From: Oscillibacter sp. 1-3
GTDB lineage: Bacteria; Bacillota; Clostridia; Oscillospirales; Oscillospiraceae
Length of the DNA stretch: 64,000 nt
NCBI RefSeq assembly: GCF_000403435.2
Contig: NZ_KE159708.1
Span: 186,001-250,000, forward strand
Direction of reading: 5' to 3'
The notes under the pieces were generated by a model. The model saw only the letters and a program-made list of their open reading frames with translations, did not search any database and had not been told where the DNA came from. Positions 1-64,000 of this stretch are shown in pieces (within the stretch, counting starts at the first letter, position 1; each line of letters starts with the position of its first letter). A program made the translations under genes and the position numbers.

Positions 1-1040
1 AGCTGCGCTGCGCCCGGTTTCTGGTCTACTCCGCCGCCGAGCTGAAACAGGCCCACGCTCCCTACGGCATGGAGTCCGCTATGGCCAAGCAGTACGCCTC
101 CGACATTGCCCTGGAGGTCACCAACGACGCCCTGCAAATTTTCGGCGGCTGCGGTTATATCAAGGGCATGGAGGTGGAACGGTTCTACCGCGACGCCAAG
201 ATCACCACCATCTATGAGGGCACCAACGAAATTCAGCGGGTGGTCATCGCCTCCCATATCCTGGGCAAGGCGGCCAAGGACACCTCCGCCGCCCCCGCCC
301 AGCAAAAGGGCCCCGAAACCGGAGCCCGCAAGCGCCTGATTCTCAAGGACGGCACTGCCCAGGAGAAGGTGGAGACCCTGGTGGCCAACCTGAAAAAGGA
401 CGGCCATGACTTCACCGTGGGCATCCCCATGGACACCCCCATCACCCAGGCTGAGCGGGTGGTCTCCGCCGGACAGGGCATCGGGGAGAAAAAGAATATG
501 AAGCTGATCGAGAACCTGGCCAAAGCCGCCGGCGCGGCGGTCGGCTCCAGCCGTCCTGTGGCCGAGACGCTGAAATATGTGCCTATCAACCGCTATGTGG
601 GCATGTCCGGTCAGAAGTTCAAGGGCAACCTCTATATCGCCTGCGGGATCTCCGGCGCCATTCAGCACTTGAAAGGTATCAAGGACGCCTCCTGCATCGT
701 GGCCATCAACACAAACCCCAATGCCAAAATCTTCAAAAACTGCGACTACGGCATCGTAGGGGATGTGATGGAAATCCTGCCCCTGCTCACCGCCGCCCTG
801 GACACCGGGGAGAAGCAGCCTGCGCCTCCCATGGTGAAGATGAAACGGATGGTCCCCAAAAAGGTCTATCAGCCCCGGAAACTGTATGTCTGCAACGGCT
901 GCGGCCACGAGTACGATCCCATGCAGGGCGACCCGGAGAACGAGGTCAAGCCCGGCACCGCCTTCAAGGACCTGCCCGAGGGCTGGACCTGCCCCCACTG
1001 CGGCGAGCCTGCCGAGGCTTTCATTGAAATCGAGGCGTAA
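1..1040 (+). CDS. Acyl-CoA dehydrogenase/EtfA C-domain/rubredoxin fusion (5' end outside window)
   Basis: The reading frame is already open at base 3, so the N-terminal part lies outside the window. The visible 345 residues run in this order: the acyl-CoA dehydrogenase C-terminal helical domain ([20 protein letters not shown], then YEGTNEIQR), a linker, the FAD-binding C-terminal domain of electron-transfer flavoprotein alpha ([47 protein letters not shown]), and a C-terminal rubredoxin with paired CxxC knuckles (CNGCG near visible residue 297, CPHCG near 329). A dehydrogenase, an ETF flavin domain and a one-electron iron centre in one chain suggest that electrons from an acyl-CoA pass internally to rubredoxin. 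The flavodiiron gene 35 bases downstream is the natural acceptor and probably shares the transcript. The acyl chain length cannot be read from this part. Confidence 0.9.
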
Positions 1041-1075
1041 CCACTTTAAAAGAATCATAAAGGAGGAAGCCCTAT

Positions 1076-2302
1076 ATGTATAATTACCGCATGGTCACCG
1101 ACGACCTTTACTGGGTAGGCGCAGACGAGCACCGGCTGGCTCTGTTTGAGAACATCCACCCCCTGTACCACGGCGTCTCCTACAACGCCTATGTCCTGCT
1201 GGACGAGAAGACTGTCCTCTTCGACACCGCAGACTGGGCGGTGGGCCGGCAGTTTATTGCCAACGTGAAGGCTGTGCTCAACGGCCGCCCCCTGGACTAT
1301 CTGGTCATCAACCACGTGGAGCCGGATCACGCCGCCTCCATTGAGGAGATTCTCCTGCGCTGGCCCAAGGTGAAGATCATCACCACCCCCAAGGCGGTCA
1401 CGCTGCTGAACCAGTTCGGCTTCGGCCTGGACCCCAATCAGATTGAAGAGGTCAAGGAGGGGGATACCAAGAGCTTCGGCAAGCACACGGTGGCCTTCGT
1501 TTACGCTCCCATGGTCCACTGGCCCGAGGCCATGGTGACCTTCGACACCACCAACGGCGTCCTTTTCTCCGCCGACGCTTTCGGCTCCTTCCGCTCTCTG
1601 GACGGCAAGCTCTTCGCCGATGAATTTGACTTTGACCGGGAGTGGATCGACGACGCCCGGCGGTACTACACCAACATCGTGGGCAAGTACGGCCCCCAGG
1701 TGGTGGCCCTGCTGAACAAGGCTGCCAGCGTCGTGGGACTGGACAACATCAAATATCTGTGCCCCCTCCACGGTCCGGTGTGGCGCAAGGATCTGGGGTA
1801 CATCATCGATAAATACACCCACTGGGCCACCTATGAGCCGGAGGAGAAAGGCGTCATGATTGTCTACGCCTCCATGTACGGCAATACCGAGGCCGCCGCC
1901 GAGGTCCTGGCCGCCAAGCTCACCGCCCGGGGCGTCACCAACACCCGGCTGTATGACGTGTCCTCCACCCATGTCAGCTATCTGATCTCCGATCTGTTTA
2001 AGTACAGCCACCTGGTGCTGGCCTCCGTTACCTACAACCTGGGCATTTTCCCGCCCATGCACAATTTCCTCATGGACATGAAGGCCCTGAATCTCCAGAA
2101 ACGCACGGTCGCCATCATGGGCAGCGGCTCTTGGGCGCCCCGCTCCGGCGCACTGATGAAGGAGGAGATCGAGAGTCTGAAAAACATGACCGTTCTGGAC
2201 GAGGAGATGACCGTCACCTCTTCCCTCAAGGCCGATAATGAATCGGAGATCGATGCTCTGGCCGACGCCATCGCCGCCTCGATCAAGGGCGAGAGCAAGT
2301 AA
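1076..2302 (+). CDS. Flavodiiron protein (FprA/ROO family)
   Basis: This 408-residue protein has the usual flavodiiron length and order: a metallo-beta-lactamase-like domain (about 1-250) with the diiron ligand motif NHVEPDH near residue 79 and a later CPLHGPVW histidine, then a flavodoxin domain (about 255-400) that begins with the FMN phosphate loop YASMYGNTEAA. Members reduce O2 to water or NO to N2O in the cytoplasm of anaerobes and usually take electrons from rubredoxin. Translation starts at the ATG behind AAAGGAGG. The upstream gene ends in a rubredoxin domain, so the pair can be read as a self-contained acyl-CoA-driven detoxifying chain. O2 versus NO preference cannot be told from the sequence. 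Confidence 0.93.
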   Translation: MYNYRMVTDDLYWVGADEHRLALFENIHPLYHGVSYNAYVLLDEKTVLFDTADWAVGRQFIANVKAVLNGRPLDYLVINHVEPDHAASIEEILLRWPKVKIITTPKAVTLLNQFGFGLDPNQIEEVKEGDTKSFGKHTVAFVYAPMVHWPEAMVTFDTTNGVLFSADAFGSFRSLDGKLFADEFDFDREWIDDARRYYTNIVGKYGPQVVALLNKAASVVGLDNIKYLCPLHGPVWRKDLGYIIDKYTHWATYEPEEKGVMIVYASMYGNTEAAAEVLAAKLTARGVTNTRLYDVSSTHVSYLISDLFKYSHLVLASVTYNLGIFPPMHNFLMDMKALNLQKRTVAIMGSGSWAPRSGALMKEEIESLKNMTVLDEEMTVTSSLKADNESEIDALADAIAASIKGESK

Positions 2303-2332
2303 AGAGCCATACAAATACAAAAGGCTTAACGG

Positions 2333-2370
2333 AAAGCGTGTTTGCGTCAGTACTGACGCAAACACGCTTT
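2333..2370 (+). terminator. Perfect 19-bp inverted repeat terminator
   Basis: Two 19-base arms (AAAGCGTGTTTGCGTCAGT and its exact complement) abut with no separate loop and run into TTGTTG. It lies 31 bases past the flavodiiron stop and should end that transcript. Confidence 0.8.
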
Positions 2371-2869
2371 TTGTTGAACAACCCCGCCCAATCCGAACAA
2401 ATTTTCTTATCTTTTGAGATGCCCGCAGCTTTCTCCATCCAATGAGTGGTAAAAAGTCTTTTTGAACCTATCTGCCAAATCTCTGTCTGCTGTTCCCTTG
2501 CCGGCAAGCTGACCAGCTGCAGACTCACATCACAACGACGCTTCCGTTCAAACTGGGCATCCGTATATTTCAAGAGAGACGCCCAGCTGACCCTGGCGCT
2601 TATGGGCGGCGGAGCTGACCTCTGAGCTGCGGGAGACCCCCGGCAGACGGCAGCTCACTCCGGATAGGCAAATTCCAGCGGTTAGGCCATGTTTGAAAAA
2701 AGGCGGAATGCCCAACGGCGAGAGATATTTTCGCCAATCAAGGCAAATTTTTGCAGGCGGGCTGACGCCCGGCAAGAACATTTAACGCAGAGTGGCGGAT
2801 CAAGATCCACCGTTTGGGCGTTTTGACTTTTTTCAAACAAGGCCTAAGATGGCAATGCAAAATCAACAA
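2371..2869. other. Gene-free spacer
   Basis: About 500 bases separate two convergent transcription units. Short open frames here show no family signature, no convincing ribosome site and no codon pattern like the neighbours. The only structure seen is the imperfect inverted repeat element at 2685-2844. Confidence 0.6.
2685..2844. repeat. Palindromic MITE-like element, 160 bp
   Basis: A left arm (2685-2718, beginning GGCCATGTTTGAAAAAA) and a right arm (2810-2844, ending TTTTTTCAAACAAGGCC) are imperfect inverted copies of about 34 bases. The interior contains further small hairpins, for example GTGGCGGATC-AA-GATCCACC. No coding frame fits. It could be a small non-autonomous transposable element or a structured RNA; only one copy is present in the window. 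Confidence 0.45.
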
Positions 2870-3496
2870 CTATCGGGTTCCATGCCGCGGCTCCAGGGAT
2901 TTAGGGGACATTCCAGCCTCAATAGGGCCGGCCGCTCCCTCCCATTGGCGGTATAACCGCTGGGGAATGCCAAGTCCGTCCAGGATTTTTCCCACCAAAT
3001 GATCCACTGCGTCCTCCAATGTCTGAGGGCGTGCGTAAAAGCCGACACAGGGCGGCAGGAGCATGGCCCCCGCCTCGGTGAGGGTCAGCATATTCCGGAG
3101 GTGAATGGAGGAGAGCGGTGTCTCTCGCGGGACCAGAAGCAGGCGGCGGCGTTCTTTCAGCGTCACATCGGCGGCACGGGCAATTAAATTGCAGGAAAAG
3201 CCGTTGGCAATGGCGGCGAGGGTCTTCATGCTGCACGGAACTACCGCCATGCCCTCTGTTTGGAAGGAGCCGCTGGAAATGCCGGCGGCCATATCTGTGA
3301 CGGGATAAACCGCATGTGCCAGAGACTGAACCTGTGTCACCGTATAACCGGTTTCCAGCGCAATGGTTTTCTGCGCCCACTCGCTCAGGATCAGATGGAT
3401 TTCCGCTCCGCTGCTCCGCAGCTCCTGGAGCAGCCGTATGCCCAGGACCGCCCCGCTGGCGCCGGTCATTGCCACAATGATTCGTCTTTTTTCCAT
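2870..3496 (-). CDS. ubiX: UbiX-type flavin prenyltransferase
   Basis: This 208-residue protein makes prenylated FMN, the cofactor of UbiD-family decarboxylases. It shows the N-terminal flavin-binding motif MTGASGAVLGIRLLQEL, the VPCSMKTLAAIANG segment and the LVPRETPLSSIHLRNML segment typical of UbiX/Pad1, and has the full family length. The ATG follows GGAGG with a suitable gap. It is the last gene of the minus-strand run and lies behind a UbiD gene, with a hairpin between them, so the pair would supply enzyme and cofactor together. A quinone-biosynthesis role is unlikely because the context is catabolic. Confidence 0.93.
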   Translation of the reverse strand: MEKRRIIVAMTGASGAVLGIRLLQELRSSGAEIHLILSEWAQKTIALETGYTVTQVQSLAHAVYPVTDMAAGISSGSFQTEGMAVVPCSMKTLAAIANGFSCNLIARAADVTLKERRRLLLVPRETPLSSIHLRNMLTLTEAGAMLLPPCVGFYARPQTLEDAVDHLVGKILDGLGIPQRLYRQWEGAAGPIEAGMSPKSLEPRHGTR

Positions 3497-3534
3497 ATTG
3501 ACCTCCGGTGAAAATCATGATGAGTAAAGAAAAC

Positions 3535-3567
3535 GCCGCCGTTCTTCTCTTCGCGAAGGACGGCGGC
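3535..3567 (-). terminator. Hairpin between ubiD-like and ubiX
   Basis: GCCGCCGT and ACGGCGGC pair around an inner CTTCGCGAAG. Read on the minus strand the stem is followed by TTTTCTTT. It lies just after the UbiD-type stop and could be a leaky terminator that lowers ubiX expression relative to the decarboxylase. Confidence 0.65.
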
Positions 3568-3576
3568 ATCACGGTG

Positions 3577-4926
3577 TCAGAGATAGTCCTCCAGGCGGAT
3601 GTTCTCCATGCCGGCGATGTGGATTTTTTGAAAGCGGCCGCGCTCGGCGTCCACAGGGATGGTGGCATCAATGCCCAGCTTGTCGCTGACTCCGTCGGCG
3701 GAGGAGGGGTCCAGCTTGTTGCCCATGGCGCCGGTAACCACAAATACATCCCGCCCCGCCTGAACGCGGTTAGCCAGCGCCCACTCTACATCCTGGGTGT
3801 CGAATATATCAATGTCGGTATCCACCACAGTCACGTGCTTGATCTCGGAGCTGCTGGCAAACGCGGCAAAGATGGCATTTTTTGCCTCTCCCTTATACTG
3901 CTGGTCCAACTGGATTACCGCGTGATACCGGCAGCCGCCGGCCGGCGTAATGTGGACGCTTTTCACATTGGGCGTGGTCTGCCGGACAAGCTGCAGCATA
4001 GCGGCCTCCCTGGGAATCCCCCCCAGAAGCAGGTGCTCCATGGAAGCCGGAATAATGGTGTGATAGATGGGCGTGTCCCGGTGAGTAATCGCCGTTACCT
4101 CAATCACGTGGCGGGGCGCACGGGGGCCGTAAGTCCGGGGATACTCTCCAAAGGGGCCCTCGTTCTCCCGGACATTTGGCAGTATTCTGCCCTCTATAAC
4201 AATCTCGCATTCCACCGGGACTTCCAAATCCACGGTTTCACAGGGCACCAGTTCAATAGGCTCCCCCAAAAGCGTTCCGCCAATTTCAAATTCATCCACG
4301 CCCAGCCGGGTGGTCGCCTGGGAGCTTAACAGCAGTGCAGGATGCACGCCGATTGCCAGAGCGATTTCCAGGGGCCTGCCCAAGGCCTCGGCCCTGCGGA
4401 AGATCTGGTTGGTGTGGCGGGGCAGCAGCAGCGCGCCCAAGTGGCTGCGGTCCTTGATTTCGTGACGGTGGATCGACACGTTCCGTATGCCGGTCTCCGG
4501 GTCTTTGACGATACATAAAGCCGCGGTCAGATAGCGGGCGCTGTCTTTTTCATGGTGCAGGCAGGCGGGCAGAATTCCCAGATCCACCTGTTCGCCAGTG
4601 AGAATATGCGCCTTGACGGCAAAGGGGCCGTCTTCTCTGTTCAGCGTTTTACAGGGCGTGAGGCGGGTCAGGGCGTCGTTGAACCTGTCCGGCAGCTCCC
4701 GGACGGAGAGGCCGATGGATTGGGCCATGGCCTCCCGCGAGGCGGCAAGACCTGTGACCACAGGAATGGCGCTGCCGGCGACGCGCTCGAAGAAGGCGCC
4801 GTACTGCGGCTCCAGCAGCTTGCCCACCGCCGCCAGCTCATGGATGGGGCTGACCTCCCGGCGGACGCGCTTCATCAGTCCCCGCGCCTCCGCCTCAGTC
4901 AGCCACTCCCTTAAAATCGGTTTCAT
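3577..4926 (-). CDS. UbiD-family prenyl-FMN decarboxylase
   Basis: The 449-residue protein belongs to the UbiD family of reversible aromatic, heteroaromatic or alpha,beta-unsaturated acid (de)carboxylases. The segment ENEGPFGEYPRTYGPRAPRH (about residues 253-272) carries the conserved catalytic glutamates, and VSIHRHEIKDRSHLG and IPREAAMLQLVRQTTPNVK are further conserved stretches. The start was set at the ATG behind AGGAGG; an upstream in-frame start lacks a ribosome site. Neighbours are a UbiX gene, a zinc alcohol dehydrogenase, a TRAP transporter and an aldehyde dehydrogenase, which points to catabolism of an imported acid or aldehyde-derived acid. No small third subunit, as in vanillate or 4-hydroxybenzoate decarboxylase operons, is visible, so the substrate is left open. 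Confidence 0.92.
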   Translation of the reverse strand: MKPILREWLTEAEARGLMKRVRREVSPIHELAAVGKLLEPQYGAFFERVAGSAIPVVTGLAASREAMAQSIGLSVRELPDRFNDALTRLTPCKTLNREDGPFAVKAHILTGEQVDLGILPACLHHEKDSARYLTAALCIVKDPETGIRNVSIHRHEIKDRSHLGALLLPRHTNQIFRRAEALGRPLEIALAIGVHPALLLSSQATTRLGVDEFEIGGTLLGEPIELVPCETVDLEVPVECEIVIEGRILPNVRENEGPFGEYPRTYGPRAPRHVIEVTAITHRDTPIYHTIIPASMEHLLLGGIPREAAMLQLVRQTTPNVKSVHITPAGGCRYHAVIQLDQQYKGEAKNAIFAAFASSSEIKHVTVVDTDIDIFDTQDVEWALANRVQAGRDVFVVTGAMGNKLDPSSADGVSDKLGIDATIPVDAERGRFQKIHIAGMENIRLEDYL

Positions 4927-5006
4927 GCGTGTTCCTCCTATTGGTACAGCTTCTGAGATGGGGCCCGTCATTCCGGGCGGAGGCGGGCTTTGGAGCCGCG
5001 GCTGTG

Positions 5007-6041
5007 TTACTCCTCCGGATACATGACGACCTTCAGCCCCTGCTTTTTTTCAAAGACTTCAAAGGCCTTTTCCCACTCGCTCAGACCGAACTCGTGGGTA
5101 GCCAGGGGGTCCAGACGCACCTTGCCCGCGGCCAGGAGCTTGACGGTTTTATCCCAGGATGTCCAACGCTGGCTCTGGGAGCCGATCATGCGGATTTCCT
5201 TCACCACCAGCTTGTCCATGTCCACAGCCATTCTGCGGTTTCCGAACATGGCCATCTGCGTGTATCTGCCCATCCGGCGCACATACTCAAAGCAGGCGTC
5301 AATAGAGGACTGGGCTCCGGCGCACTCAAACACGGCGTCCGCGCCATAGCCTCCGGTCAGTTCCCGGATGCGGGCGGCAGCGTCCTCGGCCTGGACGTTG
5401 ATGGTGTAGTCCGCCCCCAGCTGCCGGGCAATTTCCAGCCGGCCGGCGTCGGCCTCGGTGCCCGTCACAATGACGGTGGCGCCCTCCGCCTTAGCCAGCT
5501 GGGTCATCAAAAGACCGTTGGGCCCCGGACCGGATACCACCACGGTGTCGTCGCCCTTCAAGCCGGTGATCTCAATGGCGTGAGCCACGCAGGCCATGGG
5601 CTCCATCAGAGCGCCGGCCTTGAAGCTGACGCCGTCGGGCACAATATGGGCCATCTGCTCTTCAATGACGGTGTACTTGGCAAAGCTGCCGTTCTCCCCC
5701 CAGCCCATGCCGGAGCGGCTGCCGCAGTGGTTGTAGTTTCCGGTGCGGCAGTACATGCACTTGCCGCAGAGACGGGCGGGGGCCTCGGCGGTAACGCGGT
5801 CTCCGGGGCGGAACATGGTTACGCCCTCTCCGGTTTCCAGTACCACGCCGGAAAATTCGTGACCCAGCACCACCGGGGGATGATTATGGAAGGTATCCTC
5901 CAAAATATGCAGGTCCGTTCCGCAGACGCCCGTGGCCTTGACCTCCACCAGCAGCTCTCCCGGACCGGGTCTGCGGGGATCGGGAAAATCGGTATACGCC
6001 ACATTACCGGGACCTTTGGCGGTTTTTACAACTGCTTTCAT
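5007..6041 (-). CDS. Zinc-dependent medium-chain alcohol/polyol dehydrogenase
   Basis: This 344-residue MDR dehydrogenase has the catalytic-zinc sites GVCGTDLH and GHEFSG, a structural-zinc cluster CGKCMYCRTGNYNHC, and a Rossmann NAD(P) motif VVSGPGPNGLL. It resembles the sorbitol/threonine dehydrogenase branch and would oxidise a secondary alcohol or polyol, or reduce the matching ketone. The ATG at 6041 follows GAGGTGAGAACC; the longer open frame upstream overlaps the permease gene and is not needed. It lies between the TRAP large permease and the UbiD-type gene in one co-directional run. The substrate is unknown. Confidence 0.9.
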   Translation of the reverse strand: MKAVVKTAKGPGNVAYTDFPDPRRPGPGELLVEVKATGVCGTDLHILEDTFHNHPPVVLGHEFSGVVLETGEGVTMFRPGDRVTAEAPARLCGKCMYCRTGNYNHCGSRSGMGWGENGSFAKYTVIEEQMAHIVPDGVSFKAGALMEPMACVAHAIEITGLKGDDTVVVSGPGPNGLLMTQLAKAEGATVIVTGTEADAGRLEIARQLGADYTINVQAEDAAARIRELTGGYGADAVFECAGAQSSIDACFEYVRRMGRYTQMAMFGNRRMAVDMDKLVVKEIRMIGSQSQRWTSWDKTVKLLAAGKVRLDPLATHEFGLSEWEKAFEVFEKKQGLKVVMYPEE

Positions 6042-6115
6042 GGTTCTCACCTCTTCAAAAATTGTGGCGGAGCACGTTGTTCCGCCGGAAAACGGGCCTC
6101 TCCGGCCCTGTCGGA

Positions 6116-7393
6116 TCAGGCAAAGCGGGCCAGCAGGTTCGGCAGCCACATGACGGACTGGGGAACGTAAGTCACAAACAGCAGCACGGCGACGCAGACG
6201 CCGCACCACGGCCAGATGGTCCGCACCAGCTTGTTGGCCTCGATTCCGGTGGAGGACGCGGTGGTGTACAGGCAGGTGCCCACCGGAGGCGTCAGCAGGC
6301 CAACGGTCAGATTCAGACAGACCATGACGCCAAAGTGTACCGGATTGTAGTTGAACTGACTGATGATCGGCAGCAGAACCGGAACCAGAATGATAACGGC
6401 GGGAGTGGCGTCCATCAGCATACCGATAATCAGCAGCATGACATTGATCAGCAGCAGAATGACATAGCGGTTGTCGGACAGGCCGATCACGAAATTTGCA
6501 ATCCTGGTGGGGATTTGGTCAAAAGCCAGGGTGTAGCCAAACACACCGCCCATAGCGCCGATCATCAAAACAGCGGCAGAGGAAACGGCGGATTTCAAAA
6601 GGCAGTTGTACAGCTTTTTCAGGGTGATAGTTTTATAGATAAAGGTGCCCACCAGGAAAATCAACATTGCCAATACTGCCGCGGCCTCCGTAGCGGTGCA
6701 TATACCGGTGCCGATGCACAGCAGGGCTGCCACAGGGGTGACAATGGAAAATGCCGCCTGCTTCCAGGCCCTCCAAACCTCGCGGCTGTCCGGCTTGGCG
6801 CCTACCGGCCAATTCCGCCTGCGGCTGAAACAGAAGATGACGAAGAACAGCGCCAGGGCCAGATAGATGCCCACCGATACGCCGCACAAAAACAAATCCC
6901 GGACGGAGATATTGGCCTGCACGGCATAGATGACAAACAGCAGTCCCGGCGGGATCATGGGACCGATCACCGACGTGGCGGAAATCAGGCCCGCGCTGAA
7001 GGTGTCTCCATAGCCGTCCTTCACCAGGTTGGGATACATCACGCTGCCCAGCAGCGCGGCCTCCGCGTTGGCGGAGCCCAGAGACGCGCCCAGCATGGCG
7101 CCCAGCAGGACGGTGGCGTAACACAGGCTTCCCTTAATCCGGCCGATCAGCACACGGGCCAGATTGCACAGGCGGTCCACGTCGCCGGACAGGCCCATCA
7201 GCTCACCGGCCAGCAGGAACAGGGGAATTGCCAGCAGGCTGTAATTGCTGGCGGAGGAAAACAGCTTTTGGGGCAGGGCCAGCAGCATCTGCGGGCCGAG
7301 CGTACACATATGGGCGACGGCGGTCAGCCCCAGCACCAGGGCAATGGGTACGCCGATAGCCAGTGCGAGGACAAAGATAAACGCCACAATCAT
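6116..7393 (-). CDS. dctM: TRAP transporter large permease (DctM type)
   Basis: This 425-residue, strongly hydrophobic protein has the length and about twelve membrane spans of TRAP large permeases, with characteristic segments such as LAIPLFLLAGELMGLSG, GASLGSANAEAALLGS and VGLLTPPVGTCLY. It forms the Na+-coupled channel for an organic acid bound by the extracellular receptor. Its ATG overlaps the stop of the small permease as ATGA, and AAAGGAG lies upstream, so the two subunits are translationally coupled. Receptor and small permease are the next two genes upstream. Confidence 0.94.
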   Translation of the reverse strand: MIVAFIFVLALAIGVPIALVLGLTAVAHMCTLGPQMLLALPQKLFSSASNYSLLAIPLFLLAGELMGLSGDVDRLCNLARVLIGRIKGSLCYATVLLGAMLGASLGSANAEAALLGSVMYPNLVKDGYGDTFSAGLISATSVIGPMIPPGLLFVIYAVQANISVRDLFLCGVSVGIYLALALFFVIFCFSRRRNWPVGAKPDSREVWRAWKQAAFSIVTPVAALLCIGTGICTATEAAAVLAMLIFLVGTFIYKTITLKKLYNCLLKSAVSSAAVLMIGAMGGVFGYTLAFDQIPTRIANFVIGLSDNRYVILLLINVMLLIIGMLMDATPAVIILVPVLLPIISQFNYNPVHFGVMVCLNLTVGLLTPPVGTCLYTTASSTGIEANKLVRTIWPWCGVCVAVLLFVTYVPQSVMWLPNLLARFA

Positions 7394-7905
7394 TCGGTAT
7401 ACGCTCCTTTCTCCTCCACGGCGACGTCCGTCCCGCAGATATGGGCAATCAAGCGGTTAATCATGCACAGCTCCATCAGCGCGCCGGAGATCGGGATCAG
7501 GCAGTAAAAAACGATAATGGGAATACGGAGCGTGGGCGTGCGCTGGTTGATCACGGCGGCAGAGGAGCAGAGCGCATAGCCGTACCAGGCCATGGCCGCC
7601 AGCAGAACCATCATCATCAGATCGCCCAGGACGCACAGCGCCTTTTTCGCCCCCGGCGGGAGGCTGTCCCGGAGGAAGGTGATGCCCGCCATCTTGTCGC
7701 CCCGCAGGGCGACATAGCCTCCCAGATACGTAATGACCACCAGCAGGTACGCGGACAGCTCGTCAATCCAGGGCTGAGGACTGCTGAAGCAGTACCGCAT
7801 GATGACGCCCAGAAAAACAATGAACATTTGCACGAAAAGAGCAACAGCCGTGATTAGTTTGAATACAAAGCTCAAGCCCTCTTCGAATTTGTTGAAAACC
7901 TTCAA
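7390..7905 (-). CDS. dctQ: TRAP transporter small permease (DctQ type)
   Basis: About 171 residues with four predicted membrane helices and the typical DctQ stretch PWIDELSAYLLVVITYLGGYVALR, including the conserved E-L pair before helix two. The start is probably the TTG at 7905 (GAGGTGA lies just upstream); a GTG at 7914 is the alternative. Longer upstream frames run into the hairpin and are not credible. It pairs with the large permease, overlapped by four bases, and the solute receptor encoded upstream. Confidence 0.85.
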   Translation of the reverse strand: MKVFNKFEEGLSFVFKLITAVALFVQMFIVFLGVIMRYCFSSPQPWIDELSAYLLVVITYLGGYVALRGDKMAGITFLRDSLPPGAKKALCVLGDLMMMVLLAAMAWYGYALCSSAAVINQRTPTLRIPIIVFYCLIPISGALMELCMINRLIAHICGTDVAVEEKGAYTE

Positions 7906-7945
7906 TTTCTTCACCTCTGTTGATTTTTTCCCGCAAACGTCCCGG

Positions 7946-7983
7946 CTCGTCTCCGCCTGGAACCTGGTCCAGGCGGAGACGAG
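7946..7983 (-). promoter_or_regulatory. 16-bp perfect hairpin between receptor and permease genes
   Basis: Two exact 16-base arms (CTCGTCTCCGCCTGGA and complement) enclose a 6-base loop in the short gap after the receptor stop. No long T-run follows on the minus strand. Such hairpins often protect the receptor mRNA or partly stop transcription, giving more binding protein than permease. Confidence 0.65.
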
Positions 7984-8018
7984 GGCCGGTTCTGCCGGCT
8001 GGAAGGAGTGCGGCAATA

Positions 8019-9077
8019 TCAGCCAACGGCCTCCTGAGCGGCGTCCACCAGGAGCTTGGCCTCGGGAATCTCCTGACAGTACTGGTCGATCAGGGGCTGC
8101 ACAGCGGCGTAGAAGGGCTCCATGTCCGGCGTGCACAGGGTCATGCCGTTGTCCTGCATATTCTGAATATGGAAGTCGTTTGCCTCAATGGAGGTTTTCA
8201 GGGAGGCGGCAGCAGCTTCGGCGGCCGCCGCCATGCAGACGGCTTGATCCTCCGCGGACATCGCGCTGTAAGAGGGGTCGGACATCAGCAGAACCATGGT
8301 GTTGTTGAAGTGGCCGGAAATCGTCAAATAGTCGGCGACCTCATAGAACTTGGAGGCGGTGCCGCCCATGGCGTCGGACTCGAAGCCGTCGATGGTATTT
8401 TGCTGCATGGCGGAGTAGATGTCATTGTAGGTCAGGGAGACCGGCTTGCAGCCCAAGGCCTCAAAGATGGCCATATGCACGGGGGTCTGCATGCAGCGCA
8501 GCTTCAAGCCCGCCATGTCGTCCAGAGTTTCAATGGGCTTGTTGGTGTAAAAATGGCGGAAGGGCTGATACAGGAAGGACAATCCGACAATTCCGACCTC
8601 CTCCTGCATTCTGTCCAGCAGCCGGCGGCCAATATCGCCCTCGGTCAGAACGCTGTACATCGCCTGGAGATCGTTGTGCCAGATATAGGGCATATCGCAT
8701 CCCACCAGAACATCGGTGAAGTTTGCAATGGTGGGCGTGGAGGTGACGGCTACATCCAGGGTGCCCATTTGCAGCATCTCCATCATCTCCACGTCGCCGC
8801 CCAGCTGGCCGCCGGCGTAGAGCTCAACCTTGACACGGCCGTCCGTGTTCTCTTCCACGTATTGTTTGAAGCTCTCGGCCGCGACGGTATAGGGATGGTC
8901 GTCCTGATAGGCCACCGTCCAAGCCAGGCGCAGAGTCGTGCTCTCCCCGGAAGGAGCTGACTGGTCCGCATCGGGACTTGCCGCCGGGGGCGCGGAAGTG
9001 CCGCCGTTGTTCCCGCCGCAGGCGGCAAGGGTCAGAGCCATTGCAAGGCTCAGGATCAGAGCGCAGATTCTTTTCAT
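8019..9077 (-). CDS. dctP: TRAP transporter solute-binding lipoprotein (DctP type)
   Basis: This 352-residue exported receptor has a lipobox (LTLAAC, lipidated Cys20), a Ser/Pro/Ala-rich linker, then a DctP/TAXI-like fold with conserved stretches GGQLGGDVEMMEMLQMG, KLRCMQTPVHMAIFEALG and NDIYSAMQQNTIDGFE. The arginine in KLRCMQ is the residue that in this family usually contacts the substrate carboxylate. The ATG is preceded by GGAGG. It heads the transporter trio and lies behind the transketolase genes. The ligand is probably a carboxylate. Confidence 0.93.
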   Translation of the reverse strand: MKRICALILSLAMALTLAACGGNNGGTSAPPAASPDADQSAPSGESTTLRLAWTVAYQDDHPYTVAAESFKQYVEENTDGRVKVELYAGGQLGGDVEMMEMLQMGTLDVAVTSTPTIANFTDVLVGCDMPYIWHNDLQAMYSVLTEGDIGRRLLDRMQEEVGIVGLSFLYQPFRHFYTNKPIETLDDMAGLKLRCMQTPVHMAIFEALGCKPVSLTYNDIYSAMQQNTIDGFESDAMGGTASKFYEVADYLTISGHFNNTMVLLMSDPSYSAMSAEDQAVCMAAAAEAAAASLKTSIEANDFHIQNMQDNGMTLCTPDMEPFYAAVQPLIDQYCQEIPEAKLLVDAAQEAVG

Positions 9078-9118
9078 GTCGTTACCTCCAATTTTTATTT
9101 TAATAAAGCGCGGACCTA

Positions 9119-10075
9119 TTAGCGGATAAGTTCCAGCGCAGTATTACAGACGCTCACGGCATCCATATGATAGGAGTCCCACAACAGCTCGGCGGAAGCC
9201 ACATCGCCGAATACGTCGGGAATACCCAGGATTTTCACAACAGCTTTTGCGCCGGGCATGGCCGCCACTGTCTCCGCAACGGCGCTTCCCAGGCCGCCGA
9301 AGACGTTGTGCTCTTCCATGGTGATGATGGCTTTTGTCTCTCGCGCCGCCTTCTCCACCGCCTCTTTATCAAAGGGCTTGATGGTGTGGATGTCCAGAAC
9401 GCGGCAGCTGACGCCGTGCTTCTCCAACTCCTCCGCTGCGGCCACGGCCCGCTGGAGCATGACGCCTGCGGCGGCAATCGTCACGTCGGAGCCCTCCCGG
9501 AAGGTGACGGCCCTGCCAATTTGGTAGTCGTCCAGCTCCGCGTAAAGCACCGGCGCGTCGCCCCGGCCCAGGCGGATATAGACGGGGCCCTCCATCTCCA
9601 CAGCGGCCTTGACCGCCTGAACCGTTTCCAGATAATCCGCCGGGGCGATGACGGTCATATTGGGGATGGCCCGCATAATCGCCAGATCCTCCTCGCAGAA
9701 GTGGGTGGCACCGGCGGTGCCGATGCTCAGGCCGGAGTGGGTGGTGACGATCTTCACATTCAGCCTGGGATAGGCGACGGAGGTGCGGATCTGCTCGCCG
9801 GAGCGCAGGCTGGCAAACACAGAAAAAGTGCTGCAAACGGGGATCATGCCGCAGGCGGCAAGGCCCGCCGCCGTACCCATCATGCTCTGCTCGGCGATGC
9901 CCATGTTGAAAAACTTCTCAGGGTATTTTTTCGCAAATTTGCAGGTCATCGTGGACTCGGAGAGATCCGCGTCCAAAACGACGAGTCTATCGTTTTCCGG
10001 GCCCAGGTCCAACAGGGCGTCGGCATAAGCGGTTCTGGTGGAGCGCACCAGCGTCTTGCTGTTCTCGATCCTCAT
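9119..10075 (-). CDS. Transketolase, C-terminal subunit
   Basis: This 318-residue protein matches the pyrimidine-binding and C-terminal domains of transketolase as a separate subunit: EKFFNMGIAEQSMMGTAAGL with the catalytic glutamate, THSGLSIGTAGATHFCEEDL, and VLDIHTIKPFDKEAV. Its ATG lies four bases past the N-subunit stop, with GGAGG inside the end of that gene. Together the two subunits move two-carbon ketol units using thiamine diphosphate. Split transketolases of this kind are often found in catabolic operons for unusual sugars or sugar acids. Confidence 0.92.
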   Translation of the reverse strand: MRIENSKTLVRSTRTAYADALLDLGPENDRLVVLDADLSESTMTCKFAKKYPEKFFNMGIAEQSMMGTAAGLAACGMIPVCSTFSVFASLRSGEQIRTSVAYPRLNVKIVTTHSGLSIGTAGATHFCEEDLAIMRAIPNMTVIAPADYLETVQAVKAAVEMEGPVYIRLGRGDAPVLYAELDDYQIGRAVTFREGSDVTIAAAGVMLQRAVAAAEELEKHGVSCRVLDIHTIKPFDKEAVEKAARETKAIITMEEHNVFGGLGSAVAETVAAMPGAKAVVKILGIPDVFGDVASAELLWDSYHMDAVSVCNTALELIR

Positions 10076-10079
10076 TGTC

Positions 10080-10886
10080 TCAGCCCTCCATTTCTGCCAT
10101 CGCCATGGCGGCCTGTTCCTTTGTAATGGCCTTGCCATGGAACTCAACCTTATTTTCCATAAAGGAGACGCCCTTGCCCTTCACCGTCCTGGCGATGATG
10201 ACGGAGGGCCGCCCTTTGGCGGCCTTGGCCGTGTCAACTGCGGCGCCCAGGGCCGCAGTGTCATGGCCGTCCACCTCCTGGACGTGCCAGCCAAAGCTCC
10301 GCCATTTGTCCGCCAGAGGCTCCAGACCCATCACCTGCTCGGTAGTTCCGTCAATTTGCAGGCCGTTGCGGTCTACAAAGGCGATCACATGGTCCAGCCT
10401 GTAGTGGGCGGCGGCCATCGCAGCCTCCCAGATCATGCCCTCCTGCAGTTCTCCGTCCCCCATCAGAACATAGACGTGATAGTCCCTCTTTTGAAGGCGT
10501 CCGGCCAGGGCCATGCCGTTGGCCGCAGCCAGCCCCTGGCCCAGAGAACCGCTGGTCATGTCAATGCCGGGAACCTTGTTCATATCGGGATGGCCGGGGA
10601 GCCTGCTCCAGTCCTTTCGAAAGCTCTTCAGCTCCTCTGCGGGGAAATAGCCGCGTTCCGCCAGAACGGAGTACATCATCAAAGTCGCGTGGCCCTTGCT
10701 GAGGACAAAGCGGTCCCGGTCCGGGTCTCTGGGGTTGGCGGGGTCTACATGCATCTTTTCAAAATACAGCTCCGTCACAATCTCCACAGCCGACAAAGAC
10801 CCGCCGGGATGGCCGCAGCCGGCAGTGGCCAGGGTGGTCACGATGTCCCTTCGGACATCGCGGCAGATTTCCTGAATCTTGCTCAT
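10080..10886 (-). CDS. Transketolase, N-terminal (TPP-binding) subunit
   Basis: A 268-residue protein covering the thiamine-diphosphate domain: CGHPGGSLSAVEIVTELYF, RFVLSKGHATLMMYS, and the GDGELQEG...N cofactor and Mg2+ motif (about residues 145-175). The ATG is preceded by GGAGGAAGTAAAGATC. It lies between the aldehyde dehydrogenase and the C-terminal subunit, all on one strand with small gaps. Confidence 0.93.
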   Translation of the reverse strand: MSKIQEICRDVRRDIVTTLATAGCGHPGGSLSAVEIVTELYFEKMHVDPANPRDPDRDRFVLSKGHATLMMYSVLAERGYFPAEELKSFRKDWSRLPGHPDMNKVPGIDMTSGSLGQGLAAANGMALAGRLQKRDYHVYVLMGDGELQEGMIWEAAMAAAHYRLDHVIAFVDRNGLQIDGTTEQVMGLEPLADKWRSFGWHVQEVDGHDTAALGAAVDTAKAAKGRPSVIIARTVKGKGVSFMENKVEFHGKAITKEQAAMAMAEMEG

Positions 10887-10913
10887 GATCTTTACTTCCT
10901 CCTTATATTTTGT

Positions 10914-12356
10914 TCAGCACGGCATCGAATGATCTTGATACTGCATTGTGATCCATTTCAGCTCGGTAAATTCCTCAATGGAGTGGTGTCCGCCCTCCTT
11001 GCCCACGCCGCTGAGCTTAAAGCCGCCGGAGGGGGCCACGGTACCGCTGACAAAGGTGGTGTCGTTGATGTGGACCTTGCCCACATCCATCCGCATGGAC
11101 AGGGAGAAGGCCTTTTGCAGATCGTAGGTCAGCAGAGCGGAGGAAAGGCCGAACCGGCTGTTGTTGCAGATGGCCAGCGCATCCTCCGCGTCTTCGGCGC
11201 GAATGATGGAGGTGACGGGCCCAAAGCTCTCCTGATCGAAGATGTCCATCTCCGGCGTCACATCCGCCAGCACGGTGGGATGATAAAAGGGGCCCTCATG
11301 GGTTCCTCCGGTCAGCAGCCGGGCGCCCTTGCCTACGGCGTCCCGAACCTGCGCGTCAATAACAGCGCACTGGGCCTCCTCAATCAGGGGGCCGATCACT
11401 GTGTCGTGCTCCCGGGGATCGCCCACTTTGAAGCCCTGGGCCCGGGCGGTGAACTTCTCGCAGAACTCGTCGTACACCGGCGCTTCCACAATGATGCGGG
11501 AGGTGGCCATGCACACCTGCCCCTGATGGAAGAAAGCGCCATAGCCCGCCAGGTGAACCGCCTGATCCACAGAGTAGTCTTTCAGGACAATCATGGGATT
11601 TTTGCCGCCCAGCTCCATGGTGTAGCGTTTGAGCAGCGCCGCCGCCTGCTGCGCGATGACGAGCCCCACATCGCTGGAGCCGGTAAACGTCACCATCCGC
11701 ACCCGGTCGTCCTGAATCAACTGGCTGCCCACCAATCTGCCGGAGCAGGGAACGACATTCAAAACGCCCGCGGGCAGGCCCGCCTCATGGAAAACACGGG
11801 CGATCATATGTCCGGAGACAGGCGTGGCGGAGGCGGGCTTGAGGATGAAGGTATCCCCGGCCGCCAGGGCGTAGGCCACTTTTTTCATTGCCAGCAGCAG
11901 CGGGTAGTTGAAGGGCGTGATGCCCAGAACCACGCCCATGGGGCAGCGCAGGGAGAAGGAGAAATTGTCCTGTGCGGCGGGGGCAAATACCTCACTGCTG
12001 ATTCGCCGGCACTCTCCCGCGGCGGTCCGCAGAATCCCGACGCTGCCTGCCACCTCCTGCACGGCCTTCTTCCAGGCAGAGCCGCTCTCGGCAATCAAAA
12101 GCTCCACCGCCTCATCCCGCATAGCCTCCAGACAGTCGGCGGCTTTCAGAAGAATCTGCTCCCGCTGGGCCGCCGGGGAGACAGACCAGGAGGCAAAGGC
12201 CGACTGGGCGGAGGCCAGCGCCCGGTTCAGATCCTGGGGCCCCGCGGTCTGGACACGGGCGACAACCTGACCATTGGCGGGATTCCGATCGTCCGTCCAT
12301 GCGCCGTCAACCGCCGGAACCCATGCTCCATGAATATAAGGTGTGTACTCTTTCAT
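10914..12356 (-). CDS. NAD(P)-dependent aldehyde dehydrogenase
   Basis: A 480-residue ALDH-superfamily enzyme with GITPFNYPLLLAMKKVA, the cofactor loop VTFTGSSDVG, the catalytic glutamate in MELGGKNPMIV (near residue 244) and the catalytic cysteine in FFHQGQVCMATSRI (near residue 281). The overall pattern is closest to the benzaldehyde/vanillin-type dehydrogenases, but the substrate is not proven. The start is the ATG behind AAAGGAGTGCCCACG. It is the first gene of the minus-strand catabolic run, so it should carry the promoter. Element A lies immediately upstream. Confidence 0.92.
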   Translation of the reverse strand: MKEYTPYIHGAWVPAVDGAWTDDRNPANGQVVARVQTAGPQDLNRALASAQSAFASWSVSPAAQREQILLKAADCLEAMRDEAVELLIAESGSAWKKAVQEVAGSVGILRTAAGECRRISSEVFAPAAQDNFSFSLRCPMGVVLGITPFNYPLLLAMKKVAYALAAGDTFILKPASATPVSGHMIARVFHEAGLPAGVLNVVPCSGRLVGSQLIQDDRVRMVTFTGSSDVGLVIAQQAAALLKRYTMELGGKNPMIVLKDYSVDQAVHLAGYGAFFHQGQVCMATSRIIVEAPVYDEFCEKFTARAQGFKVGDPREHDTVIGPLIEEAQCAVIDAQVRDAVGKGARLLTGGTHEGPFYHPTVLADVTPEMDIFDQESFGPVTSIIRAEDAEDALAICNNSRFGLSSALLTYDLQKAFSLSMRMDVGKVHINDTTFVSGTVAPSGGFKLSGVGKEGGHHSIEEFTELKWITMQYQDHSMPC

Positions 12357-12682
12357 CGTGGGCACTCCTTTTGAAATGTTTTTGATATTATCGTACAACG
12401 TTCCGAAGGTATGGTCCGCAAAACTTCGGCTTTATTTACAAAGGAGTATAGCAAACAGCGGCTGCCGCCGCAAGAAGTGACTTTTTACTCACCTACTTGT
12501 CTAATTACAATTAACTTACTAAAATGTAACTGCTTTGAAAAAATCGCTGAAAGCCTTGGAGTTCTAGTGATAAGGAACTATATGGCAATTATCCTTAGCT
12601 GACAGTTAGTAGTGCAGAACACAAGGGCGGCTATGGCAAGTTGACGCTTGTCATAGCCGCTCTTATATTTATCAATCAATAA
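12357..12682. other. Intergenic boundary between chromosome and element A
   Basis: Base composition changes sharply near 12480, from GC-rich (GCGGCTGCCGCCGC) to AT-rich. Upstream sequence of the aldehyde dehydrogenase occupies the left part and the tail of the McrC-like gene transcript the right. The octamer TACTTGTC at 12494-12501 recurs at 24503-24510 near the other end of the element, but this is too short to call an attachment site. Confidence 0.4.
12627..12660 (-). terminator. Terminator of the McrBC-like operon
   Basis: GCGGCTATGGCAAG and CTTGTCATAGCCGC form a 14-bp stem with one G-U pair and a 6-base loop, just downstream of the last gene of the minus-strand defence operon. Confidence 0.75.
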
Positions 12683-14455
12683 CTAATGCCGTTGCCCAAA
12701 TTCCCGATCAGCTAGTTTTAATTGGTTATGAATTGCCTGATCTAAATACTCACAAGCAGCTTTTATGTATGACCTGTCAGCTGTTGGTTTGAATATTTTG
12801 ATAGTAACATTATCGTCCGCTTGTTCTCTACTATCGCTGCGAATATCATCCGGTGAAAATACTACTACTTGCGACACTGGGCGAGGGGAAAATGCTTCAA
12901 ACTTTCCGCCGTAATAAAGGGGCGACTTTGAATCGTTATGGTAGGCTTTTATTTGGTCTCGGCTTGACCAAGTGCGTCCCTCCCAAAAAGATGCCAGTTT
13001 ACGATATTTGCACTCAATTGCAAGTGATCCAATATACCAAGTTGATTTCTTAGAATATAAATTGATACATATATCGGGGCGACAATGTTTACCTGTGATA
13101 AATAATGGATTATTGTATAATTCTACTGTGCGAGACTTTTTAGGTAAACAAATATCATACACAATTTCAAGTATCAAATCATCGTTTTCTAAACTTACTT
13201 TTGTTCCGGATTCTAAGAATGGAAATAACTGATTTTTCGTAAAAATATCATCAAATTGGGAATTCATCAAATGATACTCCTGAAGGAAATACCTACACAC
13301 GCAAATGTAGCACCACATCTCATAAAGGGAACTACTTTTCTTCCAAGAATATGAATATTGAGGATCAAGCTGAACTGTGAAATCCCGCCTATTCACTTCC
13401 ATATAAGTTCTATAAAGCGATCCATATCTTGAATCTAAGGCAAAAGAGTGTGGAATGAATTCTGCACACGAATCGGACACTTCATGGAACCACTCTGCAC
13501 TTTTTATGATGCTTGTTATAGCCTTAAGCTTTTTAGCTGTAATAAGATATTCTTGTAATCCATTAATGTATCTGCTCTCATACATCTGATTTTTCGTTGA
13601 CCGCTGCTGGTGATACCTTAATGTAGCAGTAATTATAGCTACAAACCGAGACAACTTTTTATCAATTAGCTTTATGATTTTTTTGAGAAGGCGATTTTCT
13701 TGTATATCATAAACGATGTTGCGGCTGGGAACAAGGAGCCTATTATTGGGCGCACCTTTGCGTAAATAATGTTTTACAGTTTCAGTATCAACTTCCTTGT
13801 TCTCAGATTCGTCGGTCAGGTGGTAATCCTTTTGCAATTTATATTTTGGCCTGTCTTTTATGTCCAATAGTGCAGACATAATAGAATTTGCGTTCTTATT
13901 GATTACTAAGAACGCATACAAATCGCTCGGCGGAATAACACCTTCTGTCTGTTGCCCTGCTCCAATATTTCGCCGGACTATATCCTGTGCCAAACCCTGT
14001 ATTTCAGCTTCCAAATCATCCCGCATAATGTCCCACTCTTGTGCAGATAATTGTTTGGGGATAACATTAAGAAACGAGATATATACATTAGAATTGCATC
14101 TCACAGAAATTTGTAGTGTATCTACCCGGAGCGCATCATAATCCGTAGAATCACTTCTATAAATTTTTACCCCTTCTTCAGCCGGTGTACAATATACGAG
14201 GCCATCCTCAGATTGTATACGTGATGTTATTGGGCAACATTCTAGTGCATTAAAAAACAACTGTGCATTTGCATCTGTACTTTTGAAGTATAAATCAATT
14301 TCATCGTTTTCTTCAACCGTGGCAACTACATTACTTGAATTAAAGGGTACTGAAACGCTTTGCCATGGGCCAAGATTTATTCGCTTAGCGTACTGGCTGT
14401 CTGGCCTTATTACAAGATAAGCTTCAAATTGCGGATCTTTATAAGCAGTATCCAT
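12683..14455 (-). CDS. McrC-like DUF2357/PD-(D/E)XK nuclease
   Basis: A 590-residue protein. The C-terminal third holds a PD-(D/E)XK nuclease core: HCRPDICINLYS followed by SLAIECKYRKL, about residues 450-480. The segment YSYSWKKSSSLYEMWCYICV is typical of the DUF2357/DUF524 proteins that act as the McrC partner of McrB-like ATPases. The N-terminal 200 residues look like a beta-rich DUF2357 module; the middle is helical. It overlaps the McrB-like gene by 17 bases (start ATG 14455, weak GAGAACGAG ribosome site), which implies coupled translation. Restriction of modified or foreign DNA is the expected role. The AT-rich codon use differs from the flanking chromosome. Confidence 0.8.
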   Translation of the reverse strand: MDTAYKDPQFEAYLVIRPDSQYAKRINLGPWQSVSVPFNSSNVVATVEENDEIDLYFKSTDANAQLFFNALECCPITSRIQSEDGLVYCTPAEEGVKIYRSDSTDYDALRVDTLQISVRCNSNVYISFLNVIPKQLSAQEWDIMRDDLEAEIQGLAQDIVRRNIGAGQQTEGVIPPSDLYAFLVINKNANSIMSALLDIKDRPKYKLQKDYHLTDESENKEVDTETVKHYLRKGAPNNRLLVPSRNIVYDIQENRLLKKIIKLIDKKLSRFVAIITATLRYHQQRSTKNQMYESRYINGLQEYLITAKKLKAITSIIKSAEWFHEVSDSCAEFIPHSFALDSRYGSLYRTYMEVNRRDFTVQLDPQYSYSWKKSSSLYEMWCYICVCRYFLQEYHLMNSQFDDIFTKNQLFPFLESGTKVSLENDDLILEIVYDICLPKKSRTVELYNNPLFITGKHCRPDICINLYSKKSTWYIGSLAIECKYRKLASFWEGRTWSSRDQIKAYHNDSKSPLYYGGKFEAFSPRPVSQVVVFSPDDIRSDSREQADDNVTIKIFKPTADRSYIKAACEYLDQAIHNQLKLADREFGQRH

Positions 14456-16451
14456 ATGTGTTCAACTCGTTCTCTTTCTGCTCAATTATTTTGCGGCTTC
14501 GCTCAAAGTTCGATATATCGCTAAAACTATCGAGCAATGTAGCTAAGGCGTTTATCCTTTGAGTATCCGATAGAAAAATTCCCTTTAGTTGTTCCTCTGG
14601 CCCCCGGATTTTTGTAAGTATCCGTTGCGAAATTTGATAGTCAAGTCCTTCACCAATAGAGAGAGCATAGTCAGTTTGGAGTTCTGGCAAATTACGTAAA
14701 TAAGATTCAATGCTCTTAACAATCCGCGGACCGACACCCAAATTTGCGTTAATTCCATGCAATAATTTGTGCATTTGCCAAAGCAACTCGCGAATCCTGA
14801 CCTGATGTTCAAGTTGGACATCATCCTTTCTAATGAGTTTGCTGAAATCTTCGTTTGTCCATTCAGGAGTATTGGCCTTCATATACTTGATAATTTTCCA
14901 ACTATCGGGCTTGGAATAGTCCAGTACATCCAAAGTAATTACGTTAGCCCGATCCAACACTTTATCTGAAAAATGATATGTAGATTCATCAATGTTTACT
15001 GTGCCAATAAATTTGACATTATCTCCAATAAGGATGCTCTGGGGATATTTTGATGAGTTATATAGCTGCCCTGCATACTGCTCATCATAAAGCACCAGTT
15101 CGCGTGAACCGACAGGTTTCTCAAGTATAGACAGAAATTGACTAAAGTAATGCTCTACCCTAGCAAGATTCATCTCGTCTAGACATATTAAATACAACTT
15201 ATCTTTGTTTTGCTCACGGGATGCTTCGACAATTTTGTTAATAAAACCTGTATCGCTGGGACGATATACCATATGAATGAGGTCTACGTATCCCAATAAG
15301 TCCGAATCATCGTTCCACGAGGGACGTACCGGAATAATAAGAACATTTTTAATACCTAGTGCCTTTGCATAAGCATCAACAAGGGCAGACTTTCCCGTTC
15401 CACTCATTCCAGAAAGAATAACTAGACTTCCCGTTTTTATAGCTGTATGGAAATTTGTTATGTCCTGGGGATTATAGAACAGTTTATTCATTTGGCTATG
15501 ATAACGGAAAAATTCAAAAATAGATTCCTCAGTCTTTTCGGTGGGCAGTTCGCGTGAATCATCCGCAGGAAGCTCAGTCACAGATACAGTATCATCTGTT
15601 TTTGAAACACCTTCAAATGGGGTAATCTCCTCAACTACTTGGGGACCTATTGGTTCAACCAGAGCTATCTGAGACTGAGAAAGCTTATTGATAAGGCTTA
15701 GGTACTTAGATTCTGCTATATGGAGTATAGTAGGGTTGCTTTCGCTTTGAACAATATACTCGCTAGTGTCATCGGCGTCATCATCATCTAAAACTATTTC
15801 ACGCAATTCTTCTGCGTTTACCTGGAGAATTAAACTTCCCATCCCGGATTTTGTGGCAGCTTGAATAGGACCTATGGCGCACATTTTTTGATTGTCGTGC
15901 CAGACAATGAATTCTGGAAAACTTGTAGAAGTATTTATATCAAAATTAAAGATTCGGCCTACCGATTTTCCGTCTATAATTGCCTGCCAGAATTCTTGAA
16001 AGCTATCATAACTTTTGAATAAGGGAAAGTCATAGACACTATCACAATCTGATTTCCCAGAAAAGCAAGGAATAGCAACAAAGCGACTATCTTTATCAAC
16101 TTTTTGCGGACGCCGAACAATATCAGCGGTTTCAACTTTTTTATATCCCATTGCATCGACTTTATAGGTAAACACGAAAAGTCGCTGCATATAGAAATCG
16201 GAAAATGCCTGAATCCGATCTTCGTCTGTGCCATATTCATCATCAACAAATTCCAGATTACGAATAGAGCTAATATACCCTATAAATGTTTCTTCACTGA
16301 CACCATTTCGGCTTGAAAGAGTCTTTATATTGTACTGAATGTCCTTTGATTTATTTATAAAGATAGCCCGTCTGCCGCCATACTCTCCTTGTGGTATTTC
16401 ACTATCTTGGGCAACCCGCCCAATCATTTCAATATTGTAATATGTAGCCAT
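14439..16451 (-). CDS. McrB-like AAA+ ATPase
   Basis: A 670-residue protein with a C-terminal AAA+ motor of the McrB clade: Walker A GMSGTGKSALV (near residue 352), Walker B LICLDEMNLARVEHYFSQF, and the GTVNIDEST sensor motif that corresponds to the McrB GTMN signature. The N-terminal 330 residues are not a recognisable DUF3578 or EVE domain. They contain a likely beta-rich region and an acidic linker (LDDDDADD), and probably recognise the target. The start is the ATG at 16451, which shares its A with the upstream stop (TAATG), with GGAGG eight bases away. It should power and assemble the nuclease encoded next. Confidence 0.85.
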   Translation of the reverse strand: MATYYNIEMIGRVAQDSEIPQGEYGGRRAIFINKSKDIQYNIKTLSSRNGVSEETFIGYISSIRNLEFVDDEYGTDEDRIQAFSDFYMQRLFVFTYKVDAMGYKKVETADIVRRPQKVDKDSRFVAIPCFSGKSDCDSVYDFPLFKSYDSFQEFWQAIIDGKSVGRIFNFDINTSTSFPEFIVWHDNQKMCAIGPIQAATKSGMGSLILQVNAEELREIVLDDDDADDTSEYIVQSESNPTILHIAESKYLSLINKLSQSQIALVEPIGPQVVEEITPFEGVSKTDDTVSVTELPADDSRELPTEKTEESIFEFFRYHSQMNKLFYNPQDITNFHTAIKTGSLVILSGMSGTGKSALVDAYAKALGIKNVLIIPVRPSWNDDSDLLGYVDLIHMVYRPSDTGFINKIVEASREQNKDKLYLICLDEMNLARVEHYFSQFLSILEKPVGSRELVLYDEQYAGQLYNSSKYPQSILIGDNVKFIGTVNIDESTYHFSDKVLDRANVITLDVLDYSKPDSWKIIKYMKANTPEWTNEDFSKLIRKDDVQLEHQVRIRELLWQMHKLLHGINANLGVGPRIVKSIESYLRNLPELQTDYALSIGEGLDYQISQRILTKIRGPEEQLKGIFLSDTQRINALATLLDSFSDISNFERSRKIIEQKENELNTYGYCL

Positions 16452-17341
16452 TAACCGTTCCTCCACTGTTTTGCGTATTCAAGCATTTCTTGTTTGGTAG
16501 AAAAGGTGACGAGTTTTTCTTGGATTGCATCAATCTTCTGTATTTTGCGCTTTGCAGAAAATGGGAGATCATTTATTACCAGTAAAATTTTATTATATCT
16601 GTCAGCAATTTCGAGTAACTTCAAAATATTGTCATATGTAAGCATATCAACGCCTAACTCATCAGTTTCGTCTGTGTCCATAACAATTAAAATGGGGGCC
16701 GCTTGAATTGTGTCTGCTGGTTGATACGCAACAATAGCATTTTCTAACTCACTAACTCGACTTTTTAACTGTGTAATGGTAAATTCTGATTCTTCTTCAA
16801 ACTGACGAAGTGCTTCTGTGGCTAGGTGCAGCCTATTCGTTTCTGTGGATAATTCAGACTTCAACTCTGTATTCTCTGCCTGTAGTTTTTTATAATCGTC
16901 CCTTAACTGTAGTAATTCTCGACGAGTAGATAGATATTTTTCCCTAAATTCTTCAGCCTTTTTCTTAGCTTTTCCGGTTTCAGGTGATGCCTGAATTTCC
17001 TCTCGAATATCATCTTTTTTCTCTAACAGAGACATTAAGGAAGTCTCGTTGGTCATTCCACTATTTACAAGATAAGTCAGACAAGTCACAGCCGTATCTG
17101 GTGCAAATGCGCTAGTAGCGTCATCACAATTATCAAAACTTGGGGTATAAAATTTTTCTAATACATTAAAAAATGCTTTTTCGTTTTTGGCAATTAGGGG
17201 AGCCAGTAGCATGGCTTTAGGCGTCTTAGGAGGCGTATATCCATTAACAGAAAGTTTTTGCTTACATAGGTTTGAATAGAGCTTTTTTAGTTCCTTTGGA
17301 CTTATATAACTCAGAAAATTTGTATAAAAATCTTTTGTCAT
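16451..17341 (-). CDS. Coiled-coil protein, first gene of the McrBC-like operon
   Basis: About 296 residues; I do not recognise a named family. The N-terminal 115 residues are helical, residues about 125-215 form a strong coiled coil (many E/K/L/Q heptads such as LRDDYKKLQAENTELKSEL), and the C-terminal 90 residues look like a small Rossmann-type domain (ILIVMDTDETDELG, then NKILLVINDLP). The start could be the ATG at 17341 or one at 17392; a TATAAT box ends only a few bases before the latter, so 17341 is preferred. It is joined to the McrB-like gene by a TAATG overlap, so it is very probably a functional part of the system, perhaps its sensor or oligomerisation unit. Confidence 0.7.
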   Translation of the reverse strand: MTKDFYTNFLSYISPKELKKLYSNLCKQKLSVNGYTPPKTPKAMLLAPLIAKNEKAFFNVLEKFYTPSFDNCDDATSAFAPDTAVTCLTYLVNSGMTNETSLMSLLEKKDDIREEIQASPETGKAKKKAEEFREKYLSTRRELLQLRDDYKKLQAENTELKSELSTETNRLHLATEALRQFEEESEFTITQLKSRVSELENAIVAYQPADTIQAAPILIVMDTDETDELGVDMLTYDNILKLLEIADRYNKILLVINDLPFSAKRKIQKIDAIQEKLVTFSTKQEMLEYAKQWRNG

Positions 17342-17394
17342 ATTATCATCCCAATCTAAAATTAGTGGGGCCACAAAAAGAAATATATCCATCA

Positions 17395-17400
17395 ATTATA
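17395..17400 (-). promoter_or_regulatory. -10 box of the McrBC-like operon
   Basis: TATAAT on the minus strand about 55 bases upstream of the chosen start. No good -35 element is seen at 17 bases, so the promoter may be weak or activated. Confidence 0.5.
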
Positions 17401-17550
17401 CTGTAACGAACTGTCTATCCATAATGTCAGTACAATTTTGTTTATTTTAGCATATTTTCGGGAATTTGTCACCTCCCAATTTGAAACTCGCCAGAATCTG
17501 CAATCGAATATTAAAAGGAGTGCATAGCAAGAATGTTCCCAAACCAAACT

Positions 17551-18357
17551 CTATTTCCGTTTTTTCCCTCTCTGCGGCACAGAACCTTTCAGCAATTCTG
17601 ACTTCTGCGCAATCCGGGTCAGCCACTGTTTTTCTTCCTCGGTTAGCTTATTGTAGCGAAGTTTGGTCTGCTTGCAGAACAGCATGATAAGCTGTTCCAG
17701 CTTACTGCCATTGAAACGAGCAACTTCCTCCAAGTCCTGTTTCAATTCTTCTGCGGCAGAGTTTTTCGGCGCGCTGTCGCTCCGGCCCAGGTGCGCCGTC
17801 CGCATATCCTCCATGATGGCGTCAATGTCACGATGCACCCGACTGGTGAAATATTCTCCCTCGTCCACATGGGCCGATTGCAGAAGATAGGCCGTTCTGT
17901 CATTGTCCTCCGGCTGGTACTTCTCCACGATTTCAGCCCTCGCCACATCCACCCATGCGTTCAGATTTTGTATCTGCATGGCGGCGATGCCCTCAACATA
18001 AATCTGAATATCGGCCAGCAGCTTTACAAAATCCGAGTGCGTTACCAGTTCCCCCAGCAGGGCCGTATCCATCCGTCCCGCTTTTAATACTTCAATCATA
18101 GTGTCACTCAAACGCAGGTCTGCCAGATCAGCGTTTGGGTGGCGCTTTGTTTCTGTCAGGCCCAACAGATAATCGGTGGTCACGCTGTAGAACTTCGCCA
18201 GCTTAATGAGTGCATAGTGGCTGATGTCCTTGGTGTCGTCCGCCTCATAGCTGCCCAGCGCAGATGATGACAGTCCCGTTTGTTCCTCAAGCTCTTTCAG
18301 CGTCAGCTTGCGCTCCACCCGTAAATCCTTTATCCGTTCCTGTATCGTCAAAGACAT
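17551..18357 (-). CDS. XRE-family transcriptional regulator
   Basis: A 268-residue protein with an N-terminal Cro/CI helix-turn-helix (IKDLRVERKLTLKELEEQTGLSSSALGSYE, split here between residues 9 and 38) followed by SVTTDYLLGL, typical of regulators that open conjugative or mobilisable elements of Clostridia. The C-terminal 190 residues are helical and unassigned. The start ATG at 18357 lies behind GGAGGGCAACGAT. It diverges from the relaxase gene across a 700-base region and probably controls element A mobility, or the neighbouring defence genes. Codon use is GC-richer than the McrBC-like genes. Confidence 0.85.
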   Translation of the reverse strand: MSLTIQERIKDLRVERKLTLKELEEQTGLSSSALGSYEADDTKDISHYALIKLAKFYSVTTDYLLGLTETKRHPNADLADLRLSDTMIEVLKAGRMDTALLGELVTHSDFVKLLADIQIYVEGIAAMQIQNLNAWVDVARAEIVEKYQPEDNDRTAYLLQSAHVDEGEYFTSRVHRDIDAIMEDMRTAHLGRSDSAPKNSAAEELKQDLEEVARFNGSKLEQLIMLFCKQTKLRYNKLTEEEKQWLTRIAQKSELLKGSVPQRGKKRK

Positions 18358-18825
18358 ATCGTTGCCCTCCATCTGATTTTACTGCCATTCTACCACATTT
18401 CCGAGAGCGTGGAAATATCCGGTTTTTGCCCCGGATTTCCTACCTCTTGGATATACGGGAGAGTGGCCTTTTTTCTGCTACGATGCTCTTGTCAGGCAGC
18501 GATGAACCTCGAAAACAGAATGACCGTCCGAAAGGGATATGTTCCCCGGAGAAGTATCGCATGGAGCGTACCAAGGGGAACGAAACGCCGCTGAGAGAAC
18601 AGGGGCAGGAACGGGTTTCGGGGAGAACGGCGGGAGTGCAGAGGGCGGCAAGCCCTTTGCGCCAAGTCCAGAGCGGCGAGCATCTGGTCAGTGTCCAGAG
18701 GTGGACGCTGGGGTCCCCGCCGAAACCCAGCGCAGCGGTTTCGGTGGGGAGAGGAGGAGCAGCGGAGTGAGCGAGCTTTCGCCGTAGGCGGAAGCGAGGG
18801 ATACGGAGCTTGCGACGATGAGGGC

Positions 18826-18931
18826 CGGGTGCAGGGCGGCAGCGCCTGTTGGGTGTCCAGAGGGCAAAGCCCTTTGGGTCGGGTGCAGGGTGACAACGCC
18901 TGCTCAGGTGTCCAGAGGGTGAAACCCTTGG
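18826..18931. repeat. Two imperfect tandem repeats, about 60 bp each
   Basis: The unit GGGTGCAGGG-GCAGCGCCTG... followed by GGTGTCCAGAGGG...AAGCCC occurs twice in a row, with a more diverged partial copy near 18665-18720 (GTGTCCAGAGG). The spacing and the position before a relaxase gene suggest protein-binding repeats, not a CRISPR array. Confidence 0.55.
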
Positions 18932-18990
18932 CCCAGTGAAAGTGATGCTCCGCGTCACTTTATACTGGGTTATTATCTGGCGCAAAGCAC
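18932..18990 (+). other. Candidate oriT
   Basis: A hairpin (arms CCCAGTGAAAGTGA and TCACTTTATACTGGG, 18932-18969) is followed by TTATTATCTGG. MobV relaxases nick near hairpins containing ACTTTAT and a following TG-TTA step. The resemblance is partial, so this is inference from position (upstream of a MobV-type gene) plus shape. Confidence 0.4.
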
Positions 18991-19065
18991 TCAGATTCGG
19001 CGGCTTCGCCGCCCCTGGACTACTCCCGGAACAGCAAAAAAACGAAAAACAGGAAGGAGAGCAGA

Positions 19066-20316
19066 ATGGCAAAAAGACTGACCCGGCACAACGGGAGAGC
19101 CGGAAAAAGCGGCGTCTACAAATCAACGCACAATGACAGAACCTTCGATACCGAACACGCCGGCCACATTGACGGTGAGCGGATTTCACAGAACATCTAT
19201 TGGGATTGCTTTCGGGGCACGACCTATCCGGCCCAGCAGGACGGGGAGGTTTCCTTCGTGGATGTGGAGCGGGCCTTTTATCTGAACCGCTACTCCGATT
19301 ACCTTGACGGGCAGCATGAGCGGAACGCCAAACGACGCCACTCCGAGCGTGACCGGAGCGTGGATGATCTGCTGGCTGACAAACGCTTCTGCCCGGAGGA
19401 AACCATCTACCAAATCGGCACGATGGAGGATTCCGTTTCTCCGGAGGCACTTCTGGAAATTGTCGGGGAATTTATGATGGAGATGGAACGCCGCTTCGGG
19501 GAACACATCCACGTCATTGACTGGGCGCTCCATCTGGACGAGGCCACGCCCCATATCCATGAGCGCCATGTTTTCGACTATGTGAACCGATACGGCGAGG
19601 TAGAGCCAAAGCAGGAAAAGGCGCTGGAGGCCCTCGGATTTGAACTGCCTGACCCGGAGAAAAAGCCGGGGCGCACCAATAACCGGAAGATGGTTTTCGA
19701 TGCGGTCTGCCGGGTCATTCTGTTCGACATCTGTAAGCGGCATGGTCTGGCGGTAGAGGAAGAACCTGACCCCGGCAACCGTGGGCGCAGCTACCTGATG
19801 AAGAACGACTATATCATCCAGAAACAGAAGAAATTGATTATTGAGCAGGAGACGGCGATTGAAGAAAAGGCACAGGCGTTAGAGGCCGTGTCGCTCCGGC
19901 TGGAGGATGCTGAGGCCCTGATTGATGAGGTCACGGAGATCGCCTATGACAAGGCTGTGGAGCTTGTGACCGATGCCGTTCGTGCCGAAACGCAGTTGCA
20001 GGACGAGAAGATCGTCTCTGATTACAAGGACTGGTGCATGGCCCCGGAGCGGCGCTTTTCCCCAGCGGAGAAGGGGCTGATCGGCAAGGTGCTGGGAAAG
20101 GCGCAGGAGCTGATCCACAAAGCCGCTCAAAAGGTGCTTGCCAGAGTGCAGGCCGTTTTGCGAAAACCGGAAGTCAGAGCCGCCGCCACCAAACAGATCA
20201 AGGAGAAGGCCAGAGAGTCCGTCCTTGCCAAACTGAAACGGGGCAGGGCCGAGATTGCCAGACAGGATGCGGAGCGCAGGGCGGCGCAGACCGTCAAGCG
20301 GGACATTGAGCTATAA
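19066..20316 (+). CDS. MobV-type relaxase (plasmid recombination/mobilisation enzyme)
   Basis: A 416-residue protein. The N-terminal 215 residues carry the Pre/Mob fold with the metal-binding histidine motif DEATPHIHERHVF (near residue 165) and the N-terminal KSGVYKSTHNDR segment. The C-terminal half is a long helical, charged region. Such relaxases nick oriT and lead the strand into a recipient using another element's mating apparatus. AAGGAG precedes the ATG. No type IV secretion genes are seen nearby, so element A would be mobilisable, not self-transmissible. Confidence 0.87.
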   Translation: MAKRLTRHNGRAGKSGVYKSTHNDRTFDTEHAGHIDGERISQNIYWDCFRGTTYPAQQDGEVSFVDVERAFYLNRYSDYLDGQHERNAKRRHSERDRSVDDLLADKRFCPEETIYQIGTMEDSVSPEALLEIVGEFMMEMERRFGEHIHVIDWALHLDEATPHIHERHVFDYVNRYGEVEPKQEKALEALGFELPDPEKKPGRTNNRKMVFDAVCRVILFDICKRHGLAVEEEPDPGNRGRSYLMKNDYIIQKQKKLIIEQETAIEEKAQALEAVSLRLEDAEALIDEVTEIAYDKAVELVTDAVRAETQLQDEKIVSDYKDWCMAPERRFSPAEKGLIGKVLGKAQELIHKAAQKVLARVQAVLRKPEVRAAATKQIKEKARESVLAKLKRGRAEIARQDAERRAAQTVKRDIEL

Positions 20317-20487
20317 CCGCTATTACACTGACAGAGGGAATTTTGGAAGCCGCTGCCGAAATTCCCTCTGTCATGTTTTTTGAAATAGGGCTGTCATGCC
20401 ATTAGCCCGGTTTTTTCAAATTTGCCCATAACCATAGCAGAAGGGCGCGGTGACCGCCCGATTTTTACAGATTGGAGGTATGCGGAA

Positions 20488-21807
20488 ATGATTGAAAATG
20501 AAGAATTGCAGTCCGGGTTTCCCGACTGGCTGACGGAGGACTACAAGCTCATGGAGCCGGTGTTCTGCCGGTCGTTCCTTCGGGGACATCCCATGCGCTG
20601 CATTCGTGGGCGGTTCTACACGGTGGACGGGCTGGTGGCGGACGAGAGCAGCTTGAAAAAGAAAATCTACGAGCAGATCAGTCCGTGGCTGGAAACCAAA
20701 ATCGCCAGGAAGGTGGACGAGCTTCTGAACGCCCTGCGGATGGCGGCGTACTCCAAGCCGATAGAGCTGGAGTGCGACCGTATCCACGTTGCCAACGGCA
20801 CATTGTTTGTAGATGGCCGCTTCTCGCCGGAAAAAGCCTACTGCAACAACCGCCTGACCGTCAGCTATCGCCCTGATACGCCGCCGCCGGAGAAGTGGCT
20901 GCGCTTTCTGTCGGAACTGCTGTACCCGGAGGACATCCCCACCTTGCAGGAGTACCTGGGCTACTGCCTGCTCCCCACCACCAAAGGCCAGAAGATGCTC
21001 ATGCTCATCGGCAAGGGCGGCGAGGGCAAGAGCCGGATCGGGCTGGTGATGCGCTCCATCTTCGGGGACAGCATGAACACCACCAGCATCCAGAAGGTGG
21101 AGAACAACCGGTTCAGCCGCGCCGACCTGGAAAGCAAGCTGCTGATGGTGGACGATGATATGGACATGAGCGCCCTGCCCAAGACCAACTATATCAAATC
21201 CATCGTGACCTCGGAGTGCAAGATGGACATGGAGCGCAAGGGCGTTCAGAGCTACCAGAGCCAGCTTTATGTGCGGTTCCTCTGTTTCGGAAATGGGGCC
21301 TTGACCGCTCTCCATGACAGGTCTGACGGTTTCTTTCGCCGCCAGATCGTTTTGACCACAAGGGACAGACCGGCAGAGCGGACAGATGACCCGTTTCTCT
21401 CTGAAAAGCTGATCAACGAGCGCGAGGGGATATTCCTTTGGTGTCTGGAAGGGCTTCACCGCCTGCTGGTAAACAATTATCGGTTCACCATCAGCGACCG
21501 GGCCAAAGAAAATATCTCTGTTGTAGTCCGGGAGGCCAACAACATCGTGGACTTTCTGTCCTCTGCCGGTTATGTCCAGTTCAAAGCGGATAGCGAGGCC
21601 GCTACCCGTGACCTGTACTCCGCTTATAAGGTCTGGTGCGAGGATAACGCCGAGAACCCACTTTCCCCCAAGAGCTTTTCCGGCTTCATCGCCCAGAACG
21701 CCGACACCTACCGGCTGGAGTCCACCAACAATGTGTATATCGGCAGCGGCAAGCGATGCCGGGGCTACCTTGGAATTGAGGTCTTGATAAAGCCGACCGC
21801 TTTATAA
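20488..21807 (+). CDS. P4-like primase/SF3 helicase (D5-N family)
   Basis: A 439-residue protein with an SF3 helicase core: Walker A MLIGKGGEGKSRIG, Walker B LLMVDDDMDMSALP, and the downstream FGNGALTALHDRSDGFFRRQIVL arginine-finger region (split between residues 285 and 310). The C-terminal winged-helix-like part (YSAYKVWCEDNAENPLS) is typical of phage/plasmid P4 primases. The start ATG at 20488 follows GGAGG. It would support replication of the excised element. Confidence 0.88.
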   Translation: MIENEELQSGFPDWLTEDYKLMEPVFCRSFLRGHPMRCIRGRFYTVDGLVADESSLKKKIYEQISPWLETKIARKVDELLNALRMAAYSKPIELECDRIHVANGTLFVDGRFSPEKAYCNNRLTVSYRPDTPPPEKWLRFLSELLYPEDIPTLQEYLGYCLLPTTKGQKMLMLIGKGGEGKSRIGLVMRSIFGDSMNTTSIQKVENNRFSRADLESKLLMVDDDMDMSALPKTNYIKSIVTSECKMDMERKGVQSYQSQLYVRFLCFGNGALTALHDRSDGFFRRQIVLTTRDRPAERTDDPFLSEKLINEREGIFLWCLEGLHRLLVNNYRFTISDRAKENISVVVREANNIVDFLSSAGYVQFKADSEAATRDLYSAYKVWCEDNAENPLSPKSFSGFIAQNADTYRLESTNNVYIGSGKRCRGYLGIEVLIKPTAL

Positions 21808-22188
21808 AAAAGAAATGAAATTATCTGTACGTGCGTACAGGCGTACAAGGGAGGCTGACCCTGTACTGATGTACGTATGTACGGATAGTTTTGAGTTCGC
21901 CTTTATCTTTTTATAGGCGGTCATGCTGATCTGACCTTAAAAAGCCGGGTGAAATTCAATCCTTGTGATTTTCGTGAAAAATGTCATTCAGCGGTGAAAA
22001 AATTACACCCGTTGATGATTTACGGAACCATGTATCTGCTTTACGGATAAGTGGTCTTTCCCACGGTTACAGCGGGTGTCCCACGAAACTATAAAGTGGA
22101 TAGGTAGCCTTTATGACCTGGGCTTCATCATAGCAAATCTGAGCGGAAATTACAACTGCGAAAATCTTCATCATTCCGTGAAAATACT
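21808..22188. other. Gene-free region with GTAC-rich repeats
   Basis: About 380 bases after the primase gene. Near 21827-21890 short GTACGT/GTACAG words recur (GTACGTGCGTACAGGCGTAC, then GTACTGATGTACGTATGTAC), and farther on there are short AT-rich stretches. No coding frame is convincing. The position behind a primase gene allows a replication origin or operator, but that is only inference. Confidence 0.4.
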
Positions 22189-22455
22189 TTGCGGAATACA
22201 AAATCAAATTCATCGAAAAGTGAGAGAAAAACTTTGAAATCCAATATAAGAAACGAAATCAAGGCGTACATCGTGCGTCAAGGGATGACCATGCAGGAAG
22301 TGGTGGATGTGCTGTCCGATGTGTACGGCTGGTCGGACAGTGTGTCCAATCTCTCCAACAAGCTCCAGAGGGAATCCCTCCGCTACAAGGAGGCTGTCCA
22401 GCTTGCCGATGCGCTGGGCTATGACATTCAGTGGGTCCGGCGGAAGGATGCTTGA
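22189..22455 (+). CDS. Small HTH-like protein of element A
   Basis: Up to 88 residues, with the helical segment IKAYIVRQGMTMQEVVDVLSD and a C-terminal QLADALGYDIQWVRRKD. This is the pattern of a small DNA-binding protein of the kind regularly found just upstream of large serine recombinases. The exact start is uncertain: the TTG at 22189 has no clear ribosome site and a shorter form starting near 22234 is possible. It may regulate excision. Confidence 0.6.
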   Translation: MRNTKSNSSKSERKTLKSNIRNEIKAYIVRQGMTMQEVVDVLSDVYGWSDSVSNLSNKLQRESLRYKEAVQLADALGYDIQWVRRKDA

Positions 22456-22493
22456 CCCGAAATCGAAAATCTACGAATTATGGAGGTACTTGA

Positions 22494-22742
22494 TTGAACA
22501 ATTTTGAGAGTTATGTGTACGAACCTATTGACCTGTGCGCCTGCTATGAGCCGATGTTCGACGCGCCTGCTGACTTTGTTGAGGAGTGGTACAGGGAGCA
22601 TGGACTGAGAAATCCTTTCTCCTGCAAGGTGACACGCAAAATTGGAAACACCTGGTATATCATCGAGACGGAGTGCGATGGAGATGAGCCGCTCCCCAGC
22701 ATGATGTGCCGCCTGATTTTTTCGGATAAGGGGGCGGTTTGA
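22494..22742 (+). CDS. Small conserved protein upstream of serine recombinase
   Basis: 82 residues, not recognised by family. The TTG start is preceded by GGAGGTACTTGA. It is acidic and rich in Cys and Trp (YEPIDLCACYEP, RKIGNTWYIIETECDGDE). Its stop overlaps a possible ATG of the recombinase frame (TGATG), so it is probably co-expressed and may be a recombination directionality or control factor. That role is inferred from position only. Confidence 0.6.
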   Translation: MNNFESYVYEPIDLCACYEPMFDAPADFVEEWYREHGLRNPFSCKVTRKIGNTWYIIETECDGDEPLPSMMCRLIFSDKGAV

Positions 22743-22828
22743 TGTCGACAAAGCAGTTGGATCATGCTACAATGGAGCCATGCACTACGGTACTGTCAGC
22801 TGACCCACACAAGAAAGGAGACAACAAC

Positions 22829-24469
22829 GTGGATCAGCAGAAAATCACGATTTTGTACTGCCGTTTGAGCAACGAGGATTTGGTGGATGGGGAGTCAAAC
22901 TCGATTGCGAATCAGAGAAGCATCCTCAGCAGCTACGCCGCTTCCCACGGTTTCACGAATACCAGGGTGCTGGTAGATGACGGGTACACCGGGACGAACT
23001 TCAATCGCCCCGGTGTCCAGGAGGGACTTGCCTTGGTGGAGCAGGGCTTGGTTGGCACCTGGATTGTTAAGGACATGAGCAGATTTGGCAGAGACTATTT
23101 GCAGGTCGGTCGATTTACGGAAATCGTCTTTCCGAGCTATGATGTGCGGTTCATCGCCGTCAACGATGCGGTGGACAGTGCCAAAGGGGACAACGATTTT
23201 ACCGTAATTCGCAATGTTTTTAACGATTTTTATGCCAAAGATACCAGTAAAAAGGTCCGCGCCGTTATGAACGCCAAGGGGACCAGTGGCAAGCACTTAG
23301 GCGGTCCGCCCTACGGCTACCGCGCCGACCCGCAGGACAAAAATCACTGGATATTGGACGAGGATGCTGCCCCAATAGTCAAACGTATTTTTGACCTGAC
23401 CATTGCTGGAGTAGGCCCGTCCCGGATTGCCCGTATCTTGGAGGCAGACAAGGTGTTGACGGTCAAGGCCCTCTATGCCCAGCAGAAGGGAAAGCCCCTG
23501 CCGGAGCGCCCCTGCCACTGGATTGAGCAGTCCGTGGTCAACATCCTGGAACGGATGGAGTACACCGGCTGCACCTGTAATTTCAAAACTTACTCTAAGT
23601 CCTACAAGCTCAAGAAGCGCATTCCCAACGCCCTGGAGGATATGTTCATCCTGCCGGATACCCAGGAGGCCATTGTGCCGAAAGAACAGTGGGACAGAGT
23701 GCAGGAGCTTCGCAAGCACAAGCGCCGCATGACCAAGGCGGAGCGGCAGGGACTGTTCTCCGGTTTGGTGGTCTGCGCCGACTGCGGGAACAAGCTCCAC
23801 TTCGCCACTTGTAAGAACTTTGAGGGTAGACAGGATCACTACGTCTGTGCCAAGTACAAAAGCGGGCGGGGAACCTGTTCGGCGCACTATATCCGGGAGG
23901 ACGTTCTGCGGGATGTGGTTCTGGAGCGCATCCGGGCTGTGACGGATTATATCCGGTCCGATGTGGAGGGCTTTCAGGAGGACTGGCTGATGTGCCGGAG
24001 AGAGGAACAGGAGAAATCCATCCGGGAGGACAAACGGCGGCTGGAAAAAGCGAAGAAGCGTCTGGCGGACATCGACAAACTCATCACCCGTATCTATGAG
24101 GACATGGTACTCGGCAGTCTGAGCCAAGAGCGTTATCAGAAGATGCTGGAGGGCTATGAGGCGGAGCAGGCCAGTCTGAATAACGAGATCATCGGTCTGG
24201 ACGATTGGGTGGCGACCCGTGAGGAAATGGAGGACAATGTTGACCAGTTCCTCGCCCTGCTTGAGAAGTATGTGGACATCCCTGATCTGACCCAAACCAT
24301 TGTGAATGAGTTCATCAAGCAGATCATCGTCTACGCCCCGGAGAAGGTCAACGGCAAGCGGACACAGAAGGTCAAAATCGTTTTCAACTTCTTGGAAGAA
24401 GTTGAAGTACCGGAAATCAGCGAACCTGTTATTACAAAAACCACCTATGGACGCAGAAAGACGGCGTGA
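22829..24469 (+). CDS. Large serine recombinase
   Basis: About 546 residues: an N-terminal resolvase domain with the nucleophile in YCRLSNED, plus VKDMSRFGRDYLQVG, then the recombinase domain (GGPPYGYRADP), a zinc ribbon (CADCGNKL ... CAKYKSGRGTC) and a coiled coil near residues 390-470. It integrates and excises element A by site-specific strand exchange. The start was placed at the GTG behind AAAGGAG; a 29-residue longer form beginning at the ATG at 22742, overlapping the previous stop, is possible. It belongs to the TnpX/transposon-type large serine recombinases. Confidence 0.92.
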   Translation: MDQQKITILYCRLSNEDLVDGESNSIANQRSILSSYAASHGFTNTRVLVDDGYTGTNFNRPGVQEGLALVEQGLVGTWIVKDMSRFGRDYLQVGRFTEIVFPSYDVRFIAVNDAVDSAKGDNDFTVIRNVFNDFYAKDTSKKVRAVMNAKGTSGKHLGGPPYGYRADPQDKNHWILDEDAAPIVKRIFDLTIAGVGPSRIARILEADKVLTVKALYAQQKGKPLPERPCHWIEQSVVNILERMEYTGCTCNFKTYSKSYKLKKRIPNALEDMFILPDTQEAIVPKEQWDRVQELRKHKRRMTKAERQGLFSGLVVCADCGNKLHFATCKNFEGRQDHYVCAKYKSGRGTCSAHYIREDVLRDVVLERIRAVTDYIRSDVEGFQEDWLMCRREEQEKSIREDKRRLEKAKKRLADIDKLITRIYEDMVLGSLSQERYQKMLEGYEAEQASLNNEIIGLDDWVATREEMEDNVDQFLALLEKYVDIPDLTQTIVNEFIKQIIVYAPEKVNGKRTQKVKIVFNFLEEVEVPEISEPVITKTTYGRRKTA

Positions 24470-24484
24470 CACACGGTCACGCCG
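24462..24484 (+). terminator. Hairpin at recombinase stop
   Basis: CGGCGTGAC and GTCACGCCG form a perfect 9-bp stem with a 5-base loop. The stop codon lies inside the left arm. Confidence 0.6.
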
Positions 24485-24842
24485 CCCTCTGCGGCAAATA
24501 GTTACTTGTCACTATTAAGCCTTACAAAATCGCGATTTTTTGCTGGAGCTATCAAAATTTGGCGGAGAGTGGGTTCTATCCGCTCTGCTAAAATTTTTTG
24601 CCGAAATTCATCATATAATACAAAATTTATCCGACCGAAAAAGACGTTCTGCGGCATTATAACGGCGATGCCGAAAGAGGGCCCCAGACGCCGAAGAAAC
24701 GGTCCGACAGGCTGGAGAGAATCGCCCCCCCTTCCAGGCGCCGCGGGAACGCTCCAAAAGGCGAAAAGGAGCCCCGTCAGGGCTCCTTTCGCGGCGGTCA
24801 GCCCTTTCAGAGGAAAAGGCGTCCTATGTTGAAATCCAGGTC
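24470..24842. other. Right end of element A and chromosomal spacer
   Basis: Sequence up to about 24650 is AT-rich and should contain the element end; after that GC-rich chromosomal sequence resumes and holds the HxlR gene terminator. No gene is visible. Confidence 0.45.
24775..24799 (-). terminator. Terminator of the HxlR-type gene
   Basis: AAAGGAGCCC and GGGCTCCTTT pair around CGTCA. On the minus strand the stem is followed by a T-rich tract. Confidence 0.8.
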
Positions 24843-25232
24843 CTATGGCTGCCAGTCCTCCTGGTAACAGGGGCGGCTCTTGGGCGTATGGGGCGCCTGC
24901 TCCTCCGGCAGGCCCCGCACGTAGTTCAGGCCCCATTGGTGGGCCGCCTGGATCACGGGGAAGAGGCTGGCTCCAAAGGGGGTTATGGCGTATTCCACTC
25001 TGAGAGGAACCTCCGGATAGACCGTGCGTGACACAACTCCGTCCAGCTCCATGGCGCGCAGCTGCTGCGTCAGCATCTTGGGATTGACCTGTGGCAGGGA
25101 TTTGACCAGCTCGCTGAACCGAAGGGGGCCCTTTTTGGCGAGATACCATAGAATCGCGCCCTTGTATTTTCCGCCCACCAGCCGAAAGCATACCTCGACA
25201 GGGCTGAGTTCTCTTGGGTTTTGTGATTTCAT
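24843..25232 (-). CDS. HxlR-family transcriptional regulator
   Basis: A 129-residue winged-helix regulator with the HxlR core: SPVEVCFRLVGGKYKGAIL, then LRFSELVKSLPQVNPKMLTQQLRAME (split around residue 55) and YPEVPLRVEYAITPFG. The ATG at 25232 lies behind GGAGGAGCATCAGCT. HxlR proteins often respond to aldehydes or other electrophiles and act on adjacent genes. Before insertion of element A its nearest downstream neighbours would have been the aldehyde dehydrogenase operon, which is a plausible target. Confidence 0.9.
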   Translation of the reverse strand: MKSQNPRELSPVEVCFRLVGGKYKGAILWYLAKKGPLRFSELVKSLPQVNPKMLTQQLRAMELDGVVSRTVYPEVPLRVEYAITPFGASLFPVIQAAHQWGLNYVRGLPEEQAPHTPKSRPCYQEDWQP

Positions 25233-25280
25233 AGCTGATGCTCCTCCCGCGCGCTCCGCAGCCGCAAATGGCACAAATAT

Positions 25281-25293
25281 GGTATAGTATACC
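25281..25293 (-). promoter_or_regulatory. Perfect palindrome over the HxlR gene -10 region
   Basis: GGTATAGTATACC is a 13-base perfect palindrome that contains a TATACT -10-like box on the minus strand, about 50 bases upstream of the HxlR start. It is a candidate autoregulatory operator. Confidence 0.5.
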
Positions 25294-25508
25294 AGAAAAG
25301 CGGCAGTATTTGCAGGCGCATTTGTGACAAAAGTCAGTGCCTTTTCCACGTCGGCACATTCTGAGAAAAAAACAGTGTATACTGCCTCATGTGCTGCAAA
25401 ACCTGCTCCTTCCGCCCTTTGCGGAAGCGGAAACAGATAGCGGCGCGCCCCGCGCCAGGGAGAGGATTCTACCAGCGCAGGGCGGTCCGAGAGGGAGCGT
25501 TAGATTTT

Positions 25509-28500
25509 TCAGTCTTCGTTACAGCTTTTTTCCAGCCGGACATAGGTTTTATACCGCTCGTCGGCCTCCCGCTGCGCTTGCGCAAAAAGTTTTTCGGCGA
25601 TTTCTGGATACTTGATCTTCAATCCCGCATAGCGAACCTCGCCGTTGAGGAACTCGCTGACCGGGACGGAGGGCTGCTTGTAATCCAGGGAGAAGGGCTT
25701 CGCCTTGTCCGGATTATAGCGGTATAGCGGCCAAAGACCGCAGTCCACCGCTTTTTTCATCTCCGCCTGAACGCTGGCCATACCGGCCTTGATGCCGTGG
25801 TTGATGCAAGGAGCGTAGGCAATGACGATGGAGGGGCCTTTGTGCTCCACCGCCTCCGTGACGGCCTTCATCAGCTGGCCGGGATTGGCGCCCATTGCCA
25901 CAGAGGCCACATACACGTTGGGATAGGTCATCATCAGACGGCCCAGATCCTTCTTGGCTGTGCGCTTGCCGCCGTCGGCGAATTTGGCGGAGGCGCCCAC
26001 CGGCGTCGCCTTTGAGGACTGTCCGCCGGTATTGGAGTACACCTCCGTGTCCACCACGAACACATTCACATCCTCGCCGGAGGCCATTACATGATCCAGT
26101 CCGCCGTAGCCGATGTCATAGGCCCAGCCGTCGCCGCCAAAGAGCCATACCACTTTTTTGCCCAACTGGTCCCTGTGAAGAAGAATATCGTCCGCCAGCG
26201 TCCTGGCCTCGCCGGTGAGCTCCGCCGCCTCCAAAGCGTCCGTCAGGATACGGGCGTCCCGGTCGTTGGCATCCAGATCGTCGAAGGATTCCAGCCACGC
26301 ATGGATGGCCGTTTCCACCTCCGTGCCGGGGACCAGCGGCAGCAGGGCCTCCGCGCGGAGGCGCACACAGCCCCGGCGCTGCTTCACGGCCAGCGCCATG
26401 CCCAGGCCGTTTTCCGCCTGATCCTCAAAGAGCGTGCCGTAGAAGGCGGGGCCCCGCCCCTCCTGATTCTTGGTATAAGGCAGAGAGGGAAACGCGCCGG
26501 CCCAGGCCAGAGAGCAGCCTACGCCGTTAACCCAGTAGGTCTTCTCGCCGTAAAGCTGGGTGAGGAGCTTGGCATAGGGCGTTTCACCACAGCCGGCGCA
26601 GGCGCCGGAGAACTCCACCAGCGGCTGGCTGAACTGGCTGCCCTTGAGGGTTTTCCGGTCGAACACGCCGGGCTTGCCGCTGATGGTCAGGGCGTAGTTC
26701 CAGTTTGTCTCGTCGTACATGGAGTCGTCCGCCGGCTTCATGGTCAGGGCCTTGTCCTTGGCCGGGCAGGAGGCCGCGCAGCTTCCGCAGCCGGTGCAGT
26801 CCAGCGTGCTGACCTGCAGGCGGTACTTCAAACCCGCCGCGCCCCTGGCCTCCGCCATCGTGAAGCCGGCGGGGGCGGCCTGGGCCTCCTCCTCGTTCAC
26901 CAGATACGCCCGGATGGCGGCATGGGGACAGACAAAGGCGCACTGGTTGCATTGCAGGCACTTGGCGGGGTCCCAGTCCGGCAGGCTGGCGGCAATGCCC
27001 CGCTTGTCATACTTGGATGTGCCCAGAGGATAGGTGCCGTCCTGGTGGTTCAAAAAGGCGGAAACCGGCAGATCGTCGCCCCGCTGGCGGTTGCAGGGCA
27101 GCACGATGTTCTTCACCACGTCGGGCAGACGCTCGTCCACGGTCCGCTCGTCCGGGGCGCTGGCCCAGGCGGCGGGCACGCTGACTTTTACAGGGCTGTT
27201 GACGCCTGCGTCCACAGCCGCCATGTTCATGCCAACCACCTTTTCGCCCTTCTTGGCGTAGGTCTTCTGTACGGCCTCCTTCATGCGGCGCACGGCGTCC
27301 TCCACCGGCATCACGCCGGAGAGCTTGAAAAACGCAGCCTGAAGGATCATATTGGCATGGTTTCCCAGCCCCAGCTCCCGGGCCAGTTTGTTGGCGTCCA
27401 CGATATAGAACTGCACATGGTGATCCGCGATGTACTTCTTTACGTCGCCGGGCAGCTTGCTGTCCAGCTCCGCCTCGCTCCAGGAGGTGTTCAGAAGGAA
27501 GGTGCCGCCGTCCTTGATCTCGTGGATCATGTCGTAACGGGTAATGTAGGACTGGGCGTGACAGGCCAGAAAATCCGCGGCCTTGATAAGGTAGGTGGAG
27601 CGAATGGGATCTTTGCTGAAGCGGAGGTGGCTTTTGGTGATGCCGTAGGACTTCTTGGAGTCGTACTCAAAATACGCCTGGGTGTACATTCCGGCGTGGT
27701 CGCCGATGATTTTGGCGGAATTTTTGTTGGCGCCCACAGTGCCGTCGGAGCCCAGGCCCCAGAACTTGCAGGAAACGGTGTCGGCGGATTCGGTGATAAG
27801 GGGCTCCTTCACGTCCAGGGACAGGCGGGTTACATCGTCCACTACGCCGATGGTGAAAAGATGCCTGGGCTCCGCGGCATCCATGTTGTCGTAAACCGCC
27901 TTGAGCTGAGCGGGCGTCACATCCTTGGAGGCCAGGCCGTACCGGCCGCCGTAGATGGCGGGGGCGTTCTTGTTGTTGGCATAGGCGGCGCACACATCCA
28001 GATATACCGCGCCGGCAATGGCTCCCGCCTCCCTGGAACGGTCCATGGCGGTCACTTTCTTCACCGTTTTGGGCATGGCATTGAGAAAATACTTCATGTC
28101 AAAGGGACGGAAGAGGTGAATTTGCAGCAGGCCTACCTTTTCGCCCCTGGCCCGCAGATAATCCACCACCTCTTTGGCGGCCTCACAGGCGGAGCCCATC
28201 ATCACAACGACCCGCTCCGCGTCCTCCGCGCCGTAGTAATTGAAAATATGGTAGTCCCGTCCCGTGATTCGATTAATGCCCTGCATATATCCCTCCACCA
28301 TGGCCGGGATCGCGTCATAGGCCCCGTTGTTGGCCTCCAGGGACTGATAGTAGACGTCGGGGCCCTGCACGGTGGTGCGCTGAACAGGATGCTCCGGATT
28401 CATGGCGATGCGGTGGTAGGCCTCCAGCGCCTCCCTGTCCAACAGTTCGGCCGCGGCGTCCAGATCGATAACCTCAATTTTCTGGATCTCATGGGACGTG

Positions 28501-29030
28501 CGGAAGCCGTCGAAAAAATGGATGAAGGGAACCCGGCTTTTGACCGTGGTCAGGTGGGCTACCGCGGCCAGATCCATCACCTCCTGAACGCTGGCGGTGG
28601 ACATCATAGTCACGCCGGTGGTGCGGCAGCTCATCACGTCCTGATGATCGCCAAAGATATTATTGGCGTGCTGGGCCACAGAGCGGGCCGCCACATGGAA
28701 CACGGCGGGCATCCGGTGGCCGGCCATAATGTACAAATTTGGAATCATCAGCAGAAGTCCCTGGGAGGAGGTAAAGGTCGTGGCCATGGCCCCGGCCTCC
28801 GCGGCGCCGTGAAGTGCGCCGGCGGCGCCGCCCTCGGACTGCATCTCCACCAGCGTCACAGGCTGGCCAAACATATTCTTCCGTCCGGAGGACGCCCACT
28901 CGTCCACCTTCTCGCTCATGGGCGAGGAGGGGGTGATGGGGAAGATGCCTGCAACATCGGTAAAGTGGTAGGCAACGTGCGCGCAGGCCTCATTGCCGTC
29001 CATCGTTCGCATGATTTTTTTCTCTGCCAT
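25509..29030 (-). CDS. nifJ: Pyruvate:ferredoxin (flavodoxin) oxidoreductase
   Basis: A 1173-residue single-chain enzyme that converts pyruvate and CoA to acetyl-CoA, CO2 and reduced ferredoxin. Domains in order: pyrimidine-binding (FPITPSSPMSEKVDEWA), domain II, the gamma-type region, a 2x[4Fe-4S] insert (CLQCNQCAFVCP near residue 691; CTGCGSCAASCPAKDKAL near 741) and the thiamine-diphosphate domain (GGDGWAYDIGYGGLDHV near 963) with a further Cys cluster near FSGACAGCGETPYAKL. The start is the ATG behind GGAGATTTCT. It is the last gene of the IclR-controlled run, 77 bases behind the M24 gene. It may be the general enzyme or one that handles a 2-oxo acid made by that pathway. Confidence 0.96.
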   Translation of the reverse strand: MAEKKIMRTMDGNEACAHVAYHFTDVAGIFPITPSSPMSEKVDEWASSGRKNMFGQPVTLVEMQSEGGAAGALHGAAEAGAMATTFTSSQGLLLMIPNLYIMAGHRMPAVFHVAARSVAQHANNIFGDHQDVMSCRTTGVTMMSTASVQEVMDLAAVAHLTTVKSRVPFIHFFDGFRTSHEIQKIEVIDLDAAAELLDREALEAYHRIAMNPEHPVQRTTVQGPDVYYQSLEANNGAYDAIPAMVEGYMQGINRITGRDYHIFNYYGAEDAERVVVMMGSACEAAKEVVDYLRARGEKVGLLQIHLFRPFDMKYFLNAMPKTVKKVTAMDRSREAGAIAGAVYLDVCAAYANNKNAPAIYGGRYGLASKDVTPAQLKAVYDNMDAAEPRHLFTIGVVDDVTRLSLDVKEPLITESADTVSCKFWGLGSDGTVGANKNSAKIIGDHAGMYTQAYFEYDSKKSYGITKSHLRFSKDPIRSTYLIKAADFLACHAQSYITRYDMIHEIKDGGTFLLNTSWSEAELDSKLPGDVKKYIADHHVQFYIVDANKLARELGLGNHANMILQAAFFKLSGVMPVEDAVRRMKEAVQKTYAKKGEKVVGMNMAAVDAGVNSPVKVSVPAAWASAPDERTVDERLPDVVKNIVLPCNRQRGDDLPVSAFLNHQDGTYPLGTSKYDKRGIAASLPDWDPAKCLQCNQCAFVCPHAAIRAYLVNEEEAQAAPAGFTMAEARGAAGLKYRLQVSTLDCTGCGSCAASCPAKDKALTMKPADDSMYDETNWNYALTISGKPGVFDRKTLKGSQFSQPLVEFSGACAGCGETPYAKLLTQLYGEKTYWVNGVGCSLAWAGAFPSLPYTKNQEGRGPAFYGTLFEDQAENGLGMALAVKQRRGCVRLRAEALLPLVPGTEVETAIHAWLESFDDLDANDRDARILTDALEAAELTGEARTLADDILLHRDQLGKKVVWLFGGDGWAYDIGYGGLDHVMASGEDVNVFVVDTEVYSNTGGQSSKATPVGASAKFADGGKRTAKKDLGRLMMTYPNVYVASVAMGANPGQLMKAVTEAVEHKGPSIVIAYAPCINHGIKAGMASVQAEMKKAVDCGLWPLYRYNPDKAKPFSLDYKQPSVPVSEFLNGEVRYAGLKIKYPEIAEKLFAQAQREADERYKTYVRLEKSCNED

Positions 29031-29107
29031 AGAAATCTCCATTCTGCCTCCGGCTCAGCGCGGCGGCAATGTAATAACGTTTTCAGCCATCCTGCCGGAA
29101 ATCCCCT

Positions 29108-30217
29108 TTATTTGCAGACGGGCCCGGCGGGAAAATCCGTTAAAAACTCCACGCCGTCCCGCCTCAGCAGGATGGTATCTGTAATTCTCGGTCCGCCGAC
29201 GCCGGGAATATAAATGGTGGGAAGCAGCAGATCCACCACCATATTCTCCCGCAGGACTGCGGCGCTGCCCTTGGCAATGATGGGATAGAACTCGGACTGC
29301 CGGATTCCCACGCCATAGCCGATGTGCTCCATGACCCAATTTTGACCAAAGCCCTGCTCAGTCACATAGGCGGCGGCCGCGTCATAGAGCTCTCCGCAGG
29401 TCACGCCGGGCCGCAGCGCCTCCACGGCAATCCGCTGGGCCCCCTTGAGGACCTCGTAAATCCGCAGACTCTCCGGCTTCGGCGTTCCCAGGAAGACCGT
29501 GCGGCACATTTTTGCCGTATATCCGTCGCAGGACGCCCCCAGATGGATGACCACCGGAGCGTTGTCCTCAATGGGCGTCCGGCTGGCATAGGGATGCAGG
29601 TTCAGCTGGCGGCTGTGGGTCAGCACCTGCATCCGGAAGGAGGAGCCCATGGAGCCGGCCTTGGCCATGGCGTATTCCGCCTCCGCCAGCACCTCTGTCT
29701 CCAGCATTCCGGGCTGCACGCAGCCAATGGCGGCCCGCATGCCGGCGGCCAGCGCCTTTCCGGCGTTCCGCATCCGCTCAATCTCCTCCGGGGCTTTGAC
29801 GCTTCGGATCTCATAGCAGGGAATGGCGATGTCGCAAACCTGCATATCCGGCGCGGCGTCCCGGAGACACTGATAGTCCTTCAAGCTGATAAAATAGCGG
29901 GTGAAGCCCAGCTTCGGCGCCCTCCAGTTCCGCGCCTTCAGCCACGCCCCCATCATCGTGCTCTGATTGTGGGAGGGGAACCGATAGGGCGTTACCTTTT
30001 CGATGCCGCCGGCCTTTCGGACATGGCCCGCCTCCATCCACAGGCAGAACAGCTCTGGCTCGCCCTCGGCAGGCACCGCCAGTCCGCCTCCTTCCAAATC
30101 GTCAACGCCGGTGAAATAGATCAGGTTCTCCCGGTCATAGATCATGGCCGCGTCTATCCCCATCTCCCGCAGTTTCTCCTGCAGGGCCGCAATGCGCCCG
30201 GGCACCAGGTTCTTCAT
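29108..30217 (-). CDS. M24-family (Xaa-Pro peptidase/creatinase fold) protein with degenerate metal site
   Basis: A 369-residue protein with a creatinase N-terminal domain (residues 1-130) and an M24 pita-bread domain (EIERMRNAGKALAAGMRAAI onward). In metallopeptidases the first two metal ligands are aspartates around VLIDxGAxxxGYxxDxTR; here the segment is VVIHLGASCDGYTAKMC, with both replaced. This points to a metal-free hydrolase of the creatinase type, not a proline peptidase. AAAGGAG precedes the ATG. It is placed between the BenE-type permease and the pyruvate oxidoreductase, so a C-N or similar bond hydrolysis in the same pathway is a reasonable inference. Confidence 0.85.
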   Translation of the reverse strand: MKNLVPGRIAALQEKLREMGIDAAMIYDRENLIYFTGVDDLEGGGLAVPAEGEPELFCLWMEAGHVRKAGGIEKVTPYRFPSHNQSTMMGAWLKARNWRAPKLGFTRYFISLKDYQCLRDAAPDMQVCDIAIPCYEIRSVKAPEEIERMRNAGKALAAGMRAAIGCVQPGMLETEVLAEAEYAMAKAGSMGSSFRMQVLTHSRQLNLHPYASRTPIEDNAPVVIHLGASCDGYTAKMCRTVFLGTPKPESLRIYEVLKGAQRIAVEALRPGVTCGELYDAAAAYVTEQGFGQNWVMEHIGYGVGIRQSEFYPIIAKGSAAVLRENMVVDLLLPTIYIPGVGGPRITDTILLRRDGVEFLTDFPAGPVCK

Positions 30218-30307
30218 GCCAGTTTCTCCTTTCCAAATGGTACATAGAGCGGCGGCACAAAACCGGCCGCCGCCCTCGTATGATGTTCAAACGGTGATAA
30301 ATCCCTC

Positions 30308-31534
30308 TCAGCCCTCCACGGCGGCCTTGAAATCCTGGGGCTCGCAGATCAGGGAGACGACTACACCAATCACCAGCGCCCAGAAAGCGCAGCCAATATT
30401 CAAAAGGGTAATGCCGGACAGACCCACGCAGAAGGCGGAAAACGAACCATAGCGGAATCTGCCGCTGGAAAAGCCGTTTTTCAGGCACAGGATCAAAACG
30501 TTCATCATAGCCAGACCGGCCAGACAGTTTGCCAGACCGGCAGGGAAGCCGGCGACAAAGGTGATGGCGTAAACGCCCACCACGCCGAACAGGGCAAAGG
30601 TAATGCCGTTGACCACAGAGGCCACATAACGGCCCTCCTTCTCACCGGCGTCGGAAGAGCAGCAGATGGCGGTCATCGGACCGGCGATGTTGGCGTTATG
30701 TGCGCCGAAGAGGCCGGAGATGATGCCGCCGATACCGGAGGAGACTGTCATGGTGTTGGCGGGGACGAGATACCCCTCGGTGCGGAGAACGCCCATGGCC
30801 TGGGCATTTTCCGCGCCCATCACCAGCGCAGCCAGAGGGATGGAGCAGGAGAGGATCAACGTGCCGTTGAAAGCGGGGGCCACAATGCGGGGCGCGATGT
30901 AGGTGATATTGCTCATATCCGCGGTAAACTGTCTGGTGACCAGCGCGACCGCGAAGCCGGCAATCAGAGCCGCCACAACCGGCGGACACTTCTTGATAAC
31001 GCGGGGCACCAGAAAGAAGGCCAGAACCGCGGCGCCGCACACCACGGGGTTGCCCTGCGTGGTGGTGACAATGCCGGAGCCGAACTTCATCATCGCGCCG
31101 CCCACCATCGCCATAACAATTTCAAGAGGCAGGAATTGCATGATCTTTCCAATAGCGCCGGACAGGCCGATAATCAGCACAATGACGCCCGCGATGATAA
31201 AAGCGCCTGCGGCCTCGTTAAAGCTGTACCCCGCCAGGGCCGTGCCCATCAGGGTCGCGCCGGGGATGGAGTATGCGCCGGAGACGGGAATCTTGTAATA
31301 CAGCGCCAGAATCGTTCCCAGCAGACCGCCGAACACATAGATGCCAAATACCCAGGTCACGGTGTCCGCCAGGGTGAAGCCGGCGGCGTTGGCGGCGGCC
31401 ACAGTCACCAGGCAGGGGCCTGTGCAGCCGAATACGGTGGAGATCAGTCCCGCGGAAATCGTGCTCCCGTTCAAATGCTTCGGCAAGTCAGCCAGACCCG
31501 ATCGAAAACCCGGACCCTTTTCAAAGATTTTCAT
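30308..31534 (-). CDS. BenE-family (benzoate-type) membrane permease
   Basis: A 408-residue hydrophobic protein with about twelve membrane spans. It matches the BenE benzoate/H+ symporter family: GLADLPKHLNGSTISAGLIS at the N terminus, VSGAYSIPGATLMGTAL, and the internal SSGIGGIISGLFGAHNANIA repeat region. The start ATG at 31534 follows AAGGAGAAAACAT. It lies in the middle of a run of putative catabolic genes and would import their aromatic or heteroaromatic acid. The ligand may differ from benzoate. Confidence 0.85.
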   Translation of the reverse strand: MKIFEKGPGFRSGLADLPKHLNGSTISAGLISTVFGCTGPCLVTVAAANAAGFTLADTVTWVFGIYVFGGLLGTILALYYKIPVSGAYSIPGATLMGTALAGYSFNEAAGAFIIAGVIVLIIGLSGAIGKIMQFLPLEIVMAMVGGAMMKFGSGIVTTTQGNPVVCGAAVLAFFLVPRVIKKCPPVVAALIAGFAVALVTRQFTADMSNITYIAPRIVAPAFNGTLILSCSIPLAALVMGAENAQAMGVLRTEGYLVPANTMTVSSGIGGIISGLFGAHNANIAGPMTAICCSSDAGEKEGRYVASVVNGITFALFGVVGVYAITFVAGFPAGLANCLAGLAMMNVLILCLKNGFSSGRFRYGSFSAFCVGLSGITLLNIGCAFWALVIGVVVSLICEPQDFKAAVEG

Positions 31535-31601
31535 ATGTTTTCTCCTTAATACTTGTTTTTGACATCTGGGGCGTTTCTTCCCCAAAAGCAGAAACACACA
31601 C

Positions 31602-33074
31602 TCAGCCCTTCAGCTTTTCCAGGAGGGAGATGTCCACGCCGCGCTGGCGGAACCACTTGGGCATCAGCTCCTCATCCACCCGCCTGCTGACAATGGGCGC
31701 CTGACGGATCAGCAGCTCCGCCAGGGATTTCGAGCAGTTCAGACCTCCCATGGCCCCGTCGAATATGATGACCTTGTCGGTGCCGGTGGTCCGATAGGCG
31801 AACTCCATGGCGGATTCCGTCGTTTTGGCCACTACGGCGTGATCCATGTACTTGATGTTCATGGGCTCCATGTCGAACATGTCCGCCTGCTCCTGGCCCA
31901 CCACCACCGTGGGCACATGTTCGGAGAAGAACGCGGAGGGATAGCCCGTCCAGGCGTAGTTGTGGACGCACATCCTGATGGCCGGATTCAGCGGCGGAAT
32001 GCTCTTTTCAAAGGGTTTTCCGTTCTTGCCGTAGAAGGCCTCCGTATACCAGGTATAGGCCGGCAGGGGCGTCCCCTCCATGTCGTACAGGTCCTGATTG
32101 GCGCCGGTGAAATTGGCGTAGATCACGCCGGCGGAGAACACATAGGGGACGGGGCAGGGGAAATCCAGGACGGCGATGCACTCGTCAATGTCGCCGAAGA
32201 GGGTCATGATCTTGCCATACAGCTGGCAGCCGATGAAGGTGGCCCGGTCGTTGATGGCGTAGAGATCGTTGTCCGCGTCCACGCCGATGACGCCGTGGGG
32301 GCCCACGTTCAGGAAAGCGCCGAAGGCAAATTTCTTCTGAACAAATTCGGACTCAAAGATGGCGCGGGCCGTGAAGTTCGCGGCCCGGGGGCCCAGATTC
32401 TGATGATACGTGGAGCGCGTCTCAATGCGGGCATAGGACATGCCGAAGGGCTTGACGGCTTTGTCGATCTGGCGGTGGAAGTGAACCTCCCGCACATCGG
32501 TGTGATGGGCGTGGATGATCCAGTCCGCGTCGTACACGGCCTTGATGCCGTAGAGGGTGCCCACCTCTGTCTCAATGGGAATGCCCTCGTCCACCGGAGC
32601 GACGCCCTTGGTCTTTCCGGGCCCGTAGTATTTGTCCAGTTCATAGCGCTTGATGTACTCCTCGGTTTCCCGGAATCGCATTCCCACGCCGGCCCGGAGG
32701 CGGATATTGTCTGTGCCGGTCTTCTCGTGCACCACGTCCCGGATCGCCTTCAGCAAAATCGCGTATGGCTGGCCGCCCAGCAGGGTGAAGCCGTGGTGGG
32801 ACGCCAGAACGTTTACGCTGTCCGTGGATTGGATCATGGACATATCCACCTTGCGCAGCTCCTCCTTCGCCACCTCATACAGCCGGTCCAGCGCGTCGTC
32901 TCCGCCGGGATAGATGACCTGCGGCAGCTCGGGGAACAGCTCTGTCAGCCGCAGAGAGCACATACCGGGCAGCTCCGCCACACGCCTCTTCACCAGCGCG
33001 GGGTCGATGCCATACTGTGAGGGCTTCGGAGCGATGGGCATAATCGGTGCGTGCATCAGATTTTTATCAGCCAT
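31602..33074 (-). CDS. LarA-like (DUF2088-type) protein, tentative
   Basis: A 490-residue protein. The segment DNIRLRAGVGMRFRETEEYI, followed by GIPIETEVGTLYGIKAVYDADWIIHAHHTDVREVHF (split near residue 190), has the layout of the DUF2088 domain of nickel-pincer lactate racemase: a nucleotide-type loop, then an AD-x-I-I strand and histidines. The canonical LarA PH-x-GFSGG signature is not seen, so the match is weak. The ATG overlaps the ferredoxin gene by eight bases, behind AAGGAGG, which implies coupled translation with the redox protein. Substrate and reaction are unknown; a racemase, epimerase or hydro-lyase-like step on a hydroxy acid is possible. Confidence 0.5.
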   Translation of the reverse strand: MADKNLMHAPIMPIAPKPSQYGIDPALVKRRVAELPGMCSLRLTELFPELPQVIYPGGDDALDRLYEVAKEELRKVDMSMIQSTDSVNVLASHHGFTLLGGQPYAILLKAIRDVVHEKTGTDNIRLRAGVGMRFRETEEYIKRYELDKYYGPGKTKGVAPVDEGIPIETEVGTLYGIKAVYDADWIIHAHHTDVREVHFHRQIDKAVKPFGMSYARIETRSTYHQNLGPRAANFTARAIFESEFVQKKFAFGAFLNVGPHGVIGVDADNDLYAINDRATFIGCQLYGKIMTLFGDIDECIAVLDFPCPVPYVFSAGVIYANFTGANQDLYDMEGTPLPAYTWYTEAFYGKNGKPFEKSIPPLNPAIRMCVHNYAWTGYPSAFFSEHVPTVVVGQEQADMFDMEPMNIKYMDHAVVAKTTESAMEFAYRTTGTDKVIIFDGAMGGLNCSKSLAELLIRQAPIVSRRVDEELMPKWFRQRGVDISLLEKLKG

Positions 33075-33696
33075 GAGTGGCGCCTCCTTCTTCATCTGTC
33101 TGAATCTCGGCGATTTTATCCAGCAGGGCGCGATCCTCGTCGAAATAAAAGCCGCGGCTGCCGTATTTCTCCTTCACTTCTTGGGGCATATCCCACGCAG
33201 TCACCGTGGTGCCATACCACTGGAAGCCGTCCGGGTTGGGATGCAGTTCGTTTCCGGCAGCCTTGACCATACGCAGCATGGGCTGAATGCACTCGATGGT
33301 GCAGCCGGTGCGCATACCTGTGCGGGCGGACACTTCCTCCGGCGTTGTGGCCCCGTCCAGCAGGCAGGCGGCCACCTCCTCCGCGCGGGTGCCCACGCAG
33401 TAGCACAAAACCTGCTCTGGATTGAAGTGCGCCTTGGCGCACAGGCTGCGGATCTCCCGCGGATCAAACTTGGAGACATCCACGCCCACATCGAAAGACT
33501 CCTCCCGCTTAACCATTGTAATTGCGTAGAAGGGGCAGCGGTCAGCGCAGTTCGCGCAGGCCATGCACTTCTCCGGGTCGGAATGCGCCTTCTTGTCTGT
33601 GACGCGGATCGCATAAACAGGACAGACCTTTTCACAGATCCTGCATCCCCGGCAGATTTCCGGGTCCACTTTGGCCATCATTGTTACACGCTTCAT
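33067..33696 (-). CDS. Ferredoxin-BFD fusion protein
   Basis: 209 residues with two [4Fe-4S] motifs (CRGCRICEKVCP near residue 14 and CMACANCADRCP near 43), then a bacterioferritin-associated-ferredoxin-like [2Fe-2S] domain (CYCVGTRAEEVAACLLDG ... TGCTIEC, near residues 95-145) and a C-terminal tail without a known domain. It is a cytoplasmic electron carrier or the small subunit of an oxidoreductase. Its gene overlaps the LarA-like gene, so the two products probably form a complex. No flavoprotein partner such as a HcnA/LhgO-type oxidase is adjacent, which is unusual for BFD fusions. Confidence 0.8.
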   Translation of the reverse strand: MKRVTMMAKVDPEICRGCRICEKVCPVYAIRVTDKKAHSDPEKCMACANCADRCPFYAITMVKREESFDVGVDVSKFDPREIRSLCAKAHFNPEQVLCYCVGTRAEEVAACLLDGATTPEEVSARTGMRTGCTIECIQPMLRMVKAAGNELHPNPDGFQWYGTTVTAWDMPQEVKEKYGSRGFYFDEDRALLDKIAEIQTDEEGGATHG

Positions 33697-33775
33697 AAAA
33701 TGTTCCTTTCCTTCCTTTCAGCTGCAAGATATTTTATATTTCAGCTGTCCCGGCGGAAAACCGGAGCCGGCTGAA

Positions 33776-34552
33776 CTATTCCACGAACTTTACCGTAACG
33801 CTGCCCATGCCCTGAAAGCTGGCCGTCACCACGTCTCCCGCTTCCACGGGAACAGCGGCAGTCAGCGCGCCGGCCATCACGACACTGCCGGCCTTCAGTT
33901 CGATGCCGAATTCCGCCAGCATATTGGCCAGACACGCCACCGCGGCGGCGGGATTTCCCCATACCTCGGCGGTAGTTCCGCTGTTGACCAGCTCCCCGTT
34001 CTTCTCCAGCGTCATGCCTGTCAGCCGCATGTCCACCTGCTCGATGGGCGTCATCCGCGCACCCATCATCAGGCGGGCGGATGAACCGTTGTCCGCCACG
34101 GTGTCCTGGAGCTTGACCTTCCAGTCCTGAATGCGGGAGTCCACAATCTCAATGGACGGCGCCACATACCGGACGGCATCGTACACGTCCGCCACGGTGA
34201 CGCCGGGGCCTTTCAGCGTCTTGCTCAGGCAGAAGGACAGCTCCCCCTCCACCTTGGGCTGGATTAGCTGGGAGATATGGCAGACCTGCCCGTCAGTCAG
34301 GAGCATCCCGTCAAACAGGTGTCCATAGTCCGGCACATCCACATTCAGCAGCTTCTGCATCCCCTGGCTGGTGAGGCCGATCTTCATGCCGATCAGCCGC
34401 TGGCCGTTTTTCAGCCTCCGCTCGACGTTCACCAGCTGAATCCGATAGGCGTCCGCCACGGTCATCTCCGGAAACCGGTCTGTCAGCCGCTGGATCTGCG
34501 TCCGGTTCTCCTCCGCTTCCCAGAGCTGGTCCGCCAATTCATGGTAATTCAT
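33776..34552 (-). CDS. 2-oxopent-4-enoate hydratase/2-oxo-acid decarboxylase family (MhpD-like)
   Basis: A 258-residue protein of the MhpD/XylK/FAH-like family: GMKIGLTSQGMQKLLNVDVPDYGHLFDG (split near residue 70), then KVEGELSFCLSKTL with the acidic metal ligands, and the C-terminal AGSVVMAGALTAAVPVEAGD. Members add water to 2-hydroxypentadienoate or decarboxylate 4-oxalocrotonate late in ring-cleavage pathways. The ATG at 34552 follows GGAGGAAACAAAG. No companion aldolase or acylating aldehyde dehydrogenase (MhpE/MhpF) lies beside it, so the canonical meta-cleavage route is incomplete here. Confidence 0.88.
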   Translation of the reverse strand: MNYHELADQLWEAEENRTQIQRLTDRFPEMTVADAYRIQLVNVERRLKNGQRLIGMKIGLTSQGMQKLLNVDVPDYGHLFDGMLLTDGQVCHISQLIQPKVEGELSFCLSKTLKGPGVTVADVYDAVRYVAPSIEIVDSRIQDWKVKLQDTVADNGSSARLMMGARMTPIEQVDMRLTGMTLEKNGELVNSGTTAEVWGNPAAAVACLANMLAEFGIELKAGSVVMAGALTAAVPVEAGDVVTASFQGMGSVTVKFVE

Positions 34553-34591
34553 CTTTGTTTCCTCCAATCAAAATGAAATCGGTGCGTTCCT

Positions 34592-35500
34592 TTACTGCCC
34601 GTGGCGGTGATGGCTTCGGCATGCGCCCTTTTGTTTCCACTTCTCCGCCAGAACCGCCGCCAGAGCATCCGCCAGACGGGCGTTGTCCCACGATTCCGCC
34701 AGTCCCCGGAGCAGTACGGGAACCGCCAGCTCCACCTCGTCGTGGGGACCCGGCAAGGCGACAAGGGTGCTCAGCCCCTCGCTTCCCACGGCGATGCGGA
34801 CACCGTCCTTCACATGGCGTCCCGTCCCCTTGGTAAACTTCACCATATAGGGGGCGGCCGCTGCCGAAGCGACGGACAAAATCCCCTCCACGGTGCAGTC
34901 CTTGTCCTCTGCTCCCACACCGCCGCTGGTAACAATCAGGCCAAAGCCCCGGTTCAGCGCGTCCGACAGGTTTTCCACCACGTCGGGCAGACGGTCCGGG
35001 ATCACTCCGCCCACCGTCACCCGGTATCCGGCCCGCTCCAGCGCGTCCCGCAGATACGGGGTATTGGTGTCCTCAATCAGTCCCTGTTCCAGTTCAAAGC
35101 CCGTGGGAAAGACGATGGCCCGGCGGGCGACATTCTCTCGGATCGTCTCCGTCATCTCCGCCACCCGTTCCAGCATGGCGGACTGGTTCTCCACTCCGGC
35201 GCAGATTTGGCCCAGAATACCGTTGGAGTGGATATAGGTCTCTGGATACAGCGTCACCCCCGGCAGAGCGCCCACCGCCTCCAAAACGGCGGCCTCCCGG
35301 CCGATGATGTTTTCCTGTGGAATATCCGCCGCCAGCACGTCCAGGGTGATATGGCGGGGCCGCACATCCACAACCAGCACCTCGCCCTCCGGCAGTCCCA
35401 GCGCGCGGGCTACCGTGTTGGCCAAGTTCGTGAGATTGGTGTGCTCCAGAGTAATTTCATTGATCCACAGCTCGGTTTTTTCCAGCAAATTCAGTCCCAT
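34592..35500 (-). CDS. MoaB/CinA-like molybdopterin-binding-domain protein
   Basis: 302 residues. The C-terminal half is a MoaB/MogA/CinA domain (IEDTNTPYLRDALERAGYRV, LIVTSGGVGAEDKDCTVEGI, LVALPGPHDEVELAVPVLL). The N-terminal 130 residues form an extra domain that I do not recognise. It starts four bases after the NadC-like stop (GGAGGAATGAGCGA then ATG), so the two are coupled. Stand-alone proteins of this kind are found with molybdenum-hydroxylase maturation genes and in CinA-type nucleotide repair. No molybdoenzyme is encoded in the window. Confidence 0.8.
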   Translation of the reverse strand: MGLNLLEKTELWINEITLEHTNLTNLANTVARALGLPEGEVLVVDVRPRHITLDVLAADIPQENIIGREAAVLEAVGALPGVTLYPETYIHSNGILGQICAGVENQSAMLERVAEMTETIRENVARRAIVFPTGFELEQGLIEDTNTPYLRDALERAGYRVTVGGVIPDRLPDVVENLSDALNRGFGLIVTSGGVGAEDKDCTVEGILSVASAAAAPYMVKFTKGTGRHVKDGVRIAVGSEGLSTLVALPGPHDEVELAVPVLLRGLAESWDNARLADALAAVLAEKWKQKGACRSHHRHGQ

Positions 35501-35504
35501 TCGC

Positions 35505-36305
35505 TCATTCCTCCCCCAGCACGTCCAGCTTCATATCCAGCAGCTTCGCGTCCACGATTTCCTTGCCGATGCACAGAATATCGATTCCCCGTCCGGCCAG
35601 CTCCGGAATGTCGGTCAGCCGCACGTTCCCTGCGAAGGCGACCTCCGCCGGCTTCCGCCTGCCGAGGCGGTCCAGCGTCGTCAGACAGCGATCCAGATCC
35701 GCCAGTTCTCCGGTATCCACCATCAGGATGGCGGCGCCGCCATCAACGGCCTGAATCGTCTCCTCCTCTATGCCGGCGGTTATCCCCCGGATCTGCACCA
35801 CCCGGGTAAAGCCCGGCAGCCTTTGGCAGGCCTCCAGCGCCGCCGGAATGGAGCCGAACATCCGGATGAAATTTTTATCCAGATAGGCCATGGGCGGCTG
35901 GCAGATCCGAAAGGCGGCGCCGCCGGAGGCGGTGGCCGTCCGCACCATGTCTTTGATTTCCGGCGGCATCTTTTTCCAGGAGCCGGAGACAATCCGCACC
36001 CTGCCGTCCGCCAGCTGCACCGCCGTTCTGGCGGCGGTGGCGATGCCGGAGAATTTCGCCAGCGTTCCGATAATCTGCTCCTCCGCCATGGCGATTTGCT
36101 TTGGGGAGGCCAAAAAGTTTCCAAACCGCTCGCCGTGGGACAGCTCCTCCCCCTCTGCCCTGCAGAGCTCCAGGGCGATCCCCAGCGCTTTGGCACGGGC
36201 TCGGGCCGCTTCGACGCCCGAGAGCACGCCGGAGCGTTCCGCCGTGAGAACTGCCCGGAATTTTTTGCTTTCCATCCCCTGGAACAAAAGGTCTCGAACA
36301 TCCAT
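35505..36305 (-). CDS. NadC/ModD-like phosphoribosyltransferase-fold protein
   Basis: 266 residues with the quinolinate phosphoribosyltransferase layout: an N-terminal alpha/beta part (SGVLSGVEAARARAKALGI ... LAKFSGIATAARTAVQLA) and a barrel ending in AEVAFAGNVRLTDIPELAGRGIDIL. The usual TRKTxPG and GGGxxHR substrate motifs are replaced by SGSWKKMPPE and SGGAAFRICQ, so the ligand is probably not quinolinate. ModD proteins of molybdate operons are similar outliers. The start ATG at 36305 follows GGAGGGCGGTCT. It is the first gene of the run downstream of the IclR gene. Confidence 0.78.
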   Translation of the reverse strand: MDVRDLLFQGMESKKFRAVLTAERSGVLSGVEAARARAKALGIALELCRAEGEELSHGERFGNFLASPKQIAMAEEQIIGTLAKFSGIATAARTAVQLADGRVRIVSGSWKKMPPEIKDMVRTATASGGAAFRICQPPMAYLDKNFIRMFGSIPAALEACQRLPGFTRVVQIRGITAGIEEETIQAVDGGAAILMVDTGELADLDRCLTTLDRLGRRKPAEVAFAGNVRLTDIPELAGRGIDILCIGKEIVDAKLLDMKLDVLGEE

Positions 36306-36332
36306 AGACCGCCCTCCGATATTCTGTATTAA

Positions 36333-36438
36333 CAAACACTGTTCGGAAATAATGAAACAATAAGACAAATACTGGTCCTCTGAAAAACCACGTAACCTTA
36401 ACACAGATACGATTTTCAATATTATCAAACGCTGTTCG
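36333..36438. promoter_or_regulatory. Direct repeats CAAAC(A/G)CTGTTCG, candidate IclR operator
   Basis: CAAACACTGTTCG (36333-36345) recurs as CAAACGCTGTTCG (36426-36438), 93 bases apart, in the only intergenic space between the IclR gene and the NadC-like gene. The core AACA-C-TGTT of the first copy is palindromic, as expected of an IclR half-operator. Confidence 0.5.
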
Positions 36439-36474
36439 CTTCTGCATTTTAAGATAGAGCCACCGGGAGATTTC

Positions 36475-37245
36475 TCATCCCCGGTAGCCCAATCTGGCCG
36501 ATAAGGCTCTTGTGTGCATCAGCAGCTCCTCTTTCGCTTCCTCAATATTGATGCTGCGAATCCGGCCATAGGGAAAAGAGAGGCTGATTGCCAGCACAGG
36601 CTCGCCGTTCCGCTGGAAAATCGGCGCGGCGATACAGGATAGGCCCGGCTCGATCTCCTCCTGGTCCATGGCGATTCCCGTCTTGCGGACGTTCATCAGT
36701 TCCTCTGTCAGCTGCTGGCGGGTGGTGATGGTCTTCTCCGTCAGCTTTTTCAGGGGAAACTGGAGGTATTGATCCATATACGCCTCCGGCAGGTGGGCCA
36801 ATATCGCCTTGCCGACACCGGTGCAGTGCATGGGCACCCGCTTTCCGACGCTGGAGGCGCTGATAAGGGACGATCCCGCGTCCAGCTTGTCAACGTAGAT
36901 AACCTCGCCCTCGCTGTGCGCGGCAATATGTACGGTAGCCGGATATTTTTGCACCAGAGGTGCGCACAGCTCCTTGGCCTCATTCCGGATGTCGATGCGG
37001 GAGAGCACCAGGTTCCCCATCTCAAACAGCTCGATCCCAAGCCGGTACTTCCGGTTGCCCGGAATCTGTTCCAGGTATCCGTATCCGGTCAGCGTATTGA
37101 CAAGGCCGAAGACCGTGCTCTTGTTCAGGTTCATCTCCTCAGCAATCTCGGATATGCCCATCTCCGGCGTATAGCGGAAACACCGGAGAATCTCCACCGC
37201 CCTGGCTACGGACTGTACCTGTACACCGCTTTTTTTCCGTTCCAT
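36475..37245 (-). CDS. IclR-family transcriptional regulator
   Basis: A 256-residue protein with an N-terminal winged helix (MGISEIAEEMNLNKSTVFGL, near residues 29-48) and a GAF-like effector domain (VGKRVPMHCTGVGKAILAHL ... GIAMDQEEIEPGLSCIAAPI, split near residue 185). IclR proteins sense small aromatic or central metabolites and control adjacent catabolic genes. The ATG at 37245 is preceded by AAGGGGGC. It lies immediately upstream of and in line with the eight-gene run, so it is its probable regulator. Confidence 0.92.
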   Translation of the reverse strand: MERKKSGVQVQSVARAVEILRCFRYTPEMGISEIAEEMNLNKSTVFGLVNTLTGYGYLEQIPGNRKYRLGIELFEMGNLVLSRIDIRNEAKELCAPLVQKYPATVHIAAHSEGEVIYVDKLDAGSSLISASSVGKRVPMHCTGVGKAILAHLPEAYMDQYLQFPLKKLTEKTITTRQQLTEELMNVRKTGIAMDQEEIEPGLSCIAAPIFQRNGEPVLAISLSFPYGRIRSINIEEAKEELLMHTRALSARLGYRG

Positions 37246-37515
37246 CAAAAGCCCCCTTGCCTGTATATGCCGACAGAAGCTCATCTCCTTACATAGTTCA
37301 AGAATGACATTTTAGAGATTTTTTTGTGGACGGAGAAACTTTTGGCAGCCCTCTGCGGGCATTATGCTGTCAGCGCATCCTATGTTGTTGGAATGGTGTT
37401 ATTATAAAATTCACGTCGCTTTTTGTCAATCTCTTTTGCCAATACAGAATGAAGTTTGTTAATAACGTACAATTCCTGCTCGACTTTCTGTACGCCAAGA
37501 AGTATGCCGCGCGGC
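37246..37515. other. Spacer between MATE and IclR genes
   Basis: About 270 bases, AT-rich in the middle, upstream of the IclR gene. It should contain the IclR promoter. I see no gene, clear hairpin or repeat. Confidence 0.4.
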
Positions 37516-38859
37516 TTATTTGTTCCAGGAGAGCAGCCGCTTTCCGTGAGCGGCATAATATAGAATTCCGGTCATGTCCGCCAGAAACCAGCCGATAGGC
37601 ACAGACCACCAAATGCCGCACACGCCGAAGGCCGGAATCGCCGAGAGGGCGTAGGCCAAGGCCACCCGGGTCCCCAGCGAAATTACGGTCAGAACGACGC
37701 TCATCCCCGGCTTCCCCAGCGCCCGGTACAGGCCATAGAGCAGGAACAGACAGCCGATGCCGCAGTAAAAGGCGCCTTCAATCCGCAGATAGCGGATGCC
37801 CTCCAGAATGATTTCCGTCTCTCCGGCCTCGACAAAAAGAGCCATCAGCGGCCGGGCGAAGGTCCAGACCAGTCCGGAAATAACCACACAGAAGCACATA
37901 GATGCCAGCACCGCGCCCTTCAGGCCCGCCCGGATACGGTCTGCCTGTTTTGCGCCGTAGTTCTGGGCAATAAAGGTGGAAAACGCGTTGCCAAAGTCCT
38001 GAACGGGCATATAGGCGAAGGCGTCAATTTTCACCGCCGCCGCAAAGGCCGCCATGACCGTGGGACCGAAGCTGTTCACCAGGCCCTGCACCATCAAAAT
38101 CCCCAGGTTCATGACAGACTGCTGTACGCAGGTGAGAACCGAAAAGCCGGCGACTTCCCGGATGCAGCGCCACCGAAGGGAGCTTCCCCGATAAATGGCC
38201 TGAAGCTGAGGACACTGTGCCAGGGCGTACACGGCGATGCCAACGCCGGAGACGTACTGGGCAATGACCGTGGCCTCCGCCGCTCCGGCCACTCCCCGTT
38301 TCAGCCCCAGCACAAACCAGAGATCCAGCAGAATGTTCCCTGCCGCCGAAACGGCCAGGAACAGCAGCGGGACCACAGAGTTTCCAACCGCCCGGAGGAA
38401 TGAGGCGAAGTAGTTGTACAGGAACGAGGCGACGACGCCGCAGAAAACAACCGCCAGGTATTCCCGCATAGCCCCCCACACCTCTTCCGGAACCCGGAGA
38501 AAGACCCGAATAGAGTCCAGAAAGGCGAAGGCCAGAATATTCAGCAGCACCGCCGCCGCCGCGATCAGCACAAAGGAGGCCCGTATGCTCTCCCGCAGGC
38601 CCGCCTCATCCCGCTGGCCGAAGCGGATGGAGAACAGGGCTCCGCTGCCCATGCACAGGCCCAGCAGGATGGAGGTCAGGAAGGTCATCAGGGAAAAAGA
38701 GGCCCCCACGGCGGCCAGGGCGTTTTTTCCCAGGAATTGTCCGACAATCAAGGTATCTGCCACGTTGTAGCACTGCTGGAGCAGGTTCCCCAGAATCATA
38801 GGTACGGCGAACAGCAGCATGGAGCGCATCACCGGGCCGCGGGTCAAATCTTTGTTCAT
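37516..38859 (-). CDS. MATE-family multidrug/metabolite efflux protein
   Basis: A 447-residue, twelve-span membrane protein with the MATE features MILGNLLQQCYNVADTLIVG, GLCMGSGALFSIRFGQRDE and, in the second half, MPVQDFGNAFSTFIAQNYGA. It exports cationic drugs or metabolites in exchange for Na+ or H+. The ATG at 38859 (a GTG lies one codon earlier) follows GAGGCG. It diverges from an Lrp-type regulator, and its promoter lies inside an inverted repeat that the regulator could bind. Confidence 0.93.
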   Translation of the reverse strand: MNKDLTRGPVMRSMLLFAVPMILGNLLQQCYNVADTLIVGQFLGKNALAAVGASFSLMTFLTSILLGLCMGSGALFSIRFGQRDEAGLRESIRASFVLIAAAAVLLNILAFAFLDSIRVFLRVPEEVWGAMREYLAVVFCGVVASFLYNYFASFLRAVGNSVVPLLFLAVSAAGNILLDLWFVLGLKRGVAGAAEATVIAQYVSGVGIAVYALAQCPQLQAIYRGSSLRWRCIREVAGFSVLTCVQQSVMNLGILMVQGLVNSFGPTVMAAFAAAVKIDAFAYMPVQDFGNAFSTFIAQNYGAKQADRIRAGLKGAVLASMCFCVVISGLVWTFARPLMALFVEAGETEIILEGIRYLRIEGAFYCGIGCLFLLYGLYRALGKPGMSVVLTVISLGTRVALAYALSAIPAFGVCGIWWSVPIGWFLADMTGILYYAAHGKRLLSWNK

Positions 38860-38887
38860 CACGTCGCCTCACAAATAGAAAGTTTAC

Positions 38888-38930
38888 ACTTTCGTTTTGT
38901 AAGTATTGTAACAGTGGTTTTAACGAAAGT
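38888..38930. promoter_or_regulatory. Inverted repeat operator ACTTTCGTT-N25-AACGAAAGT
   Basis: Two perfect 9-base arms lie at 38888-38896 and 38922-38930. The right arm overlaps the MATE -35 box and the left arm lies just past its -10, so a protein bound here would block the promoter. Confidence 0.65.
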
Positions 38931-38933
38931 CAA
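38905..38933 (-). promoter_or_regulatory. Promoter of the MATE gene
   Basis: On the minus strand TTGACT (38933-38928) and TACAAT (38910-38905) are separated by 17 bases, a near-consensus sigma-A promoter. Confidence 0.75.
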
Positions 38934-39001
38934 TCTGTAATTTACTTTTTGGCGAAGATATGATACCATGACGCTGAGAAATCATAAAAGGAGGGATTGG
39001 T

Positions 39002-39460
39002 ATGTTTTTAGAGGGGTTAGACGCGCTGGATCAAAAAATCGTCCGCTTGCTGATTGAAAACGCCCGCGCTTCTTATTCGGACATCGGGCAGAAGGTGGGT
39101 ATATCCCGCGTGGCGGTAAAAACCCGCATTCAGGCGCTGGAGCAGCGGGGTATCATTGAGGAATACACCACCATTATCAACCCGCAGAAGATCAGCGGTG
39201 CTATGTCCTGCTATTTTGAGATTGAGACTGAGCCGGACACTCTGACTCAGGTGACGGAGATTCTGGAGCGGAATGAGATTATCACACAGATCTACCGGGT
39301 AACTGGGAAGGATAAGCTCCACGTCCACGCGGTAGCATCCTCCAACGAGGAGATGGAGACGCTGATTCGGGACGTCATCGACTCGCTGCCCGGCGTGGTC
39401 AGCTGCAGCTGCAATATGATTCTCTCCCGGATTAAGGATATAAAGGGACTGCGGCTGTAA
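39002..39460 (+). CDS. Lrp/AsnC-family regulator
   Basis: A 152-residue regulator with an N-terminal helix-turn-helix (LDQKIVRLLIENARASYSDI, then GISRVAVKTRIQALEQRGII) and a C-terminal RAM effector domain. AAAAGGAGGGATTGGT precedes the ATG. It diverges from the MATE gene, and the shared 140-base region carries an inverted repeat, so control of the pump and of itself is likely. Lrp proteins usually sense amino acids; the pump may therefore export an amino-acid-like compound. Confidence 0.93.
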   Translation: MFLEGLDALDQKIVRLLIENARASYSDIGQKVGISRVAVKTRIQALEQRGIIEEYTTIINPQKISGAMSCYFEIETEPDTLTQVTEILERNEIITQIYRVTGKDKLHVHAVASSNEEMETLIRDVIDSLPGVVSCSCNMILSRIKDIKGLRL

Positions 39461-39933
39461 AGGCACGGTTTCCCTGCGCGGGGGCTGCAGGGTATAGTCA
39501 GTTTTATCGTTCGGCGCTTCTGCCGGGTGATGTTTATATGCGGGGCAGAGCACGAAAAGAGACCGCCCAACCCGGCGTCATACTATACACTTTATACTCC
39601 TTTTAATGTTTAAGGCCGTGCAGAAAGGCGGCAGTGATCCTCTGCTGCCTCTAAGCCCTGTCGTAAGATGTATGTTTTTCAGTTTAACACCCTATTGTCT
39701 ACAAAACGGGGTTTCCTTTAGCGTATCAGAAAGGTGTTTTTTTCAATAACCTGTCCACACTATTGGGTACATTATATGCTATCCTCGTTTGGATTGCCTG
39801 AGATTGGAGACACCCTCTAGGACTTGACATTTTTTGAAGGTCTGAATAAGAGTAAACAGGTGGGCACACTAATATGTGGTCACTTGGTTACTGGAATCTA
39901 CTTTACGAATCGTAGGGAAATTCAAAATGATCC
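39461..39933. other. Gene-free region between lrp-type gene and tRNAs
   Basis: About 470 bases. It contains the 41-base sequence at 39781-39821 that recurs inverted at 63557-63597, and near 39864-39886 a minus-strand copy of the TGACCACATAT...GCCCAC motif found in element B. Otherwise short A/T-rich stretches; probably a scar of an earlier insertion. Confidence 0.4.
39781..39821 (+). repeat. 41-bp repeat, left copy
   Basis: Starts ATCCTCGTTTGGATT and ends GACACCCTCTAGG. It matches the minus strand of 63557-63597 with four mismatches. It may be the end of a decayed insertion sequence. Confidence 0.55.
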
Positions 39934-39962
39934 TTGACAAATGTGCAGGGTTGTGTTATCAT
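39934..39962 (+). promoter_or_regulatory. tRNA promoter
   Basis: TTGACA and TATCAT separated by 17 bases, ending 18 bases before the tRNA-Leu gene. Confidence 0.8.
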
Positions 39963-39980
39963 AACGCATATCGGGTAGTT

Positions 39981-40067
39981 GCCGGTGTGGTGGAATTGGT
40001 AGACACAGGGGATTTAAAATCCCCCGGTAGCAATGCTGTGCCGGTTCAAGTCCGGTCACCGGCACCA
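39981..40067 (+). tRNA. tRNA-Leu (UAA)
   Basis: Acceptor arms GCCGGTG/CACCGGC, anticodon loop TTTAAAA between GGGGA and TCCCC (anticodon TAA), long class II variable arm, T loop GGTTCAAGTCC and encoded CCA. Confidence 0.97.
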
Positions 40068-40079
40068 CACTTAATATAT

Positions 40080-40156
<77 letters not shown>

Positions 40157-40157
<1 letters not shown>

Positions 40158-40191
40158 AAAGTCCTGAAATCTCACGATTTCAGGACTTTTT
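40157..40191 (+). terminator. Element-supplied tRNA terminator
   Basis: AAAAGTCCTGAAATC and GATTTCAGGACTTTT form a 15-bp perfect stem with loop TCAC and a following T-run. It lies just inside element B and replaces the displaced original terminator. Confidence 0.9.
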
Positions 40192-40279
40192 CTTCGATTT
40201 TGCATTGAAATAATCCGGCCAAAAATTTGGGTCAGCGCTCTGACCTAAGCGCTGACCCAGACGGCGAAATGTCCGGAAA

Positions 40280-41434
40280 CTACCGGATAGCACCGGAGAG
40301 GATGTCGCCCATCGTATTCGCTGCTTCCCTCTTCGCGGAGGTGGTGACGTGGGTGTAGGTGTCCAGGGTGAATCCGGCTGAGTAGTGGCCCAGCATCCCG
40401 GAGACTGTCTTGATGTCAACACCGTTTTGCAGTGCCAGGGTTGCGAAGGTGTGACGAAGGTCGTGAAACCTCACCTTCGGCAGCCCCGCCCGCTTCAGCA
40501 CCCGGTGGAGCATGTGGAGCACACTGTCTGGTGAGATGGGACCTCCTGTTGGAGATGGGAATACGTATTGGCTGCTGCCGCTTTTCCTTCTCTGCTCTTT
40601 CAGGACTTCCATCGCATCTGCCGACAACGGCAGAATCCGGTAGGCGTTCTTCGTCTTTAGCGGCGCCTCCACGATCTCGCCATCGATCCGGCAGACCTGC
40701 CGCTGAACCCGGAGGCTGCCCTGCTCCAAATCGATGTCCTCCCATTTCAACCCCAGCAGCTCCCCGCGCCGAAGACCCGTTGCCAGTTCAATGTAGTACA
40801 TCTCAAAGACGCCGGTCTCTTTTGCCTCCCGCAGGAAGGATGTCAGCTGCTCTACGGGTAGCGTCTTCATCTCCCTGTGCTCTAGCTTCGGCAGGGCGCA
40901 GCCATCTGTCGGGTTGCTTGCGATGAGTTTCTGATCCTTTGCGAAGTCCATAGCGGAGGAGATCACCTGATTGATGTTCCGTACCGTCTTGGCGCTGAGA
41001 CCCTTGGGCTGTTTCTTTGCCTCAGTCCGTTCCACTCTGCCGCCAGTGAGGAGCTTTTTGTAGAGCTGCTGTAAGTGCAGAGAGGACAACTTGCTCAGCG
41101 GAACACTGCCGATGCTGGGCTTGATGTGGTTGTCGATATACCCCCGATAGGTCTGATGGGACGAGGGGCGGACTTTGATTTTTGCGCAATTCTCAAACCA
41201 TACGTCCATCCATTGACCGACTGTGTACTGCTCCGCTTTCACGATGTCCAGATTCGTATTTGCCTCAATCGCCGCCTTGAGTTTTGACTTGACTTCCGCC
41301 TGGGTCCTGCCCAGCACATTTTTGTAGATCACCTTTCCGGTCACCGGGTCACGTCCCGCGGTGTATCGCCCCTCCCAGCGGCCATCCTTGCGTTTACGGA
41401 TACTGCCCTCGCCGTTGGCACGCCTTTTTGCCAC
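40280..41434 (-). CDS. Tyrosine recombinase 1 (integrase of element B)
   Basis: A 384-residue integrase of the Tn916-like type: N-terminal arm-binding domain (GEGSIRKRKDGRWEGRYTAG), SAM-like core-binding domain, and catalytic domain with RRGELLGLKW (first Arg), HDLRHTFATLA (H-x-x-R), GMLGHYS and the nucleophile in TLDTYTHVT. All catalytic residues are present. It is the recombinase closest to attL (123 bases) and so the best candidate for the tRNA-specific integrase. Its ATG overlaps the stop of the small gene upstream. Confidence 0.94.
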   Translation of the reverse strand: MAKRRANGEGSIRKRKDGRWEGRYTAGRDPVTGKVIYKNVLGRTQAEVKSKLKAAIEANTNLDIVKAEQYTVGQWMDVWFENCAKIKVRPSSHQTYRGYIDNHIKPSIGSVPLSKLSSLHLQQLYKKLLTGGRVERTEAKKQPKGLSAKTVRNINQVISSAMDFAKDQKLIASNPTDGCALPKLEHREMKTLPVEQLTSFLREAKETGVFEMYYIELATGLRRGELLGLKWEDIDLEQGSLRVQRQVCRIDGEIVEAPLKTKNAYRILPLSADAMEVLKEQRRKSGSSQYVFPSPTGGPISPDSVLHMLHRVLKRAGLPKVRFHDLRHTFATLALQNGVDIKTVSGMLGHYSAGFTLDTYTHVTTSAKREAANTMGDILSGAIR

Positions 41435-41733
41435 TACTGTTCACCTCCAATTCTTGTGTCGCCATCGTTGTCATCCATGCACTCCGCCATCAGCCTCACG
41501 CCCAGCCGGAAGCCCAATATGAAATTCTCCAGAGCCGTGCTGCTGTTAATCTCCTGTTGGGAGCGGGTGAGCCTTGTGAGGATGTGCCTCCCTTCTTCAT
41601 CAAGGAGTTCTGTCAACTGTTCCTCGCATTTGGAGACACGATCTACTGCCCGTTTCATCTCTGAGTCAGGCGCCATCTGTTGATCGCAGGGTGTGATATT
41701 GCTGTAGTAGAAATCCTCCAGAATTTTTCTCAT
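41434..41733 (-). CDS. Small conserved protein (DUF6809-like), copy 1
   Basis: 99 residues, helical and acidic, starting MRKILEDFYYSNITP and holding the conserved NFILGFRLGVRLMAECM segment. I believe this matches the family often called DUF6809; function unknown. AGGAGGG precedes the ATG. It overlaps the start of integrase 1, and a paralogue sits in the same position before integrase 3, so it probably acts with the recombinase. Confidence 0.75.
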   Translation of the reverse strand: MRKILEDFYYSNITPCDQQMAPDSEMKRAVDRVSKCEEQLTELLDEEGRHILTRLTRSQQEINSSTALENFILGFRLGVRLMAECMDDNDGDTRIGGEQ

Positions 41734-42039
41734 TTCTCTGCCCTCCTTTTCAACTGCACAACATACCAGTACGCCGTGTCAATAGCCAGGGTCGGAGGGC
41801 AGAGTTATCAAAAACTTATCATTTTCCAGCCGCAGCTTCTCTTTGGATGTATCAGCGCAAGTAGTGTCTCATAGGAATTAGCAGATTTATACCTGTGAAA
41901 GCATCCGATAACTCCCCGAAACCCACTGCTTCCACAACCTTTTTTGCCTGTCCATTATGAGTGCATACCCTCTGACCACATATTTGCCCACAGACAGAGA
42001 AACCCGCCCTACCGGGTTATCCCCGGTGGGGCGGGTCCG
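41734..42039. other. Intergenic region between recombinase units
   Basis: About 300 bases, with no gene. It holds one copy of the TGACCACATA...CCACAGACAGA motif at 41973-41999 and the integrase 2 terminator at 42002-42036. Confidence 0.5.
42002..42036 (-). terminator. Terminator of integrase 2
   Basis: ACCCGCCC and GGGCGGGT pair, with a second inner stem ACCGGG/CCCCGGT; on the minus strand TTTCTCT follows. Confidence 0.8.
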
Positions 42040-43473
42040 TCAACCAGCCTTGCTCTCTGCCCTCAGCCGCTCTTTTTCAGCGGCCACCTCCGCTCGCATC
42101 TCGGCAATCATGATTGCCAGCAGCCTTTCGCATTCTTCCTCTGTATCGGCATGGACGTTTCGTGTTTCCAGCCTCCCATCCGGCCATGTGATTGCGCACC
42201 GTCCAGTCCATCGACCGCTTTTACTTTGACTGAGGGACCCGGTTCCCCACCGTCGCCTCCCCTTCCAGGTGGGCTGGAAATCGGTCATCATAGCCTTGGG
42301 TTCTGCCGGCGGTGCGGGCTCCGCTGCCTCCGCCCTACCGATGCCCCGGTCGATTTTTGCGGCGGCCTGCTTCTGCATATCATCAGTCACGTGGGCGTAG
42401 ACGTTCAATGTAGTAGCACTGGAGATGTGACCGATGATGGTGGACAGGGTCTTCACATCCATTCCATGCTCCAGTGCGTTGGTAGCGAACACATGACGCA
42501 GGTCATGGAACCGCACCTTTTTGCATCCGGCGTGTTTTAGAATCTTGGCCAGACGGTGGCTGACGACGGAGGGGGCTATCGGAGCGTCCTCTTTTTTAGG
42601 CGAGGGAAATATCCACCGTGAAGAGACGGCCTGCTTGTACATTCTCAGTGCGGCGACCACTGCGGGCGGCAGAATCACCGTTCGAATGGAGGCTTTGTTT
42701 TTCGGCGGTTGTATCAGCAGCTCGCCTTTGATCTGGTAGACCTGACGCTCGATTCTTAGTTCGCCGGTGTTGAGATTCAGATCATCCCACTGGAGGGCCA
42801 TCAACTCTCCCACTCGAAGCCCGGTGGTCAGTTCCAGCAGGAACACCTCATAGTAACCCTCGGCCCTGGCCTGAATCAGCAGCTTTTGCAGTTCCTCCCG
42901 GTTGAGCAGCCGCATCTCCATTCGCCTGGCCGAAGGGAGTTTACATTCCTTTGCCGGATTTTGAGAAATCAGTTTTTCAGCCACAGCTTTTTCCAAGGCT
43001 CTGCGGCAGAGACCATAACAGTGCCGTATCGTATTAGCGGAGAGCCCGTCACCTCTGGATTCCCGATATTCACTCCGTCCATCTTGCCTCATCCAGTTTA
43101 TGAACCGCTGGAGGTCGTTTGCGGTCAGCTTATTGAGAGGAACATTGCCCAACCTTGGACGGATGTACAGGCGGATATTATTTTCATAGCCTGTCCGCGT
43201 GTTTGGCCGGACGGCGGGTTTACAGCAGGTCTCATACCAGAATGTCATCCACTCACCAAAGGGCATATCCGATCTGACCTTGACAGCGGCTGTTGGCGTT
43301 ACTACGTTTTTCAGAGCGCTCAGCTTCTCCACGCACTCCCCCTTAGTCCTGGCAAGGACATTCTTCGTCTTGGGCAGGCCCTTGTCATCATAACCGATGA
43401 CCACCCGCCCCTCCCAGCGGCCATCCTTTCTCAGTCGGACGGTACCCTCGCCACTTTTGCGCTTTCTTCCCAT
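42040..43473 (-). CDS. Tyrosine recombinase 2 with extra C-terminal arm-like domain
   Basis: A 477-residue integrase, about 90 longer than its neighbours. N-terminal arm domain (GEGTVRLRKDGRWEGRVVIG), core-binding domain, catalytic domain (RVGELMALQW, HDLRHVFATNA, IGHISSATTLNVYAHVT with the nucleophile). Beyond residue 405 there is a further segment (GTGSLSQSKSGRWTGRCAIT ... TRNVHADTEEECERLLA) that repeats the pattern of the N-terminal arm domain. The ATG follows GGAGAGGAGCTGAGACC. It overlaps the end of integrase 3 by 43 bases. Confidence 0.93.
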   Translation of the reverse strand: MGRKRKSGEGTVRLRKDGRWEGRVVIGYDDKGLPKTKNVLARTKGECVEKLSALKNVVTPTAAVKVRSDMPFGEWMTFWYETCCKPAVRPNTRTGYENNIRLYIRPRLGNVPLNKLTANDLQRFINWMRQDGRSEYRESRGDGLSANTIRHCYGLCRRALEKAVAEKLISQNPAKECKLPSARRMEMRLLNREELQKLLIQARAEGYYEVFLLELTTGLRVGELMALQWDDLNLNTGELRIERQVYQIKGELLIQPPKNKASIRTVILPPAVVAALRMYKQAVSSRWIFPSPKKEDAPIAPSVVSHRLAKILKHAGCKKVRFHDLRHVFATNALEHGMDVKTLSTIIGHISSATTLNVYAHVTDDMQKQAAAKIDRGIGRAEAAEPAPPAEPKAMMTDFQPTWKGRRRWGTGSLSQSKSGRWTGRCAITWPDGRLETRNVHADTEEECERLLAIMIAEMRAEVAAEKERLRAESKAG

Positions 43474-44600
43474 GGTCTCAGCTCCTCTCCAAAAATATCT
43501 ATCAGGAAATCTCCTACTACTTCCGATGCCCGCTTTTGCATATCGCCAGTGGTATGGGTGTAGGTATCCAAGGTAAACGCCGCTCTGGTGTGGCCCAGGA
43601 TACTGGACAGGGTTTTCACGTCCACACCTGACGCCAGAGCGTGAGTTGCGAAGGTGTGACGCAAGTCGTGGAAGCGAATGTTCGGAAGGCCGGCCCGCTT
43701 CAGCAGAACTTTCAACTGGCGGTATGCGGAGCCAGGATCAGTGGGCTGCTCCGGCTTCAGCGGGTTGGGGAATATCCACTCAGTCAGAGCCGATACTTTC
43801 CTTTTACTGAGCAGAGCCGCTGTACTGGAGGGCAGAACGATCTTCCGAGTACCGGAACTGGTCTTGGTATCTCCGGCAGTCAGCCCACCACCATCTTCTC
43901 GGTAGAGGGTGCGGCAGATTTTCAGAGTGCCGCTAGTTTCATCGAAGTCCTCCCACTTGAGCCCGCAGATCTCGCCCCGGCGCAGGCCTGTGGTCAGTTC
44001 TGTGTAGAAGAAGTCACACCAGATTTCATCCTCTGCGATGACCTTCATGAACACATCCAACTGCTCATCCGTCAGTATTTGCTTTGTCCCATAGCTGAAC
44101 CTGGGAGCGGTGATCTGCTCGGTCGGGTTGCTGGCGATCAGGTGAGCCTGCTGTGCCGCCTTCAGCGCACCGTGGAGCGTGGTGTGGATGCGGCGAACTG
44201 TACTGCTGGCCAGGGTGTTGTTCAGCTTCTCATAGAACCGTTGGACGTCTTTCGGTGTAATCCGGGCCAGCGGCTTATCGCCCAGGCCGGGGCGGATGTG
44301 GTTCTCGATGTAGCTTCGGTAGTTCCTCAGCGTGTTGGGCCGCAGAGTATCCACCATATTTTCCAGCCACTTGTCGAGCCACTCGCTCAAGGTCATCCGG
44401 CTCTGCTCTGTCAGGTCGGCGCCCTGGTAGTTGTTGATATGCTGGCGGAGCTTCACGGACAGCTCTTTCTGCGTGGGAGCATAGACGTAGCGGAAGATAG
44501 AGTCGCCGTTTTCCTTGTGGCCTACTACGATGCGGCCCTCCCAGCGACCGTCGTCACGCTTGCGCACCATGCCGTCGCCGGACGGTCTGCGCTTTGCCAT
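43431..44600 (-). CDS. Tyrosine recombinase 3
   Basis: A 389-residue integrase with all usual parts: arm domain (GDGMVRKRDDGRWEGRIVVG), core-binding domain, and catalytic motifs RRGEICGLKW, HDLRHTFATHALASG, ILGHTRAAFTLDTYTHTTGD. The ATG lies behind GGAGG, three bases after the upstream small gene. It is translated ahead of integrase 2, with which it overlaps. Three clearly different recombinases in tandem suggest either a concerted system or successive acquisition. Confidence 0.94.
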   Translation of the reverse strand: MAKRRPSGDGMVRKRDDGRWEGRIVVGHKENGDSIFRYVYAPTQKELSVKLRQHINNYQGADLTEQSRMTLSEWLDKWLENMVDTLRPNTLRNYRSYIENHIRPGLGDKPLARITPKDVQRFYEKLNNTLASSTVRRIHTTLHGALKAAQQAHLIASNPTEQITAPRFSYGTKQILTDEQLDVFMKVIAEDEIWCDFFYTELTTGLRRGEICGLKWEDFDETSGTLKICRTLYREDGGGLTAGDTKTSSGTRKIVLPSSTAALLSKRKVSALTEWIFPNPLKPEQPTDPGSAYRQLKVLLKRAGLPNIRFHDLRHTFATHALASGVDVKTLSSILGHTRAAFTLDTYTHTTGDMQKRASEVVGDFLIDIFGEELRPWEESAKVARVPSD

Positions 44601-44603
44601 TTG

Positions 44604-44900
44604 TCATTCACCTCCAGTCCGAATATCACCGTCATTGTCATTCATGCACTCGGCCATGATCCTGACACCCAGCCGAAAGCCCAGGATAAAATTCTTGGTT
44701 GCTGTGATGCTGTTGATCTCATGCTGTGACCGGATGAGCTTTGTAAGAGTCTCTTGCTCAGCTTCCTCGAGTTGCTCTGTGAGTTGTTTTTCGTAGCTGG
44801 CGACACGATCTACCGCCCGCTTTAACTCTGAGCCAGGCGCCATCCTCTGTTCGTTGGGTGTGATATTGCCGTAGTAGAGATCTTCCAGAGTCGTTCTCAT
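44604..44900 (-). CDS. Small conserved protein (DUF6809-like), copy 2
   Basis: 98 residues, paralogous to the protein at 41434-41733 (MRTTLEDLYYGNITPNEQRM, NFILGFRLGVRIMAECMNDN). The ATG at 44900 follows AAAGGAGG; a longer frame upstream lacks one. Function unknown; always directly ahead of an integrase here. Confidence 0.75.
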   Translation of the reverse strand: MRTTLEDLYYGNITPNEQRMAPGSELKRAVDRVASYEKQLTEQLEEAEQETLTKLIRSQHEINSITATKNFILGFRLGVRIMAECMNDNDGDIRTGGE

Positions 44901-45093
44901 ATCTACTGCCTCCTTTGCAACACCAACACATACCACACTTTGTCGGGAATAGCTACTATTTTTTTCGAGGACTTTTATTCTTTGTTTTGTGGCGCAAAAT
45001 TTGATAGGGGCAGAGGTGATTTTCAGTTTGCAACCGTTTACCCTTTGTGCTACAATGCATATAATAACTCCTGATTAGGTGGAGGTGTGATTC

Positions 45094-45261
45094 ATGCCGC
45101 GTTCCATTGAGCACTCTATTGAGGCTGCGGAGGTTTCTCTGCGGATGGAGGGACTTTCTGTTACGGAAGTCTGTAAGGAACTGTGCCGGAAATTGCTCGC
45201 CGGCGAAATTACGCTGGAGCAGTACCTGGCTCATGTTACTTCCAGCAGAGGAGAGTGCTGA
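45094..45261 (+). CDS. VbhA-type antitoxin of Fic toxin
   Basis: 55 residues starting MPRSIEHSIEAAEVSLRMEG. Residues 15-20 (SLRMEG) match the class I Fic inhibitory motif [S/T]xxxE[G/N], whose glutamate blocks ATP gamma-phosphate placement in the Fic active site. GGAGGTG lies upstream. The stop is one base before the Fic start, the usual arrangement of antitoxin then toxin. The protein is too short for many gene callers. Confidence 0.85.
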   Translation: MPRSIEHSIEAAEVSLRMEGLSVTEVCKELCRKLLAGEITLEQYLAHVTSSRGEC

Positions 45262-45262
45262 C

Positions 45263-45874
45263 ATGGCCTACAGCATGGACTCCACAACAGACGGCTGCTA
45301 TCCGGGAACAACTTGCCTGATCAACAAGCTGGGTATCCAAGACGAAGCGGTGCTAGCGGAAACAGAGGCGGCTGTCGTTTTAGGAAAAGCCAGTCTGCTG
45401 GATCAGCAGCCGATTGTCGGCGGCTTTGACTTTGACCACTACAAACGCATCCACCAATTCCTGTTCTGTGATCTCTATGACTGGGCTGGACAAATACGCA
45501 CTATCAATATCTCCAAGAAGGGAACCGCTTTTGTTCCTGCTGCAGAAATCGAACCGTGTGCCGATGCGTGTTTCAAGCGCCTGGCTGGTTTCAGCGGTGA
45601 GCGCTTGTCCCATCGTGGGCTGGCGGAGGAGGTAGCGGACTTTTATCACACCGTCAATATGCTGCATCCATTTCGGGAAGGCAACGGCAGAGTACAGCGT
45701 GTCTTTTTTACGCAGTGGATTCGCAGTCTTGGGTACGATCTTGACTTGAGTTCTGTAGACCCGGATGCGTTCATGATCGCTACGATCTATGCGGCGCAGG
45801 GCGTTATGGATCAGCTGGTTGACTTTTTTGAGCAGACGATTGAGTGGCCACAGATGGGAATGCGGATGACCTGA
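45263..45874 (+). CDS. Fic-domain AMP-transferase toxin
   Basis: A 203-residue class I Fic protein with the full catalytic motif HPFREGNGRVQR (residues 135-146) and the flap region NISKKGTAFVPA. Fic toxins of this class add AMP to targets such as DNA gyrase and topoisomerase IV. The ATG follows the antitoxin by one base, behind AGGAGAG. With the small upstream protein it forms a toxin-antitoxin pair that would stabilise element B. No substitution of the catalytic His or the Asn-Gly-Arg core is seen, so it should be active when free. Confidence 0.93.
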   Translation: MAYSMDSTTDGCYPGTTCLINKLGIQDEAVLAETEAAVVLGKASLLDQQPIVGGFDFDHYKRIHQFLFCDLYDWAGQIRTINISKKGTAFVPAAEIEPCADACFKRLAGFSGERLSHRGLAEEVADFYHTVNMLHPFREGNGRVQRVFFTQWIRSLGYDLDLSSVDPDAFMIATIYAAQGVMDQLVDFFEQTIEWPQMGMRMT

Positions 45875-46437
45875 CGAGCTTGGTTTTGATTTCATGCTGG
45901 GCGGCAGCTTGCTGCTCAGCATTTTTGACCTCTGAGGTATCCACTTGTTGTTGGCGCAGATCCTTGCACATATCCCCGCTTAGACCCGCCAGTATTGCGG
46001 TGACTGTAAGGGCAGATGAAAAACTGACCCCCGGCTTGACCCCAGGGGGTGAAAAATGACCCCCGCGTTGGTTTCTGCAAAATCTCTGAAAACCACCTGT
46101 GACAGCCACCTTGTGAAATGGTGAAATGATGCAGTATTTTCTCTGTTCTCCTCATTTACGGCCACCTGCCACAGCAAAAAGCGAAAATTCCGACCACCTA
46201 TGGAAAAGCCCCGACCCGCTCTGCGGGGCGGTGTAGCTGGCCGGGGGGCGCGTAAGCGACCCCCGGCCTTTATCCTGCACTTTTTTCGACCCCCCGGTTC
46301 ACCTGCCACTTTCAGTTGTGCTGAATTCGCGGGATGGCGCACACCGGCCACACGCTTTGGACACAGCTTCGTCTGCGATGGACTGCGGCTTGTTACCCTC
46401 CGAGCATCAGCGAGGCCACACAGCGGCGCACAGGCTG
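45875..46437. other. GC-rich noncoding region with hairpins and TGACCCC repeats
   Basis: About 560 bases. TGACCCC occurs three times between 46020 and 46065, and perfect stems occur near 46208-46230 (GCCCCG/CGGGGC) and 46239-46268 (GGCCGGGGG/CCCCCGGCC). Open frames here have no recognisable product. It follows a replication-type HTH gene and could be an origin or the remains of a rep gene. Confidence 0.45.
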
Positions 46438-46872
46438 TCACGCTGAGTGCGTACTATCGTTGCGAAGTGCGAGAGCGTTTGCGACTCGCTGACGCTCAGC
46501 CGCCACATCTATCTGCGCCAACTGCTGTTCGTAGAACTGGTCCAGCGCCAGCTGAATCGGACGGATGGTGTAGAGCAGATTGCCGTTGCGCTTCAGGCCA
46601 GCCTTGGTGGTGACGGATGTGTTCTCTGTACTGATGAGCTGCCGCTCCTCCAACACGCACACATACTTGTGGACGGTGTTGGCGCTCATCCTCACTGCTT
46701 TGCCAATGGTCTTGTAGCTGGGCCAGCACTGGTACGTCTTCCTGTTCTCACAGCAGAGCAAGTACGAGTAGACAGCCAGTGCGCCGGGCGACAGACCCAG
46801 CAGGAATATCTCGTTGGGCAGCTGGAAGTAGTTCTTGACTAGATCACGTTTGGGCCACGGTGTGTACTTCAC
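46438..46872 (-). CDS. Replication-initiator-like helix-turn-helix protein
   Basis: 144 residues starting at a GTG behind GGGAGGT. The segment FQLPNEIFLLGLSPGALAVY and CWPSYKTIGKAVRMSANTVH form a winged helix of the type found in plasmid and element replication or DnaD-like helix-turn-helix proteins. It overlaps the upstream excisionase-like gene by four bases. A regulatory or replication role in element B is likely; no primase or relaxase lies beside it. Confidence 0.75.
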   Translation of the reverse strand: MKYTPWPKRDLVKNYFQLPNEIFLLGLSPGALAVYSYLLCCENRKTYQCWPSYKTIGKAVRMSANTVHKYVCVLEERQLISTENTSVTTKAGLKRNGNLLYTIRPIQLALDQFYEQQLAQIDVAAERQRVANALALRNDSTHSA

Positions 46873-47081
46873 TCCGCACCTCCCTGGGTGTGTTGCGACA
46901 CCCACTCCACGAATTGCTCCTTGGGTACCACCATCCTGCTGCCGATCTTCAGCACTGGAAAATCCGGTTCATGCATCAACTCGTACCCGCTGGACGGTGA
47001 GACGCCTAGCATCTTTGCCACCGTTACCGCGTTCAGGAACAGCGGCAGTTCGTCGTAGTTCTTGTAGCCAGATTCTTTCAT
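46869..47081 (-). CDS. Excisionase-type helix-turn-helix protein
   Basis: 70 residues with the MerR-like excisionase pattern LFLNAVTVAKMLGVSPSSGY followed by FPVLKIGSRMVVPKEQFVEW. The ATG at 47081 follows AAAGGAGG at a slightly long distance. It may be the recombination directionality factor for one of the integrases, or a simple regulator. It is the first gene of a two-gene minus-strand operon. Confidence 0.8.
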   Translation of the reverse strand: MKESGYKNYDELPLFLNAVTVAKMLGVSPSSGYELMHEPDFPVLKIGSRMVVPKEQFVEWVSQHTQGGAE

Positions 47082-47469
47082 GTTGCGCTTGACCTCCTTT
47101 TCTGTTGAGTCAGTTTTTCCTCTGCCCTTATGCGCTGACTCCCTCACTCTTCTACCACAACCTCTGATGGCTGAAACCGAACTTTCTTATAGACGAGTTT
47201 ACAAAATATTTACCAATTCAGAAAGCAGTTCCCCTCATCCCTCTACTACAACCTCCAGAGTCTAAAAGCGAACTCTTATTTTTCGTTTTCAGAAAAATTT
47301 TTTGCTGTAGAAAAAATCACCCGCCAGAACTGAATCTGTCGAGTGATTGTATCGGAAAATTTGAGGGGCGCTTGATGATGGGTTGTACTTGGCAGATTTT
47401 ATAGATTGCTCTGGAAAAATGCGGTCTTGTATGGTATCCTGTAAAAAAAGCAACTGGGGGAATACCGCC
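47082..47469. other. Divergent promoter region with direct repeats
   Basis: About 390 bases between the excisionase-like gene and the methyltransferase gene. It contains the imperfect direct repeats at 47141-47189 and 47232-47280, otherwise AT-rich sequence expected to hold both promoters. Confidence 0.45.
47141..47280. repeat. Imperfect direct repeats, about 48 bp, 91 bp apart
   Basis: Each starts CCCTCA and contains TCTAC-ACAACCTC and then a block ending GCGAACTCTTA or CCGAACTTTCTTA. They are candidate binding sites for the adjacent excisionase-like protein. Confidence 0.5.
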
Positions 47470-50143
47470 ATGACAGATACACAGCGCCGCGCCGCCGCAA
47501 AACAGTTTGCCGCCGACTGGCAAGGAAAGGGTTACGAAAAAGGCCACAGCCAAACCTTTTGGCTGTCCCTGCTGCAAAAGGTCTACGGGGTGGAGGAGCC
47601 GGACAAGTTCATCACCTTTGAGGATCAGATCATGCTGGATCACACCAGCTTCATCGACGGCTTTATCCCCTCCACCCACGTCCTGATTGAGCAGAAAAGC
47701 CTGGGCAAAGAGCTGAACAAGCCCATCAAGCAGTCGGACGGCTCCCTGCTGTCCCCGTTCCAGCAGGCCAAACGGTATGCCGCCGAACTGCCCTACTCCC
47801 AGCGACCCCGGTGGATCGTCACCTGCAACTTTGCCGAGTTCTACGTCTATGACATGGAGCGGCCCACCGGCGACCCGGAGATCATCAAGCTGTGCGATCT
47901 GGAAAAAGAATACTACCGCCTGCAATTCCTGGTAGACACCGGGGACACCAATATCAAGAAAGAGATGGAAGTCTCCTTGCAGGCGGGCGAGATCGTGGGC
48001 GTCCTCTACGATGCCCTGTTGAAGCAGTACAAAGCCCCGGAGGCCGAGGACACGCTGAAAAGCCTGAACGCTCTGTGCGTCCGGCTGGTGTTCTGCCTGT
48101 ACGCCGAGGACGCCGGTATCTTCGGCAGCAAGAGTATGTTCCACGACTACCTCCGGGACATCCCTGCCAGCGGTATCCGCAAGGCGCTGGTGGAGCTGTT
48201 CCGCATTTTGGATCAGAAGCCGGAGCAACGGGACAAGTACCTGGCCGACGACAACCCGGCGCTGGCGGCGTTCCCCTACGTCAACGGCGGGCTGTTCAGC
48301 GATGAGAATATCGAAATCCCGCCCTTTACCGAGGAGCTGAAAAATCTCCTGCTGGAAAAGGCCAGCGGGGACTTTGACTGGTCGGTCATCAGCCCCACTA
48401 TTTTCGGGGCGGTCTTTGAAAGCACCCTGAACCCGGAAACCCGGCGCAGCGGCGGGATGCACTACACCAGTATCGAGAACATCCACAAGGTCATTGACCC
48501 GCTGTTCCTGGACGGCCTGCGGCTCCGGCAACTTTTTGACGGAGACCTACCTGTCCCTGCGCAAGCTGGAAAACGAGGTCTTGCGGTGTGCCACCGACCA
48601 GATTAGCATGGATTTGGACGGCATTATTCAGGTGTCCATCGGCCAATTTTACGGTATTGAGATCAACGACTTTGCCGTGACGGTGGCAAAGACTGCGCTG
48701 TGGATTGCGGAGAGCCAGATGATGAAGGAGACCGAGGACGTGGTGCATATGTCCCTGGACTTCCTGCCGCTGAAATCCTACGCCAATATCACAGAGGGGA
48801 ACGCCCTGCGGCTGGACTGGGAGAGCGTGGTGCCCAAGGACAAGCTGAACTATATCATGGGCAATCCGCCGTTTGTGGGCTACTCCTTGCAAAGCAAAGG
48901 GCAGAAAGAAGATATTCTTTCCGTTTATGTGGATGAAAAGGGCAAGCCATACAAGACGGCGGGGAAAATCGACTATGTTTCCGGCTGGTATTTCAAGGCC
49001 GCTCAGTTAATGCAGGGGACAGATATTCGGACGGCGTTTGTGTCCACCAACTCTATTACCCAGGGGGAACAGGTGGCGGGCGTTTGGAAGCCGCTCTATG
49101 ACCGATTTGGGATTCATATTGATTTTGCACATCGGACATTCCGCTGGGACAGCGAGGCCAGTATCAAAGCCCATGTCCATTGCGTGATCGTGGGATTCAG
49201 CCCTGCCCCAAACCAAGCACCCAAACGCATTTATACAATGGAACGATATCAAGAAGCCGAGAATATCAATCCTTATTTGCTTGATGCCCCCAATGCGTTT
49301 GTTGATAGCCGAAACAAACCAATTTGTGATGTTCCGCTGATGACAACAGGAAATCGACCTGCCGATGGGGGACATTTGATTATTGAAGCTGACGAGTATG
49401 ATGAATTTATTGCAAAAGAGCCTAATGCGCTGCCATATATCAAGAGACTGGTTGGCGCCGCAGAGTTTATCAATAACAAAAAACGCTGGTGCCTATGGCT
49501 TGTCGGAATTAGCCCAGCAGAATTACGAAAAATGCCGCTGGTGCTTCAACGGGTGGAAGCGTGTAAAGCAGACCGTGAAAATGCGCCCGATGCCGGACGC
49601 CGAAAGCTGGCAGAACGCCCTACACAGTTCCGAGAAATCAACAATCCAGATACATTTGTGGTTGTTCCTGCCGTTTCTTCCGAACGAAGGCGATATGTGC
49701 CGATTGGGTTTCTTGACAAAAATACAATAGCAACAAATCTTGTAATAACGATTCCAGACGCACAGCTTTACCATTTTGGTGTGCTGACTTCCAATGTCCA
49801 CATGGCCTGGATGCGGGCAGTATGCGGGCGGCTGAAAAGCGATTACCGCTACTCCAAGGATGTTGTCTACAACAATTTCCCCTGGCCTACTCTCACCGAC
49901 GCACAGAAAGCCAAAATCGAGCAGACCGCCCAGGCCATCCTGGACGCCCGGGCCCTCTACCCGGACTGCTCCCTTGCCGACCTCTACGACGAGATCGCCA
50001 TGCCCCCGGAGCTGCGGAAGGCCCATCAGCAGAACGACCGGGCCGTCATGCAGGCGTATGGGTTTGACGTGGCGACCACCACCGAGACGAGCTGCGTGGC
50101 GGAGTTGATGAGGATGTATCAGAAGCTGACGGAGGAAAGATAA
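47470..50143 (+). pseudogene. MmeI-like type IIG DNA methyltransferase/nuclease, broken by internal deletion
   Basis: Frame one (47470-48606) holds the MmeI-type N-terminal part with a possible nuclease ExK motif (VLIEQK, near residue 78) and ends in SGGMHYTSIENIHKVIDPLF. Frame two (open to 50143) resumes exactly at CGSGNFLTETY, the SAM-binding motif I, and later holds the catalytic NPPFVGY motif IV and the target-recognition region. Between FLDGLR and CGSGNF the roughly 40-50 residues normal for this family, including the DPA before CGSG, are missing. The two frames join at a short repeat CCTGCGG at 48516-48523. The gene therefore looks inactivated by a deletion that also shifts frame. Both halves are otherwise intact, so the loss is recent or the protein is read by recoding. 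Confidence 0.85.
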
Positions 50144-50778
50144 TGACAGAAGTAATTTGCTTTTTAGATCAGCATGAAGGCTCATTGATGGTACTTATTA
50201 CTGCGGTTTATGTTTTAGCAACAATCCTTATTTGTTGGGCAAATATAAAATCTGCGAAAGCTGCACAGGAGCAACTCACAGAGGCAAGACGGCAATACGT
50301 GGAGGAAAATCGTCCGCGTATTACTTATGAAGTGATTTTTGAGAATCGTATGTGGTATGGTATGAGATTTACCAATCATGGACGGCGTGTGGCTACTCAT
50401 GTTCAAATCAAGTTTGATTTGGATTTCTTGAACAGTCTTAGCAAAGATTCTGCTATTGATAGATTAAACACACTTCAACAACAAGAATTTGTCTTGGGTA
50501 TTGGACAGAGCTATAGTTATTTTTTTGGCGCAGAGGAGTTCCGTAATAATCCGAACAAAAGGCCAATTATTGGAGAAATTATTTATCAAGACGAACAAAG
50601 TACCTATCAAGATTTTTTTAATATTGATTGGAACGTATATGCCACGTTTTATTCGGTTAATACCCCCACTGACGATCTCCTCAATGAGGTGAAAAAAGTA
50701 GTGAAAGAATTAAATCATGTTGCACAAGCCTTGACACTTCAGCAATCCACAAAAGCCAAAAAAGACACCGAAAAATGA
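50143..50778 (+). CDS. Membrane-anchored protein of unknown function
   Basis: 211 residues, unrecognised. A single membrane helix (LMVLITAVYVLATILICWA, residues 15-33) is followed by a short coiled coil (AAQEQLTEARRQYVEENRPR) and a cytoplasmic beta-rich domain. The ATG shares a base with the stop of the methyltransferase frame (TAATG), so it belongs to that operon. Single-helix proteins of this plan are common beside restriction and other defence genes, but no function can be assigned. Confidence 0.75.
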   Translation: MTEVICFLDQHEGSLMVLITAVYVLATILICWANIKSAKAAQEQLTEARRQYVEENRPRITYEVIFENRMWYGMRFTNHGRRVATHVQIKFDLDFLNSLSKDSAIDRLNTLQQQEFVLGIGQSYSYFFGAEEFRNNPNKRPIIGEIIYQDEQSTYQDFFNIDWNVYATFYSVNTPTDDLLNEVKKVVKELNHVAQALTLQQSTKAKKDTEK

Positions 50779-50912
50779 TAAGTACGAAGCAGAGACTGAA
50801 ACTTCCTTCGAAGGCTTTAATTCTTTGTTTTCAGTTACGCAATATCTGAACAGTAAATCCGCACTTCCCGGCATTGTATTTTCCTGCATGTACTCTGTTT
50901 TTGCTACCACGA

Positions 50913-50946
50913 GGGATGGCTGTCCAGGAAATTGGACAGCCATCCC
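50913..50946 (-). terminator. Terminator downstream of CAP gene 1
   Basis: GGGATGGCTGTCC and GGACAGCCATCCC form a 13-bp perfect stem with an 8-base loop, 14 bases past the CAP gene stop. The homologous hairpin after CAP gene 2 (about 58446-58478) is less perfect. Confidence 0.75.
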
Positions 50947-50960
50947 TGGTCGCTATCTGG

Positions 50961-51734
50961 TTACGCATAGAAGTTGACGCTGTTGGGTATTCCGACGAAC
51001 ATGTAGCAGTAGGTTATGCCGTCGTGTTGGGTCACGCCTACACCGATGCAGTCGCATCTGGAGTTAATCATCGTCTCGAAGTGGCCCGGCGAGTTGATCC
51101 AGTTGTCGACGGCGCGCCGGGCGGCGTCGGTTGTGCCGGTGAACACGGTCAGGTTGTCCCCAAAGCCGTAGGGATATCCGGCATCGGCAGCGGCCTGGCT
51201 CTCTTCTGGAGCATGATGCCAGGTGTAGCGCCGGTTGGAGCAGGCTTGGGCGGCGTTCATCAGAGCCTCGTTGACCGGCAGTTCCGGTACCCCGTTGTCC
51301 TTTCGGGTCTGGTTGATAAGCCGGATCATCTCCTGCCGTATCTCCAGGTTGTCCATCAGGCCGACGCTGTCCCCACTGGCGGGAGCTTCCAGCGAGGTGG
51401 GGGCTGCTGGGCCGACCGTCAGCGTCATGCTCCCACATTCCCCGACGCTGTTGGAGGCGGTGATCTCCGCGATCCCAGACCCCTTGGCGACCGCCACCCA
51501 GAAGGTCAGTACCTGCTCCACCGCTACTGTGTCCGGGTTACTGGAAGTGACAGTGTAGTCCGTACCGCTGGGGCCGATGATGATGCCGCTTCGCTCTCCT
51601 ACCTCCAGGGTACTGCCCTTGTAGCTGCTCACTCGGATGGCCAGAGCCTCCGTTGCCGTGGCGGGTACGGCGAGGGCGGTTGTGAGGATGGTTGCTGTCA
51701 GTGTTACGGCAATGCGCTTTTTCGTACTGATCAT
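50961..51734 (-). CDS. Secreted CAP/SCP-domain protein, copy 1
   Basis: 257 residues: a signal peptide (KKRIAVTLTATILTTALAVP, cleavage near ATATEA), a bacterial Ig-like domain (residues about 35-110, TSSNPDTVAVEQVLTFWVAV), and a CAP domain (about 130-257: IRQEMIRLINQTRKDNGVPE, NSPGHFETMINSRCDCIGVG). CAP proteins are extracellular; their activity is mostly unknown. GGAGG precedes the ATG. It is closely related to the gene at 58493-59272, including sequence outside the coding region. It is separated from that copy by the ABC transporter and two-component genes. Confidence 0.9.
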   Translation of the reverse strand: MISTKKRIAVTLTATILTTALAVPATATEALAIRVSSYKGSTLEVGERSGIIIGPSGTDYTVTSSNPDTVAVEQVLTFWVAVAKGSGIAEITASNSVGECGSMTLTVGPAAPTSLEAPASGDSVGLMDNLEIRQEMIRLINQTRKDNGVPELPVNEALMNAAQACSNRRYTWHHAPEESQAAADAGYPYGFGDNLTVFTGTTDAARRAVDNWINSPGHFETMINSRCDCIGVGVTQHDGITYCYMFVGIPNSVNFYA

Positions 51735-52256
51735 GATTTTCCTCCATTCAGTGTTTTGTTGGATTTTGGCAAACAACACAATGCCGAAAGATTGGCCGGA
51801 AGTCAATAGAAAACTGTAATCTGAAATGGAAAAATGCAGAGGTAAAAATAAAGCGTATTGCACAGCACTTTGTTGTGTTTGTGGATGGCCTCTTTCGGTA
51901 CGTCGATTTCCCTGACCACATAATTAGCCACAGACAGATGTGGAGTATATGGAGACACTGTTTTCAAAGAGTGCCAGAAAATAAATAGAACGGAGCAGAA
52001 ATGGCTGTAAACCATCAGAATTTGTCTAAAAAATCTTTGCAGACTTCCTTGTTTTCTGCTATGCAAAATTTGATTGGGCATCCACTGAAATAAGTGAGAA
52101 AAACTGTGCGCTCCACGCTGAATGGAACGCACAGCTCGCAATTTTATGGGTTTTCTACTTTACACGTTATTATCCATAGAGCGACTGATACATAGAAAAT
52201 GACACCGTTGAGTGTCGCGAAGAAGAAGCAGCAATATGTCTTGTTGTCATACTGAG
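51735..52256. other. Upstream region of CAP gene 1, part of the duplicated unit
   Basis: About 320 bases (to 52048) match the region upstream of CAP gene 2 (59273-59585). It includes the motif at 51913-51938. From 52049 the 25-bp repeat begins, followed by unrelated sequence to the end of the ABC permease gene. No gene is seen. Confidence 0.6.
52049..52073. repeat. 25-bp direct repeat, left copy
   Basis: Identical to 58357-58381 (starts TTGTTTTCTGCTATGCAAAA). The two copies bracket the ABC transporter/two-component cassette. Confidence 0.85.
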
Positions 52257-52985
52257 TCACATAGTTTGGCAGCTGCTATTTCTCTGTACATTAGCAGCAA
52301 AAACAGCAAGAAAAGCCCCCAGAACGGTTAAGCTAATTTGATGTATTGCAAGCCAGCTTGGAATCTGAAACGCTGGGTCTAATGTTCCCATGGTCAACGG
52401 AAATTGAGAAAAGAAACCGCTCAATGAGAAATTGATTGCCGAGGGCAGAGGTAATACAGTTAATAAAATTACTGCCGCCATAAGAGCGTAGATCAGAGTA
52501 TGGTTGAAGCGGCTCAACATTATTCCTGCCCCCAGGCAGAAGACAATGGGCGGGATCAGGGTCAATAGAGCGGGTAAAATCAGTTCCCCATAATCCACCC
52601 ACCCAAACAGCGACACATAGAATCCAACCGCCAGGGCTGCAAGACACAGGCAGAGAATAGCCGTCGCTGTCAGCACCGCTCCACACCGCAGAGCCGCATA
52701 CCGCCGCTGCCTGATTGGGGTGGCTTGGGTCAAGGGCCGGAGCAGACGCTCCTCCTTGGAGAAGAAGAACGCAAGGAAAAACAATTCTCCCAGGCAGATC
52801 AGCGGCAGCGCTTGGCTGAGATAGTATCCAAAGCTCCATGGGGAAAAAGGCGCTGTGTGAGCCACGCCCCGGACCACAGAGCCAGTCAGTGTCAGCCAGC
52901 CATATCCCAGGGACACCAGCAGAATACCGAAGAACAGCTTGTTCCACAGCAAGCGCCGCAGCTCATATCGAAATATTTTATTCAA
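52257..52985 (-). CDS. ABC-2-type membrane subunit
   Basis: 242 residues with about six membrane spans and an N-terminal amphipathic start (NKIFRYELRRLLWNKLFFG) typical of ABC-2 permeases. SKEERLLRPLTQATPIRQRR is the cytoplasmic loop usual after span two. The TTG start overlaps the end of the permease-peptidase gene by eight bases, behind GGAGG. It forms the transporter with the ATPase and the fusion permease. Confidence 0.85.
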   Translation of the reverse strand: MNKIFRYELRRLLWNKLFFGILLVSLGYGWLTLTGSVVRGVAHTAPFSPWSFGYYLSQALPLICLGELFFLAFFFSKEERLLRPLTQATPIRQRRYAALRCGAVLTATAILCLCLAALAVGFYVSLFGWVDYGELILPALLTLIPPIVFCLGAGIMLSRFNHTLIYALMAAVILLTVLPLPSAINFSLSGFFSQFPLTMGTLDPAFQIPSWLAIHQISLTVLGAFLAVFAANVQRNSSCQTM

Positions 52986-55194
52986 GGTTTAAGTCCTCCT
53001 CTGTCAGATGGCAGGCATCCAGAAACTCCTGATAGGTCAGATAGGGATATTCCGGGTTCAGCTCCCGGCCAAAGAGACCTCTTAAAATCTCATCCATAGC
53101 CTCCTCACCGCCCACCAGTTGTTCAGCCTTCAAGATTTTCAAGGGCATTTCGTTATATTGCCGCATCCCTCGCAGATTGTTGGCGATGTCAGCCTGATAC
53201 TGCTCCGGCAAGGCGGACAGGTACTCCGGGTGGCGGACATAGAAATCCTCGTAGTAGTCGTCTACGGCCTCCTGCCAAGCGTCCACAAAGCTGGCCTGGG
53301 CCTCGCGTTCCCCATACAGCGCCTTGACAATGCGGTAGGTGGTGTAGCAGGTCAGGCCCTCGGCAGACCAAATGCCGCTCTCATCCATGGGGTCAAACAT
53401 ATTCCCCAGACCCCACCACTGATGGACAAGCTCATGGATGGTCACCTGAGCGGAAGAGCTGCCCTTTGAACTGTCTGCCAGGTTATTTGCGGTAAAATCC
53501 AGCTCGTCAGCTAAACTGGCCCCGTCCCCCGCATAGCCTCCGCCGCTGCACCGGCTTTCAATCAGATTGAAGGACCCGTCGCCGTAAAAAGACAAGGGGC
53601 CGATATGCTCGGTACAAAATTCAATCGTCCGGCGGATCATTTCCGCAGCGTCCATAGCCTCCATAACGGACTGGTGCCTGCGGCTGTAATAGAAATTGAC
53701 CGTAATACCTGCCGGTTCCACCGGAATTTCCTCCCGGATATAATCCCCGGCGTAGAGGATCATGCTGTACCCCTCGTCGGTCATGCGCCAAGTCTTTGTA
53801 CCGTCCCCGTTTTCTTTGAGAAGCTCTGTGGCGCCTGAGCCAAACAGAACCGGCGTCATGTGGCCGGGAAGAACAATATCCATCATGGCGGGAAGCGTCT
53901 CCCCCGCATACAGCACATCAAAGGGGGCGGGGGAAAGCTGGTGGTTTTCCAAGCTCATGTAGGTATCACTGATTTCATGTCTGCCCTGGGTGGCAGAAAC
54001 AAGGTTCCACTCCTGAGGAAAGCCGCCGTAGTCAATGACAAGCTCGATCTCTGCTTCAGCCGGGAGGGTGACAGTGAACATTTTTTCACCCATCGCCTGA
54101 TAGCTGTCTACGGAGAAAGGTACATCCGCTCCGTTGGCCCGAACGGAGGCAATTTTATAGCCGGGGTCGATTTGAAACCGGGCATCCTGCTCTTGCCCGC
54201 CGGTGTTTTGAAGCTGAAACCTCGCCTGACCGTAAACACAGCCCGTTTTCGGGTCGGGACGCACGTCGGCGTATCGGCCAGAGCAGGTGACGGTCTCCAG
54301 AGGGGCCGGGCAAAAGAGAAAATCATAGTCCATCTCCGCCGTACTGCGGTCAACAAAGGGCTGGCCCGTATAGAGCAGGATGGAACAGACCGCCAATACC
54401 GCCGCTAACGCCGGACGGTAAAATCGCCGGATATTATGAGCAAATGAGCCGAGCGGTCCCTTCCCGTATTGACGCACACAGAGATAGGACAGCGCCCACA
54501 GTCCGGCTATTGCCAGCAGCCAGGTAAGCCGCATATAGGCCACCGAGCGAAAAATACGGTAATTGGAAAAATCATCGGAGACTGCCCAAACACATGGATT
54601 CAGCCAGCAGAGCTGCCATTTCTCCTTCCAGACCGTCAGACTGAGGGCGGCAAAGGCGGCAAAGAGGGCCAGAGACAAATCCGCCCGCCGGGTGAATTGA
54701 CAGGCGGCGGAGGCGAACAAAATCGCCAGAGGAATCGCTCCATACATAAAAATCAGGTATATCAGCAGATAGCTTTTCAGATCAAAGACCGCACCCAGTT
54801 TCATTATGGCATACGGAAGCCAGGCCAACGTGGTAATGGCCTGGGCCAGAATGGAGACACACAGCAGCGCCCCCAGCCGGGTCAGGGCGGCGGTCATGGG
54901 AGACACCACCGCATGGGTCAAGGTTTCCATGCCGTCCCGCCGGAGCCTGTCCATACTCCAGACGGTGAGGATAGCAAATACGACAGCCCCCAAAATACCG
55001 CCAGCCAGGGCCGGATTTGCAAGATACATCCCCTGCATGGTGGTAACATAGCCGCTGTCGCTGCTGGAATACAGAGGCCGGTAGACCGTCAGACCGGCAA
55101 CCGGAGAGAGGGCGGTCAAAAGAATTGCCAGCCAAGTAAGGCGGTTCTGGAGCAATCGAGTCAGCTCCAAACGAAATTGCCGCAGGGTGTTCAT
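52978..55194 (-). CDS. ABC permease fused to M1-type metallopeptidase
   Basis: 738 residues. The first 290 are an ABC-2-like permease (six or more spans, starting RQFRLELTRLLQNRLTWLAI). The rest is extracytoplasmic and ends in an M1 aminopeptidase-like domain with zinc motif HELVHQWWG (near residue 593) and the third ligand in IWSAEG. The spacing to the glutamate is 20 residues against the usual 18. The ATG overlaps the ATPase stop by four bases. Transporter and peptidase in one chain suggest coupled cleavage and movement of a peptide or an envelope maturation role. Confidence 0.88.
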   Translation of the reverse strand: MNTLRQFRLELTRLLQNRLTWLAILLTALSPVAGLTVYRPLYSSSDSGYVTTMQGMYLANPALAGGILGAVVFAILTVWSMDRLRRDGMETLTHAVVSPMTAALTRLGALLCVSILAQAITTLAWLPYAIMKLGAVFDLKSYLLIYLIFMYGAIPLAILFASAACQFTRRADLSLALFAAFAALSLTVWKEKWQLCWLNPCVWAVSDDFSNYRIFRSVAYMRLTWLLAIAGLWALSYLCVRQYGKGPLGSFAHNIRRFYRPALAAVLAVCSILLYTGQPFVDRSTAEMDYDFLFCPAPLETVTCSGRYADVRPDPKTGCVYGQARFQLQNTGGQEQDARFQIDPGYKIASVRANGADVPFSVDSYQAMGEKMFTVTLPAEAEIELVIDYGGFPQEWNLVSATQGRHEISDTYMSLENHQLSPAPFDVLYAGETLPAMMDIVLPGHMTPVLFGSGATELLKENGDGTKTWRMTDEGYSMILYAGDYIREEIPVEPAGITVNFYYSRRHQSVMEAMDAAEMIRRTIEFCTEHIGPLSFYGDGSFNLIESRCSGGGYAGDGASLADELDFTANNLADSSKGSSSAQVTIHELVHQWWGLGNMFDPMDESGIWSAEGLTCYTTYRIVKALYGEREAQASFVDAWQEAVDDYYEDFYVRHPEYLSALPEQYQADIANNLRGMRQYNEMPLKILKAEQLVGGEEAMDEILRGLFGRELNPEYPYLTYQEFLDACHLTEEDLNLE

Positions 55195-56051
55195 TGAATC
55201 GCCTCCCTGGAGATGAGATAAAGATAGGCATCCTCCAGCGCGGGCTCCACCTGTTCCACAAAATCAGGAAGTTCCTCCGCCACGGCGCGGCAGACGATAC
55301 CCTGGGCCGTGTTGACACGGGAGGTAATATGCAGGCCCACCTCCTGCCGCCGGTCTTTCTCCCAAAATACACCAACGTGGCCCACAGCTCCGGCGATCAG
55401 CTCGGCGGGAGTACCGACAAAGCGAATACGGCCTTGATGTATTACAATCAACTGATTGCACACTGACTGAACGTCCTCGATAATGTGGGTGGACAGAAGC
55501 ACCAGCCGGTCCTGGGCCATTTGGGAAAACAGATTGCGGAAGGTGATCCGCTCCTCCGGGTCAAGGCCCACCGTAGGCTCGTCGAAAATCAGGAAATGAG
55601 GATTGCCCAGGATGGCCTGCGCGATTCCTACCCGCTGGCGCTGTCCGCCGGATAGAGTACGGATTTTTGCTTTCTGCTTTTCCTCCAGATTGGTACTTTG
55701 GATAGCGGCGGCAATGGCCTCCTTGCTGTTGACGATTCCTTTCAGCGCCGCCATGTAGTCCAGAAACTGCCAGACCGTCAGCTCGTCAAACAGTCCGAAG
55801 GACTGGGGCAGATAGCCCAAGCGGGCTTTCAACAAGCGCTCCTGCTTCATCAGGGGCTTTCCGTCTACCGAGATCGCTCCCTCCGTGGGGAGAAGGCCCG
55901 CCACCAGGAGCTTCATCAGGGTGGACTTTCCCGCTCCGTTCGGCCCCAACAGGCCGATCAGGTTCGGGCTGCTCAGGTTCAGATTGATTCCCCGCAAGGC
56001 GGTTTTACCTGACGGGTAGGTCATGGATAGATTAAAAATCTCCACATTCAT
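55191..56051 (-). CDS. ABC transporter ATP-binding protein
   Basis: 286 residues: Walker A GLLGPNGAGKSTLMKLL, Q-loop YLPQSFGLF, signature LSGGQRQRVGIAQAIL, Walker B LIFDEPTVGLDPEE and switch histidine LLSTHIIEDV. The C-terminal 80 residues are the regulatory extension common in ABC-2 exporters. GAAAGGAT precedes the ATG. It lies 67 bases past the histidine kinase gene and is coupled to the permease-peptidase gene downstream. Confidence 0.95.
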   Translation of the reverse strand: MNVEIFNLSMTYPSGKTALRGINLNLSSPNLIGLLGPNGAGKSTLMKLLVAGLLPTEGAISVDGKPLMKQERLLKARLGYLPQSFGLFDELTVWQFLDYMAALKGIVNSKEAIAAAIQSTNLEEKQKAKIRTLSGGQRQRVGIAQAILGNPHFLIFDEPTVGLDPEERITFRNLFSQMAQDRLVLLSTHIIEDVQSVCNQLIVIHQGRIRFVGTPAELIAGAVGHVGVFWEKDRRQEVGLHITSRVNTAQGIVCRAVAEELPDFVEQVEPALEDAYLYLISREAIQ

Positions 56052-56118
56052 CTGTGTTTCATCCTTTCCGCTTGAGATTGCAGTCAGGATAACAGAAGAA
56101 TGTGGAGTTCGTTTGTGG

Positions 56119-57588
56119 TTAATATGTGGTTTGTGTGGAGCTTGGCAGAATCAGTGTCGCACAGACACCTCTTTCGGAGTTTTGGATTTGACAGCTTCCC
56201 CCATGTTGTTCCACTATTTTTTGAACAAGATAAAGTCCTAATCCGCTTCCGCCTGTCTGACGGCTCCGGGATGGGTCGCTGCGAAAGAACGGCTCAAACA
56301 GGTGCGGCAGCTGCTCCGGGGCAATATGCGCTCCTTCGTTTTCTACATTCAAAATAATACTGCCCTCTTTCCTACAGGCGGAAATCCAAATCTTGATGCC
56401 CTCCGGCGAGTGGAGCGCAGCATTAGAAAGCAGATTGCCCAGGGCTTTTTTCAAAAGCGCTGGGTCTCCTGCACTCCAGATTCCCGACGGTAAATCTACG
56501 ATAACTGTTTGTTCTTTCTGCTGGAAAAGTTCATCGTAATTTTGCAGACAGTTCCGAATCAGAGCGGTGAGTTCCACAGGAATCATAGACAGCTCCCCAC
56601 CCCTTTCCATACGGGAGACAGTCAAAAGCTCCTGCACCAAGCTCTCCATCTGGTTCGCCACAGTCAGGCTGCGGGCCAGATATTTGTCCCGATCTGCGTA
56701 GACGCCAATTCCGTCCAACATCCCGCCCAGCTGACCCTTCAAAACGGTGATGGGGGTTTTCAGCTCATGGGAAACCGCCGAGAAGAAATCCCGCTGGGCC
56801 TGCTCCAGCTGCTGTTCCCGCTCCACGTCTTTTTGAAGGGCAGCATTCGCGGTCTGGAGTTCCTGCATGGAACGGGATAGGTGATCCGCCAGTTCGTCCA
56901 GATTGTGGGCCAACGTACCAATTTCATCTGTACGCTGTTCTCCGCACCGCCAGCTGAAATCCAATTCAGACAGTTTTTGGGAGATTCCGCTCAATCGCAC
57001 AATGGGCCGTGTGATGAAGTGCGCGTAGAACAGGGAGGTAAGCACAGACACCAGCAGAATGGCCGCGGCCAGCCAGGGCCAGATATGTCCCAAAGCCTCC
57101 GCCGCCTGATTGACCGCGCGAGTGCTGGCAAAGATCAGCAGCTGACAGTTTTCGGAGGAATCCTGAAAAGAAAACTCGGTTCCAATACAATGTACGATAT
57201 AATCCTCGTTTTCTTTGTTGGGCTGAATGCCCTCGACCGACGAATGGGTCGGCGTCATTTCCCATTGCCCATGTTCTCCTGTCGGTATGATGTCGGAGGG
57301 GTCAACGCCACCGACAACATTCCCCGCGGAATCCTGGATACTCACCGGGACGCCATACTGAAACGTGAACTGTGAGAGGAGCGGCCCACAGTCAGCCAGT
57401 GTATATTCTTCCAGCTGCTTTACCAGACGTTCTGCCTGGGCAGCCAGCAGACGCTCCTGATCTACTGTGTAGGTCAGCGGCATAAGCTGGGCAATCAGGC
57501 CATAGGTCAAAGCACAGACTGCCGTCAGCAGCAGGCAGGTAACGAGGAAAATTTTTGTTGTCAGACTAGTTTTCAGCTTCGTAATCAA
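56119..57588 (-). CDS. Sensor histidine kinase
   Basis: 489 residues: two membrane spans (about 12-34 and 170-190) enclosing an extracytoplasmic sensor of about 135 residues, then HAMP, a HisKA domain with the phosphorylated His in AVSHELKTPITVLKG (near residue 271), and an ATPase domain (FEPFFRSDPSRSRQTGGSGL). The start is probably the TTG at 57588, overlapping the regulator gene by 23 bases. It would sense an envelope signal and drive the regulator, probably acting on the downstream transporter. Confidence 0.94.
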   Translation of the reverse strand: MITKLKTSLTTKIFLVTCLLLTAVCALTYGLIAQLMPLTYTVDQERLLAAQAERLVKQLEEYTLADCGPLLSQFTFQYGVPVSIQDSAGNVVGGVDPSDIIPTGEHGQWEMTPTHSSVEGIQPNKENEDYIVHCIGTEFSFQDSSENCQLLIFASTRAVNQAAEALGHIWPWLAAAILLVSVLTSLFYAHFITRPIVRLSGISQKLSELDFSWRCGEQRTDEIGTLAHNLDELADHLSRSMQELQTANAALQKDVEREQQLEQAQRDFFSAVSHELKTPITVLKGQLGGMLDGIGVYADRDKYLARSLTVANQMESLVQELLTVSRMERGGELSMIPVELTALIRNCLQNYDELFQQKEQTVIVDLPSGIWSAGDPALLKKALGNLLSNAALHSPEGIKIWISACRKEGSIILNVENEGAHIAPEQLPHLFEPFFRSDPSRSRQTGGSGLGLYLVQKIVEQHGGSCQIQNSERGVCATLILPSSTQTTY

Positions 57589-58237
57589 TGCGATACCCCA
57601 CCCCTCTGATGGTTTCGATGTAATTCAGTTCCAGCTTTTTTCGCAGATTCTTGATATGTGTATCGACAATCCTCTCGTCGCCATAAAAGTCATAGCTCCA
57701 TACCCGGTTCAACAGCGTTTGCCTGGATAAAACACGCCCTTGGTTTTGGAGCAGGACCTTCAGCAGTTCAAACTCTCTTTGGGTCAAATCAACAATTTGC
57801 CCGGAAATGTAGACCTTGTATCCCTCCAAATCCAGGGTCAGAGCTTTATATGCTATCCGACCGGACATGCTGTCTCCCATTGTTCGGCGCAGAACTGCAC
57901 CAATTTTACGGAGCAAGACCGGCATGGAAAAGGGCTTTGGAATGTAATCGTCAACCCGCAGGTCAAAGCCTTTTAATTGATCTTCTTCGCTGTCGAGCGC
58001 TGTCAGCATGATGATTGGAATATCTGATTCCTCCCGAATGGCCCTGCATACTTCATAGCCATTTAAGCGGGGGAGCAGAATGTCCAGCAGGATTAAATCG
58101 ACATGGGAGCTGCGGAATACTTCGATGGCCTGTTCGCCATCAGAGGCGGTAACAACCTGATAGCCCTCATTTTCCAAATAGTTCTGCAAAAGCTCCCGGA
58201 TGTCGTATTCATCCTCGACCACTAAAATTTTCACCAT
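57566..58237 (-). CDS. OmpR/PhoB-family response regulator
   Basis: 223 residues: a receiver domain with phospho-acceptor Asp52 in LILLDILLPRLNGYE and the conserved acidic pair VEDE, then a winged-helix DNA-binding domain ending VDTHIKNLRKKLELNYIET. The ATG at 58237 follows GAGGTGGATCAC. It is the first gene of a five-gene minus-strand operon (regulator, kinase, ATPase, permease-peptidase, membrane subunit). Confidence 0.95.
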   Translation of the reverse strand: MVKILVVEDEYDIRELLQNYLENEGYQVVTASDGEQAIEVFRSSHVDLILLDILLPRLNGYEVCRAIREESDIPIIMLTALDSEEDQLKGFDLRVDDYIPKPFSMPVLLRKIGAVLRRTMGDSMSGRIAYKALTLDLEGYKVYISGQIVDLTQREFELLKVLLQNQGRVLSRQTLLNRVWSYDFYGDERIVDTHIKNLRKKLELNYIETIRGVGYRIDYEAEN

Positions 58238-58492
58238 GTGATCCACCTCACCAACGCGATTATAGCAGAGAATTATGAATTTTGTGTGGAGTTTTGTTTT
58301 CTGCCGCTTTTTAATCATTGATAGAATTTAGCTCTGGTATATTGGCCCCTAATTCATTGTTTTCTGCTATGCAAAATTTGAGCAGGAAGTCTGCGCTTCC
58401 GGGTGTCATATTTTCCTGTCTGTACTCTGCTTTTGCCGCTATGTAGGAGAGCCATCCAGCTTCCTGGACGGCCCTCCTTGAGTACTGTTCTC
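58238..58492. other. Spacer between regulator and CAP gene 2, with right copy of the 25-bp repeat
   Basis: The operon promoter should lie at 58240-58350. The 25-bp repeat is at 58357-58381, followed by the terminator region of CAP gene 2. Confidence 0.5.
58357..58381. repeat. 25-bp direct repeat, right copy
   Basis: Exact copy of 52049-52073, in the same orientation. Confidence 0.85.
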
Positions 58493-59272
58493 TTATGCAT
58501 AGAAGTTGACGCTGTTGGGGATCCCGACAAACATATAGCAGTAGGTGATGCCGTCGTACTGGGTCATGCCCACGCCGATGCAGTCACATCTGGAGTCGAT
58601 CATCGTCTCGAAATGGCCCGGCGAGTTGATCCAGTTGTCGACGGCGTGTTGGGCAGCGTCGGCTGTGCCGGTGAACACGGTGAGGTTGTCACCGAAGCCA
58701 TAGGGGTAACCGGCATCTGCGGCGGCTTTACTCTCCTCCGGAGCGTGGTGCCAGGTGTAGCGCTGGTTGGAGCAGGCTTGTGCTGCGTTCATCAGGGCCT
58801 CATTGACCGGCAGCTCTGACACTCCATTGGCCTTTCTGGTCTGGTTGATGAGGCGGATCATCTCCTGCCGTATCTCCATATTGTCTGTCAGACCAGCGCT
58901 GTCCCCGCTGGCGGTGGTTTCCGGCATAGCTGGAGTAGCGGGACCGACCGTCAGCGTCACGCTCCCGTGTTCCCCGGCGCTGTTGGTTGCCGTGATTTCC
59001 GCAGTCCCCTCCGCTTTGGCGACAGCAACCCAGAAGGTCAGCACCTGCTCCACCGCCACTGTGTCCGGGTTGCTGGAGGTAACAGTGTAGTCCGTACCGC
59101 TGGGGCCGATGATGAGTCCGCTACGGTCTCCTACCTCCAGGGTACTTCCCTTGTAACTGCTCACCCGGACAGGTTCGTCAGGCGCTTCTGTCGCCATGGC
59201 GGGGATGGCGAGGGGTGTTGTGAGGATGGCTGCCGTCAATGCTGCGGTGATGCGCTTTTTCGTACTGGTCAT
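58493..59272 (-). CDS. Secreted CAP/SCP-domain protein, copy 2
   Basis: 259 residues, the paralogue of the gene at 50961-51734, with signal peptide, Ig-like domain and CAP domain (IRQEMIRLINQTRKANGVSE, NSPGHFETMIDSRCDCIGVG). The ATG at 59272 lies behind AGGAGGAAATGCAA; the much longer open frame upstream is untranslated leader. Differences from copy 1 are mostly conservative, and they cluster in the signal peptide and the linker between domains, so both are probably functional. Confidence 0.9.
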   Translation of the reverse strand: MTSTKKRITAALTAAILTTPLAIPAMATEAPDEPVRVSSYKGSTLEVGDRSGLIIGPSGTDYTVTSSNPDTVAVEQVLTFWVAVAKAEGTAEITATNSAGEHGSVTLTVGPATPAMPETTASGDSAGLTDNMEIRQEMIRLINQTRKANGVSELPVNEALMNAAQACSNQRYTWHHAPEESKAAADAGYPYGFGDNLTVFTGTADAAQHAVDNWINSPGHFETMIDSRCDCIGVGMTQYDGITYCYMFVGIPNSVNFYA

Positions 59273-59771
59273 TTGCATTTCCTCCTGATTTCTGTATTTT
59301 GTGTAGGTTTCGCAAGTGACACAATATCGAAACAGAAGAGGAAAGTCGATAGGGATAAACGGAGAAATACAGGGGGGAAAATTAAGCGTATTACACAGTA
59401 CTTTGTTGTGTTTGTGAAGGAGCTTTTTCGGTGTGACGATTTTCTTGACCACATAAACAGCCACAGACAGACATGGAACTCGTGGAAACACTGTTTTCAA
59501 AGAGTGCCGGAGAGTAAATGAAACAGAACAGAAACGGCTATAAACCATCAAAAATTGTTTAAAAAATCTTTGCGGACCTCTTTGGATACACAGGTGCACT
59601 CCGCGAGGCCCTTGTCGTGGACTGCAGTTTCCTTTCCGCGTCCAACCCATAACCTAACCCAAAACAGGGAAAAACAGAGGAAGAAACGATAGCTGCTTCC
59701 AAGTTGCGGGGAACCCCTTTTCATTTTGTGGAAGCTGTGGTATACTATCAACAAGCAAGGAGGTGGGCAGA
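59273..59771. other. Upstream region of CAP gene 2
   Basis: About 500 bases. Up to 59585 it matches the region upstream of CAP gene 1, including the motif at 59446-59471. The remainder holds the promoter of the PIN gene (TATACT near 59741). No gene is seen. Confidence 0.5.
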
Positions 59772-60212
59772 TTGCGTGTATATCTCGATATGTGCTGCTA
59801 TAACCGCCCCTATGACGATCAGTCGCAAATCAAGGTGTCCCTGGAGACCCAGGCCAAGCTGCACATTCAAGATTTGATTCAGAAAAAACGCCTGGATTTA
59901 GTCAGTTCTTATATGCTGCGATATGAATGCGGACAGAATCCCTATGAGATGCGGCGGAACGCAATCATGCAGTTTATTGATACACATACAGCGGCTTATG
60001 TCGGTTTGGAGCGCAGGAAAGAAATCGAGGCTATCGCTAAAAGGATTATGGACACAGGGGTTAAGTTCAAGGATGCCTGTCATGTAGCCTCGGCTGTTTA
60101 CGCAAACTGTGAGTATTTTATCTCCACAGATAAACGGCTGTTGAAATACAAAACGGATCAGATCAAGCTGGTAAATCCAATAGACTTTGTAACGGGAACG
60201 GAGGATGAATGA
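59772..60212 (+). CDS. PIN-domain protein
   Basis: 146 residues with the PIN fold: first acidic residue in VYLDMCCYNRP, the middle acidic site in VKFKDACHVASA, and the late acidic residue in YFISTDKRLLKY. This is the pattern of Mg2+-dependent RNases of VapC-like toxins. The start is a TTG behind AAGGAGG. One base after the stop a second small gene begins. The order toxin-like then partner is the reverse of classic VapBC, as in several PIN/DUF pairs. Confidence 0.88.
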   Translation: MRVYLDMCCYNRPYDDQSQIKVSLETQAKLHIQDLIQKKRLDLVSSYMLRYECGQNPYEMRRNAIMQFIDTHTAAYVGLERRKEIEAIAKRIMDTGVKFKDACHVASAVYANCEYFISTDKRLLKYKTDQIKLVNPIDFVTGTEDE

Positions 60213-60213
60213 T

Positions 60214-60441
60214 ATGTCTCCCAGTACGGCTGAGATTATGAGCAGGGGCATGAAATGCCTGATGGAGCAGTTAGGCGTTGTGGATGCGGAACGCTTCGTG
60301 GCCACAGTGATTCGGGAAAAATTTGACTACACACGTTGGCAGCGAGAGTATTTTGATGGAAAGTCTCCGGAAGAAATCCGCCAAGAGGCAGAGATGTTTG
60401 AACAGAAAAATCCCTACACCGGGAACGCCGTGCGGCTTTGA
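60214..60441 (+). CDS. Small partner of the PIN protein, possible antitoxin
   Basis: 75 residues from the ATG at 60214 (GGAGG nine bases upstream). It is helical, with LMEQLGVVDAERFVATVIRE and a DYTRWQREYFDGKSPEEI tail. No family is recognised with confidence. Its tight coupling to the PIN gene suggests an antitoxin or accessory role. Confidence 0.7.
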   Translation: MSPSTAEIMSRGMKCLMEQLGVVDAERFVATVIREKFDYTRWQREYFDGKSPEEIRQEAEMFEQKNPYTGNAVRL

Positions 60442-60572
60442 CCCAAATTTTGACCCAGAACACGAAAAATGCCGGCGGAACCGGCGGATACAAGAGGAGC
60501 GGAACGCATCAGAGATTGGCCCCAATAAGCTCAAAGAGGTGCGGAAAGGTTCAAACCACACTTTGAAGCACA

Positions 60573-60620
60573 GCTCATAACCCGGAGGTCGCAGGTTCAA
60601 GTCCTGTCTCCGCAACCACA
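60573..60620 (+). other. attR of element B (48-bp tRNA-fMet fragment)
   Basis: Exact copy of 40110-40157. The sequence before it is not a tRNA 5' half, so this is a partial tRNA left by integration, not a gene. Confidence 0.92.
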
Positions 60621-60622
60621 CC

Positions 60623-60654
60623 CACCCCTTAGAGCCGCAAGGCTTTGAGGGGTG
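60623..60654 (+). terminator. Original tRNA-fMet terminator, displaced
   Basis: CACCCCTTAGAGCC and GGCTTTGAGGGGTG pair around GCAA, followed by TTTT. It follows the att core at the distance expected of the original tRNA terminator. Confidence 0.8.
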
Positions 60655-60696
60655 TTTTCCTTGCTTTGGGAGAGGCGGTTTCCCTTGTTTTTTCCC

Positions 60697-61913
60697 TTAT
60701 TGGAATTTACGGCCGGAAACCGCCTGAATCTTCTTTTCCATCCGGTCAGCGCTGGCCTGTTTCATCTGGGCGGTGACATGTCCGTAAACGTCCAGCGTAA
60801 AGGCGGCGGTAGCGTGTCCCAGGTTTTCCTGCACCGTCTTAATGTCATCCCCGGATTGAATCGCCATAACCGCATATGTATGTCGGAGGTCATGAAACCG
60901 AGTAGACGGCGTTCCGATTTCTTTCACAAGCTCTTTGAAGCAACGATAGATTACACGGTGAGAGAGGAATCCCCCAACTTCATTGGAAAATACAAGGTCC
61001 TTTTCTGTCCAACTCTTTCCCGCTTTGAGCCGCTTTCCGTTCTGTTCCAGTTTTTGAAGCCGGAACAATTTTACCACAGAGGGCGCAAGCGTCAAAGTTC
61101 GGGTTTTGTTGTTCTTGGGCTTGGAGAAGTAAAATTGGCCGTCCTTGTGCTGCTCCCGGCGAAGCTGCTGCTTTATCGTCAGCGTTCCATTATCCAGGTC
61201 CAGGCACTCCCAGGTAAGCCCCAAAACCTCCCCCTCCCGAATCCCTGAAAAAGTGCGATTTTATACAGGTATTCATAAGGGTGTCCATGGACTGCTTTCA
61301 AGAACTCGGAAATCTGGTTATCGTCCAGGGGCTGAATGTCCTTTTTCTCTACACGGGGAAGCTTGCAAGCGTCCGAGGGGTTTACCCGAATCACACCATT
61401 TTCGACCGCTTGCTGCAACGCCTTGTGAAGAATCCCGTGAATGTTCTTGATCGTCTTTGGAGAAAGAGGTTTTCCGCTCTCCTGGTTCTCACTGGTAAGC
61501 TGGTTATAAAGCTTCTGAATCATCGGAGTGGTTAGGGAATCCAATTTGACCGCGCCTAGGTTCGGAACGATATACAGGTCTACATTCCGGCTGTAAAGTA
61601 ATTTCGTTGACGCTTTCACGTCTCCCATATAATCTTTTTGCCAAATCTCAAACCAATCTTTTACGGTCAAATTAGACGGTTCCTGATAGGTTCCATTATC
61701 CACATCCAGGGACATTTGCTTTAACTTCTGGGCAACCTCTTTCTGGGTCTTGCCGCTGATGGAACGTTGAATTTGCTTTCCGGTTCCCGGGTCATAGCCC
61801 ACCGTGCAACGGGCTTCCCAATAGGAATATTTCTTGCCATTTTTCATAACGGACTTTTTGCGGATGGTGCCGTTACCGTTGGCGGCACGGCCCATAGATT
61901 TTGTGCGTGGCAT
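60697..61913 (-). pseudogene. Tyrosine recombinase with a one-base frameshift
   Basis: The N-terminal 220 residues (arm domain YWEARCTVGYDPGTGKQIQR, core-binding domain) and the C-terminal 175 residues (GLTWECLDLDNG, HDLRHTYAVMAIQSG, LGHATAAFTLDVYGHVT) lie in different frames. They join in the run of five A on the plus strand at 61248-61252, where one more base would restore LFSGIREGEVLGLTW. All catalytic residues are otherwise kept. AAGGAGG precedes the ATG. The 3' end lies 77 bases from attR, in the same orientation and place as integrase 1 relative to attL. Either a young pseudogene or a sequencing error. Confidence 0.9.
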
Positions 61914-61922
61914 ATATCCTCC

Positions 61923-61982
61923 TTATCCGCCACGCAGACGTACTAAAAACTAAGATTATTATACATCATACGTGGCGGATAA
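61923..61982. promoter_or_regulatory. Inverted repeat TTATCCGCCACG around integrase promoter
   Basis: TTATCCGCCACG (61923-61934) and CGTGGCGGATAA (61971-61982) are exact complements 36 bases apart. The AT-rich space between should contain the integrase promoter, so a bound protein would repress it. Confidence 0.6.
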
Positions 61983-62043
61983 TCAACTTTTCTGGATAAT
62001 TTTATGATAGAAATTCTAAAAACGCAGACTTTGGGACGCGGAT

Positions 62044-63189
62044 TTGACGCCCCACCCGAACACTCTTGATGGCCCTGCTTATGAGGCCCGTGCTACGGTC
62101 GGTTATGACCTGGGGACCGGGAAACAGATTCAACGCTCCGTCACAGGAAAGACCCAAAAGGAGGTCCGGCAAAAGCTCTCGCAGATCGTTGTGGACCTGG
62201 ACGAGGGAACCTATATTCAGCCCTCGAAGGAAACGGTTGGGGCGTGGCTGGACACTTGGGTTGATACATACGTCGTTCCGAATGTGAAGCCCTACACGGC
62301 GGATTCTTACCGCTCGATTTGTGAAAACCATGTGAAGCCCGCTCTTGGCAGGGTGAGGCTGGAACAGCTTACTACTCCTCAAATCCAGCAGTTCTATAAT
62401 AAACTGCAACGGGAAAAGGGGCTGTCCGCAAAGACCATTAAAAATGTTCATGGGGCGCTTCACAAGGCTTTGAATCAGGCTGTTAAAATTGGTTCTATTC
62501 GCCACAATCCCGCCGATGCCTGTGACTTGCCGAAGGTGTATCAAAAAGAAATCGCGCCCTTGGAACAGGAAGAAATCTCCCGGTTCCTGGAGGCGATTCA
62601 AGGGCACGCCTATGAATTGCTGTTCCTGGTCACTCTGTTCACCGGTATGCGGCAGGGGGAGGTCCTGGGCCTTACCTGGGACTGCGTAGACTTCCAGAGC
62701 AACACGCTTTACATCAACAAGCAGCTGCAAAAGAGCAAGAAAGTGGGCGGAGAATACCAGTTGATTCCCACGAAGAACGGCAAGGCCCGGCTGATTACCG
62801 TTGCGCCCTCCGTCATGGCGGCGTTGAAGCGGCAGAAGGTCAAACAGGCGCAAGCGCAATTGTGCGCCGGTCCCGCCTGGGAGAACAAAGAGGGGTTTGT
62901 ATTCACAAATGCCCTGGGCGGACACCTGGCCCATTTCACGGTCTACAAGGAGTTCAAGAAAATCGTTTGCAGTATCGGCCTGGACAATGCCCGATTTCAC
63001 GACCTGCGCCATTCCTACGCCGTGGCGGCAATCGAAAGCGGGGACGACATCAAGACCGTGCAGGGAAATTTGGGCCATGCCACCGCCGCCTTTACGCTGA
63101 ATATCTACGCCCACACCACCCAAAAGATGCGCCAGCAGTCCGCCGACCGGATGGAGCGGTTTATTCAAGCGGTCTCAGGGGCCAAGTAG
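62044..63189 (+). pseudogene. Tyrosine recombinase, 5'-truncated
   Basis: About 380 residues with intact core-binding and catalytic domains (RQGEVLGLTWDCVDF, HDLRHSYAVAAIESG, LGHATAAFTLNIYAHTT) but without the usual start of the arm domain: the frame opens at EARATVGYDLGTGKQIQRSV, where relatives have 25-30 more residues (ANGNGTIRK type). There is no ribosome site at the TTG at 62044. The gene ends 82 bases from the 3' end of tRNA-Ser, which is probably its attachment gene. It is closely related to the frameshifted integrase that points away from it. Confidence 0.85.
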
Positions 63190-63234
63190 CAATCAGGGCA
63201 TAATAAGGGAAAAAATAAGGGAAAAAGCAAAGAG

Positions 63235-63268
63235 AAAACCCTGTAACCATTGCGATTACAGGGTTTTT
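63235..63268. terminator. Bidirectional terminator between integrase and tRNA-Ser
   Basis: AAAACCCTGTAA and TTACAGGGTTTT form a 12-bp perfect stem with A- and T-runs on its two sides. Confidence 0.85.
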
Positions 63269-63270
63269 CA

Positions 63271-63362
63271 TGGCGGAGAAGGAGGGATTCGAACCCTCGA
63301 GACCCTTTAGGGGCCTACATGATTTCCAATCATGCGCCCTCGACCAACTAGGCGACTTCTCC
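63271..63362 (-). tRNA. tRNA-Ser (GGA)
   Basis: On the minus strand, acceptor GGAGAAG/CTTCTCC, anticodon loop TTGGAAA between CATGA and TCATG, a long class II variable arm and encoded CCA. Confidence 0.97.
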
Positions 63363-63742
63363 ATAGCTGCTCCAGCATTTTTGCATATACAGTTGTATCA
63401 TACGAAAAATAACAACATTGATATTATAACAGAGCTTTCTCCAAAGTCAAGCCCCTATTTTCAAGATTTTTAAGAAGCGGGGTAAAAAACTAAAAAATCA
63501 GTGCAGAATGCTATGACAAAAGAGGCCGCAGTGCCAGTCACCGAACAAAATTTTTCCCTAGAGGGTGTCTTCAAACTCAAGGAATCCAAACGAGGATGGC
63601 GGCAAGCAGGGTAAGCGCAAAGAACAGGCAGGGACGTTTTTCATATCTGGTGGCAAAACGGCGATGAGTGAAGTGCCCCCAGTCGAGTAGACAAAACAGA
63701 GAAAAAAGAAAGGCAAGGACTATCAGAAGATGATCTCCGTTC
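63363..63742. other. Scar region downstream of decayed transposase
   Basis: The right copy of the 41-bp repeat is at 63557-63597. An open frame of about 50 hydrophobic residues runs through 63577-63730 on the minus strand; without a start or family match it is not called a gene. The tRNA-Ser promoter should lie at 63363-63430. Confidence 0.4.
63557..63597 (-). repeat. 41-bp repeat, right copy
   Basis: The minus strand matches 39781-39821 with four mismatches. The two copies are inverted and 23.7 kb apart. Confidence 0.55.
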
Positions 63743-64000
63743 TTATTTGCCTCCAACAGCCAAGAATTCCATAGGTGCCATACAACCAAGTCTCTTCTAA
63801 TATCGTTCACAGTTGTAAAAATGGATGTATGAAGCAATCGCATCACAAAGCTGATCATACTCATCAAAATGATACAAGTAGTATATCTCAGATTTCAAAA
63901 TCCCCCCAAAATCCTCCATAGGCGCATTATCCAGACATTTGCCTGGAGGAAACATGCTTTGGCAGATTCCAGCTTTTTTCATTCTCTTTCAAAAGGCGCG
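63743..64000 (-). pseudogene. IS3-family (IS150-like) transposase remnant
   Basis: The C-terminal part of an OrfB integrase domain: KCLDNAPMEDFGGILKSEIY (usual form GNCLDNAPMESFFGTLKSE), YIHFYNCERY, then an in-frame TAG (63799-63797) where relatives have Gln, and KRLGCMAPMEFLAV to a stop at 63743. A frameshift lies near 63982, where LLKENE and KAGICQSM are in different frames. The copy is dead and continues beyond the window. Confidence 0.85.

What the first reader, a model, noticed from the sequence alone, without database searches (positions are those of the whole stretch)
25509..36305. Eight-gene IclR-linked run that may encode an unknown aromatic or heterocyclic acid pathway
All eight genes run in one direction with gaps of -8 to 90 bases: NadC-like, MoaB/CinA-like, MhpD-like, ferredoxin-BFD, LarA-like, BenE-like permease, creatinase-like M24 protein, pyruvate:ferredoxin oxidoreductase. 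Import by BenE, a ring-cleavage-type hydratase and a final 2-oxo-acid oxidoreductase suggest breakdown to pyruvate. The canonical aldolase and the ring-activating enzymes are missing, and three members (NadC-like, M24, LarA-like) have altered active-site motifs. I know of no pathway with this set.
Basis: partly seen in the sequence, partly recalled or inferred. Interest (0 to 1): 0.75.

Follow-up and report, generated by a model that had tools for sequence, protein, structure and literature searches.

The report
Possible nickel-cofactor furan-degradation gene cluster
A bacterium related to gut anaerobes carries a recurrent, apparently undescribed gene cluster that may open the furan ring of furoic acid without oxygen, using a very divergent relative of the nickel enzyme lactate racemase coupled to a ferredoxin; if so, that nickel cofactor would be doing a new kind of reaction.

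Summary
The eight-gene run is real. Its LarA-like gene (my label: LarX) has 64 homologous loci across Firmicutes, Deltaproteobacteria and others, mostly beside the same partner families. LarX hits no Pfam family convincingly in 60 members, yet its AlphaFold model (pLDDT 92) matches LarA-type nickel-pincer enzymes (Z 17-20; next 6.8). LarB/C/E lie in 16 of 64 loci, and 45 of 50 LarX genomes carry LarC. In 23 of 34 MhpD-bearing relatives' loci the run also holds the 4-hydroxy-2-oxovalerate aldolase and/or its dehydrogenase; here a PFOR stands instead. A second same-strand run in this window, 13 kb away, encodes an HmfF-type furandicarboxylate decarboxylase, UbiX, aldehyde and alcohol dehydrogenases and a TRAP transporter; HmfF genes adjoin LarX elsewhere too. 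Best reading: 2-furoate -> (LarX + ferredoxin-BFD, reductive ring opening) 2-hydroxypenta-2,4-dienoate -> 4-hydroxy-2-oxovalerate -> 3-hydroxybutyryl-CoA + CO2 (here) or pyruvate + acetyl-CoA (elsewhere). Gene content, fold and neighbourhood are shown; cofactor, substrate and reaction are inferred. Against: this genome gave no LarB or LarC hit; LarX and LarA share no detectable sequence similarity; LarX-LarC association within the class is not significant. I found no description in the open-access papers searched.

The parts
36475..37245 (-). IclR-family regulator
   Evidence: PF01614, PF09339; IclR-like genes within 10 kb of LarX in 27 of 64 loci
35505..36305 (-). NadC-like (QPRTase-fold) protein; proposed cofactor tailoring
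   Evidence: PF01729/PF02749; TIGR00078 96 bits against cut-off 198; invariant K113 K114 R135 K146 D199 in 37 aligned; fused to the MoaB-like domain in L018
34592..35500 (-). MoaB/CinA-like protein; proposed cofactor tailoring
   Evidence: PF00994; AlphaFold model pLDDT 86, pTM 0.65, Foldseek hits CinA, MogA, MoeA/gephyrin
33776..34552 (-). MhpD-like; proposed 2-hydroxypenta-2,4-dienoate hydratase
   Evidence: TIGR03220 297 bits, below cut-off 409; closest PDB chain is the decarboxylase NahK, 221 bits, against 186 for a hydratase, so hydratase or decarboxylase is not settled by sequence
33067..33696 (-). ferredoxin-BFD protein; proposed electron donor to LarX
   Evidence: Fer4 and BFD-like domains; family present in 59 of 64 LarX loci, at or within 300 bases of the LarX start in 53 of 59 testable loci; in L040 it is one ORF with a pyridine nucleotide-disulphide oxidoreductase
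31602..33074 (-). LarX (LarA-fold protein); proposed nickel-pincer reductive ring-opening enzyme
   Evidence: no convincing Pfam hit in 60 members; model pLDDT 92.1; LarA-type structures on top; K208-x15-H224 in 60 of 60
30308..31534 (-). BenE-family permease; proposed furoate uptake
   Evidence: PF03594, 246 bits
29108..30217 (-). M24-fold protein without the usual metal ligands; role unknown
   Evidence: PF00557; motif table
25509..29030 (-). PFOR; proposed 4-hydroxy-2-oxovalerate oxidative decarboxylase
   Evidence: TIGR02176 1676 bits; present in 6 relatives' loci that lack MhpE/F
3577..4926 (-). HmfF-type UbiD (furandicarboxylate decarboxylase)
   Evidence: 574 bits to PtHmfF 6h6v, next family 208; found, 65% identical to the UbiD of L014
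2870..3496 (-). UbiX flavin prenyltransferase
   Evidence: TIGR00421, over cut-off
5007..6041 (-). zinc-type alcohol dehydrogenase family protein (no equivalog cut-off reached)
6116..9077 (-). TRAP transporter DctM, DctQ, DctP
   Evidence: TIGR00786 and TIGR00787 over cut-off; small subunit by a weaker hit
9119..10886 (-). two transketolase-like subunits; role unclear
10914..12398 (-). aldehyde dehydrogenase family protein (no equivalog cut-off reached)
12500..24500 (.). foreign-looking DNA between the two runs, with a serine recombinase
   Evidence: GC 0.38-0.54 in the three stretches measured against 0.60 in both runs; PF00239/PF07508

Best explanation
The run is the lower half of an oxygen-independent furan-acid pathway. 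Upper half (HmfF run, 2870-12398): a furanic alcohol or aldehyde is oxidised to 2,5-furandicarboxylate or 2-furoate, and HmfF with UbiX removes one carboxylate. Lower half: LarX, a LarA-fold protein holding a nickel-pincer nucleotide (perhaps tailored by the NadC-like and MoaB-like proteins), takes electrons from ferredoxin-BFD and reductively cleaves the C5-O bond of 2-furoate: C5H4O3 + 2H gives 2-hydroxypenta-2,4-dienoate (C5H6O3), the MhpD substrate. MhpD hydrates it to 4-hydroxy-2-oxovalerate. In relatives MhpE/MhpF give pyruvate, acetaldehyde and acetyl-CoA; here PFOR would give 3-hydroxybutyryl-CoA + CO2 and return two electrons, so furoate + H2O + CoA -> 3-hydroxybutyryl-CoA + CO2 balances. 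Shown: gene content, LarA fold of the model, genomic linkage to larBCE, nickel transport and HmfF-type genes. Inferred: NPN binding, substrate, ring-opening reaction, PFOR substrate, and the roles of the NadC-like, MoaB-like and M24 proteins.
For: LarA fold: the nine Foldseek matches with E <= 0.001 are all LarA, malate racemase or LarA-like entries; VIA-align Z 17.4-20.5 for twelve entries (eleven so named, plus 4nar, an unnamed Thermotoga protein), next 6.8. K208-x15-H224 in 60 of 60 LarX and H198-x9-K208 (H198 in 44 of 60) repeat the spacing of the LarA H-x9-K-x15-H motif seen in 18 of 20 classical LarA ORFs (roles of these residues from passages of PMC7583248 and PMC11770544). LarB, LarC or LarE in 16 of 64 loci; LarC in 45 of 50 LarX genomes, nine of which show no classical LarA; a CbiM-like gene beside larC in L006 and NicO beside LarX in L036. 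Redox partner. Substrate: HmfF-type gene in this window; UbiD beside LarX in L014 and L047 nearest to HmfF; HmfF at 44% identity or more in 10 of 50 LarX genomes; HmfF at 45% or more in 2 of 393 class genomes, both among the 8 LarX carriers (Fisher p 0.0004, with a cut-off chosen after seeing the hits). Lower pathway: DmpG_comm/HMGL and AcetDehyd-dimer domains.
Against: No biochemistry. HMM-HMM comparison finds no LarX-LarA similarity and the GGxK part of the LarA motif is missing. This genome gave no LarC or LarB (no positive control) hit; five of 50 LarX genomes gave no LarC. Within the class, LarC is in 6 of 8 LarX carriers against 176 of 385 others, p 0.15. 40 of 50 LarX genomes have no HmfF at 44% or more, so the furan link rests on a minority. 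The MhpD-like protein is closest in the PDB to a 4-oxalocrotonate decarboxylase. All LarA-family reactions in the papers seen are racemisations or epimerisations. The transketolase pair in the HmfF run and the M24 protein are unexplained.
Confidence: 0.5

Rival explanations
1. Same machinery, another five-membered heterocycle: pyrrole-2-carboxylate or thiophene-2-carboxylate. Reductive opening of pyrrole-2-carboxylate would give 2-aminopentadienoate, which would hydrolyse to 2-oxopent-4-enoate and ammonia and feed the same MhpD step.
For: Only some LarX genomes carry an HmfF-type gene (10 of 50); the chemistry balances equally well (arithmetic); L060 carries three LarX copies, which suggests several substrates.
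Against: The linked UbiD proteins examined (window, L014, L047) are nearest to furandicarboxylate decarboxylase; for L014 and L047 the pyrrole-2-carboxylate decarboxylase PA0254 (4ip2) scores only 97-100 bits against 574-581.
Confidence: 0.13
2. LarX opens 2,5-furandicarboxylate directly to 2-hydroxymuconate, and the MhpD-like protein is a 4-oxalocrotonate decarboxylase.
For: Closest PDB chain of the MhpD-like protein is NahK, 221 bits, against 186 for a hydratase.
Against: NCBIfam ranks hydratase first (297 against 272 bits); MhpE/F in relatives need a hydratase and no other candidate was recognised in those runs; HmfF would be superfluous.
Confidence: 0.1
3. LarX is an ordinary racemase or epimerase of a hydroxy acid in a pathway whose ring opening is done by other genes.
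For: All characterised LarA homologues in the papers seen do this.
Against: A ferredoxin-BFD gene accompanies LarX in 59 of 64 loci and in L040 is one ORF with a flavin oxidoreductase domain; no other ring-attacking enzyme was recognised in the run.
Confidence: 0.15
4. Benzoate, catechol or nicotinate-type breakdown, as the gene names suggest.
For: BenE and NadC family names; MhpDEF is the lower catechol meta-cleavage route (recalled).
Against: The window UbiD is far from AroY (161 against 574 bits); the NadC-like gene accompanies LarX also in loci without a seen MhpD (L050, L054-L057, some on short contigs), which suits a cofactor role better.
Confidence: 0.08

Closest known systems
LarA lactate racemase superfamily (nickel-pincer nucleotide enzymes; cofactor made by LarB, LarC, LarE)
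   Same: Fold of the model; K-x15-H spacing; linkage to larBCE and nickel transport
   Different: No sequence-profile similarity; no GGxK; constant ferredoxin-BFD, NadC-like and MoaB-like partners; proposed net reduction instead of racemisation
Aerobic furfural/HMF pathway of Cupriavidus basilensis HMF14 (hmfABCDE, hmfFGH)
   Same: HmfF/HmfG-type decarboxylation of furandicarboxylate to 2-furoate
   Different: Known route goes through furoyl-CoA hydroxylation to 2-oxoglutarate (PMC6604932 passages); here a reductive opening to 2-hydroxypenta-2,4-dienoate is proposed
Catechol meta-cleavage lower pathway (MhpD/MhpE/MhpF, DmpEFG)
   Same: MhpD-like here; DmpG_comm aldolase and AcetDehyd-dimer dehydrogenase in relatives
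   Different: No ring-cleavage dioxygenase in the run; aldolase and dehydrogenase replaced by PFOR in this run

Membership tests
LarA superfamily (PF09861 Lar_N) | Lar_N profile match | tested here: not met
   PF09861 is not among the matches of any of 60 members; hhalign probability 0.1 against a LarA profile. So LarX is not filed as a Lar_N member
LarA superfamily (PF09861 Lar_N) | LarA fold | tested here: met
   Foldseek and VIA-align on a model of pLDDT 92
LarA superfamily (PF09861 Lar_N) | cofactor-tethering lysine and nickel-binding histidine | tested here: inconclusive
   K208-x15-H224 invariant in 60 of 60 with LarA-like spacing; no residue-level superposition could be made
LarA superfamily (PF09861 Lar_N) | NPN cofactor and 2-hydroxy acid racemisation | not testable with these tools
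   needs purified protein
LarA superfamily (PF09861 Lar_N) | LarB/LarC/LarE available in the genome | tested here: inconclusive
   LarC in 45 of 50 LarX genomes; no hit for LarC or LarB in this genome, which nevertheless has three classical Lar_N hits over the cut-off
HmfF furandicarboxylate decarboxylase (window 3577-4926) | closest characterised relative is HmfF | tested here: met
   574 bits to PtHmfF, next 208; activity not tested
2-oxopent-4-enoate hydratase (TIGR03220) | reaches the curated cut-off | tested here: not met
   297.5 bits against 408.8; best of the related models, but none is reached
NadC (TIGR00078) | reaches the curated cut-off | tested here: not met
   96 bits against 198
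M24 metallopeptidase | the usual metal ligands (recalled) | tested here: not met
   replaced in P0007 and in 19 of 20 aligned M24 proteins from other loci
Pyruvate:ferredoxin oxidoreductase (TIGR02176) | reaches the curated cut-off | tested here: met
   1676 bits against 911; substrate not tested

The most novel reading that the evidence does not exclude
LarX with ferredoxin-BFD founds a class of nickel-pincer-nucleotide oxidoreductases that dearomatise heteroaromatic acids without oxygen or ATP, perhaps with a nucleotide-extended cofactor built by the NadC-like and MoaB-like proteins; this genome, with no LarB or LarC hit, would import the cofactor or assemble it differently. Closed by PFOR, it gives a redox-neutral fermentation of furoate to 3-hydroxybutyryl-CoA.
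Probability: 0.35. Interest if true: 0.93.

Novelty: new variant of a known kind. Interest (0 to 1): 0.8.

Why it matters
Furfural and hydroxymethylfurfural inhibit fermentation of biomass hydrolysates. A 2018 review (PMC6604932, passages) calls the oxygen requirement of the known degradation route its obvious limitation, cites two anaerobes reported to degrade furanic aldehyde, and expects other pathways to be found. This cluster gives candidate genes in named species, among them Oscillibacter ruminantium, Dethiosulfatibacter aminovorans, Moorella thermoacetica and Geosporobacter ferrireducens, in which one can be tested. For cofactor chemistry, the nickel-pincer nucleotide is described in the papers seen only in racemases and epimerases; a ferredoxin-coupled member would extend it to net redox chemistry and give the NadC-like and MoaB-like proteins a testable role.

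Tried and rejected
Sequence routes from LarX to LarA failed: Pfam, NCBIfam, PDB phmmer and profile, and hhalign against 20 LarA ORFs. Two of those 20 (L078, L081) lack the motif and were probably the wrong ORF; the LarX profile is also shallow (Neff 2.6).

Weak or failed tests: LarX x LarC within the class is not significant (6 of 8 against 176 of 385, p 0.15). The contrast of 45 of 50 with 176 of 385 (p 7e-10) compares different taxonomic sets, is not corrected for kinship, and at least three genomes appear in both sets (same contig coordinates). The LarB search of this genome had no positive control and the MhpF search rang in none of 14 control genomes, so absence there is not shown; the aldolase and LarE were not searched in this genome. 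Several LarX genomes are MAGs, so 'no classical LarA' and 'no LarC' may be gaps.

PFOR against MhpE/F: the script counted 7 PFOR loci among 34 MhpD loci (5 neither, 6 PFOR only, 22 MhpE/F only, 1 both; p 0.002). The one with both, L048, rests on a 40-bit hit that I discount. Of the other six, four are titled Oscillibacter, Oscillospiraceae or Ruminococcaceae, L012 is unnamed and L037 is Tissierellia, so they are not six independent cases. L011 and L047 of the 'neither' group end at contig ends. An alternative oxoacid oxidoreductase in L021 and L025 was looked for by eye and not seen.

No direct repeats clearly bounding the 12.5-24.5 kb region were seen (20 of 28 families shown), so an insertion that split one locus is a suggestion only. 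LarX was not found in plasmid records. Labels such as aldehyde and alcohol dehydrogenase, MFS and TRAP genes in L036, L038 and L040, and 'AOR-like' in L040, are my reading of translations, not family-tested; those in L047 and the window are.

Papers: searches listed no account of this cluster or of an oxygen-independent furoate route; the library is open-access PMC only and the lists are capped. Seen: passages of PMC8988006, PMC6644310, PMC7583248 (and its section 5), PMC11770544 and PMC6604932; part 1 of 5 of PMC12611868; all others as search listings only.

The gene-map script dropped ORFs under 80 aa and overlapping ORFs, which lowers some counts (ferredoxin-BFD 54 of 64 against 59 of 64).
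Full report
What is there. The eight genes are present at 25509-36305 on the minus strand with gaps of -8 to 90 bases and an IclR gene upstream. Seven have recognisable families. The eighth, 31602-33074 (my label: LarX, 490 aa), has no Pfam relative, no convincing NCBIfam or PDB sequence relative, and none of 60 aligned members has a convincing Pfam hit (best E 0.027, scattered families).

It is a recurrent system. One scan of a collection with one genome per species gave 64 LarX loci, in Oscillibacter and other Clostridia, Moorella, Desulfosporosinus, Aneurinibacillus, Alicyclobacillus, Breznakiella and many Deltaproteobacteria. The ferredoxin-BFD family is in 59 of 64 loci and starts or ends at, or within 300 bases of, LarX in 53 of 59 testable loci. 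On the LarX strand within 10 kb: MoaB-like 47, NadC-like 42, MhpD 34, BenE 27, IclR 27, MhpE 26, MhpF 24, M24 20 of 64 (counts lowered by contig ends and overlap filtering). NadC-like and MoaB-like are fused in L018. Distribution is patchy: 2 of 60 genomes among the own genome and relatives, own included, and 8 of 393 in the class, own included.

LarX is a LarA-fold protein. The AlphaFold model from 60 sequences has pLDDT 92.1 and pTM 0.91. Foldseek's nine matches with E up to 0.001 are all LarA, malate racemase or LarA-like entries. VIA-align gives Z 17.4-20.5 for twelve entries, eleven of them so named and one an unnamed Thermotoga protein (4nar), and 6.8 for the next. K208-x15-H224 is present in 60 of 60 and H198-x9-K208 repeats LarA spacing with H198 in 44 of 60 (Y 12, D 4); H188 is invariant and H94 is H in 55 of 60. 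In LarA the corresponding motif binds and uses the cofactor (PMC7583248 and PMC11770544 passages); the correspondence is by spacing only. The GGxK part is absent and HMM-HMM comparison sees nothing. So LarX works on a LarA scaffold at best; it is not a Lar_N family member.

It is linked to the nickel-pincer cofactor. LarB, LarC or LarE lies in 16 of 64 loci (families checked on one representative each, LarE only by PP-loop families and my reading). In L006 (Oscillibacter ruminantium) larC-larB-larE run divergently from the LarX run, with a CbiM-like gene beyond larC. A NicO nickel transporter lies beside the LarX run in L036. LarC is in 45 of 50 LarX genomes; classical Lar_N proteins are in 39 of 50, and nine of the eleven without them have LarC, where LarX would be the only recognised NPN client. 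Against this, the present genome gave no LarB or LarC hit, though it has three Lar_N hits over the cut-off; Breznakiella homolactica (L016, complete genome) likewise has Lar_N hits without LarC. So missing makers are not peculiar to LarX, and import, assembly gaps or another route are open. In the class sample the association of LarX with LarC is not significant (6 of 8 against 176 of 385, p 0.15).

The pathway below. A representative MhpE-like protein carries HMGL and DmpG communication domains and a representative MhpF-like protein the acetaldehyde dehydrogenase dimerisation domain: the classical end of 2-hydroxypenta-2,4-dienoate breakdown (recalled). In this window, and in six MhpD-bearing loci of relatives (L006, L008, L009, L010, L012, L037), a PFOR is present and MhpE/F are not. 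PFOR acting on 4-hydroxy-2-oxovalerate would give 3-hydroxybutyryl-CoA, CO2 and two ferredoxin electrons, the number LarX would need (inference). The MhpD-like protein is best matched by a hydratase model in NCBIfam but by a 4-oxalocrotonate decarboxylase in the PDB; I take it as a hydratase because MhpE/F need one.

The substrate. UbiD proteins beside LarX in L014 and L047 match 6h6v/6h6x at 562-581 bits and the next family at 194-206. PMC8988006 passages name 6H6V as PtHmfF and HmfF as acting on furan dicarboxylic acid; PMC6644310 passages describe its product, 2-furoic acid. A search with the L014 UbiD found an orthologue in this very window (3577-4926, 65% identical), itself nearest to HmfF (574 against 208 bits). 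It stands in a nine-gene same-strand run with UbiX, a zinc alcohol dehydrogenase-family gene, a TRAP transporter, two transketolase-like subunits and an aldehyde dehydrogenase-family gene. Both runs have GC 0.60; the stretches measured between them have 0.38-0.54 and include a serine recombinase. HmfF at 45% identity or more occurs in 2 of 393 class genomes, both LarX carriers (17 of 393 pass the looser E-value cut); in G224 HmfF and LarX are about 0.7 kb apart. In 10 of 50 LarX genomes HmfF reaches 44% identity; by coordinates eight of these lie within about 11 kb of LarX or, in L069, of a LarX fragment (L014, L022, L036, L038, L047, L048, L051, L069). The cut-offs of 44 and 45% were set after seeing the hits. 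2-Furoate plus two hydrogens has the formula of 2-hydroxypenta-2,4-dienoate, so reductive cleavage of one C-O bond links HmfF's product to MhpD's substrate (arithmetic, no call). Aldehyde and alcohol dehydrogenases also lie between UbiX and UbiD in L047.

Other members. The ferredoxin-BFD is one ORF with a pyridine nucleotide-disulphide oxidoreductase in L040, which supports an electron-carrying role. The M24 protein lacks the usual metal ligands, as do 19 of 20 aligned from other loci; I have no confident role for it. The NadC-like family keeps K113, K114, R135, K146 and D199; the MoaB-like family keeps GGVGAE-x-K-D and a CinA/MogA/MoeA-type fold. Their families normally handle pyridine nucleotides or nucleotide-charged cofactors (recalled), and both occur with LarX in loci where no MhpD is seen (L050, L054-L057), so I assign them to the cofactor (inference).

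Verdict. Observation confirmed; interpretation partly right. Best reading: oxygen-independent furan-acid catabolism with a nickel-pincer, ferredoxin-coupled ring-opening enzyme, confidence 0.5 for the whole chain; about 0.95 for the LarA fold, 0.75 for NPN dependence, 0.6 for furan acids as substrate. I found no description in searches of an open-access library; work printed elsewhere is not excluded. If the reading is right, the ring-opening step is a new reaction class for this cofactor; I file the system conservatively as a new variant because its scaffold and lower pathway are known kinds.

Noticed in passing
window 69-2302: Open reading frame joining an acyl-CoA dehydrogenase C-terminal part, an ETF-alpha FAD domain and rubredoxin, followed by a flavodiiron-type protein; possibly an oxygen-removal pair.
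   Followed up: no
window 9119-10886: Two transketolase-like subunits inside the HmfF run, with no obvious part in furan oxidation.
   Followed up: no
window 12683-16466: Low-GC pair, a DUF2357 protein and a larger protein that looks to me like an AAA-type (McrB-like) ATPase though no Pfam family was hit; possibly a restriction-type defence pair.
   Followed up: no
L060 1578-15325: Three LarX genes (one cut by the contig end) with ferredoxin-BFD genes and a UbiD gene on one contig; suggests diversification to several substrates.
   Followed up: no
L006, L010, L011, L014, L017, L037, L041, L066: A DUF3842 protein recurs in 8 of 64 LarX loci, in L006, L010, L011 and L014 beside larBCE; candidate extra NPN-related gene.
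   Followed up: no
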